Source: Methanobacteriota archaeon
GTDB lineage: Archaea > Halobacteriota > Bog-38 > Methanoflorentales > Methanoflorentaceae
Reading direction: 5' to 3'
Assembly (NCBI GenBank): GCA_003158275.1
Contig: PMIN01000009.1
Location: 1 to 38,497 of the forward strand
DNA: 38,497 bases
The translations under genes were made by a program, and so were the position numbers. Positions 1 to 38,497 of this stretch are shown here, piece after piece. The notes under the pieces were generated by a model. The model was not told the DNA's origin, made no database searches, and was given only the letters and a program-made list of their open reading frames with translations. The stretch's first letter is position 1; each line of letters opens with the position of its first letter.

Positions 1-85
1 CCCCTACCTCTACATTGCCGTCTTTTCCGGCGACGCCGCCCACGCCCCCTCCAACGCCTCGCTCAGACTCACCGTCGGCGCGTGA
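1..85 (+). CDS. C-terminal fragment of a secreted or surface protein (5' end outside window)
   Basis: Reading from base 2, an open frame of 27 codons runs into a TGA stop at 83-85. The peptide contains YLYIAVFSGDAAH and then SNASLRLTVGA, with one N-A-S sequon. The alternating hydrophobic and polar pattern looks like the last beta strands of an extracellular beta-sandwich domain. The stretch is GC-rich with C/G-ending codons, like the secreted protein at the opposite edge and unlike the interior of the window. It was called because of this codon pattern; 27 residues do not allow a family assignment. Confidence 0.5.
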   Translation, partial: PYLYIAVFSGDAAHAPSNASLRLTVGA

Positions 86-608
86 CGAATGTGAGTCATC
101 GCGTTATTCTGGTCTCTCTTTAAACAAAGATGCGGTCGCGCCAGCTGTCTAAAGTTGCTTTAGCAATACCGCAGTCTGGGTGCTATTCTTTTCGCTGGAC
201 GGTTCGTCTCCACGAGCTTGCTATGTACAGGGCCTGTTTATGAATAGCAACAAATAGAAAGCAATTGCGATGAATATTCAGCCTGCTAAATATGAGGGGC
301 TCTTAACGCCAGATTGAACAAACAAAAGCGGCAGAACTTGGAAAAAGTCCTCTACCAAACAGCCATCGTGTCACTCTTGTAGCTAGAAACCCGCAAGAGG
401 GGATCACTGCAGACTCTTGAAAGATTCAAGACCAACAAAATTCAGCTCAGCGAACACGTCCGTTGTAACGTATATGGTAAGTGGTTTTTTTAACGCCAGC
501 AAATACTTGTACAGACATGATCCACCGGTTATTAAGTAGAGTAATAAGTCCTTTTTGAGCCTAATTACGCGCGGCCTCGCGATCTTTCAATATTTTTCAA
601 ACATGGGA
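86..608. other. Gene-free stretch, 523 bp
   Basis: No convincing reading frame or RNA gene is visible. This is where the GC-rich left edge gives way to the AT-richer island. The short plus-strand frame that begins at 555 is the antisense shadow of the decayed glycosyltransferase that ends at 609. Confidence 0.5.
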
Positions 609-1719
609 TCATATCTGTCTCACATCGAGGCAATTCTCATATATACATTCGTAATCTCGTGCGATTCTGTCCCACGTTCTGATCTTGTCACTCAGAAGAC
701 CCGTTCTTACGTTGCTCCTATGCACCCTAACTATTAATTCCGCCAGTGCGGATGGATCAGGTGGGTAGCTAATGCCGAAGCAGCCGGGCTCGTTCAAGAA
801 CTCGGTTAATGCCGTTGTCTTAGTGGCGATACAGGCGACGCCCATCGATAACGCCTCGGCCACGCTTATGCCGTAGTTTTCTGAACGCGATAGCAGTAGA
901 AAAATATCCGCGTTTTCAAGCTTTTCTTGCAGTTGATGTAAGGGTAAAAAAGGATACCAGGCCTATGGACTCCTCTATCTTCATTTTTTTTGAGACGGCT
1001 ACTAATTCAGTTTGTAGTCTGCATCGCCAATTATTGTGAGGATCACACACTCACCTAAGCCGTATTTTAACCTATGGAGGGCTTTTAGAATAAACTGGAC
1101 ACCTTTCAGCGAAGAGATAACCGAAGTATATCAGGTCGGATAATCTTTTTTCTCTCTCAGCACTATATGAATGCGGCTGACTCCGTGGGCGCTGACTTCG
1201 AGTCTCGTGTCGCTTGCTCCAAATATGTGTTGCACATTTGTGCTTTCGAAGTTCGACGCGCATATTCTCTGATCTGCAATTTCGAAGTTTCGGTTCCCGA
1301 CGTGTTTGTTAAATACATTTCAGAAGTGCCTCCCCGCGAACGAGTTGTGGGATTCAATCAAAATGTAGAGAATATACTATAAGGTATCTCTTGCGCTTTA
1401 GCTGATTTAAAGTCTGCACCGAAAACAATGTGGCGTAACCATGCATGTGTACAACGTCTGACATTAGCTGCGTTAGTATACGTTCAAAGGAAAAAAACAG
1501 TCGTGGAGTTAACTCGTGAAATATCGTGCCTAGCGTTGAATTGACCGTGATTATGTGGCAGCTTCGATAGGTTTCTTGAGACTGTCGCTTAAGTACGTTG
1601 GGTTGAATAATGGTTACGATATTTCCCTGCTTTGCGAGGCGCTCGTATATCTCGCTTACAATTTTATTTATGCCACCAGGTCCCGTGGTTTCCATGGAAT
1701 TCGTCACTAAAATATTCAT
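609..1719 (-). pseudogene. Decayed GT4 glycosyltransferase, paralogue of the intact gene at 4654-5772
   Basis: The minus strand aligns along its whole length to the intact GT4 at 4654-5772 (1111 bp against 1119 bp), but in several frames. N-terminal part (1719-1354): MNILVTNSMETT and later DVVHMHGYATL, matching MHILLTNAMETT and DVVHMHDYGTL. Middle part, in other frames: ICASNFES (intact ICASQFEG), then a stop, then LKGVQFILKAL (intact LKGVQHILTAL). C-terminal part: SRSENYGISVAEALSMG, GCFGISYPP and the stop at 609. At least two frameshifts and one stop separate the blocks, so no full enzyme can be made. The catalytic E-x7-E block is still readable, so decay is fairly recent. The ancestral role was nucleotide-sugar-dependent transfer on the cytoplasmic side of the membrane. 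Confidence 0.9.
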
Positions 1720-2181
1720 AGTTTGAATCGAATCTTGTAGATTTGCTGAACACGGGCATTTATGTTTGTCGTTTCGCGATCACTTACAAATCAATAGCTC
1801 AATCACGTGGTCGACTGGGCTCATAGATAGCCGCGGTTAAAAGGTCGTTCCTTTGTTTGCAGAAGAAGCTGTGATTAGTTCAACAGGCTCTGCTACTCGC
1901 AAATGCAGTTTTTGCCCCAGCTGTGCTAAAGAACCCATTTTAGGTCGTATTTTTCTAGCCTACGTGCAAATAATGAGGGATACACTGAGAAAATTGGCGT
2001 CTTGATATCGAATGAAGCTGCCACCCTCTTTGCATAGATGTTCGATTTTGCAGAGACCTTCAAGATATTGTTTAATTAATACCTTTCTTCCCCGAACTGA
2101 CGTTCAACTAATAATGTGGACAGCCCGGCCAGAGGCGGTTTAAAACCTTGTAACCTATATAGAGCAATCACTCTGTCCACT
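1720..2181. other. Gene-free stretch with a possible decayed minus-strand reading frame
   Basis: No intact gene. On the minus strand between about 2080 and 1926, two overlapping frames give a protein-like string: GLCKIEHLCKEGGSFIRYQD in one, and after a frame change VYPSLFARRLEKYDLKWVL and a stop. The composition is protein-like rather than random, but I do not recognise the family. It may be the tail of a gene lost from between the decayed GT4 and the acyltransferase. Confidence 0.3.
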
Positions 2182-3387
2182 TCATCTCTCCCGCCTCAAG
2201 AGAGTATGCCGCAGGTGCTCCCTGAGAACGGTCGGCCTGATGAACTCAAGAATTTTATTAACAGCTTTGGGTTCTGCACGCTGTTCGTAATACGAAATTG
2301 CAAACAGTACAGGCAATCCAACAAAAACAACGATAGCTGCTATCTCAAGTTCTCCGAAAGGCAACACCCGCTGAAGGGCGAACTGTAGCCCTACGACAAA
2401 CTGTTGAGAGAATAGGAAAACGGAATAGGATGCGACGGCAGCGAAAAAGAAGAATGCGCCAGCCCTGCTGCCAAGTCTCGGCGAGCGCGCTTTAGCGACG
2501 TAAAACGCGACAACGACAAACAGGAGACTTATTGTGGTTAGATAGACGAGGTATACCCCACTACCGGCAAGGTTGTTCAGGCCGGGGCCCAAACCTACGT
2601 CTAGCGGGGCTCCGTCACGCGGGTAGTTCAAAGCTGCCTGTGCAAAGATCAGAAAAGTCACTATCAATGCACAAGATGCCACAAGGCGATTCGTAATAGC
2701 GCCGTTGTAGAACAGATTTGCTCTGTTTGCAATAATTCCTGCCGTAAAAACACAAAAGTAGATGTAGAGATGAACGTCGCCAACCACGTTGAAAACGATG
2801 TAAGCCGCGACCAAACACAAGAAAAGGATTGCTGATACTAGAATTACCCTTCTAACATCGTTCTTCGAAAAGTAGGCAATCGGAGGGTAAAGCAGATAGC
2901 AGATCAGAATTGTGCCAATAAACCACCTGTTGGGCATGTTAATGAATCTGGGGTATAACAACACTTGTGCACCTAACAAGCATATCATCACGTCGCTCTG
3001 CGACAAACCATTCTGACCGAGCAAACTAGCTTGCAGCGTCGGTAACAAGCTTACGTGCAGTGCCGGTATTATCACCAAAATGGCTAGAAAGCTTATTATT
3101 AGGGACACCCAGTACAGCGGGTAAATCCGTTTCATTCGCTTATAAAAGAACCTTGAGACATCAGTCTGCGTAATAAGCCCTCTATTGTTGAGATCGATGG
3201 AAAAACCAGACAAAAAGAAGAAAAGGGCCATTCCAAACAAACCGACATAGCCGAGAGCGGCCCTAACAGCTGGGTCCTGTGATAGTGGCAAGGCTAAGTC
3301 CTCAGGCAAATGATAAAATACGATCAAAAAAATACCGAGAGCTCTCAAAATGTCAAGTTCTTTCAAACGCTTGGCGGGCATTGGCAT
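2182..3387 (-). CDS. Acyltransferase family 3 membrane protein (O-acetyl/acyl transferase of surface glycans)
   Basis: A 401-residue polytopic protein. The N-terminus carries the acyltransferase-3 signature LDILRALGIFLIVFYHL (residues 11-27) with the candidate catalytic His26, followed by GMALFFFLSGFSI and about ten hydrophobic segments, the family's usual architecture and length. Such proteins move acyl groups, usually acetyl from cytosolic acetyl-CoA, onto extracytoplasmic sugars. It resembles the second acyltransferase at 25076-26251 throughout (both start M-P-x-P and have ELDILRA and His26), so the window holds two intact paralogues. It stands alone on the minus strand between a decayed GT4 and a gene-poor stretch. 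The ATG at 3387 was chosen because it puts the signature at the expected distance. The acceptor sugar and acyl group cannot be told from sequence. Confidence 0.92.
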   Translation of the reverse strand: MPMPAKRLKELDILRALGIFLIVFYHLPEDLALPLSQDPAVRAALGYVGLFGMALFFFLSGFSIDLNNRGLITQTDVSRFFYKRMKRIYPLYWVSLIISFLAILVIIPALHVSLLPTLQASLLGQNGLSQSDVMICLLGAQVLLYPRFINMPNRWFIGTILICYLLYPPIAYFSKNDVRRVILVSAILFLCLVAAYIVFNVVGDVHLYIYFCVFTAGIIANRANLFYNGAITNRLVASCALIVTFLIFAQAALNYPRDGAPLDVGLGPGLNNLAGSGVYLVYLTTISLLFVVVAFYVAKARSPRLGSRAGAFFFFAAVASYSVFLFSQQFVVGLQFALQRVLPFGELEIAAIVVFVGLPVLFAISYYEQRAEPKAVNKILEFIRPTVLREHLRHTLLRRER

Positions 3388-4653
3388 CAGGCTCTCGAGC
3401 GCAACGATGTTATGCCGTGTGGTTGAAATGGGTCTTATATCAAGATATCGTTACGCCTAATTATGACAGCTGGTGATATTTGACGTAATCGCCAAGCGCA
3501 CCACGAGCGTCCAAGATGCGCGCAATGGACGAAAGATATCTTTCCATACCTCGCTGCGATAGTGGGTGCTAACTAAGCCAAGGAATACAAAGCAAACGAT
3601 TCATTGTCACTACGTGTCAAGCGTGGAAATCCCAACAACGCGGAGATCGGAGACTTGATAGGCGAGTTTGCACAAGCATCGATAACAGCGTCTGCACTGC
3701 TTGAACCGTGGACTCGGCTCAAAAACAACCTCCTTCGAGTCCATGAACTTGATTGAAGAGCCCATCTTTGTGGCAGGTAAGAGCCGTCCAAGGTAAAATA
3801 GCCGTATTTAACCTCAATCGTGAATTAGCAGCAGTTTTTGACTACAAGGTAGCCCGAAGATCGGTCAGTTGCCTCCCTAAACTTGCAAGTGAGTCTCTCA
3901 AAAGATAAACATAGGCGTTGTTGAAATCTGTAATAAATGGTGGAAAAAGAAAGCAAGAAAAGGAGACCACCGGAACTATTCAAGTGCCGTCCGCACAGCG
4001 AGAACACATTTTTTGCACATTTTTATGCGGCGCTGGAGCCTCACATTCGCTTCTGTTCCGTATCAAAAGTTCTAACTGTCGCAAGAAGGCCGTCAAAGAG
4101 TCCTGCCGGTTATCACCAGGACTTGACTGATCCAAGCCATCGTTTCAAGAACTAAGAACCTCCGTTCGCCGGTCCCTGCCAAAAGAAAAAGAGCGTACCC
4201 GTGCCAGTGAACCACGCATCGACTTGAATATGAGAGTAAGCAACAGAAATAGGAACAAACTTGAATCGCAGTTATCAAGCTAAGTGGATCAGATCACTCT
4301 CGCGAAGATTGATAGTGAAGAAAAAAGCGAAAATGGCTGTGCACAGTTATCAGAAGATTAATACTTTGGTATAGCTATTGCGAGAAACGATGAAGATATT
4401 CTTTTTATACAGATTCCGTCTGTTGCAGCCTCTGATGCCCTGTCGCTGTATCACCTCTCTGGTCACTTTTCCGCCTGCAACAACACGACACAACTCTTAT
4501 TTCGTTTGCATCAAAGCAGAGCTGAGGATTTCGAACGCTAGGAGGAAAAACGAAGTTTGAAACTGGTAACATCTCTTAGGAGATGTCATAATGGTAGAGT
4601 TTATTAACACAATCCTTTAAGATTCGGCGTGCATTTGGCCACGGGGGGTATAC
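3388..4653. other. Gene-free stretch, 1.27 kb, with one unassigned open stretch
   Basis: No recognisable gene. On the plus strand a stop-free run from 3577 to a TGA at 3754-3756 (59 codons) has protein-like composition, with blocks such as AEIGDLIGEFAQASITASAL and LEPWTRLKNNLLRVHELD, but no family is apparent and no start is obvious. The remainder, up to the TTG start at 4654, shows short chance frames only. Confidence 0.4.
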
Positions 4654-5772
4654 TTGCACATTCTATTAACAAACGCAATGGAAACTACCAGCGGCGGCGG
4701 GATTAACAAAACTATACGAGAGGTAGGGACGAACCTTGTAAGGCAAGGGCACGAAGTGACAGTCCTTCAAACCAATCCCATGAACTTGCCTAATGAAGAG
4801 ATTTGCAGTGGCTTCAAGATAATACGAATAAAGTCGAGATTAGGCGAATTCATCCATAATTTGAGTCCGGAGATGTATTTGTACTTAAAAGCAAGTTTCA
4901 AAAGACTGAGCCCCGACGTCGTGCACATGCACGATTACGGAACATTGCTAACTTCTGAGTTGATGTTTTTTTTGAGGCGTGAGAAGTGTCCAGTAGTATT
5001 GTCCCCACACTATGGCCCCGAATCGCACGATACCTACTCTGGAAAATACCTGTGGAACATTTATAACAAGCTTATCGGGAGGCACTCGTTCGAATTTGCA
5101 GACAAAATCATTTGTGCGTCGCAATTTGAAGGCGAGTGCATACAACGAGCGTTCGGCGTGAAAAATGACAAGATTGCGATAATTCCTCACGGGATTGACC
5201 CTGTTCAGACATTGGGGGCAGATACGAGTAACAATGAGCGCATCTCGTTGCTCTATTACGGTTGGCTAATAGAACTAAAGGGTGTTCAACATATTTTGAC
5301 GGCTCTCGGTGAGTTAGAAAGAAAGTTTCACAGAGATGCACAGCTCAGCATTATTGGTCAGGGACGCTATGAGTCTACTCTGGTTCAGCTAGCAAACGAA
5401 CTGGGTATAGAATCGTCGATCTCTTGGTACCCATTCTTGTTTGGCGAAGAACTTTACAAAAAAATCCGGAAAGCGGATATGTCACTTCTCATCTCTCGCT
5501 CGGAAAACTTTGGCATCCAAGTTGCTGAAGTTCTGGCTATGGGAATACCGTGTATTGTGGCCAAAACGACCGCGTTAGTTGAGTTTTTAGACGAACCGGG
5601 TTGTTTTGGCATCGACTATCCGCCGAATTCAACGGAGCTTGCAGAGCTCATAATCAACATAAAGGATCGCAATCCAAAAGTAGGTCCGCTTAGTGATCGA
5701 ATCAGGACTTGGGACAAAGTAGTCGACGATTATGAGCGGGTGTACGTAAGCCTCTTAAGCGCGAGCGAGTAG
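4654..5772 (+). CDS. GT4-family glycosyltransferase
   Basis: A GT-B glycosyltransferase of 372 residues, full length for the family. The N-terminal Rossmann half has a glycine-rich loop (TSGGGINK, residues 12-19) and DVVHMHDYG at 88-96. The C-terminal half has IIPHGID at 176-182, a LIELKG donor-phosphate lysine region near 205-210, and the E-x7-E motif SENFGIQVAEVLAMG with Glu284 and Glu292. It should transfer a hexose from an NDP-sugar to a growing lipid-linked glycan on the cytosolic face. The start is TTG, not ATG, placed so that the first beta strand HILLTN begins at residue 2; a G-rich run (GGGGGG at about 4642-4648) lies just upstream. The decayed paralogue at 609-1719 has ATG at the equivalent place. 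No co-directional partner is close enough for an operon. The donor sugar is unknown. Confidence 0.93.
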   Translation: MHILLTNAMETTSGGGINKTIREVGTNLVRQGHEVTVLQTNPMNLPNEEICSGFKIIRIKSRLGEFIHNLSPEMYLYLKASFKRLSPDVVHMHDYGTLLTSELMFFLRREKCPVVLSPHYGPESHDTYSGKYLWNIYNKLIGRHSFEFADKIICASQFEGECIQRAFGVKNDKIAIIPHGIDPVQTLGADTSNNERISLLYYGWLIELKGVQHILTALGELERKFHRDAQLSIIGQGRYESTLVQLANELGIESSISWYPFLFGEELYKKIRKADMSLLISRSENFGIQVAEVLAMGIPCIVAKTTALVEFLDEPGCFGIDYPPNSTELAELIINIKDRNPKVGPLSDRIRTWDKVVDDYERVYVSLLSASE

Positions 5773-6623
5773 ACTGGAACACGCAGTCTGCCACAAATGA
5801 CCGAAAACAACTCGAGCTCGTAACCATTTACTATCTCCAAAAAAGCGATGACGGGTGCGGTGTCTGGAAGAACTAGGTTCGATGGTAAGCGATTATTGGA
5901 ATGCGGGCTAACTCGTCTTGGGAGCGGATTGATAAAGCAAAGTATTAGGCGAGAAGCTAAACTGCGGGCTTAGCGTCGACTAGATTGGCTTCGATCTCTG
6001 CTTCGTCCTTAGAACCTCATGAGAGGCTCAATTCTTTCTTCGTCAAGCGAAGCTTCTATGACTGAGATCGCGTGATCTGGCCAGTTGTTAAAGATGTGAA
6101 GTTTGGAGTACTCAAACATTCGCTTTTCGCAAAAGCCTTGACATTTTCTGGTTCTGGGAATGTCGACGTTAAACTTGTTCGCATTCTTAGCTGCCTTTGA
6201 GAGCCGCCGTCGATGAACGCCACCTTAAGGACCTCACAACAAAAAATGATTGAAGTCGGTCTGGAAGTAGATTTGGTTCTTCGCCCTCGCGTAGAATGCG
6301 GCTCAATGCCCTTCTTAGATATTTCGCAAAAGTCGGGAGGCGAAACATGAATTTTATTCGAGACGATTTAAGCCCTAGAGGTTTACAACGAAAACGCATT
6401 AAACAGCACGGATCTGTGACATCGAAGAGTGCCACCCAACAGTGGAAACAGTGCACCGCCAACTGAAACCGTACGCGTCGCGCCAAAAAGCATCAGGCGT
6501 TGTCGACAGAATGAATGTGTGAACGTTCTATTATGTTGACTGCAAACAACGCATTGGCCTAACGAAATAGCTAACTTCACGAAGTGGCTTAACGGCTGTT
6601 TGTTGCTTACGTGTGAAAAACAG
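5773..6623. other. Gene-free stretch, 0.85 kb, with a possible decayed minus-strand gene
   Basis: No intact gene. The minus strand from about 6193 to a stop at 6009-6011 is open and protein-like (MFEYSKLHIFNNWPDHAIS, then VIEASLDEERIEPLMRF). Just upstream, another minus frame reads FMFRLPTFAKYLRRALSRIL. Together they look like a frameshifted gene of roughly 450 bp or more, lying downstream of the GT4 at 6624-7715 on the same strand. I cannot assign a family. Confidence 0.35.
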
Positions 6624-7715
6624 CTACATTTGTACTACCTTGTCGTAGGCGGCGATAGTTTTTTGTACCGTATTCTCCCACGTGAATTTTTGCGCTTGAC
6701 GAATTGCGCGCCGTTTCAAGTCGCTTTTGTCTTCTTCTTCAAGCGCCTCTAGAATTCTGGTTGAAATTTCTTTAGGATCTAGGGGGTCGTTGATCAGTAT
6801 GGCAGAGCTATCCACAATCTCTCGTAAAGAACTGTTGTTGGAAACGACAGCTACCGTCCCACAAGCCATCGCTTCTAACGGAGGAAAGCCGAATCCTTCA
6901 CAAAGAGAGGGAAGGACCAAAGCGCTTGCAGAGCTGTAAATACTTGGCAACTCTTCATAAGCTATGTGTCCAAGCAAAATTATCCTTTTCTGCGCTTCCG
7001 TTTTGAGGTGAGGCGCGGGGCGGCTCGACTCGATGTAAGTTCGTATCTTGTTCTCGCTAATCGGTCCAATCAGCACCAAATCGTGAGATATTTCCTGGAA
7101 AATGCTAACGTATGCCCTAATGAGTGTTTTTAGGTTTTTTCTGGGACTATCGGTGCCAACATAGAGTAGGAACTTATTTCGCAAGCCATATTTATTCAAA
7201 ACGTGGCTGCAATCGTTGCTAGGGCGAAAAAAAGATGTATCGACCCCTAGATGGACAACTGCAATCTTCTCTTTACTGACTCGGAATTTTGCGGTCAAAT
7301 CCGTCATCGTAGAAAAGCTGTCAACTATGATCAAATCACAGTTGTCGATAAGCTTTGGGAGCACTGTGGTAAAATAAAATCGCAAGATTCGATCGCGCAC
7401 GATTCGCTCATATTGAGGCGGCAGAACGACTGGTGCAATATCGTGAACAGTGAGCACTTTTTTTATTTGCCAGTCTTTGTGTCGAAAGAGAAATGGTCCG
7501 AGGTTATCCACATTATGGACGAGAGAGACGGAGTCGTCGTTTAGTAAACGCTTCAGTAACAGACTGCCCAGAAAAATCTTCCTGTTCGTAGTGTTTAGTA
7601 CAAAATGCTGCAATATTTTTACATCAACGCCTCTCCCGAGCAAGCCGTGAATGAGATGCATATTTACTGTCGACTCTCCGGTTTTGCTCGTCGGAGGTAT
7701 GATAGCTACTTTCAT
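6624..7715 (-). CDS. GT4-family glycosyltransferase (mannosyltransferase-like)
   Basis: A complete GT-B glycosyltransferase of 363 residues. Visible landmarks: MKVAIIPP first strand, VLTVHDIAPV (residues 87-96, the HD of the acceptor-side loop), VVHLGVDTSFF at 153-163, LLYVGTDSPRKNLKTLI at 183-199 (donor-phosphate-binding Arg/Lys region), and PSLCEGFGFPPLEAMACG with the E-x7-E pair Glu273 and Glu281. The C-terminal helix ends WENTVQKTIAAYDKVV, the usual GT4 tail. It is not a close paralogue of the other GT4 proteins here. Expected to extend the glycan at the inner membrane face using a nucleotide-diphospho-sugar. It is transcribed towards a decayed stretch and divergently from the methyltransferase at 8308. 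Donor and acceptor are unknown. Confidence 0.93.
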   Translation of the reverse strand: MKVAIIPPTSKTGESTVNMHLIHGLLGRGVDVKILQHFVLNTTNRKIFLGSLLLKRLLNDDSVSLVHNVDNLGPFLFRHKDWQIKKVLTVHDIAPVVLPPQYERIVRDRILRFYFTTVLPKLIDNCDLIIVDSFSTMTDLTAKFRVSKEKIAVVHLGVDTSFFRPSNDCSHVLNKYGLRNKFLLYVGTDSPRKNLKTLIRAYVSIFQEISHDLVLIGPISENKIRTYIESSRPAPHLKTEAQKRIILLGHIAYEELPSIYSSASALVLPSLCEGFGFPPLEAMACGTVAVVSNNSSLREIVDSSAILINDPLDPKEISTRILEALEEEDKSDLKRRAIRQAQKFTWENTVQKTIAAYDKVVQM

Positions 7716-8307
7716 AATTTTCCCAATTCACTAATAATTTCGTGTTTTTACGTCATCAGAAGCAGCACTTGCTTGTGGTGTATGAGTGGTGGGTGAGCGT
7801 CGGGATGCAGTATGTAACTGGGCAAATCCTTCCCGGATAAGTGTTTGTTTGGAAGCTAACAGTTTTTGCAACAGCACCACTGCATATAAAACTGATCCGA
7901 CTGTAATGGATTCAAGAGAATCGCCTTTTCAACGATTTAGTGTATCTAATGATGGTAATCAGGGAAATAATGGTTTATTGGCGTTGAGCCTTATCTTACT
8001 GAAAATAAAAACCCACTAAGGCGGCACCTGTTTTGTAAGCAGACGTTTTTTGTGCGTTTGTTTTATCTTGCCCTTGCAGTGTCTTTTACTTGAGATTGGG
8101 GCTTCATACACGCATGATGAGACAAGTTGCTTTTTGTCGTGCTTCGTAGATTATGTTGCGAAGTGCCCGTCTCTAAATGGACACCGTAAGAGGTTTGGGG
8201 GTGGCCCACCATCACTTTCTAGCGGACTTGATCGGTAAAATTATCTTATATAACGATCCAGACTCAATCTGTCTGAGAACTGCTTTAGCGCTAAGACTAA
8301 CCAATCA
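7716..8307. other. Divergent intergenic region, 592 bp
   Basis: Lies between the minus-strand GT4 and the plus-strand methyltransferase, so it should hold promoters for both. Apart from a TATA-like box at 8245-8253, no gene or strong repeat is visible; the short plus-strand frames here have no SD-like sequence and no recognisable product. Confidence 0.45.
8245..8253 (+). promoter_or_regulatory. Possible archaeal TATA box of the methyltransferase gene
   Basis: CTTATATAA lies about 55 bases before the ATG at 8308. With transcription starting about 25 bases downstream of the box, the leader would be about 30 bases. It fits an archaeal TATA element, but AT-rich matches occur by chance and no clear BRE precedes it. 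Confidence 0.3.
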
Positions 8308-9252
8308 ATGAATTTCAATAAGCTGTCGACATTTCTAGTTTGCCCAAGGTGCCATAACGGTCTGGCAAATAGCGGCAGCAGCATTACTTGTTTTGACTGT
8401 GGTCTAGATTTCGTGCCAAATGAAAATGGATTTTTTGACTTTGCAATTGGCCTACCTACCGGGTCAATCGATACTGGGAAAGATGGCTATGTGAAAATAC
8501 AGGAGGCCGAAGCTCCTAGAGTGTATAAGGAGTGGCTTGAGCCGTTCCTTGCTAGCGAACCGGTCAAGCGGGTGCTTAACGTAGGGTGTGGCCTTGGCTC
8601 AGAGATCCTTATCTTACGAGAGAAAGGATATGAGGCATATGGGATAGACCTCCCATATGCATCGAAATACTGGAAGCAGATGGGCTATGATTCATGCTAT
8701 TTCTTTTGCAGCGATGCATCATATCTGCCATTTCCCGCTGAATTTTTCGATGTTGTTTATTCGTTTGGGGTAATTGAACACATTGGTACGGAAATCGGGC
8801 AGTGCACATTGTTGAGCAATTATGAAGAAATCCGTCAAAAGTTTGCAAATGAGCTTCTGCGCGTCACAAAGCAAGGTGGACGAATATTTATTCATTGTCC
8901 AAATAAGGGCTTTCCTGTCGACATAGCGCACGGACCAACTGATCGTGCGGGTCCTAAACGCCGTTTAAGATTATTTATCCACAAGCATACGAGATTGACT
9001 ATCCATAAGACGTGGGGGGATTACCACCTCCTTTCGTATCCTGAGGTTCGGCGCCTATTCTGCAATGAGCGTAAAGAAGAGGGGTGCATCGAAGCATTGT
9101 CTTCGAGAAATTATTTCAGTTTTGCAACACTTGATTCCGGATTCGCGCGGGTTTATAAGATCTTGGCGCCCATTTATGTGAACAACATTCCCCTGTGCCT
9201 TTGGTCCAGCTTCTTGAACCCATTCGTGTGCGTTATGATAAGGAAAAAGTGA
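8308..9252 (+). CDS. Class I SAM-dependent methyltransferase with N-terminal zinc ribbon
   Basis: A 314-residue protein. Residues 1-45 form a Trm112-like zinc ribbon with two Cys pairs, C12-x2-C15 and C28-x2-C31, followed by the usual NGFFDF linker. The Rossmann methyltransferase domain follows: motif I VLNVGCGLG (89-97), acidic residue Asp114 in YGIDLP, motif II SDASYLPFPAEFFDVVYSFG and the EHI of motif post-II near 160, then LLRVTKQGGRIFIHCPN. This architecture is common among methyltransferases of polysaccharide and S-layer glycan clusters and would O- or N-methylate a sugar, often the terminal residue that stops chain growth. It stands alone on its strand, about 560 bases before the next GT4. 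The acceptor is not determinable from sequence. Confidence 0.9.
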   Translation: MNFNKLSTFLVCPRCHNGLANSGSSITCFDCGLDFVPNENGFFDFAIGLPTGSIDTGKDGYVKIQEAEAPRVYKEWLEPFLASEPVKRVLNVGCGLGSEILILREKGYEAYGIDLPYASKYWKQMGYDSCYFFCSDASYLPFPAEFFDVVYSFGVIEHIGTEIGQCTLLSNYEEIRQKFANELLRVTKQGGRIFIHCPNKGFPVDIAHGPTDRAGPKRRLRLFIHKHTRLTIHKTWGDYHLLSYPEVRRLFCNERKEEGCIEALSSRNYFSFATLDSGFARVYKILAPIYVNNIPLCLWSSFLNPFVCVMIRKK

Positions 9253-9815
9253 ATTGGAGATTGGTTATCTAGCCACTACACCAATGCGGCTAACTCTTGA
9301 CGTACGTTCTTCAGCCGTAATAACCCCAACTGTATTGTCACCTTTTGGTATTTTACGTCGACGCGAGGTCGATCTGGGCCGCTAAGTCTGCCGTATTCTG
9401 GTCCGGTTCTAAGCCAAAACTTGTGGATTCAAAGGTTAGCAACCACATTTGAGAAGTCCTCCTCGACGTCCGGAGTGGCGCATCGACTTAAAAATCACTC
9501 CTGTGCAAACCACGCTCGTGAGCGTAACGATACACGAAGCGCTTAGCAAGAATCGTCGCGCGCGCTCGAAAAGCCGTCTGAATGTGATGAGCACAGGCCG
9601 GAGCAACTTGAGTCAAGAGTACAAAAAATGGTGGCAACAGATGGGGACTAATAATATCAAGATTATAGGCTTATTAATGCTATCACGCAAACATGACTTT
9701 TCTTGAGGCCAAACTGTCTCTTCTTGCCACGCGTGAACGGAGACGCAATATCGCTACTGAAGAAAAAACGTATGATAGCAACTGCACGACCACAAGCTTT
9801 GAAACCTGCAGATCC
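9253..9815. other. Intergenic stretch, 563 bp
   Basis: Between the methyltransferase and the GT4. A plus-strand frame 9449-9706 is Arg/Lys/Ser-rich, unlike any family I know, and has no convincing ribosome binding site; it is not called. The frame of the following GT4 is open back to 9693, but those 41 codons do not resemble a GT4 N-terminus. Confidence 0.4.
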
Positions 9816-10955
9816 ATGAAAGAAAAAAGAGAAAAACCGAAGGTTGGAATTCTTACACCTTCTGTCGGTTTTACTGGAGTTCTCCCGCTCTCTAACTTAG
9901 TAGATGTGGTATACCCAAACGCCAGCGATATCTACCTAATTACAGGAGATGCCGGGTACGAGCACTTCAAGGATGATACACGAGTCAGGATCCGTGAATT
10001 TAGCGAGCGCAAGCCGAAGGATTTTCCGCACAATATAGTACTAAGAGCCCTGAGATTCGCTTACGTGCAGCTCAACGCTTCATACAAATTGGCAACGGTT
10101 GGTAAAAGGGTAGACTTGTGGATCTTCTTCTTCGGTGCAGATCTCTTGCCTCTCGCAGGACTTGCTGCCAGAATATCGGGACGAAGCGTTTGGTTGCTTT
10201 TGGCTCAATCATCCTGCGATAGTAGCTTGGCAAGAGCCGATTTTCACACTTTTATGTCTCTTTTACACCGCGCAAGCTGTCTGCTGTCAAGCCGCATCAT
10301 TCTTTATTCAGATTCGATCAAAGAACGCTACGTGGGACAATATAGAAGTAAAATCACAATAGCCCACCGGCATTTTCTTAATTTTAGTGAATTTACATTT
10401 AAGAATAATCTCGAGCAGAGAAGGGACATTGTGGGCTTTATCGGACGCTTTGATGCTGAAAAGGGAATACTCAACTTTATTGAAGCTATACCAAAGACCT
10501 TGGCCAAGCGGCAGGATGTGAATTTTCTTATCATCGGCGAAGGCGACTTAGAAGATGCCGTCCGCACCTCCCTCGACAATAATTCCCTCAACAACAGGGT
10601 TAGCGTTAGTGAGTGGCTTCCGCACAATGAACTGCCACATTGTTTGACCAAACTGAAACTGCTCGTAATCCCCTCGTACACCGAAGGACTTTCCAACATA
10701 ATGCTCGAAGCAATGGCGTGTGGAACACCTGTCCTTGCCACGTCCGTTGGTGCCATTCCGGACGTAATTAAGGACAAAGAGACCGGCTTCCTCCTTCGCG
10801 ACAATTCGGCGGCGTGCATCGCAGAAGGTATAGTGAAAACGTTGAGTTATTCGAATCTCGTGCAAGTATCCATCAATGCTCGCAAGCTGGTTGAAAAAGA
10901 GTTTCGGTACGAAAATGTTGTTAAGATATGGGAGAATCTACTTCGAAATCGCTAA
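9816..10955 (+). CDS. GT4-family glycosyltransferase
   Basis: A 379-residue GT-B enzyme from the ATG at 9816. The frame stays open to 9693, but only from 9816 does it look like a GT4: KVGILTPSVGF is the first beta strand and loop, so the shorter start is preferred. Further marks: FFFGADLLPLAGLAARISGR near 104-123, FIGRFDAEKGILNFIEAI at 208-225, LIIGEGDLE at 238-246, PSYTEGLSNIMLEAMACG with the E-x7-E pair Glu290 and Glu298, and GTPVLATSVGAIPDVI. It is expected to add a hexose or amino sugar from an NDP donor to the lipid-linked glycan in the cytosol. It ends 887 bases before the decayed GT4 fragment at 11842, with no nearby co-directional partner. Confidence 0.92.
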   Translation: MKEKREKPKVGILTPSVGFTGVLPLSNLVDVVYPNASDIYLITGDAGYEHFKDDTRVRIREFSERKPKDFPHNIVLRALRFAYVQLNASYKLATVGKRVDLWIFFFGADLLPLAGLAARISGRSVWLLLAQSSCDSSLARADFHTFMSLLHRASCLLSSRIILYSDSIKERYVGQYRSKITIAHRHFLNFSEFTFKNNLEQRRDIVGFIGRFDAEKGILNFIEAIPKTLAKRQDVNFLIIGEGDLEDAVRTSLDNNSLNNRVSVSEWLPHNELPHCLTKLKLLVIPSYTEGLSNIMLEAMACGTPVLATSVGAIPDVIKDKETGFLLRDNSAACIAEGIVKTLSYSNLVQVSINARKLVEKEFRYENVVKIWENLLRNR

Positions 10956-11841
10956 GAAAGATCATGCCCAGCGGCAGCGAAAAACCGGCAGCCCTAAATT
11001 CTTGGCATTTCCGGACAATCAGTTTACGTCAAATGGCTCATTTTGGCATGGATTAAAGAGAAAATGTACGTAGCATCGACGCGGCGAAGCATAGTAGACG
11101 GGTTTCCAGTATCTGATTTGCTATTTCCACTTGAATTAGAATCACGCTCAAAGCCGCATTAACTTCATGAGAACCTGCCTAGGCAAAATCTTCTTGATGA
11201 TCTGCTTGTAAGCTCCTCTTCGTGCTTCAATCACATACTAGGTATGCTCCTCTCTGCTGCATTAGATACTGAATCAGGAATGTACTCTTTATTTTAAAGT
11301 TGCTGTTCGTGAAGCAACTACTATCTTGACTTTTAGTCACAAACACGTTAAAGGAGCACGAATGGTGCGATTAAGAAATGGGTCTTCGCGGGGCACAGCT
11401 TGAGAGACCACACCAGTCATCACAGCCCCCCGTTTGGTGATAAATATATGCCAATCAATTATTGTTGCGACCGACCAGCACGACGATCTGCTATTAAGAC
11501 TGGTTTCTTGTTAATCTCCACTAAACCAATGCGATATGCTGCTAGTTGAAAAGCTTGAAATCTGCGCCGACTGAGTTCGCAGTACGAATACCTCGAATGA
11601 GCCGGCAAACGAAGCACTTGAACGCGAACACACAGTTGCGCAAGTAATCTGCCTGACCACGGTTCTTGTTGTCTTGCTAATTCGATAGATCATCTCGCCT
11701 GATCATTTTTTTGCTCTCTTTTAGTAACGATCTCTTTTTGGCGAAGCGCGATAGGCAAAATCAAAGAAACCTTCTCAGGAGTGTGGTACCTAGGGTATTC
11801 GCTTAAAAAGTTGTACTCAAACAGCGCGACAGATTGTTTTT
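10956..11841. other. Gene-free stretch, 0.89 kb
   Basis: No recognisable protein, RNA or repeat in either strand. Only short chance frames occur. It follows an intact GT4 and precedes the tail of a decayed minus-strand GT4. Confidence 0.5.
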
Positions 11842-12382
11842 TTATAATACAATGGAATTGTATGCATTTACAGTCTTTTGAACGGAGATGTCCCTGCTAA
11901 GTCAGCGTGCCCGTTCATAAGCTCTAACTCTTAAACGCTCACGCAAGCTTTCGTTATTTACAATCTCTACAATGTTTCTTGAAATACTTCACAGTTCAGT
12001 GGATTATCTATGTGCAATCCGCGCTTGCTGCAACCTTTCTCAACGAACTGGCAGCACCTATTATAGCTTGTGGGAATTAGCAGGAGATCAAACCAAAATT
12101 CAATGCTGTACTTACTATCCATGCCGCGCCTGCTAAAAGCTGTTAGCATGGATATTGCGTATATATGTTCCAATCCAACCTATTGCAACAAAAGGGGAAC
12201 CAAGTAGCCGTTTGTTGCGATCTGGGGTGTCGATAATTTCGTTAGCACAGACTTCAACAGGAGCGCTAAAGCAAAAGCCCTGGGCCTAGCAATTCCAACG
12301 TAGAATTTCGGTGAAAACCCCACAATTACCCACACATCCTCTGTGTCCCATGTCACAATATTAAAACAACACGGCAAAATTC
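11842..12382 (-). pseudogene. Decayed C-terminal part of a GT4 glycosyltransferase
   Basis: The minus strand reads, across several frames, like the end of a GT4 gene. In one frame: LLLIPTSYN, then CQFVEKG and LHIDNPL, matching the usual pattern of a protected-sugar loop followed by glycine-rich and DNP-type turns. In the next frame: NIVEIVNNESLRERLRVRAY followed by ERAR, a stop, then LSRDISVQKTVNAYNSIVL and a TAA at 11842-11844. That is the typical GT4 C-terminal helix. At least two stops and two frameshifts occur. The upstream limit is uncertain: related but unaligned text (VWVIVGFSPKFYVGIARP) runs to about the stop of the intact GT2 at 12383, so the N-terminal half is missing. It is not close to the other decayed GT4. 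Confidence 0.75.
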
Positions 12383-13360
12383 CTATTGGAGAATGGAGCG
12401 ACATAATTCGCCGATCGAGCTGTAGGGCCATTCCTTTTTCAAGCTACATGCGAGACATTGTAACCACAGGCGTAGCGTGTTCTTCAAGGATATTCCACTC
12501 TTTGATTTGATTTTTTCATGAAGCACTAGGCAGAAAGAAAAAACGATCGATATTCCAAATTGCCAGTATTTTAGACGCTTACTCTCAAAATAGGCTTGTG
12601 AAAATGCCCCAGCAGACCTCGTTTTCATACATGGCATTCCTTTGTGCGTATTTGTTACGCCGAGCAAAACTCGCGGAAGCAGTTTCATAAGCTTTGTTGT
12701 TGGAATATGTGGCACTCGATGCAGAGCTTTAGCTCTCGGCACGAGGACAATCACTAATCCCGCTTCTGTAGCCCGGCATCCGTAGTCCAAGTCTTCAGCT
12801 CCCACAAAAAAGAGGCAATCATCATAATAGCCTATAGTATCGAGGCTTTTTTTTGAAATTAAGGCCGCGTGAGTTCCAAACGTGCGAATTTGACAGCGCT
12901 TTAAACGCCATATTGCTGGGTACAAACCTCCTAGGAAGTTAACGGCATATGCTTTAGGTAGGCTGAAATGCGGCTGCTCTATATCGAATATGTTCGGACA
13001 GAGTATAGCGCCTTCCTCTGCATGCCTTAATAATTCAGTCAAACATCCTGAGGAAACAATGCCGTCTTGATCCAACAACCACACAAACTCAAAACGATTT
13101 TCGTGTGCAATTTGCATTCCACGGCGAAAACCTCCTGCAGACCCAATATTGTTTTTTGTTTTGTGGTAGCGCGAGAAAACGTACTGAGAAGCATTGATGT
13201 TAAAGACTCTCTTGTTCTCTCCAGAGTACCGCTCATCTGAATTGTCGATGATTACAAGTCCATTCAGGAGAGCATTTTGGCTCTTGAGCGATGATAGCAA
13301 ACGTGCTAGTTCTCCTGGTTCATTGTAAGCGACCGTTACTGCGCAAACCTGCGTACTCAT
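12383..13360 (-). CDS. GT2-family glycosyltransferase (rhamnosyl/galactofuranosyl-transferase-like)
   Basis: A complete GT-A glycosyltransferase of 325 residues. VCAVTVAYNEPGELARLLSS at the N-terminus is the nucleotide-binding first strand; VIIDNSD at 36-42 follows; NNIGSAGGFRRGM (70-82) is the conserved glycine-rich segment of rhamnosyl- and galactofuranosyl-transferase-like GT2 enzymes; WLLDQDG carries the metal-binding DxD pair Asp97 and Asp99; GAEDLDYGCRATEAG supplies the catalytic-base region. Late in the protein a hydrophobic stretch (FGISIVFSFCLVL) may sit against the membrane. A second, decayed copy of this gene lies at 19572-20542 and is alignable from first to last codon. Likely role: transfer of a deoxyhexose or furanose to the glycan. 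It is flanked by non-coding and decayed DNA, not by an operon. Confidence 0.92.
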   Translation of the reverse strand: MSTQVCAVTVAYNEPGELARLLSSLKSQNALLNGLVIIDNSDERYSGENKRVFNINASQYVFSRYHKTKNNIGSAGGFRRGMQIAHENRFEFVWLLDQDGIVSSGCLTELLRHAEEGAILCPNIFDIEQPHFSLPKAYAVNFLGGLYPAIWRLKRCQIRTFGTHAALISKKSLDTIGYYDDCLFFVGAEDLDYGCRATEAGLVIVLVPRAKALHRVPHIPTTKLMKLLPRVLLGVTNTHKGMPCMKTRSAGAFSQAYFESKRLKYWQFGISIVFSFCLVLHEKIKSKSGISLKNTLRLWLQCLACSLKKEWPYSSIGELCRSILQ

Positions 13361-13835
13361 TTTCGTATGGCCGTCTCGGCTGAAGGGTATGTCTTTCTCG
13401 CGCCTCTTGCATAAGCGAAATAAAGCGCTTGCACAGTTCTGCGTTCATGCGTTTGCCACGCAAGCGCAAATCGAGCCTCGATCAATTGGTACCTATTTCC
13501 TCATTCAATAAAGCAACTGTGGTTGACGAGTATAATTTACGTCGCGAGCGATTATGCCCCGCTTCTCAAGAAAAACCCTTTTTTAGAAAAAAGAACCGGC
13601 TTCAGCGGGACTCAGTAACACCGCGGAAGATGCAGAAAAAAGGTGCGAACGCTAACGACGGCGCGCAAAGGAGAATTCCATCTTTGGAAGCCAAAATCTC
13701 TGATTTGCTCTTAGAATGATAGTGGAGCCGAAGATCACTATGCACCTGTCGCCTGTTGATGTTGCATCTGTCACGAGCACCGTCACAATGAGCGAGAATG
13801 GCTACTCCGCTTACTGTACATATCGTTAAAAATGC
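13361..13835. other. Intergenic stretch upstream of the GT2 gene
   Basis: Contains the presumed promoter of the minus-strand GT2. A plus-strand frame 13429-13719 from a TTG (96 codons, very basic, ending LEAKISDLLLE) is open, but has no recognisable family or ribosome binding site and is not called as a gene. Confidence 0.4.
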
Positions 13836-14202
13836 TCATGATACGGTTAATCTACTGTGTCGTATTAGGACCGCGGTAACGATTAGCAGAACAGCAAAGA
13901 GTTGTTCTAGTAGGAGCCAATGACGGCACCCTGTAATCTGTAACCCCAAAATGGCTACCAAGCTACTTGCGCGTAAGCTTAGAGAAACGTTAAAGCGGAG
14001 TACTTTTTTCCTGCTCGAAGGCCCGAAAAAAGTCGACAACAATGGGGTTCAAGCATTCGAAGAAGATGCTCAGCGGAAGAATCAGGGCTGTCGTCACATC
14101 GTTATGGAATAGGCTAACGGCAATTGGTGGGGCAAATATGAACAACAGTCCTGACGCAACCAAGCCCCCCAGCCAACACTAGGAAGGCAAGCATACACTT
14201 TT
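13836..14202 (-). pseudogene. Fragment of a decayed polysaccharide flippase
   Basis: Minus-strand frames give membrane segments characteristic of Wzx-type transporters. About 14202-14160 reads MLAFLVLAGG; after a frame change LVASGLLFIFAPPIAVSLFH, then LILPLSIFFECLNPIVVDFF followed by RAFEQEKST and a stop. A third frame continues SLSLRASSLVAILGLQ. The FFRAFEQ block corresponds to the loop before a transmembrane helix in the middle of such transporters (intact copy: FLAIFQAFEQLEFQ). At least two frameshifts and one stop are present and both ends are missing. This is the third flippase-related sequence in the window, besides 20914-21182 and the intact 21541-23004. Confidence 0.6.
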
Positions 14203-14229
14203 GGAGGGGTATCGCCGTATATAATTCAT

Positions 14230-14287
14230 CCGCATTCTGGCCTCAACAGGATAGTCTTCCGCATTCTGGCCTCAACAGGATAGTCTT
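14230..14287. repeat. Perfect 29-bp direct tandem repeat (two copies)
   Basis: Bases 14230-14258 are repeated exactly at 14259-14287. Each unit begins CCGCATTCTGGCC and ends GGATAGTCTT. The repeat lies in non-coding DNA downstream of the flippase fragment. Being perfect, it is a recent slippage or a very young duplication; no third copy is seen nearby. Confidence 0.95.
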
Positions 14288-15734
14288 CTCGACAGCTTTT
14301 CTCCTTGTGTTCTATTAGTCCGCGCGTAAGCCGCATGTCAGTCGAGGATGTTGGGGTGGAGGCTGTTAGAAGCGCCGTGTAGTTGGCTATAAGCCATCTC
14401 GAGGTGAAGCTTGTTTAGGTCTATGACTCTCTGCGAACTAACTCGGTGATTTGCCGCGGCTCGCGAAAGTGAAAAGCGGCGCAAGCAGACCTACAAGACT
14501 CGGAACGTGCACCGCCCCACGCTTATCAAATACGGTGTATCGTTCGGCCGCATACAGCCGAATGGATGCAGTAATAAAAGGCGAATGAAATCGAACTAGA
14601 TTGAGTGGCGTTCTAGTAACGGGCTTGATACGAGCGCGCAACAATACATAACTGTCAGCGTCCCCCTCACGATTGGTCTGCGTTGTTAAAGTTGATCGCC
14701 TCCGCGTGATCGTCAAGAATGTCTTAAGCCTAGGCTGAAGCGATTCCCTTGCAAGGATTACGTCTCACGCGGCATTTCACGCATTGGCTTGACGGCGGGA
14801 GACCTTGCTCATTTGATCCTAGGCTATAATAATTGCCGCGCATGCTATGTATTCGAGTTGGATACTGATTTTTGCGACTTTTAGTTGTTGCCTTATACAT
14901 ATGAGAAAAATGGCACGTCGTAGGGGGATTGAGCAGCATAAAAGGATCCGCAGCCTTTATGCTAAAAGGATTCTGGTTTTATGATCGGATAATATCGACC
15001 GTAATTCAGTGTCCGACAAGGCGACTTATTGGCCTGGCGAGACTAAGACTACCACGGTTTTTCAGGTCCCAGGTCTTGTCCCAAAAACACTTCATGTAAA
15101 GAATAAGCAGTGCGCACGGGGTATGCCCCTCGCATATGAGAGGACCTAGCAAGAACCCGCCAGATTCACGGTCGTCCACTGCAAAATAAAGATTCGTGCG
15201 GTGCACTGAGCAAACTGTAACCAAATTCCGTGACCGCGTCACGGTGCGGAGTTAGACTCAGCTAACTGCGTAGGTATATGCGGTAATGCGAGGTCGTCTC
15301 GCATTGACATAATCACTGCCACTTAAGCTAATCCTATAAACTGGACTAGATCTGGGCTATTACATTGTATGAAAATCGTCGGTCTATTGCGATCTGTTTG
15401 TCTTGCCAGAGCGGCCCAGTGTCAAATTGGTGATGCGTGATATCTGAGAGAGTCTTGAGTGATCGGGAGTTAGACTTTTGTGCGAGAAGGTAAAAACAGC
15501 TCCCACGCGTGTACCCTAAACCAATGAATAATCCAAGAGATCTTACAAGGCCGATCGAGTATAATTCGTAACCACCGCCCCACCTCTAGTCAAATATGAA
15601 TCGTAGAGGCGCGAACAAAGCAAGAAGGTTAACATAAGATGACATATAGCGCTAGCGCAAGCGGTTTCTGGATATGCCAGATTATGTTTCTAACTCAGTG
15701 AACAGTCACGTGATGAACTAACGAAAATGCGATT
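14288..15734. other. Gene-free stretch, 1.45 kb
   Basis: No intact gene. A minus-strand frame from 14716 to 14438 holds protein-like text (YVLLRARIKP, then SPFITASIRLYAAERYTVFD) ending in an AV-VP stretch that faintly recalls the C-termini of archaeal polytopic mannosyltransferase-like or DUF2206 proteins. I consider it unproven. The rest shows only chance frames. The end of the stretch should contain the promoter of the DUF2206 gene. Confidence 0.4.
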
Positions 15735-17924
15735 ATGGTGACATTCGATTCGAGAGGTTCATGTGCGCTAACGCTGTCACTTATAGCTTTAGCGGACGTA
15801 TCAATCATCTTCAACATTCCTGTTTTGCGACAAGTCCTTGGCTTCATGCTTCTCACGTCCGTGCCGGGGTTTTTGCTCATCCAAATTGTGCGGTTGAAAA
15901 TGAATCTGTTGGAAAAAGTGCTGTTTCTCATCGGACTAAGCGTCTCCTTTTTAATGTTTGTCCCACTGGCGATGAATCTCGTGTACCCCATACTCGGCAT
16001 CTCCCGCCCGATATCCCTTTTTCCCCTAGCCACAACGTTCTCACTAGTTCTAGCTGGGTTGAGTCTTTTTGTTTATAAGAAAGGCGCCCCGCATTTTCAA
16101 ATCACCGCGCTCGGCGTTGACGAGTTGATTGATCGTGTTAGGAGTCCCCCGGCACTTGGGGCAGCCTTGATCCTAGTACTAGGTATCCTCGGAGGGCTCA
16201 TCATCAGGTATGACCTCGATTCTCTTCTCTCGTTGTTTTCGATGCTGAGTATTGCGGTTGTCGTTGTCGTACTCGTCGTAAGCAGGCGGGTCTCAGCACC
16301 CTTCTATCCACTTTACATTTTTGCTATTGCACTTGCCCTTTTATACAGCCGTACGCTTGCATCTTCGAACCTATTTGGATTGGATATTTTCGGTGAGCTT
16401 TATGCTGCTAATTTGGTAAAGGCGAGCGGGGTTTGGAACCCAAGCCTTGCTTTGTCTACGTTTGGCGTTGGCGACTACTACTCGATGCTCAGTGTGGCTT
16501 TCCTACCGAACGTTTACTCCATACTGCTCGACGTTGACAACGTGTGGGTACTAAAGCTCATAATCCCTTTCATTGCCGCTTTTGTGCCTGTGGGGCTGTA
16601 TCAACTGTGGAAGACACAGATTAAATTCAGCCACAAATGGGCATTTCTCTCTTCCTTCTTCTTCATATCTTTCTACGTATTCTACGATCAGATGATTATA
16701 AGAGAGGAAGTTGCGGGGCTCTTCTTGGTTTTGGCACTACTATTGCTGTTGGGCAGCCGTGTATGGGGATTGAATGGAACCGCTCTGCTGGTCGTGGTTA
16801 TAGCTAGCTTGGCAGTCTCTCACTACTCGACATCATACGTATTCGTGTTTTATCTCGTCGTCCTTCTAATTGGATCCTTGCTAGCGGGGGTTAAGAATGC
16901 GCCAGCACAGCGGGCATCTGTAATCAGTGGAACATTAACTGTATTGGCGATCGTTATCATATTTGCCTGGTACACGCTCACTGCTGGCGGGGCATCATAT
17001 ACAGCGCTTGTAGATACAGCGGCACATGTGGCTAATTCGTTCAGCAGCGAGCTGTTTGCCGTAAATAACGAGCCAGTTGTTGCTGCGACGTTTGGAAGCG
17101 GTGTTTCATACCTGTCGTTTCTGCACGTGGTCGCCCACTACTGGGTAATTGCCACACTAGGCTTGATAACGGTAGGATTGACCGTCACGGTGTGGCGGCG
17201 CAATGCCGTGACTGTGCAATTTCTCGTACTCTCGCTTGCAAGTTTCGGGCTGATGTTGCTTGCTGTAATTGCACCTGCCTTCGCATCGGCGATTAACGGC
17301 GACAGGTTGTATGCTCTCGCGTCATTTTTTCTGGCCCCCTGCTGCGTGTTAGGTATCCTGGCTATCGTTGATATCCCCTTCAGTTGGATTCGCGCGAACA
17401 AGGACACCGTCTTGAAGCTAAAATACGCGGCCGTGATCGCCGTCCTCATTCCGAATTTTCTCTTCATGACCGGTACCATCTTTGAGATTACAGAGCATCC
17501 GTCTAATTATGCCTTCTTGCCGTCACAAAACCAAAGTGAGCGAACTCTTGAATACTCTTTTCCTGGCGGACACGACTGGTCGTACCTAGTGCAGAAGCCT
17601 ACTCCAGATGAGAACGTATATGCGGCCAGATGGCTTTCAAGTTCCACCAGCTCCTTGCCAGTAGGCGTCGACCTGAGTGGAATGGACGTTCAACTTATAA
17701 CCAATGGGATACCGCTGGACTTGCTCTATTATCTTACTGGTCCAAGCCAATCACTTACACATACTTACGTCTTTTTGGGGCCTGCAAACGTGCAAAGCGG
17801 CAGTATCTTACTAAGTTCGCCGAGTGGTGAGCTTAGCTACCCGCAGTTCTCATCTTATCCTACACTCAGTGCTGGAAATAGAGTCTACAGCAATGGTCTC
17901 GCGGAAGTCTATTATTATCCCTGA
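15735..17924 (+). CDS. DUF2206-type polytopic membrane protein with extracytoplasmic C-terminal domain
   Basis: The largest gene in the window, 729 residues. The first 120 residues contain VLRQVLGFMLLTSVPGFLLI and NLVYPILGISRPISLFPL, landmarks of archaeal DUF2206/DUF1616-type proteins. Roughly a dozen further hydrophobic segments run to about residue 580. There follows a soluble tail of about 150 residues with SYLVQKPTPDENVYAARWLS and LSAGNRVYSNGLAEVYYY at the end, predicted to lie outside the membrane. The layout resembles GT-C enzymes such as oligosaccharyl or dolichyl-phosphate-sugar transferases, so a role in using a lipid-linked sugar at the outer face is plausible; that is inference, as the family has no settled function. 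The start is the ATG at 15735; no clear SD is seen. No neighbour is close on the same strand. Confidence 0.88.
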   Translation: MVTFDSRGSCALTLSLIALADVSIIFNIPVLRQVLGFMLLTSVPGFLLIQIVRLKMNLLEKVLFLIGLSVSFLMFVPLAMNLVYPILGISRPISLFPLATTFSLVLAGLSLFVYKKGAPHFQITALGVDELIDRVRSPPALGAALILVLGILGGLIIRYDLDSLLSLFSMLSIAVVVVVLVVSRRVSAPFYPLYIFAIALALLYSRTLASSNLFGLDIFGELYAANLVKASGVWNPSLALSTFGVGDYYSMLSVAFLPNVYSILLDVDNVWVLKLIIPFIAAFVPVGLYQLWKTQIKFSHKWAFLSSFFFISFYVFYDQMIIREEVAGLFLVLALLLLLGSRVWGLNGTALLVVVIASLAVSHYSTSYVFVFYLVVLLIGSLLAGVKNAPAQRASVISGTLTVLAIVIIFAWYTLTAGGASYTALVDTAAHVANSFSSELFAVNNEPVVAATFGSGVSYLSFLHVVAHYWVIATLGLITVGLTVTVWRRNAVTVQFLVLSLASFGLMLLAVIAPAFASAINGDRLYALASFFLAPCCVLGILAIVDIPFSWIRANKDTVLKLKYAAVIAVLIPNFLFMTGTIFEITEHPSNYAFLPSQNQSERTLEYSFPGGHDWSYLVQKPTPDENVYAARWLSSSTSSLPVGVDLSGMDVQLITNGIPLDLLYYLTGPSQSLTHTYVFLGPANVQSGSILLSSPSGELSYPQFSSYPTLSAGNRVYSNGLAEVYYYP

Positions 17925-18705
17925 AAGGGAGCCAAGGAACGTTTTTCTTATGTGGGTCCTTTCTACTACGCGCAGCATCTGATCAGTGAATACTTGCGAG
18001 AAAACAGCTAATTACTTCGCTAATCGTCGAAAATGTAATATTATTCGCAGTTAATTCTTAAATAATAGTTTTCACTTTGGCCGGGGCAGCTGGTTGCCGA
18101 ATAAGCTTCTTGCGGCGTACTGCCTTTGAGTGCGTTCATAGCGTCAGACTCGGATTTTGCCTGTTCTTAGCAAGATTATAGCATATCCGGTTGAATTGCG
18201 CATGATTGTGGGTAACTATTACTGTCTTTGGAGAAATGAAAGGGTTCAATGAAGCGACGTCCTCTAAGAACGCGCAAAGGTGTTATACAAGAAGCTAGCT
18301 TCTTCGATGGCAAACCTCTCAGTAGTTACAAAATACCGCGGTAAGTAACTGCATCGAACGAGACTGATACGAGCATAATGCATGAACCGCCCAGATTCCA
18401 TAATAAGATGAATAAGGATGAGGCCGTAAGTTGCATTATCTTGGCGTATAACAGCGCCTCTCATTTGAAAGGGAGACCACGTATTACCTCAACATTAGTT
18501 ATCTAATGCTGTTGTTCGTCCACCGATTCACTTGTTTCCGGTGTAACAGATAACCTGTGCAAGTTGCTGTCACCAACTCGGTTTCCAATATACTCTGACG
18601 GATTGCGCTGACGTTGCTCTATTTAGAAGCACTGGCTATATCGAGCGGTATATTAGGTTGCTTCATAAAAGATAGGGTTAAATAGTATGTTTCACAGGCT
18701 TTGAC
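17925..18705. other. Gene-free stretch, 0.78 kb
   Basis: No recognisable gene in either strand. A short T-run (17941-17945) just after the DUF2206 stop could serve as a terminator. The remaining sequence is AT-rich with only chance frames. Confidence 0.45.
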
Positions 18706-19595
18706 TTGGAGACACAGATACCCGAATCAGCCAAGTTGCTAGCACTGGGCGATATAAGCCTCCACGGCTTCACTCGAACACAGTTTGGACTAAGCGTAGG
18801 ATATACCGCACTCGCTCAAAGACTTGAGGCTTACGATGGCATCACATTTGCTAACCTTGAGTGCGCTTTGACGCTGAGCAAAACCTGAACTTGAATATAA
18901 TCGTTCTACACGCCGACCCTGGGCGGTTGTGCGGACTGCCCCGCATTGATCTCTTCTCTCTAGCGAATAATCACATTTCTGACGCGTACTCGGAAGGCGT
19001 TGACGATACGATGCAGGCACTGAATCAGCATAAAAAAACTTACTTTGGGTACTGTCGAGGCTTACAAGAGGCTAGGAGGCCATCTCTAATAGAGAAAGAT
19101 GGGATCCGACTGGGATTTCTAGGGTACAGCTGTTTAAGCACAAACGGGGAAAACTATGCGACTTCGGTAACACCTGGGGTTTGTCCAATTGCTGTCGACT
19201 ATCCCAAAACAGATATTTTACGACTACAAAACGAAGTGGATTATATCGTTGTAGTTTTGCATTGGGGTGAAGAGCACATGCACCATCTTACGCCAGATCA
19301 AATAGCGCCAGCCCATAAGGCGGTTGATCAAGACGCTAGCGCCATCATTGGCACCCACCCTCACGTAATCCAAGGCATCGAACGCTATAAAGACCGCTTC
19401 ATCCGCTACAGCTTAGGCAACTTCATTTTTTCCGACATCGAATATGAGTTGCTGCTTGAAGGGCCTCGTGTGCGAGGGGTGTCAAGGCTATCAAACGCCA
19501 ACAAAGAATCTATCGGAGTCGAATTCGTTTTCGATCTCGGACAGCTTTTGAATAGTGGATGGCGTTCCCGTCTATTTCAGAATCTCACGGCATAG
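18706..19595 (+). pseudogene. CapA-like metallophosphoesterase-fold gene broken by a single frameshift
   Basis: Two overlapping frames form one CapA (poly-gamma-glutamate synthesis protein) family gene. The first (TTG at 18706 to a TGA at 18886-18888) has LLALGDISLHGFTR and TFANLECALTLSK. The second continues HADPGRLCGLPRIDLFSLAN then NHISD, YFGYCRGLQEARRPSLIEKD, VVVLHWGEEH and GTHPHVIQGIERY with YSLGNFIFSD, all in the family order (GD, NLE, NNH, HWG, GTHPH, SLGNF). Adding one base in the A run at 18881-18884 joins them without loss, giving about 296 residues. So this is either a very recent pseudogene or a sequencing error. CapA proteins act in synthesis or attachment of capsular polyglutamate and related surface polymers. 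Its last 24 bases overlap the tail of the decayed GT2 on the other strand. Confidence 0.85.
18881..18884 (+). other. Frameshift site in the CapA-like gene (A4 run)
   Basis: Sequence AGC-AAAA-CCTGA. With five A instead of four, the upstream frame runs into the downstream frame and the TGA disappears. A one-base loss in a homopolymer is the simplest explanation. Confidence 0.7.
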
Positions 19596-20542
19596 TTGTT
19601 CAACAGAGCTGTTAGGCCACCTATTCCGCAGCCTGTATGGGAAACACTTCACGTACATTCGCAAGGTCATCGTCAAGCAGATTCCCCCCCTTTGCTGTGA
19701 TCTTGCGGCACGAAGCATAGGACAAGGAGGACACAAGCGCCACGACGTATTGCCAACGTTTGAGTTACTTGCTTTCCACATACGCGTGCGAAAACGGCGA
19801 AATGAAGGCTCGCTCTCTCAAACATCGGTCTCCTTGGCGTGAGAATTAGTGAGATATTCCATAAGCACTGGGTCCCTCACTACTCCGCTTATCGGAAGCG
19901 CGTGTACAGCTTCAGCATCCCTCACAAAAAAATCGGCAGTCCAGCTCGTACGGCCTTAAGCCCGTAATCCATATCCTCATATCCTACGAAAAAGAACGGA
20001 CCATCCAATAATAACCTATCGTATCCATCGCTTTTTTGAGATCAATACAACGTGCATTCCAAAAGTCTGTATCTTGCAGCGGAAGGAACACAGCGTGATC
20101 GGATACAAGCTCCCGAAAACGTTCTTGGCATGAGCGCTTGGCCTGCTATATAACGGTCGATCGCGGTCGCGAATATTGGGGCAGAGTAAATCGCCTTTCT
20201 TGGCACACTTAAGCAGCGCAATCAAACAATTGGGTGAAACCGTGCTATCCTGATCAAGCAACCAGACCCAGTCGAAGCCATTCTCGTGAGCGATTGCCAT
20301 CCCACGACGAAAGCCTCCCGCTGAACCGATGTAATTTTTGGTTTTGTAATAATGCGCAAACTCGTATTGTCTGGATTGCACGCGAAATACGCGCTCGTTT
20401 TTGGGGCAGAGATCTGATCAGAGTTATCGATGAAGATGAGGCCACTTAAGGGCGATCCCTGGCTTGTGAGCGATTCAAGCAAACGCGTAAGCTATCTAGG
20501 GTCATTGTAAGCGATTGTGATAGCGCAAACCTTTGTTCTCAT
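19572..20542 (-). pseudogene. Decayed GT2 glycosyltransferase, paralogue of the intact gene at 12383-13360
   Basis: The minus strand aligns end to end with the intact GT2 (971 bp against 978 bp). Start ATG at 20542: MRTKVCAITIAYNDPR, then a stop where the intact copy has GELARLL. Next LSGLIFIDNSD, a frameshift, then KTKNYIGSAGGFRRGMAIAH, VWLLDQDSTVS and LCPNI in a frame stretching from 20381 to 20016, where a stop follows VVLISKK. After further shifts the C-terminus reads WPNSSVEQLCREILK and stops at 19572, matching WPYSSIGELCRSILQ. The DxD and glycine-rich motifs are still intact. Amino-acid identity in the conserved core is high (well above half), so the two copies derive from a duplication or a parallel acquisition. 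The downstream end overlaps the CapA-like gene tail to tail. Confidence 0.9.
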
Positions 20543-20913
20543 TTTGTAACTTATCGACTGCGCGAACAGCGCGCTTTCCTCTTTCCGCGTGAAAATCTAT
20601 TACGCGATGTAATACTTTACTGCACGCGCCCTCGTTTGCAAAACACCAGCTATAGGTCGAAAGGTCGCAGAGCGCCGTTCTTTTTCGAAAAATAAACTAG
20701 ATACGTAGATCGTGGCCGACGCTGCTCGAATGTTGATTTCTTTGGTTACGCCCCTTGCAAAGGTTGCGACAATATGTTTCTCTGGAATCGGCTAAAATGG
20801 TTATAAACCCGAACATCTCCATATCATCAATTCCGGACCAGAGACGATAAGAGATGCCCACTCTCCATTTCAAAGAATTTCGATACCGGCTTTGATGTCA
20901 GGGAACAGAAAGT

Positions 20914-21182
20914 ATGTCACGTGCAAGGCGCGTCGCGAAAAATACATTTTATTATTTATTCGCCCGTATTTCTATCGTTGCATTAAGTGCTGTCTCCTAA
21001 ATCCTCGCTATCAGGTATTTGGGGCAAACGGGTTTGGCGTTTTGAGCTTTGCGCTCGCATTCACCGCAATTTTTGGTATCCTTGTCCATTTTGTTCGTTG
21101 CGTACTCAATGGCTGCTGCTGTCTTTTGATCTACGCTTACAGCTTTACACATAGTTCCTCAACTGCTCTTTCGATGAAGTAG
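20914..21182 (+). pseudogene. Decayed N-terminal part of a flippase, paralogue of the intact gene at 21541-23004
   Basis: ATG at 20914 begins MSRARRVAKNTFYYLFARIS, paralleling MSSAKRVARNTSLL of the intact flippase 627 bp downstream. A TAA interrupts after about 27 codons; the frame goes on with ILAIRYLG (intact ILIARYLG), then a frameshift leads into ANGFGVLSFALAFTAIFGIL (intact QGLGILNLGLALTAVFASL). Beyond about 21090 the homology is lost and the frame stops at 21182. So only the first two membrane segments remain, next to a complete copy in the same orientation. This suggests a tandem duplication followed by deletion and decay, or replacement of an old flippase by a new one. Confidence 0.85.
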
Positions 21183-21540
21183 ATGGAGTCCTCAGAACTT
21201 GACGGTTCGAACGCAGGACTTCTAGTTAGAAGATCATCGAGTTTGAAGCTACATCCACTAACTTATTTGCCTGATACTATGCCATTCAAAAATGATCTTG
21301 CATTGAGAATACCGCTTGTAACATCACCGAGCACCAAGTTAAGTGAAGGGTCGCGAAATCGCAAAGCTATTTAGGTTCTGCCGGTCTTTTCTGTCAGCAT
21401 ATGTGCCTTGATCTGGTATCGAAAAATAAGAGTGCTTACGTCCAAGAGTCTCAGGCAGTTCGAGAAAGGCGGCCTCCAAGCAGCTGTTTTAAGCGCATCG
21501 AATGTCTAGCTACTGAAGATCAAGATACTACGGAAGTAAT
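21183..21540. other. Residual stretch between decayed and intact flippase genes
   Basis: 358 bp. An open plus frame 21183-21374 shows no flippase homology. The promoter of the intact flippase must lie here. The bases GGAAGT lie just before the ATG at 21541 as a weak SD. Confidence 0.4.
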
Positions 21541-23004
21541 ATGTCGAGCGCCAAACGCGTAGCGAGAAATACGTCCTTACTGACAATTGGTCAGATAATA
21601 AGTTATGGGGAGAGTGCCATCTATATTATTCTCATTGCTCGGTACTTAGGCCCGCAAGGTTTGGGGATCTTGAATCTTGGACTGGCACTCACGGCAGTTT
21701 TCGCTAGTCTTGCGACGTTCGGTCTGACGACGCTAGCTACAAGAGAGGTTGCCAAAGATAGAGGCCTAGCCAGCAAATATGTGGCGAACCTCATTCCGAT
21801 GCAAGTGCTGTTAGCTCTCGCTGCCATCGGTCTGGTCGTTGCGCTGGTAAATGTTATCGGGTACTCGCAGGAAACCATTTTCGTTGTCTACATCCTGTCT
21901 GTTGTAATCATTGTAGGCACGCTTTCATCGCTCTTTTTGGCCATATTTCAAGCGTTCGAACAGCTTGAGTTCCAGGCCTTAGTGTTGATCGTAACCAGTG
22001 TGGTGCCACTTTGTGGAGCCGTGATCCTGATACAGCTGCACTTGAACGTTGTGGCATTTGCGCTCTTAGTACTCTTGACGGCCGGGTCCGGGTCCGTTAT
22101 CGGATTAGCGTACGTCTACTTGATATGCGTCCGACGATTTTTTGTGCCTCGTCTTGAAGCCGACTTCACTTTCTGGAAAAGTGCTCTAATTGAAGCTTGG
22201 CCAATGGCTGCCAGCGCAGTGAGCGTAATAATCTTCTTTAGGATTGACGTCGTGATGACATCATTTATCCAGGGTACGACTGCAGTCGGCTTTTACAGCA
22301 TTGCGTATACCCTCTCAGAGGCGTCGCTCGTTGTTCCAAGCGTATTTCTTAGCGCCATATTCCCGGTGCTGTCTAGGCTGCACCGAGACTCCAAGCTGTC
22401 CTTTCGAGACACTTGCGCGCAGGCGATAAAATACCTGTTTTATCTTGCTATGCCAATGGCGTTTTTCGTCACAATATGGGCAAAGCCGATCGTCTACCTC
22501 CTCTATGGGGCCAGATTCGACCCATCTGTCGCGGCTCTGCAAATACTGATCTGGTCCGCAGCGCTCATGTGGCTGACTATATTTTTGGGGAGCACACTTG
22601 TGGCTGCTAACCTGCAAAAGCTGGGCCTGAAAATAACTTTCTTGGGATTCATTCTCAACATAAGCTTAAACGTGCTTTTGATCCCCGAGTACAGTTACTT
22701 TGGTGCATCATTTGCGACAGTAGTTACTGCAGCGTTTGCGCTCGCTTTGCAGCTCTTTTTCCTGGGACGAAACGGCTTTGCTCTTGGGTTCCGAGGAACG
22801 AGTTTGGCAGCCTTTTTCGGCCTAGCCGTCATTGTAGCTATTTCTGCCCTGCTGCATCTCGGTAACGTCCCACTGGCGCTGATAACAATTGTAGACTTGG
22901 TTTTATACGCTGCCGTTATACACAAATTTGGCCTAAACGAGCAAGATAAACAGTTGATACTCAGTTTATTTAAGCGTCCAAGACCAGCAGAAGAGGAGAT
23001 GTAA
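21541..23004 (+). CDS. Polysaccharide (Wzx-like) flippase of the MOP exporter superfamily
   Basis: A complete integral membrane protein of 487 residues, the usual length, with about 12-14 hydrophobic segments. The N-terminus carries the typical pattern (R-x-x-R-N-T-S, then IYIILIARYLGPQGLGILNL, residues about 26-45), next FGLTTLATREVAKDR (residues about 60-75) and FLAIFQAFEQLEFQ (about 135-148), all hallmarks of polysaccharide biosynthesis (Wzx/RfbX) proteins. It should move the finished lipid-linked glycan across the cytoplasmic membrane, so it links the cytosolic glycosyltransferases to the surface acceptors. The ATG at 21541 aligns with that of the decayed copy at 20914. The only other flippase sequences in the window are decayed, so this is the sole working exporter here. 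Confidence 0.94.
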   Translation: MSSAKRVARNTSLLTIGQIISYGESAIYIILIARYLGPQGLGILNLGLALTAVFASLATFGLTTLATREVAKDRGLASKYVANLIPMQVLLALAAIGLVVALVNVIGYSQETIFVVYILSVVIIVGTLSSLFLAIFQAFEQLEFQALVLIVTSVVPLCGAVILIQLHLNVVAFALLVLLTAGSGSVIGLAYVYLICVRRFFVPRLEADFTFWKSALIEAWPMAASAVSVIIFFRIDVVMTSFIQGTTAVGFYSIAYTLSEASLVVPSVFLSAIFPVLSRLHRDSKLSFRDTCAQAIKYLFYLAMPMAFFVTIWAKPIVYLLYGARFDPSVAALQILIWSAALMWLTIFLGSTLVAANLQKLGLKITFLGFILNISLNVLLIPEYSYFGASFATVVTAAFALALQLFFLGRNGFALGFRGTSLAAFFGLAVIVAISALLHLGNVPLALITIVDLVLYAAVIHKFGLNEQDKQLILSLFKRPRPAEEEM

Positions 23005-23772
23005 AAACACTATGACAGTATCGGGATGCAGGCTCATTGAGCTTCCAAAGCTCGCAGACCGGTTGATGGCTTGCTTCTGTATCACAATTGACCATCAAAT
23101 CCGAAAGCTAGGAAACTCGCACAAAAGAGCGGAAGAGTTAGGTTTAACCTAGGATCTTGGAGCACGCATAACAGGTTGGATCAACGTGTATATCGAGTCA
23201 AATGCCAACTTAGCCCACGATCCGACGGGGTTTATCCTTTGAAAGCAATAATGTAGATTTTATCTGTAACAAGTATTTCATGAGTATTTATCCTTTGATG
23301 AAGGTGCAAAAATGCTTCGTGAGTGTTTCAGATGCGTCAGGGTCGGAGACGTTTTACGGATTGCCACACCCGATCTTGGTTACATTATTCATATACAGAA
23401 TGGAACGACCCAGACTGGTTGTCTTGGCCGGACATGAGGCTATCAATACGAAAGGGAATATGATTAACGCGACATTCCGGTGGTGAGGTCTTAAGCATCT
23501 AGATGACCAAGACAATCTGTTGAGCAAACTGGCAAGAAAGGCTTGGCCCATATAAGACGCTGCGGCATAAATGAAAGCGATTCGAAGATCTGCGCAACCT
23601 AGAGACGAGGACGCGGATACTTGGCATCAAAGAAGATAGCAGCCAATAACTGGATGCGCACGCATAGTCCGAAAAGGCAGGCCGCTTGTCCCACGTCAAG
23701 CCGTATGGTGCTTCGACGTTGAGAACGGCGTTCAAGCGAGGCGCTCGCACGACACCAAAAAAGCTTTGACAG
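23005..23772. other. Gene-free stretch, 0.77 kb
   Basis: Between the flippase and the GT2 gene. Open frames on both strands (for instance 23280-23486 plus; 23885-23499 minus) show no known family; the minus one runs antisense into the GT2 start. Nothing supportable is seen. Confidence 0.45.
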
Positions 23773-24600
23773 ATGACAAAACGAAGAACAACAGAAAGAG
23801 CTGTCTTAATCCACTCAGCGGCTAAATTCATCGGTTCTTTAAGGACGGCAGCAAAGCGGCTTCGATACGAGCTTCGGTACAACAACTATGCCAAGAATAA
23901 GCTTGAGCGAGCAAAGAACAAGAAGTTGCTTGAACAGAGCAGAGCATCTTCACACAAGACTGTGCGACATGAGCAGCCGCTCGTTTCTGTTTTGATTACT
24001 ACCTACAACAACAGCAGGGAGCTAACAAAACGCGCAATTCCATCCGTTTTGCGGCAGACGCACAAGAATCTTGAAATAATAGTTGTCGGTGATCATTGCA
24101 CGGACGATAGTGAAGAACGCCTCAGAACACTAGCTGATAGCAGGGTAACGTTTTACAATTTGCCAAAGAGGGGAGCCTATCCACAAGACGGTATAGAGAG
24201 GTGGCAAGTGGCAGGCGTCGCACCTGCAAACAAATGCTTAGAGATGTCCTCTGGAGAATGGATTACCTTTTTGGATGATGATGATGAATTTACCGAAGAC
24301 CATGTTGAGTCATTGCTGAACTTCGCTTTGCAATGCGATTATGAGATGGTTTACGGAAAAGTTATGCGCGAGCGCAAGGCGGGGGGAGCTGAATCGAACG
24401 AGGTCGGAGCGTTCCCTCTTCGAGAAGGTGAGATCTCGAAAATATCGACGCTATACCAGTCTAAACTGAGATTTTTCAAGTACGATATAGACGCTTGGAA
24501 GTTTTACGAACCAGCAGACTGGAACTTGTGGCGGCGCATGAAAGAAGCAGGCGTGCGGATAGGATTTCTAGATAAGGTTGTCGCAATCCAACATCTTTAA
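23773..24600 (+). CDS. GT2-family glycosyltransferase with basic N-terminal extension
   Basis: 275 residues. The catalytic GT-A domain starts at about residue 70 with PLVSVLITTYNNSRELTKRA and continues VLRQTHKNLEIIVVGDHCTD, a gap-free GT2 pattern. The metal-binding cluster is FLDDDDEF (Asp168-Asp171). YEMVYGKVMRE and WKFYEPADWNLWRRMKEAGV mark the acceptor side. The first 69 residues are Lys/Arg-rich and probably helical, and may lie on the membrane surface; a later start is possible but there is no better candidate Met before the domain. It ends shortly after the RIGFLDKVVAIQHL block, a normal end for short family members. Likely adds one sugar to the lipid-linked glycan. It lies downstream of the flippase on the same strand but 768 bp away, so it probably has its own promoter. 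Confidence 0.9.
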   Translation: MTKRRTTERAVLIHSAAKFIGSLRTAAKRLRYELRYNNYAKNKLERAKNKKLLEQSRASSHKTVRHEQPLVSVLITTYNNSRELTKRAIPSVLRQTHKNLEIIVVGDHCTDDSEERLRTLADSRVTFYNLPKRGAYPQDGIERWQVAGVAPANKCLEMSSGEWITFLDDDDEFTEDHVESLLNFALQCDYEMVYGKVMRERKAGGAESNEVGAFPLREGEISKISTLYQSKLRFFKYDIDAWKFYEPADWNLWRRMKEAGVRIGFLDKVVAIQHL

Positions 24601-25075
24601 CTTAAGCAGCAAATGCAATCAGCAATATTTTTTTTCTGATCTTCGCGCTAGTGAACCCACTAAATATGTTATTCCCGTAACGACGAGGACTGATTAAGGA
24701 CTTTTTTTGGATAATGGATCCAGATACGGAGTTGATAGATAGAGTTGATACAGAAAGCTCAATTAATCTCATTAAGAATAATTTCGGCTGGCGGTTGCCA
24801 GCTCGTAGTAGGTCACGTGTAGGCAACGTGGACATAAGTGGGCAGCCCATGAAGTGCAAACTCGACGTTTAAATCCTCATATTGTGTCGGTTCCAGGCGA
24901 AAAGTCCGAAATGAGCTCCGACAGTATACAATTACTAGCAAAAGTTTACTCGGTTTCTAACGGAGCACGCCCATGACTTTGTTCATTTCCCTTAATAACT
25001 ATCTAAGGAAGTTTCGCTTGACAAAAGTGTTGTTGTTCTTGTAAAGTAAACCTTGTAAATTAAAAGATGTTATTG
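24601..25075. other. Convergent intergenic region, 475 bp
   Basis: Lies between the ends of the plus-strand GT2 and the minus-strand acyltransferase. AT-rich, with T-runs (for example at 24627-24635 and 24703-24709) that could end transcription. No gene is recognisable. Confidence 0.45.
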
Positions 25076-26251
25076 TTACTCGTTCGAATCAGACGACGGC
25101 GAAGAAGCGGCACGATATTTTCTGATTTTGTTCAGGATTTCATTTTGTGTGCTCTGCAACACAAAACCGATAAGGACGACCGTCGGCAATCCGACGAAGA
25201 TCTGGACGATGTCGATCTCAAGCGCCGTTAACGGGGTAACCAAGAGTGCGTGCATAAATTGGATTAGAATCGTCGTAAAGAACAGGTAGATCGCATACGA
25301 TGAGAAAGAGATCAAGAGAAGCGCACGATACCAGACCGCACGAGAGAGCGGCCGGGACGCTTTAGAAAAAGAAACCACAACTAAGCGGACCAGACAAAAG
25401 GTGAGCAGAGCGAATAGAAGAAACAGCGCATTCGTCATGACAAAAGAAAAGTAGCTCGCAAAGCGTGATACGGCGGATGCGTTTGCGGGTTGCAGCGAGA
25501 GGGTGTATATGAATAGAAAGGCCGTAAAGGAAACAGCCGCCACCGCGACGTTTTTCAAGAGTTTTGTCCTATTGTCCGTTAGAAATCCGTATTTGCCAAG
25601 TACGTCATACTTGCTTATCGCTACGCCGAGCACAAAAATGCCATAGAAAATAAACACATCACCAGAGATAATAGAGAAGGCAAAGTGTGCTACAGCGAGG
25701 ATCAGGAACGGAACAATTAGCATCAGGGCGAACTTTAGCACATCAGAATCTATCCGAGCAGGGAGCTTGACATCCGATGCAAGTGCAATTATTAGCGGAT
25801 ATATCGTGTAAAGCACCAAAATCACTCCGATAAACCACCAACCGGTCATGATGCCCGTGCCGAACCTCGGTGACAAGAAGCCTTGCAGTCCGAGGACGAC
25901 AATCAGTGTGTTGCCTCGAGTAGCAAGATCAGCTAACGGCCGTCCAACAACAAACACTAACGCAATAGATAGCCAATACAGGGGGAAAATCCTGAGCACT
26001 CTTTTTTTGAAAAAGTCTGTCAACTCGCCCCGCTGAGAGAAACTCGGGTGATTGAGGTACAAAACAAACCCTGATATGAAAAGGAACAGTGCGACACCAA
26101 GATATGTAACGAAAACCTGTGCGTACGAACCGACCGTAAAATCCGGGATTACCGTCGGTAAAAAAAAGCTCAAGTGGGAGACAACGATGATAATAATGGC
26201 AACTGCCCTTAAAATATCGAGTTCTACCACCCGAACGTGAGGTTTAGGCAT
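25076..26251 (-). CDS. Acyltransferase family 3 membrane protein (second paralogue)
   Basis: 391 residues with about ten hydrophobic segments. The N-terminal signature VELDILRAVAIIIIVVSHL (residues 9-27) contains the candidate catalytic His26, followed by GVALFLFISGFVLYLNHP and FFKKRVLRIFPLYWLS, hallmarks of this family. It resembles the acyltransferase at 2182-3387 in length and motif spacing but differs in sequence, so both may be working with different acceptors. It lies downstream of the thiolase and hydroxyacyl-CoA dehydrogenase genes on the same strand (281 bp gap). If those genes produce an acyl-CoA for glycan decoration, this enzyme is one possible user, besides the NeuD/PglD-like enzyme. 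The ATG at 26251 is preceded by GAAGGCGA about 9 bases upstream. Confidence 0.92.
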   Translation of the reverse strand: MPKPHVRVVELDILRAVAIIIIVVSHLSFFLPTVIPDFTVGSYAQVFVTYLGVALFLFISGFVLYLNHPSFSQRGELTDFFKKRVLRIFPLYWLSIALVFVVGRPLADLATRGNTLIVVLGLQGFLSPRFGTGIMTGWWFIGVILVLYTIYPLIIALASDVKLPARIDSDVLKFALMLIVPFLILAVAHFAFSIISGDVFIFYGIFVLGVAISKYDVLGKYGFLTDNRTKLLKNVAVAAVSFTAFLFIYTLSLQPANASAVSRFASYFSFVMTNALFLLFALLTFCLVRLVVVSFSKASRPLSRAVWYRALLLISFSSYAIYLFFTTILIQFMHALLVTPLTALEIDIVQIFVGLPTVVLIGFVLQSTQNEILNKIRKYRAASSPSSDSNE

Positions 26252-26532
26252 AACCGATCATTTCGCCTTCTTTGACAGCAAATTTCCCTGCCCTTCTCAT
26301 ATACTACGGTCGTTTGCGTGTCAAAATAAACCGCAATTGGCGAGCACGAGGTATGAGCGAGCTGCTGGTCCTCTGGGATAAATTCTAGGAACCGTGAGAG
26401 TAAGGAGCTCTTACCTCCTCTGCTTTGACGGGTGCAATCGAAGTGATTGAGAGCGACGTCATTATTGAAGCCAACTCGGGGGGATCTACAATAGTAGCTT
26501 TTATGTATACGCTAAAAAAAATGATTCGAGGG

Positions 26533-27627
26533 TTAATACTTATAAAATCCCTCGCCGACTTTCTTCCCGATTTGATTATCTTTTCGCATACTGTAAAGAG
26601 TGTCTGCTGGCTTGTATTTATCGCCATTTAATGCGTTGTTTAATGTTTCAAGTATGCTTATGCATACATCTATCCCAATGAAATCCGCCAGAGCGAATGG
26701 CCCCATAGGATGGTTCAACCCACTCGTTACTGCTCGATCTATATCTTCTCTTGTTGCTACACCTTCTTCCAGTAAATGTACGGCTTCGTTAATTTGAGGT
26801 AATAGCAAGCGATTTACGATAAAGCCTGGACTGTTTTTAACTACTACGGCTTCTTTATCTAGGTCTTTGCTAAACTCGATTATTTTTTCCTTTGTATCTT
26901 CCGAAGTATACTCTCCTACTACAACCTCCACGAGATTCATTTTCGACACAGGATTAAAGAAGTGCAGACCTATACATTTCTCCGGTCTGTCTGTGGCGCT
27001 TGAAATTGCATCAATTGAAATTGAAGATGTATTCGATGCAAGTATCGCCTCCCTGTTGCATGCTGCAGAGAGTTTTTTGAAAACATCTCTCTTAATATCA
27101 AGGTTTTCCGGGGTTGCTTCTACTATTAGCGCACAATTCTCTAAATCGGCATAGTCAGCTGTTATCTCCACCTGTTTGGCATATTGTTCCACTTGTTCAG
27201 CTGTGCTATTTCTTGATAGATTGCCGATGAGTTTAGATAATGCTGTGTCTTTATCTTGAGTATCTCTTGTTTTCAATATAACCGAATATCCGTGACGAAC
27301 GAGATATCCAGCAATCTCTGTACCCATTTGGCCAGTGCCAATTATGCCAACGCCCCGATCCTTTGACTTATCTGTTTTAAGGTTGATTTCATCGCCTATG
27401 CTAAACACCTCATAGCAACTCTTTGCGATTAACGAACCATCCTTATCTTCCAAAAGATAACTAAAATAAGGTACCTTTCTGTAATAGCGAGATGGAATAT
27501 TGACCTGCGTACAGCCTACAATTCTATATCTGGTTTGCAGCACTTCCCGAATGTCGTTTCCGCAGAATATACACTTCTTAATTTCATAGCTCCATTGCTT
27601 GTCACAGTTATCGCAAACATAGACCAT
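26533..27627 (-). CDS. 3-hydroxyacyl-CoA dehydrogenase with N-terminal DUF35-like zinc-ribbon/OB module
   Basis: 364 residues made of two parts. Residues 1-83: a rubredoxin-like ribbon with Cys5-x2-Cys8 and Cys19-x2-Cys22, then an OB-like strand set (VPYFSYLLEDKDGSLIAKS, VFSIGDEINL). This is the layout of DUF35 proteins, which in archaea are separate small subunits bound to thiolases. Residues 91-364: a standard NAD-dependent 3-hydroxyacyl-CoA dehydrogenase with VGIIGTGQMG (Gly97, 99, 102), Ser198 in ASNTSS, His222 in GLHFFNP, Glu234 in NLVEVV and Asn272 in FIVNRLL, so all catalytic positions are kept, and the C-terminal NHPMGPFALADFIG and GEGFYKY. It reduces acetoacetyl-CoA to (S)-3-hydroxybutyryl-CoA or runs the reverse. 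Its ATG directly follows the thiolase TGA with no gap, so the two are co-translated. The whole pair is AT-rich. Confidence 0.93.
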   Translation of the reverse strand: MVYVCDNCDKQWSYEIKKCIFCGNDIREVLQTRYRIVGCTQVNIPSRYYRKVPYFSYLLEDKDGSLIAKSCYEVFSIGDEINLKTDKSKDRGVGIIGTGQMGTEIAGYLVRHGYSVILKTRDTQDKDTALSKLIGNLSRNSTAEQVEQYAKQVEITADYADLENCALIVEATPENLDIKRDVFKKLSAACNREAILASNTSSISIDAISSATDRPEKCIGLHFFNPVSKMNLVEVVVGEYTSEDTKEKIIEFSKDLDKEAVVVKNSPGFIVNRLLLPQINEAVHLLEEGVATREDIDRAVTSGLNHPMGPFALADFIGIDVCISILETLNNALNGDKYKPADTLYSMRKDNQIGKKVGEGFYKY

Positions 27628-28761
27628 TCAATCTTCACCCAATATTGTAACTGCGGCTGTTCCCCCAACGCCCCCTATATTCTGCGTCATACCAACACCA
27701 ACATTAGCAATTTGCCGCAATCCTGCTTCTCCTCGAATTTGAGTTACGACCTCATAAACTTGCGCTAAACCTGTAGCCCCTATAGGATGGCCGTTCCCTA
27801 TCAACCCGCCGTCAGTATTGACGGGTAGGTCTCCACTTGGTAGTACATAGCCATCTTCAACTAACGTTGAAGCTTCTCCGGAATTACAGAATCCTAAATC
27901 CTCTAAGGCCAGCAGTTCACCTATAGTGAAGCAATCATGAACTTCCAATATATCGATATCTTTCATATCAACTTCTGCCTCCCTATACGCTTTTTTAGCA
28001 GCAAGTCTGCTTGCCTTAAAAGATGTCAAGTTACCTCGTTGCGTTATAGAAATCGAATCCGTAACAAAATGAGAAGCTAATATCTCTATATCCCTATCGC
28101 CACTTTTTTCTGACGAAATAATTATAGCGACGGCTCCATCTGATATTGGGCTACAATCGTACAAATTCAAGGGACTGGCAATTAACGGAGATGTATTAAT
28201 CATCTCCTTTGTGACTTCCTTATGGTAGAAGTGAGCAAGTGGATTCAGATTTGCATTTTTATGATTTATGAAAGAAACCTCTTCAAGCACCTTGTGATCG
28301 ATCTCATATTTTCGCATGTATTGCTGAGCTATTAGGCCGTAGCTCGCAGGGAGGGTAAGTCCCTGGGATTGATCTAGTAATTGATCCGAGGCCATGGCTA
28401 ATGCATCAATTTGCTTAACACCGATGCTTTGGGTCATTTTTTCAACCCCAATAACCATGACGGTTTTTAGCGAACCAATTGCATACATCGCTTGTTTTAA
28501 AGCTGCCCCTGAAGATGCGCAAGCAGCTTCTATTCTCACAATAGGTACATTCATACCCGGAAGAAGAGAAGCGACTAGAGCGTTCAAATGCAGTTGCTTG
28601 TTTAGTGGACCAGATAAGAAGTTCGAGACAAATATGGCGTTGATATCCTTGATGCTAATTGTTGCATCTTTGAGTGCGTTGCACATCGACTCATATATCA
28701 TTTCAGGTAATGATGAAGGTAATTTCCCGAATTTCGTCCGCCCTATACCTTTTATATAAAT
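27628..28761 (-). CDS. Archaeal-type acetyl-CoA acetyltransferase/thiolase (SCP2-like), probable non-AUG start
   Basis: 377 residues when read from 28761. Landmarks: IKGIGRTKFGKL near the N-terminus, NAIFVSNFLSG, RIEAACASSGAALKQA with the nucleophile Cys81, EVHDCFTIGELLALEDLG with His275, and NGHPIGATGLAQ with His325; the end has GMTQNIGGVGGTAAV. All three catalytic elements are intact. The first in-frame ATG (28701) would remove the first 20 residues, including the conserved GIGRTKFGKL strand. Upstream of it there is no ATG, GTG or TTG before the in-frame TAG at 28783-28785; the likely start is ATT (28759-28761) or ATA just inside, 3 or 9 bases after GGTGGT. Joins two acetyl-CoA into acetoacetyl-CoA, or cleaves it, in the cytosol; shares its partner with the downstream dehydrogenase. 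Confidence 0.9.
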   Translation of the reverse strand: MYIKGIGRTKFGKLPSSLPEMIYESMCNALKDATISIKDINAIFVSNFLSGPLNKQLHLNALVASLLPGMNVPIVRIEAACASSGAALKQAMYAIGSLKTVMVIGVEKMTQSIGVKQIDALAMASDQLLDQSQGLTLPASYGLIAQQYMRKYEIDHKVLEEVSFINHKNANLNPLAHFYHKEVTKEMINTSPLIASPLNLYDCSPISDGAVAIIISSEKSGDRDIEILASHFVTDSISITQRGNLTSFKASRLAAKKAYREAEVDMKDIDILEVHDCFTIGELLALEDLGFCNSGEASTLVEDGYVLPSGDLPVNTDGGLIGNGHPIGATGLAQVYEVVTQIRGEAGLRQIANVGVGMTQNIGGVGGTAAVTILGED

Positions 28762-29090
28762 GGAACCACCCGTATTTGACGTCTAAGTAGTTACTATCTC
28801 AGCTTGTATTGTCTCAATTAATTTCTTTCGTTTTATTGATAGGGACTATAAGAGTAGCTGATCATGCGTGTTCTTTGCTTATTTGAATGCCAGATGTGTC
28901 ACGCTAAGAGCGTTCTTAAAAGACGAATTAGGTGACTATTACACATGCGTATTATTTTAAACGAGTTAATCGTGCCATATCTATGAATTCATTTGTTGAG
29001 TAATCCGAGAGATTGACATAGTTGATTCTTGGCGACGTGCTCACTGTGACTTGTGTACATCTCTGCTAACCATTACAAAACTATTATGAA
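28762..29090. other. Intergenic region, 329 bp
   Basis: Upstream of the thiolase gene and downstream of the NeuD/PglD-like gene on the same strand. AT-rich; a TATA-like stretch (minus-strand CTTATAG near 28846-28852) could belong to a promoter for the thiolase pair. No gene is seen. Confidence 0.35.
28765..28770 (-). promoter_or_regulatory. GGTGGT ribosome binding site deciding the thiolase start
   Basis: GGTGGT on the minus strand just upstream of the ATT at 28759-28761. The same hexamer precedes the 6-dehydrogenase ATG at 35864, where the start is not in doubt. It supports translation from a non-AUG codon here rather than from the internal ATG at 28701. Confidence 0.5.
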
Positions 29091-29750
29091 TCACCAAGGT
29101 TTTTCATCATCAGATCGATAGGTCTTCTTCACTGCAGCGGGTATTCCTGCTACAAGCGCCATTTCTGGTACATCTTTGGTCACTACAGCACCGGCCGCTA
29201 CAATAGCACCTGCTCCGATTTCTATGTTTTCTAAGATCGTCGCATTTGTGCCAACAAATACTTCTCTTCCTACGGTCGCACGCCCCATAATTTTGGCTCC
29301 AGGTGAGACGGTGGTGTAATCTCCCAGCTTAACATCGTGGCCTATGAGTGCCCCAAGATTGATGATCACGTGTCGGCCAATCTCGATTTGACAAGTTAAT
29401 ATAACTCCTGGTGCAATAACCGTTCCCTCGAGAATATGCACCCAGCGCGAATGGATTGTACTTGGATGTATGACAGTATCAAAGAAGTAGCCATTATTGC
29501 GCAGCTTATGCGCAAGTCGCTTGCGTTTAGTTGAGCCTATAGCCAGTATGACCAACGGCCTCTCCTGTTCTGAAGCTAGATCCAAATAAGAAGTATCACG
29601 TACTGGTTTTCCGTTGATGAGTTCACCTGCCCGTGCACTCTGCTCCTCTACAAAGCCAATGACGTCTTTTTCACGCTTTAAGTCAATATAAATACCTAAT
29701 ACTTCTCTCGCAAACCCTCCTGCGCCTACAATTATTACGCTTTTTTCCAT
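29091..29750 (-). CDS. NeuD/PglD-family sugar N-acyltransferase
   Basis: 219 residues from the ATG at 29750 (a GTG three codons upstream at 29759 is the alternative). Residues 1-90 form the small Rossmann-like domain that begins SVIIVGAGGFAREVLGIY; from about 95 on, a left-handed beta helix of hexapeptide repeats follows (VIAPGVILTCQIEIG, VIINLGALIGHDVKLGDY, TVGREVFVGTNATI, IEIGAGAIVAAGAVVTKDVP), ending in a GIPA loop. His138 in IGHDV sits where the catalytic His of PglD is. The family transfers an acyl group, usually acetyl from acetyl-CoA, to the C4 amino group of UDP-4-amino-4,6-dideoxy-GlcNAc, or acts on sialic-acid-like sugars. It follows the aminotransferase and dehydratase on the same strand, which fits the third step of that pathway; the acyl donor may be acetyl-CoA or the hydroxyacyl-CoA predicted from its downstream neighbours. 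Confidence 0.9.
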   Translation of the reverse strand: MEKSVIIVGAGGFAREVLGIYIDLKREKDVIGFVEEQSARAGELINGKPVRDTSYLDLASEQERPLVILAIGSTKRKRLAHKLRNNGYFFDTVIHPSTIHSRWVHILEGTVIAPGVILTCQIEIGRHVIINLGALIGHDVKLGDYTTVSPGAKIMGRATVGREVFVGTNATILENIEIGAGAIVAAGAVVTKDVPEMALVAGIPAAVKKTYRSDDEKPW

Positions 29751-30018
29751 GTTTTCCACTGTTCAATAAACGACTTGCATACTATATCTGGTTATTTTTA
29801 AGCATCTGCTTGCTAACAGTTATGAATTCTGGCTTGCGTGAAGAAGTTACCTAGCGGCTGAAGTTAGTAACCTTAAGTAAGAACCTATGTAACATGCGTG
29901 TCAACTTGAATGTCAACATCAGTTGACCGTCGTCAATCAGACAACCAAGCAGACAAATTGTTCAGAAAAAGGTTGAGTTTTTCTACAAAAAACGAACGGT
30001 TCCTGTAGCCGTGCAAAA

Positions 30019-31023
30019 TCACTGGCGATATATCTTTTTCAGCAACTGTTTGATTTCATCTTTAGACAGGTTTTGTACCTCCTCAGAGCTGTATCTCGAA
30101 CTGTCTTTTTGTTGACGCGCCTCCTTGCATAAATTCACGACGAAATAGGTGCCCTCGTCACAAGCACATTGTGCTTCATCTTCAGTCATCAGTTCCTCAA
30201 ACATCTTCTCACCTTTTTGCTTCCCTATTTCGATTAGTTTGATCTCGCTTGGACTATAGCCGTTTTCCACAGCTAGTACCTCAATCATCGCCTGTGCAAG
30301 ATCCACCACATTTAAAGACTTCAATTTTGGAACGTAGATATCTCCACCATTTGTTGTCGCCCCCGCCGTCATTATAAGCTCAGCTGCATCGGCCATAGTC
30401 ATCACAAATCTCGTCATTTCTCGATGTGTTACGGTAACCGGTCCGCCTCGCTCTATTTGATTCCGAAAAATGGGCATGACCGAGCCTCGTGAATTGAGTA
30501 CGTTTCCAAACCGTACACACGAGAATTTCGTCCTGTGTGCGCCCTTGTATTGATTTGCTGCGAGCATCAGGCGCTCAGCAACTAGCTTCGTTGCCCCCAT
30601 CACGTTATAGGGATTGACAGCCTTGTCCGTGCTAATGAATATGACGCCCCCAACCTCTTTCTCCAGGGCAGCTTCGATCACATTTTGAGTCCCAAATACG
30701 TTTGTTTTGGCAGCTTCAAACGCATTGTTCTCGCATAAAACCACGTGTTTTAATGCTGCGCAGTGAAAAACGACGTCGACTCCTTCAAATGCCCTCGCTA
30801 ATCGCGCCTTATCTCTTATATCTCCCACAAACATTCTAATCTTTCGCGAACGCAGTTTCTGATCTAAATCAAACAAGCCCGTTTCGTTATTATCCAATAT
30901 CCGTATGGTTGATGCCTCGAACCGAGATAGTCTCTCGACTAATCCACTTCCGATGGTTCCAGATGCGCCCGTAACGAGGATAACGCTATCCGCATAGAAG
31001 TCCGCGAGCTCGCGCATGTCCAT
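30019..31023 (-). CDS. UDP-sugar 4,6-dehydratase, CapD/PglF type (short soluble form)
   Basis: 334 residues from the ATG at 31023; a GTG at 31026 directly before it is an alternative. It is an extended SDR of the polysaccharide-biosynthesis (CapD) family: nucleotide loop LVTGASGTIGS (Gly19, 22, 25), VGDIRD, AALKHV near 90-94, and ISTDKAVNPYNVMGATK with Ser131, Met142 and Lys146. The Met in place of the usual Tyr is the Ser-Met-Lys triad of WbpM/PglF/CapD enzymes. RFGNVLNSRGSVMPIF and GGDIYVPKL further identify the family. Product expected: UDP-2-acetamido-2,6-dideoxy-4-ketohexose from UDP-GlcNAc, in the cytosol. Unlike PglF it lacks the membrane N-terminal domain. Its start overlaps the stop of the aminotransferase gene by one base (TGATG), so the two are co-translated. 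Confidence 0.93.
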   Translation of the reverse strand: MDMRELADFYADSVILVTGASGTIGSGLVERLSRFEASTIRILDNNETGLFDLDQKLRSRKIRMFVGDIRDKARLARAFEGVDVVFHCAALKHVVLCENNAFEAAKTNVFGTQNVIEAALEKEVGGVIFISTDKAVNPYNVMGATKLVAERLMLAANQYKGAHRTKFSCVRFGNVLNSRGSVMPIFRNQIERGGPVTVTHREMTRFVMTMADAAELIMTAGATTNGGDIYVPKLKSLNVVDLAQAMIEVLAVENGYSPSEIKLIEIGKQKGEKMFEELMTEDEAQCACDEGTYFVVNLCKEARQQKDSSRYSSEEVQNLSKDEIKQLLKKIYRQ

Positions 31024-32144
31024 CACGTCCTAAAACTACAGATCTCATCGACGACGTAGTTCATCTCTTCCTCCTTCATGTGTGGCCATAGGGGGAGTGT
31101 CAATACGTGCGTAGCCAATTCTTCTGTAACCGGTAGTCGACTCGAACACTTTAAAACTTGCCGGAAAAAAAAGGACTGGTGCACAGGCGGGAAATAGACT
31201 TTAGTTATTATTCCTCTATCAAACAGGTGTGACATCAACTGATCTCGCGCGGGATGTCTTATCGTGTACATCTGGTATACAGGATAGTACCCGGAAGGGG
31301 ACGTAGGAGTCACAACCTCACCGTCATTTCTTTTCAGTTTGGAAGTCAAATAATGCGCATTTTTTTGTCGCATGCCAATGATGGCATCTGCCTTGTCCAA
31401 CTGAGTCATTCCTAATGCCGCAACGATGTTTGACATCCGGAAGTTGTATCCCAACGTAACGTAATCCGAGCCGTAGTTTTGCTCCGGCCCCAGAGGCTTT
31501 TTAGTTTGCCCGTGAGAGCGTATCAATTCAAGTTTGTCGCGTACTTGCTCGGAATCAGTCGTAACCGCACCGCCGTCTCCTGTGGTGATAATCTTATTCT
31601 GACAGAAACTGAACATTGCTGAGTCGCCAAAAGTTCCAACTCGTGATTCTTCGATCTTGGCGCCAAAAGACTCGGCTGCATCTTCTATGAGAACCAGGCC
31701 ATTATCTTGGGCGATTTCCTTGAGCTCTCGGATCCTGCACGGACATCCTCCGTAGTGAACAGGTATTATTGCTTTTGTATGAGTTGTAATCCTTTCCATC
31801 ACGTCTTCTGGGTCCAAACCGAAAGTTTCTTCCTCAACGTCTGCAAAAACTGGTTTTGCTCCAACGAAAAGTGGCGCATTTGCAGTAGCGACAAAAGTGA
31901 AAGAGGGTACTATAACTTCATCACCCTGTCCAATGCCGTAAGCTAAGAGCGCAGAATGAAGTGCTGAAGTCCCTGAATTGAAAACAGTAGCGCAGTTGGT
32001 GCCAACGTAACGCTTGATCTTGTTTTCGAATAAGCCAACATTTTCACCTATTGCCCAATTCAATCCAGACGCAAGCGAATTCGCGACATTCTCGATGTCT
32101 AGCTTATCCCAATAGATCTTGAAAAGGGGAATCTTAACACTCAT
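31023..32144 (-). CDS. DegT/DnrJ/EryC1/StrS-family sugar aminotransferase
   Basis: 373 residues from the ATG at 32144. PLP-dependent sugar aminotransferase: NSGTSALHSALLAYGIGQGD at 56-75, EVIVPSFTFVATANA, VHYGGCPC, LIEDAAESFGA with Asp155, and SFCQNKIITTGDGGAV with the PLP-binding Lys184. It should aminate the 4-keto sugar made by the dehydratase whose gene follows, like PglE, using glutamate as donor. The frame is open five codons further upstream to 32159, but the 32144 start is preferred because its ATG overlaps the TGA of a decayed hexapeptide acyltransferase (ATGA), a typical operon junction. The 4,6-dehydratase gene starts at its own stop. Aminotransferase, dehydratase and N-acyltransferase thus lie in a row as for a 4-amino-4,6-dideoxy sugar. 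The substrate stereochemistry is not resolved by sequence. Confidence 0.93.
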   Translation of the reverse strand: MSVKIPLFKIYWDKLDIENVANSLASGLNWAIGENVGLFENKIKRYVGTNCATVFNSGTSALHSALLAYGIGQGDEVIVPSFTFVATANAPLFVGAKPVFADVEEETFGLDPEDVMERITTHTKAIIPVHYGGCPCRIRELKEIAQDNGLVLIEDAAESFGAKIEESRVGTFGDSAMFSFCQNKIITTGDGGAVTTDSEQVRDKLELIRSHGQTKKPLGPEQNYGSDYVTLGYNFRMSNIVAALGMTQLDKADAIIGMRQKNAHYLTSKLKRNDGEVVTPTSPSGYYPVYQMYTIRHPARDQLMSHLFDRGIITKVYFPPVHQSFFFRQVLKCSSRLPVTEELATHVLTLPLWPHMKEEEMNYVVDEICSFRT

Positions 32145-32490
32145 AGTTTCGCGTCGCATGAATCTTTGTCTGACTGTCGCGGAGAGCTGATAATCGGAGC
32201 GCCATGCACCAGCCTATTCTTCAAGACAACTCGGTTCACCAAGCTAAAAGCTCCAATCGTTGAATTCTCTCCCACAGTCATTCCGGACATGATTACATAT
32301 GGCTGCCAGTTCTGCTGTTCCTTGCAGAGTGACAGTTCCTTTTTTTGCCATCAATAGTCGATACGGCGCAAATAGCACAATGCGATCCGATTTGAACATA
32401 ATCTTGAATAAAGATCCTATGTTTCGCATTAGGGTAAATCTGCGTTCCCCCGGTGCCAAATTGCCGACAAGTTGGCATATCCGGCCTCAC
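32141..32490 (-). pseudogene. Decayed hexapeptide-repeat sugar acyltransferase
   Basis: Three minus-strand frames stitch into one left-handed-beta-helix acyltransferase. First: TQIYPNAKHRIFIQDYVQIG and SHCAICAVSTIDGKK (about 32450-32340). Second: GTVTLQGTAEL. Third: MSGMTVGENSTIGAFSLVNR, then RLVHGAPIISSPRQSDKD and a TGA at 32141-32143. Frameshifts fall around 32345 and 32285. The last frame ends exactly in the ATGA overlap with the aminotransferase gene, so this was the preceding cistron of the same operon. Such enzymes acylate nucleotide-linked or lipid-linked amino sugars; its loss leaves the NeuD/PglD-like gene as the only visible soluble N-acyltransferase. Confidence 0.8.
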
Positions 32491-32589
32491 TCAGTTAATT
32501 TGTTGCTTTTATCTCGGTGGCTCTCCAATTTTCAAATCTGCGCTCACAGCATTGCACGATCACTGCCTGAAGCAATCACTTCCGCCGAT

Positions 32590-32832
32590 CCTTATACAGA
32601 AATTTCAGGGTTTAGATGACGTTAGCGCGCAGGCAGTTGCTAGTAGGCAACGCGCTGTAACAATTCATCATCAAATGCGTACGTCGCTCTGCACTTCAGC
32701 TATACGTTCGTTTAGCTCTCCTGGCGCCATAGGGATCCTTGCAGGCACGAATGACGTGTGTGCTTTCTGCGTTACCAAAAACCTCCTTAGTGGCTGCAGA
32801 TTTCCTTTGTCATATACGAGCAGGATTTTCAT
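32590..32832 (-). pseudogene. Unassigned decayed reading frame beginning MKILLVYDKG
   Basis: From the minus-strand ATG at 32832, 53 codons read MKILLVYDKGNLQPLRRFLV, THTSFVPARIP-like text and an ending ERIAEVQSDVRI before two stops; the frame then shows further stops. The start resembles the first beta strand of a GT-B glycosyltransferase, but the remnant is too short to name. It lies between the decayed epimerase upstream and the decayed acyltransferase downstream, in the same orientation. Confidence 0.35.
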
Positions 32833-32967
32833 TGTTCAAGGGTGTTCCAGTTCGAAGGATGTTCGAATCTTACTGGAACGCGCCCGCCTTGCCGGCGTTA
32901 TGTCTCGACGATCACGACGAATGTGCAAACAGAAACTCGATTGCTTATTATTTAAAGGCTGCGAAAG

Positions 32968-33276
32968 CTTGAAAGATTAAACACAGCGCGCTCTAAATCG
33001 TCCCAGTTTACAACAAACCACTCGTGAACGTGCTTCAGTCCTTCACGAACTTCGTTCGTTCGGGGACGATACCCGAGCAGTTTTTGTGCCCTGTCAAAGA
33101 AGAGATGAGCGTTTTTGCATCCAAATCCCTCTCTGAATGTGCACAACCCCGAGAGCATTGCCATACCCTGTTGACCTGATCGCCTTGTCAATTCCCCGCG
33201 TTTCTGCTTCTCTCAACGCGTAACCTAAATCCGAACCAGATTCAAATACCATATCTGGTTCAAAACACCCTAACAT
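32968..33276 (-). pseudogene. Decayed C-terminal part of an NAD-dependent sugar epimerase/dehydratase
   Basis: Minus-strand text in two frames: SGSDLGYALREAETRGIDKA upstream and, after a shift, CKNAHLFFDRAQKLLGYRPR followed by EGLKHVHEWFVVNWDDLERA. The block from FFDRAQKLLGYRPR to EGL...WF is the standard ending of extended SDR epimerases (compare ISKARSFGYDPKGTF...STVRWFENG in the intact epimerase at 35836-36783). The catalytic N-terminal half is missing. The product would have changed the configuration of a nucleotide sugar. Minus-strand order epimerase remnant, unassigned remnant, acyltransferase remnant, aminotransferase suggests that a longer operon has decayed from its 5' side. Confidence 0.55.
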
Positions 33277-33359
33277 GTCAAAATTTGTCCAAGTTTCTTA
33301 CCCTTCAGATATCCTTTGGCTGTGGGTCTGTTGTAATACCAGTTGTCGTAATCACTAAT

Positions 33360-33908
33360 GTCCATGAATCGGATACTTCTGCCATTTTTATAAACGATCT
33401 TTGGACTTCAGTTTTGGCAATCTCGCGTCTGTTTCAACATTTAGGCCACTCTATTCTGTTCCTTAATGCAGGGGCGGGTTTTGGCTGGTGCCTGCCCAAG
33501 GACACAAAAGCACCATGCACGTTCGCTGAGGCACAACGCTATTCAGCGCCTTTGCTGAGGTCTACACTGGCGGTAAACCAAGCGCAAGCCTAACACGTCG
33601 CCCAGCTCGCTCTTACAACGCTCAGGGACCGCGGGGTAAAAAAGTGCCCCGCCTCAGCCTCTCGTTCAAGCCCGATACCGATGACATTCGCGAAGCCCCC
33701 CACCCTAAAAGTTGCCCACATGGGCTTGAAGACGGGCGCGCACGTCGGCGCGTTCAGCGCGTTTGATCCTGTGGTCAAGCGGGTGAGTCAGCCCGGCTTT
33801 GAAGGGCTTGAGTATTCGCCCTCAATTGCAGATTGCCTTGCACGAGCGCACTGTTGTATCGTTTTTGACCGAGTAGGAGCAGTTGCCAAGCGCCCCCCTC
33901 GAAAATGA
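33360..33908 (+). pseudogene. Decayed C-terminal half of a UDP-glucose 6-dehydrogenase
   Basis: Plus-strand frames give TSAIFINDLW (normally an F-I-N-E-stretch), then FLNAGAGFGWCLPKDTKAPC with the catalytic Cys of the GFGGSCxPKD motif still present though the preceding Gly-Ser is damaged, YSAPLLRSTLAVNQAQ and a stop, then VAQLALTTLRDR, and in the next frame PPTLKVAHMGLKTGAHVGAF with PGFEGLEYSPSIADCLARAH and CIVFD. This is the order of the C-terminal half of UDP-glucose/GDP-mannose dehydrogenases (motif block, helix, UDP-binding domain). At least one stop and one frameshift break it and the NAD-binding half is gone. The stretch is GC-richer than the surrounding island, hinting at a different source or age. 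The ancestral product was a UDP-uronic acid. Confidence 0.8.
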
Positions 33909-34128
33909 GGCAAAGTTTTGCCCTACTTTTGCCTAGCGCATCATGTGGATATTCGCTTACATCTCTCAGACACCATATAGCCAACCGATTTCCGCTCGGA
34001 TTTGAGTGCGTGGGCCTCACCCTAAGCTCTAAACGTAGCTCGGGCAACGGTGGTGCGCCTTCCGATAGAAGTGCGCATACATCACAAACAGCTTTTCGGT
34101 CGGAGCGAAGGCATTACGAGGACCGTGG
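33909..34128. other. Linker between two decayed genes
   Basis: Plus-strand text such as LPSASCGYSLTSLRHHIANR is open but shows no family match. It may be the degraded tail of the dehydrogenase. Confidence 0.3.
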
Positions 34129-34493
34129 ATGAACGAAAGAAAAAATCATGGAGTTTGCATACTCAGAACCGGTAATAGAACGGATCAGTATCCCGCAGCA
34201 CTCACCTTAGGAGAAGCACAAATTACGGCAGTCAATATCTCAAATCATGAAGGAAAGCATTCAACTTATCGGCCAGTCATTTCACTGAATAACGCAAATA
34301 GTAGCACCGACCTGTATGGCACTAATATGGCACTAATATTACTGTTGAGAACGGGCAATCGTGGCAAGAAAGCTCGAGTTTAAGGCCCGATTATGCTGCG
34401 AATAATTTGCGGGAAGAATTTCTACTCCAATTGTACGGAAATTCTACAACGCGGTATGGGGAACTTCATTTATCACTGTCACCAAGAAGGTAG
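34129..34493 (+). pseudogene. Remnant of a DUF1616-type extracellular domain, frameshifted by an 11-bp duplication
   Basis: The plus frame from 34129 reads NRTDQYPAALTLGEAQITAV, NISNHEGKHSTYRPVISL and then TDLYGTN, where a direct 11-bp duplication (34315-34336) shifts the frame. If one copy is removed, the frame continues ITVENGQSWQESSSLRPDYA, LREEFLLQLYGNSTTRYGEL and HLSLS, to a TAG at 34491-34493. YPAALTLGE...I...V.NHE...Y then GQSW, EEFLL and Y-x-x-LHL are the landmarks of the C-terminal DUF1616 domain of archaeal membrane proteins. Here the membrane part is absent, so the fragment cannot work. It suggests that an archaeal surface-biosynthesis membrane protein once stood beside the lost dehydrogenase. 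Confidence 0.65.
34315..34336. repeat. 11-bp tandem duplication inside the DUF1616 remnant
   Basis: TATGGCACTAA occurs twice in a row (34315-34325 and 34326-34336). Eleven is not a multiple of three, so the second copy shifts the frame; deleting one copy restores the downstream homology. Confidence 0.9.
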
Positions 34494-34526
34494 TTTATGG
34501 TGCCGCTGGTTATGGGCGTCTGCGGT

Positions 34527-35864
34527 TCATTCATTCTTAGCTCCAACGCCTTTGTAGACAAATCCTACTAGCCTCGTTGCATCAGGATCGAAGATGCGTC
34601 TCCCGTCGACGATTATGGCCGTGCGCATCATATCCCTGATTTTTGGTAAGTCAAGCCCTTCAAAATCGCGATGTGCTGTCATAAGGACAAGTGCGTCCGC
34701 TCCGGAGAGTGCCGGATAAACCATCTCTACAGGGATCGCAAACTTCCTTAGAACGCTTTCTTCAACATACGGGTCTACCAGATGAACATTCGCTCCTCTC
34801 TTTGTGAGTTCCTCAATGACTACCACGGACGGGCTCTCACGGTAGTCGCTGACGTTCTCTTTATAAGTCAATCCAAGCACCGCTATTTTCGAGCCGTTTA
34901 CTGCCCTGCTCTGTTCGTTAAGCGCATCCACAATCAGTTGCAAAACGTGGAATGGCATGGAGTCGTTGACAGCTCTGCCAGCAGCTATCACTTGAGAGTG
35001 GTAGCCCAACTCTGCTGCTTTTTGGACCAGGTAGTAAGGATCGACAGGCAGACAGTGCCCGCCGACCCCGGCGCCTGGATAATACACGTTGAAGTTCCAT
35101 TTGGTCGCGGCGGCGCGTATCACCTCCATGATATCGATATGCAGGCGTTCGAAGATCAAAGCGAGCTCGTTCATAAGCGCGATGTTGAGATCCCTTTGAA
35201 TGTTCTCAATGATTTTTGCCGCTTCCGCAGTCTTGATGTCCCTGACGGTCACAACGTCCTTCGCGTTATTTCTGTACAACTGCGCCGTGATTTCAGTCCA
35301 TTGAGGCGTGATGCCACCAACAACGCGAACGACGTCAAGGATGCCGTGCGCTGCATCCCCTGGATTATACCGTTCCGGGCAGTAGGCCAACCCAAAATCA
35401 GTGCCTGCCTTTAACCCCGACTCTTCGAGTACAGGTTTTAGCACTTCGTCGGTCACTCCCGGATATACTGTTGATTCGAGGACGACGAGCTTGCCGGGAC
35501 CCAGGCCTCGTGAAATGCCCTGGCCCGCAGAAATGATGAATGACAAATCAGGCTTCTTGTCTGGAGTAACTGGCGTTGGTACCGTAATGATGGTTACATC
35601 GCTTTTCTTGGTGGCCTCTGTGGTGTCAGTCGTCGCTGTCAGTTTCTCGCGTCGAACGACTCTCGCAACTCTCTCGTCGATGTCTAAATCTTTGAGGTAG
35701 CATGAGCCTTGATTAATCGCGTTGACTTTGTCGCGAGTTCTACTGACACCGATAACGTTGAAGCCATTTTCAGCAAAATTCACCGCCGTCGGTAATCCGA
35801 CGTAGCCCATCCCGATAACGGCAATCCGTGCAGACTTATCCTTGATTGCCTGATCTAAGTCCAT
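34527..35864 (-). CDS. UDP-N-acetylhexosamine 6-dehydrogenase (WecC/WbpA/TviB-like)
   Basis: 445 residues from the ATG at 35864. Nucleotide-sugar dehydrogenase: RIAVIGMGYVGLPTAVNF (residues 13-30, GxGxxG), TIITVPTPV, ESTVYPGVTDEVLKP at 130-144, YCPERYNPGDA, TAEAAKIIENIQRDLNIAL with Lys218, and GAGVGGHCLPVDPYYLV with the catalytic Cys271. GGHC-P-DPYY marks the UDP-HexNAc (ManNAc/GlcNAc) type rather than the UDP-glucose type. It oxidises C6 twice with NAD+ to give a UDP-HexNAc uronic acid. The frame is open 21 codons upstream to 35927, but the 35864 start has AGGTGGT 7 bases before it and fits the family; it overlaps the upstream epimerase gene by 29 bp, so the two are coupled. wecC, wbpA and tviB are the closest-known relatives; the stereoisomer used is not clear. 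Confidence 0.93.
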   Translation of the reverse strand: MDLDQAIKDKSARIAVIGMGYVGLPTAVNFAENGFNVIGVSRTRDKVNAINQGSCYLKDLDIDERVARVVRREKLTATTDTTEATKKSDVTIITVPTPVTPDKKPDLSFIISAGQGISRGLGPGKLVVLESTVYPGVTDEVLKPVLEESGLKAGTDFGLAYCPERYNPGDAAHGILDVVRVVGGITPQWTEITAQLYRNNAKDVVTVRDIKTAEAAKIIENIQRDLNIALMNELALIFERLHIDIMEVIRAAATKWNFNVYYPGAGVGGHCLPVDPYYLVQKAAELGYHSQVIAAGRAVNDSMPFHVLQLIVDALNEQSRAVNGSKIAVLGLTYKENVSDYRESPSVVVIEELTKRGANVHLVDPYVEESVLRKFAIPVEMVYPALSGADALVLMTAHRDFEGLDLPKIRDMMRTAIIVDGRRIFDPDATRLVGFVYKGVGAKNE

Positions 35865-36783
35865 TTTCAAACCACCTGACAGTTGATTCAAGCTCGTCTT
35901 TGAAGGTGCCCTTAGGGTCGTACCCAAACGATCGCGCCTTCGAAATGTCAGCGAGCGAATGTTTTACGTCTCCCGGTCGACGCGCAGCGTGTTGTGCTTC
36001 GACGGTCTTACGAGTTATCTCGCCGATTAGTGCGACGAGCTCGTTGATGCTAATGCTTCGGCCACACGCTATATTAAACGTTCCAGTCTCTTTGGATTCG
36101 GACGCGAGCACGTTCGCATCAACGACGTGTTTCACGAAGGTGAAATCTCTGCTCTGCTCGCCATCTCCATATATGATGGGTGACGAATAGTTCAGCGTCG
36201 CCGTGATGAATCTTGGAATCACCGCTGCGTACTGCGAAAGAGGGTCTTGTCGCGGTCCAAATACATTGAAGTAGCGTAACGAGATGGTGGGCAAGCCGTA
36301 GATCTCGTGGAACACCTTGCAGTAGGATTCGCCAGCCATCTTCGTCACTGCGTACGGCGACAGGGGGTTTAAAGGCATATCCTCTCTCTTCGGAAGTTCA
36401 GGGGCGTCGCCGTACACCGACGACGAGGAAGCGTACACCACCTTTTGTATGCCCGCGTCCTTGGCCGCAATCAGAACCCGCAGCGTTCCTGTGATGTTCG
36501 CCTCATGGGAGGCCAAAGGATCTTTGACGCTTCGTGGAACGCTTGGCAGGGCCGCTTGATGAAAAACATACTCACACTCTTCAAAAATCGCTGCCAGATT
36601 GAGTGTCCGGACATCCCCCTCGATGATCTTTAGGTTGTCACTAATCAAATGCGCTACGTTTTCACGCTTCCCCGTGGACTGGTTGTCGATTATTGCGACG
36701 TCATTATCTTCCACCAGCTTTTCTACCAGGTGGCTACCGATAAAACCGAGGCCGCCTGTGACGATCACGCGCTTTCCTTTCAT
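35836..36783 (-). CDS. UDP-N-acetylglucosamine/galactosamine 4-epimerase (WbpP-like extended SDR)
   Basis: 315 residues from the ATG at 36783. Extended SDR: RVIVTGGLGFIGSHLVEKL with Gly10, 13, 16; VFHQAALPSVPRSV at 73-86, typical of WbpP/TviC-type UDP-HexNAc epimerases; VVYASSSSVYGDAPELPK with the catalytic Ser; SPYAVTKMAGE with Tyr144 and Lys148; RYFNVFGPRQDPLSQYAAVI, matching the WbpP FNVFGxRQ-P motif. It interconverts UDP-GlcNAc/UDP-GalNAc or their uronic forms. The frame is open 36 codons upstream to 36891, but that part is Lys/Arg-rich, contains an inverted repeat and is not like the family; the Met at 36783 fits. The downstream 6-dehydrogenase overlaps it by 29 bp. Together they could make UDP-GalNAcA, as for Vi antigen and O6 antigens; this assignment is inference. 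Confidence 0.93.
   Translation of the reverse strand: MKGKRVIVTGGLGFIGSHLVEKLVEDNDVAIIDNQSTGKRENVAHLISDNLKIIEGDVRTLNLAAIFEECEYVFHQAALPSVPRSVKDPLASHEANITGTLRVLIAAKDAGIQKVVYASSSSVYGDAPELPKREDMPLNPLSPYAVTKMAGESYCKVFHEIYGLPTISLRYFNVFGPRQDPLSQYAAVIPRFITATLNYSSPIIYGDGEQSRDFTFVKHVVDANVLASESKETGTFNIACGRSISINELVALIGEITRKTVEAQHAARRPGDVKHSLADISKARSFGYDPKGTFKDELESTVRWFENGLRSGNQG
35868..35880 (-). promoter_or_regulatory. GGTGG-type ribosome binding site of the 6-dehydrogenase gene
   Basis: Minus-strand AGGTGGT, about 7 bases before the ATG at 35864. It picks this start over the upstream in-frame codon at 35927. Located inside the end of the epimerase gene. Confidence 0.65.
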
Positions 36784-36827
36784 ATCGGATCTCGGTATAG
36801 TCGTCGTCGAATAAACTCGTGTGCGTC

Positions 36828-36850
36828 GAACGCTCTTTTTTAGGGCGTTC
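36828..36850 (-). promoter_or_regulatory. Inverted repeat in the leader of the epimerase-dehydrogenase operon
   Basis: GAACGCTC (36828-36835) and GGGCGTTC (36843-36850) pair as 8-bp arms with one G-T wobble around a T-rich 7-base loop. The hairpin lies about 45 bases before the ATG at 36783, so it could act as a protein-binding site or leader hairpin. No function is shown. Confidence 0.4.
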
Positions 36851-37137
36851 TTATTGCTGGCATAAAGATCATTTTTTTTTCGTGAGCGCAAGCTCGTCTG
36901 GTATCAGCACCATCACAGAAACGTTACTATATTTACGTGTCTATTCGCTTCACATGAAGAATCGCAATTCTTTATAGTCGAATCGTGGATCCATCAAAAA
37001 GTTGAGTCATCCTTGTTCGCCGTCATTCAGCACGTTCATCTACTCAACCTCTCGACTCGGTGCAGGTAACGAGCACGGACAGACGTCTTTATGAGAACCC
37101 AGCGTTTAGTGATAAATAGCTCCGCTGGTTGAACAGC
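36851..37137. other. Upstream region of the epimerase operon
   Basis: Starts with an A/T-rich block (9-T run near 36872-36880) and shows no gene. The promoter of the minus-strand pair should be here. Composition begins to rise in GC towards the right edge. Confidence 0.35.
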
Positions 37138-37400
37138 ATGATTATCACCGAGACGCAACGTTTTGTGTAGAGCCTACTAGCGCTCACGTTTGCCACCATC
37201 GCTCTTTTGGTCTTGCTCAACGTCTGCGCGCTCGAGATCTTTCTGTACTCATTATCATCGAATTCCTCGTCCTCGTCGAACTTACCAAGCCCTCCGTGAT
37301 CACTATGGCGTGGAGAAAGAATATCGCCATATTTGTCGTTATCTGCGTCATCGCGTTCGCTATCATCCTCTATCAAAGAACAGTCACTATACTGCATTGA
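37138..37400 (+). pseudogene. Decayed small membrane protein (three hydrophobic segments)
   Basis: ATG at 37138: MIITETQRFV, a TAG at 37168-37170, then SLLALTFATIALLVLLNVCA with LEIFLYS; after a frameshift near 37246, IIIEFLVLVELTKPSV, then AWRKNIAIFVVICVIAFAII and LYQRTVTILH with a TGA at 37398-37400. The stitched product would be about 87 residues with three hydrophobic helices and a basic loop (WRKN) between the last two. It looks like a small archaeal membrane protein, but I do not know the family. One stop and one frameshift make it a pseudogene. Its function, and whether it belonged to the surface protein downstream, is unknown. Confidence 0.5.
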
Positions 37401-37853
37401 AGCGGGAGCACTTTATGTGGGGCCGCAGGGGTATCGCTGACTGAGTTTTTGCTTCGTACGCATCATTCTTTTGCTTACTAGGAAATCACCGACCGCACCG
37501 TCGGGCGTACGCTTGGTTCGAAGGATTTTATCCATCGTGTTGGCCCGTCCGCTAGCGGCGGTGATCACGAGCACGGAAGCATCACGCTCATTGTGCTATT
37601 CGACAGAAACGTTCGTCGTCACGTAAAGAGTAGCAGGCCCCCGACAGCGCGACTGATCAGCCTACGCAGACAGCTGCGTCCGTGCAATCAATCGAGTAGA
37701 CGTATCGTCTGTTCAGCTGAAAGCACCAAACCACGGACGTGCATAAACTCGAAAGGTAAAGACGCTGTCGATGTTTCGGCCGCATAGATTTACGTGTCTG
37801 CACGCGTTCACTCTTGTCCCTCGCTTCGCATCCGGACCTCCGTCTAAGGAGCG

Positions 37854-37862
37854 TTTTTATAG
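37854..37862 (+). promoter_or_regulatory. Possible TATA box of the secreted protein gene
   Basis: TTTTTATAG about 90 bases before the ATG at 37949. If used, the transcript leader of roughly 60 bases would contain the 26-bp tandem repeat. Weak evidence, based on AT content alone. Confidence 0.25.
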
Positions 37863-37869
37863 TGCTTTG

Positions 37870-37921
37870 AAGATACTAATCGCTGGGTTACCACAAAGAT
37901 ACTAATCGCTGGATTACTACG
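37870..37921. repeat. Imperfect 26-bp tandem repeat upstream of the secreted protein gene
   Basis: Bases 37870-37895 and 37896-37921 share AAGATACTAATCGCTGG; the units then differ at three places (GTTACCACA against ATTACTACG). They end 27 bases before the ATG at 37949. Placement and imperfection suggest an older duplication, perhaps an operator or leader element. Confidence 0.85.
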
Positions 37922-37948
37922 TGGTCTTTTTCACTTACCAGGGCACAC

Positions 37949-38497
37949 ATGCGCGGTTTCAGACGACAGGTTCAAGTTACGTGCATTCTCACAGCGATTG
38001 TGCTCCTTCTTACCGCAGGATGCGCATCGGCGCAGAGCTTCCCCTCGCAGACCGAGCTGAATCCCGCGCAGAGCGGCGCGTTTGACTTTCCCACCCAGCT
38101 GCCGCTCTTTGCATCGCTTGCCGCCGATGCGAACGGCATCATAGCGAACGTCACGCAAGGTAACCTCTCTAACGCGAGCGTGCTGCTTGCCCACTACAAC
38201 AGCACTATCAACCAGATCACCTCATCAGCGAACGCCTCGCAGCAGAGCACGGCCATCGGCGCCATGCAGGCTTCGCAGGGATCGTTCACGCTCTTTATCG
38301 CCGATGCACAACGCTTCAACGCGCTTAACGCGAACGAGACCGGGCTCCTTGTGGCCGCCCCGCGCGGCAACGCTTCCATCGCAAACGCGCTCGAGATGCA
38401 GGCGCTCGGTGCCGTCCTCACAGGGCTCGGGGGGACCATCAACGGGCAGAACGCTGATATCTACAGCGCTGCCGTTCAAAACGGGCTCAACCTCGCT
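37949..38497 (+). CDS. Secreted, sequon-rich protein (N-terminal 183 residues; 3' end outside window)
   Basis: Open from the ATG at 37949 to the last base. Residues 1-29 are a signal peptide: basic start MRGFRRQ, hydrophobic core TCILTAIVLLLTAG, then CASAQS. The C after TAG resembles a lipobox, but ASA|QS is a standard signal peptidase cut, so membrane lipidation is only possible. The mature part is Ala/Asn/Ser/Gln-rich with seven or so N-X-S/T sequons (NVT, NLS, NAS, NST, NAS, NET, NAS), no Cys and predicted helical blocks. Such density of sequons suggests an S-layer-associated glycoprotein, and thus a possible acceptor of the glycan made by this locus. GC-rich codons differ from the glycan genes. 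No domain family is recognised. No clear SD is seen. Confidence 0.8.
   Translation, partial: MRGFRRQVQVTCILTAIVLLLTAGCASAQSFPSQTELNPAQSGAFDFPTQLPLFASLAADANGIIANVTQGNLSNASVLLAHYNSTINQITSSANASQQSTAIGAMQASQGSFTLFIADAQRFNALNANETGLLVAAPRGNASIANALEMQALGAVLTGLGGTINGQNADIYSAAVQNGLNLA

Follow-up and report, generated by a model that had tools for sequence, protein, structure and literature searches.

A thiolase and a DUF35-like/3-hydroxyacyl-CoA dehydrogenase fusion in an archaeal glycan locus: a probable 3-hydroxybutyryl-CoA donor module

Organization of the gene locus

The window analysed here is a whole stretch of 38,497 nt (contig PMIN01000009.1 in GenBank assembly GCA_003158275.1), in which a gene pair for a thiolase and a fused dehydrogenase sits mid-contig, inside a 38 kb glycan locus. 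The minus strand encodes a DegT/PseC/perosamine-synthase-like sugar aminotransferase predicted to make the amino group (31023–32159; DegT, 1.6e-107; matching perosamine synthetase 3bn1 and QdtB 3frk), a CapD/PseB/FnlA-like UDP-HexNAc 4,6-dehydratase (30019–31026; Polysacc_synt_2, 2.2e-101; CapD 6bwc, E 4e-74) and a NeuD/PglD/VioB-family sugar N-acyltransferase with PglD_N/hexapeptide domains, a candidate user of the donor (29091–29759). These are followed by a 377-aa thiolase of the SCP2/archaeal type (27628–28761; Thiolase_C_1, 6.6e-46, plus Thiolase_N), the fused dehydrogenase (26533–27627) and a membrane acyltransferase-3, an alternative acyl-CoA user (25076–26251; Acyl_transf_3, 2.7e-24). 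All six genes score above the Pfam cut-offs, and all lie on this strand at the positions that the initial annotation had given them. Its remark that no other fatty-acid genes are present also holds among the annotated genes of the window. The thiolase gene is the upstream one of the pair and its stop abuts the start of the fusion gene, while the gaps to the NeuD-like gene and to the acyltransferase-3 gene are 329 nt and 281 nt, respectively. A scan of the gaps for sigma-70-type promoters found 10 against 8.9 expected. The remaining glycan genes, assigned by Pfam, encode a UDP-sugar dehydrogenase and a GalE-type epimerase (34527–36891, minus strand), a Wzx-type flippase (21541–23004, plus strand) and a GT2 glycosyltransferase (23773–24600, plus strand).

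Characteristics of the thiolase and the fused dehydrogenase

In the thiolase frame ATG, GTG and TTG are absent before 28701, and judging by the homology of IYIKGIGRTKFG to MYIxGIGxTKFG, translation begins with the ATT codon at 28761; thus, the coordinate proposed initially is correct. The catalytic residues (Cys81, His275-Asp-Cys277 and His325) are intact, and the nearest solved structures are the acetoacetyl-CoA thiolases 7yvy and 6esq (E ~1e-70). The protein scores below the cut-offs of the acetyl-CoA acetyltransferase equivalog NF053570 (354.4 vs 600 bits) and the thiolase subfamily NF004720 (410.7 vs 420 bits), and since the equivalog cut-off is not reached, the family does not fix the substrate.

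The partner protein consists of a divergent zinc ribbon and OB domain (residues 1–90; 27358–27627) and a 3-hydroxyacyl/3-hydroxybutyryl-CoA dehydrogenase (HBDH) domain (residues 91–364; 26533–27357). The ribbon is formed by C5, C8, C19 and C22 (CX2C...CX2C) and precedes the OB domain, which is the architecture of the DUF35/ChsH2 family (PF12172 plus PF01796). In most members of the cassette (the thiolase with its fused partner) the Cys ribbon is kept; it is lost in loci L009 and L142, where the OB domain is retained. In a fold search with the predicted structure, the 19 best PDB matches were all chains of the DUF35 family, and in a profile search of PDB sequences the top two, weak matches (E 0.15–0.16) were DUF35 proteins. 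No DUF35 Pfam model matched the window domain at the gathering cut-offs, and the best scores among the cassettes were 15.6 vs 27.1 bits (OB domain of L009) and 12.8 vs 23.2 bits (ribbon of L007); we therefore call the domain DUF35-like and not a Pfam member.

The dehydrogenase part has both Pfam domains of the family (PF02737, 3HCDH_N, 1.5e-53; PF00725, 3HCDH, 1.2e-31), the Rossmann GxGxxG motif and an intact catalytic set, Ser201, His222, Glu234 and Asn272, which is conserved in 10/10 cassette members. Its best fold match is the (S)-3-hydroxybutyryl-CoA dehydrogenase of C. acetobutylicum, with 42% identity. In the residue survey, strand beta-2 ended in an Asp in 100 of the 102 ordinary HBDHs and in none of the ten cassette HBDHs, all of which carry S/T/A/G and then an invariant Arg in its place (T120-R121 in the window). 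The window enzyme thus lacks the adenosine-ribose-binding Asp of the NAD-dependent 3-hydroxybutyryl-CoA dehydrogenases, and the exchange is a pattern that probably reflects use of NADPH.

Distribution and neighbourhoods of the gene pair

The fused pair, with its gene order and domain fusion unchanged, occurs in about ten independent loci that are spread over several phyla of both archaea and bacteria; such recurrence is far beyond chance. Its hosts include five genomes of the Micrarchaeota phylum, Nitrospirota, Cloacimonadota (two genomes) and contigs binned as Methanothrix/Paceibacterota; the Nitrospirota and Cloacimonadota genomes show that its range extends beyond the archaea. The cassette thiolases form a single clade (support 100/100) apart from the mevalonate thiolases, and so do the cassette HBDHs (support 99/95); moreover, the two trees contain matching pairings (L005 with L007, L140 with L141, and the window near L148).

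The link to glycans had been drawn initially from this one neighbourhood, and a check across genomes bears it out: the 3HCDH-fused pairs lie mostly within glycan loci, not normally outside them, and nearly all of those recovered have glycan or acyltransferase genes as neighbours. Directly downstream of the pair in L005, L007 and L148 is a WcaF-like hexapeptide acyltransferase gene, whose product is closest to WcaF/WbbJ-type families and not to NeuD. A polysaccharide deacetylase gene adjoins the pair in L009, L140, L141, L143 and L144; L008 has an MBOAT acyltransferase, CapD and a GDSL-family gene, and further neighbours in the cassette loci are DegT, CapD, flippases and glycosyltransferases. 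Markers derived from the window were present in 4/11 cassette loci and in 2/75 ordinary HBDH loci (p = 0.002), the DNA compared being 140 kb and 1273 kb in total, respectively. A wider marker set including LbH and deacetylase from the cassette loci themselves gave 10/11 vs 2/75, which is circular and was set aside. In L142 the place of the reductase is taken by an unrelated FabG/PhaB-type SDR ketoreductase, fused to the same OB domain. L178, from the same phylum, has the thiolase and the zinc ribbon/OB domain without a dehydrogenase, and the distant relatives in L137, L138 and L125 have another fused domain and lie outside glycan loci; by itself, the thiolase/DUF35 unit therefore lacks glycan specificity. 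Locus L022 (long match, 11–363) looks by eye like one of ordinary acyl-CoA metabolism. Viral contigs matched the dehydrogenase part only, except for a weak, long match in L122 (29% identity), and a phage origin was rejected on these grounds. In the plasmid search, none of the ten matches listed covered the zinc ribbon.

Genome context

The MAG that holds the window is incomplete (70%). It contains a separate HMGCS-thiolase-DUF35 mevalonate operon; judged from the sequence, HMGCS lies at C133, together with a further thiolase and a DUF35 gene. No HMG-CoA synthase gene lies next to the pair. The pair is absent from all six other sampled genomes of the class, one of them of the same species. Crotonase was found in none of the seven class genomes, whereas 13 of the 14 control genomes gave a match; in addition, no second 3HCDH was found in the 70% complete assembly. 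Because of the absence from the six relatives, the separate mevalonate thiolase operon and the lack of crotonase in the class, the pair is not housekeeping. A role in the mevalonate pathway was rejected in view of the separate operon, and one in beta-oxidation or butyrate metabolism in view of the neighbourhoods and of the crotonase missing from the seven class genomes.

Proposed function and alternative explanations

Considering these data, we assume that the pair is probably a module dedicated to supplying 3-hydroxybutyryl-CoA as acyl donor to a surface glycan. Acetoacetyl-CoA would be formed by the thiolase from two acetyl-CoA. The DUF35-like domain would dock on this enzyme like the DUF35 subunits in the solved structures of thiolase complexes, which would allow the fused 3HCDH to reduce acetoacetyl-CoA to (S)-3-hydroxybutyryl-CoA, the probable reductant being NADPH. 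Transfer of the 3-hydroxybutyryl group would then fall to one of the acyltransferases encoded in the locus, with the NeuD-like one as the likeliest candidate. The acceptor would be a sugar produced by the 4,6-dehydratase and the DegT aminotransferase, at the 4-N of a dideoxy sugar. The donor half of this scheme, already proposed in the initial annotation, is now strengthened by the glycan neighbourhoods, the clades of their own lineage, the NADPH-type signature and the absence of an onward crotonase. Gene content, the fusion, intact catalytic residues, co-inheritance, recurrence in glycan loci, loss of the NAD-type Asp and a predicted fold of DUF35 type are observed, and we infer the complex with its channelling, the C4 length, the S stereochemistry, the cofactor, the acyltransferase, the acceptor and the surface polymer.

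The assignment of the NeuD-like enzyme as user of the donor is tentative. It passes TIGR03570 (197.2 bits, cut-off 160.8), and its nearest solved relatives are VioB (7txp) and perosamine N-acetyltransferase; the named ones of the NeuD family are acetyltransferases, which counts against it, as does the 329-nt gap between its gene and the thiolase gene. The window encodes the 4-amino-sugar enzymes together with this N-acyltransferase, and the acyltransferase-3 gene is equally close. It is conceivable, if somewhat doubtful, that the donor is made for the glycan and is placed on a hydroxyl or another amino group by acyltransferase-3 or another transferase, with NeuD only acetylating. The acyltransferase-3 gene, on the same strand and 281 nt further downstream, the neighbours of WcaF/WbbJ type in L005, L007 and L148, and the MBOAT and GDSL-family genes in L008 agree with this, but the window has a complete amino-sugar trio with NeuD. 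Moreover, 4-N-(3-hydroxybutyryl) dideoxy sugars have been described as parts of glycans, and the 3-hydroxybutyryl sugars in these papers are N-acylated at C4 or C7 (PMC3927599, PMC9676051). As both possibilities share the donor step, confidence in the one does not exclude the other.

The thiolase could also take a starter other than acetyl-CoA and give a longer or branched 3-hydroxyacyl donor, in line with its score against NF053570 (354 of 600 bits) and with the varied acyl-CoAs used by DUF35-thiolase complexes. We consider this unlikely, for the closest solved relatives include archaeal acetoacetyl-CoA thiolase and the nearest fold matches of the reductase are 3-hydroxybutyryl-CoA dehydrogenases. 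Alternatively, the pair could serve general CoA metabolism (that of butyrate or crotonyl-CoA, or beta-oxidation) and have reached the glycan locus by an accident of transfer. In favour of this, the two enzyme families are known mainly from beta-oxidation and butyrate metabolism, and the distant relative in L137 lies, by eye, with MeaB-, mutase- and crotonase-like genes. This explanation, already disfavoured, is highly improbable in view of the crotonase missing from all seven class genomes, the lack of a second 3HCDH in the 70% complete assembly, the NADPH-type signature, and the separate clades with glycan neighbourhoods recurring across phyla. Contamination or mis-binning could account for the GC content of the cassette (41%, vs 46.7% elsewhere in the window and 50% in the mevalonate contig) and for the absence of the pair from the other class genomes. 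It is nevertheless very improbable: the pair lies mid-contig in its glycan locus, such loci commonly vary within species and come horizontally, and the tetranucleotide profile of the window without the cassette correlates with that of a core contig (0.73).

Returning to the donor module, its wider version would be an undescribed class of complex in which a thiolase and a DUF35-ketoreductase fusion channel acetoacetyl-CoA into NADPH-driven reduction, serving archaea and bacteria as a mobile, exchangeable glycan acyl-donor module whose swapped reductase (3HCDH or FabG-type SDR) yields S- or R-3-hydroxybutyryl; on this our judgement is evenly balanced. In the collection of papers searched, we found none relevant to a DUF35-3HCDH fusion or to 3-hydroxybutyryl in archaeal glycans. 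If the donor function is true, a specific, searchable gene pair would be tied to a specific surface-glycan group, a link that can seldom be made in uncultured archaea.

Comparison with known systems

In the archaeal acetoacetyl-CoA thiolase/DUF35/HMG-CoA synthase complex (6ESQ, 6ET9) the intermediate is passed via a shared CoA site, as summarised in the Sal paper (PMC12329534). The pair shares its thiolase subfamily (E 1e-70) and, as judged from the genes, a DUF35-type scaffold holding a second enzyme that acts on acetoacetyl-CoA. It lacks the HMGCS partner gene and so falls outside that complex: the place of the second enzyme is here taken by a 3HCDH that shares one protein with the DUF35-like domain, the cassette thiolases form a separate clade in glycan loci, and the genome keeps the canonical operon too. 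The DUF35-thiolase scaffold of the archaeal mevalonate pathway would thus be re-used with a reductase as second enzyme, if the proposal is true. Compared with the clostridial (S)-3-hydroxybutyryl-CoA dehydrogenase (6AA8), the fold and catalytic residues are shared (42% identity), but the cassette enzyme has the N-terminal fusion, a replaced NAD-pocket Asp and a location other than a butyrate operon. BbsAB (benzoylsuccinyl-CoA thiolase), Ltp2-ChsH2, Sal-Shy and PhlABC also combine thiolase-superfamily and DUF35 subunits and give the best fold matches of the zinc ribbon/OB domain, yet they catalyse other reactions and have no fused ketoreductase.

The qhbCB/gdr genes encode a dehydratase, an aminotransferase and an N-acyltransferase. 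This three-gene module of Acinetobacter baumannii yields D-QuiNAc4NHb with (S)-3-hydroxybutanoyl, likewise a 4-N-(3-hydroxybutyryl) dideoxy sugar, but no genes for making the donor are listed for the module as published (PMC9676051). The viosamine island of Pseudomonas syringae (vioA, vioB, vioS, vioR and acp) has its own 3-hydroxybutyryl donor genes, for ACP, 3-oxoacyl-ACP synthase III (VioS) and 3-oxoacyl-ACP reductase (VioR), beside an aminotransferase and the VioB acyltransferase in a glycan island, as in the arrangement here (PMC3927599). None of these three donor proteins is encoded among the annotated genes of the window, where the pair is CoA-based, with a thiolase and a 3HCDH. The pair may therefore be regarded as a CoA-based counterpart of the ACP-based viosamine island, analogous in function and unrelated in its genes, and if this is true, a CoA-based route joins the ACP-based route of Pseudomonas flagellin glycans.

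Organization of the glycan locus

Six genes on the minus strand of the window all match Pfam families. In the direction of transcription, the DegT aminotransferase gene (31023-32159) is followed by those for a CapD/PseB-like dehydratase (30019-31026) and a NeuD-family acyltransferase (29091-29759); next come the thiolase gene (27628-28761), that for a 3HCDH-family protein (26533-27627) and, last, the acyltransferase-3 gene (25076-26251). This arrangement bears out the initial annotation, where the thiolase and 3HCDH genes were placed behind those for the aminotransferase, dehydratase and NeuD-like protein and before acyltransferase-3. Around them, the window annotation shows further glycosyltransferases, a flippase, a UDP-sugar dehydrogenase, an epimerase and a DUF2206 membrane protein. 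Another acyltransferase-3 gene with an HGSNAT-type match (2182-3387) is an additional candidate acyl-CoA user. At its N terminus the thiolase frame lacks ATG, GTG and TTG codons, and its start, ATT at 28761, was set by homology; a second non-standard start, apparently ATA, occurs in locus L005 from another genome (position 6032), where the fusion protein described below overlaps the thiolase stop. In the stretch 32160-34500, next to the DegT gene, neither strand has a long ORF of a recognised family; a UDP-sugar dehydrogenase piece (33285-33590; PF00984, E 3e-5) and, by eye, shifted-frame stretches resembling hexapeptide-repeat and epimerase genes lie there, and these fragments are decayed genes or assembly frameshifts. 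The pieces of a GT2 glycosyltransferase at 20016-20482 (minus strand) are probably a broken or frameshifted gene.

A DUF35-like domain fused to the dehydrogenase

In the 3HCDH protein, a zinc ribbon (C5, C8, C19, C22) and a small beta domain, together called Zn/OB here, take up residues 1-90. Pfam gives no DUF35 match for these residues in the window copy, and sub-threshold matches to both DUF35/ChsH2 models for its relatives. A profile from 13 Zn/OB copies, searched against all PDB sequences, matched two DUF35 proteins best, both weakly (E 0.15 and 0.16); one of them is a subunit of the archaeal thiolase/HMGCS complex. In a structure search with the AlphaFold prediction for Zn/OB (mean pLDDT 84.7), the 19 best matches were all DUF35-family chains, 17 of them subunits of thiolase-superfamily complexes; at E 1e-3 to 5e-2, it is the consistency of this list that carries weight. 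Since DUF35 subunits serve as scaffolds for thiolases plus a second enzyme (PMC12329534, PMC6996347), these profile and fold matches lead us to read Zn/OB as a putative thiolase-docking scaffold.

Distribution and descent of the pair

The thiolase and Zn/OB-dehydrogenase pair also occurs in L005/L006, L007 (Cloacimonadota), L008 (Nitrospirota) and L009 (Micrarchaeota; OB retained, zinc ribbon missing). The host of L005/L006 is uncertain because one identical contig sequence sits in both a Methanothrix and a Paceibacterota MAG. Profile searches of 1146 genomes, from the phyla of four among these loci, found Zn/OB in 12 genomes, query genomes included, and added 3HCDH fusions in L140, L141, L143 and L144 (all of L009's phylum) and in L148 (L007's phylum; thiolase 63% and dehydrogenase 53% identical to the window's). 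In all loci inspected the thiolase immediately precedes the Zn/OB gene. Behind the cassette thiolase of L142, a FabG/PhaB-type SDR joined to an OB domain (5200-6114) is a non-homologous replacement of the reductase. Outside glycan loci, Zn/OB is fused to a different domain beside a thiolase in L138 (8405-9442) and, similarly by eye, in L137 (5562-6563) and L125 (8569-9080); among the three only L138 gives a DUF362 match. FabG-, MeaB- and mutase-like genes lie near L137 (by eye). L178 (4475-5930), from a genome of the window's phylum, has a stand-alone Zn/OB gene and a thiolase 63% identical to the window's, with no dehydrogenase in this unit; DUF1616 and GT2 genes flank it.

In the thiolase tree the cassette thiolases, variants included, lie across a branch (100/100) from 29 mevalonate-type thiolases, and the cassette dehydrogenases lie likewise (99/95) opposite 54 ordinary ones. 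Pairings agree between the two trees, which suggests that both genes have been inherited together as one unit. The pair is absent from the examined genomes of its own species and genus and has a lower GC than the surrounding window sequence, as expected for horizontally acquired accessory genes.

A neighbourhood search, proposed in the initial annotation, found window-type glycan markers at 4 of 11 cassette loci versus 2 of 75 ordinary dehydrogenase loci (p 0.002), with markers taken from the window only and cassette loci comprising nine times less sequence. Several cassette loci also have GT2, flippase, DegT and CapD genes, and L008 has MBOAT, GDSL-family and CapD genes. A WcaF/WbbJ-like hexapeptide acyltransferase lies immediately 3' of the pair in L005, L007 and L148, followed in the first two by a polysaccharide deacetylase. 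A conserved deacetylase-like gene immediately precedes the thiolase in L009, L140 and L141 (Pfam) and L143 (by similarity), which makes de-N-acetylation followed by re-acylation conceivable; a stretch downstream in L144 resembles a deacetylase by eye.

Proposed function and comparison with known systems

The window thiolase has the catalytic residues of the mevalonate enzyme, and the best fold match of the dehydrogenase is clostridial (S)-3-hydroxybutyryl-CoA dehydrogenase. The Ser-His-Glu-Asn catalytic set is intact in all ten cassette dehydrogenases. At the end of strand beta-2, Asp stands in 100 of 102 ordinary enzymes and S/T/A/G in 10/10 cassette members, where the next residue is invariably Arg (10/10 versus 11/102). 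We take this to be the NADP(H) pattern of Rossmann enzymes, and it fits a biosynthetic reduction. Crotonase was not found in any genome of the window's class. Reduction of the thiolase product is what the pair's features point to, with the unrelated ketoreductase of L142 in the same slot as an independent pointer. The NADP(H)-type dehydrogenase would thus yield 3-hydroxybutyryl-CoA, which, from the fold match, intact residues, cofactor pattern, missing crotonase and L142 swap, we read as the putative end product and acyl donor.

As for the acceptor, the dehydratase-aminotransferase-NeuD trio matches routes to 4-acylamino-4,6-dideoxy sugars, and bacterial sugars bearing 4-N-(3-hydroxybutyryl) are known (PMC9676051, PMC3927599). 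We infer that the NeuD enzyme uses the donor; the main alternative is that acyltransferase-3, encoded downstream of the pair, does so instead.

The literature search, which reached few subscription journals, found no paper describing a DUF35-3HCDH fusion; with most such journals outside it, the fusion is likely, rather than proven, to be new. The viosamine island of P. syringae carries its own, ACP-based donor genes (PMC3927599), and the window module resembles it as a glycan locus with its own donor-making genes, but has neither ACP nor synthase III and is not a member. Although it is no member of the archaeal thiolase/DUF35/HMGCS complex either, having no HMGCS, the module would share the scaffold logic of that complex.
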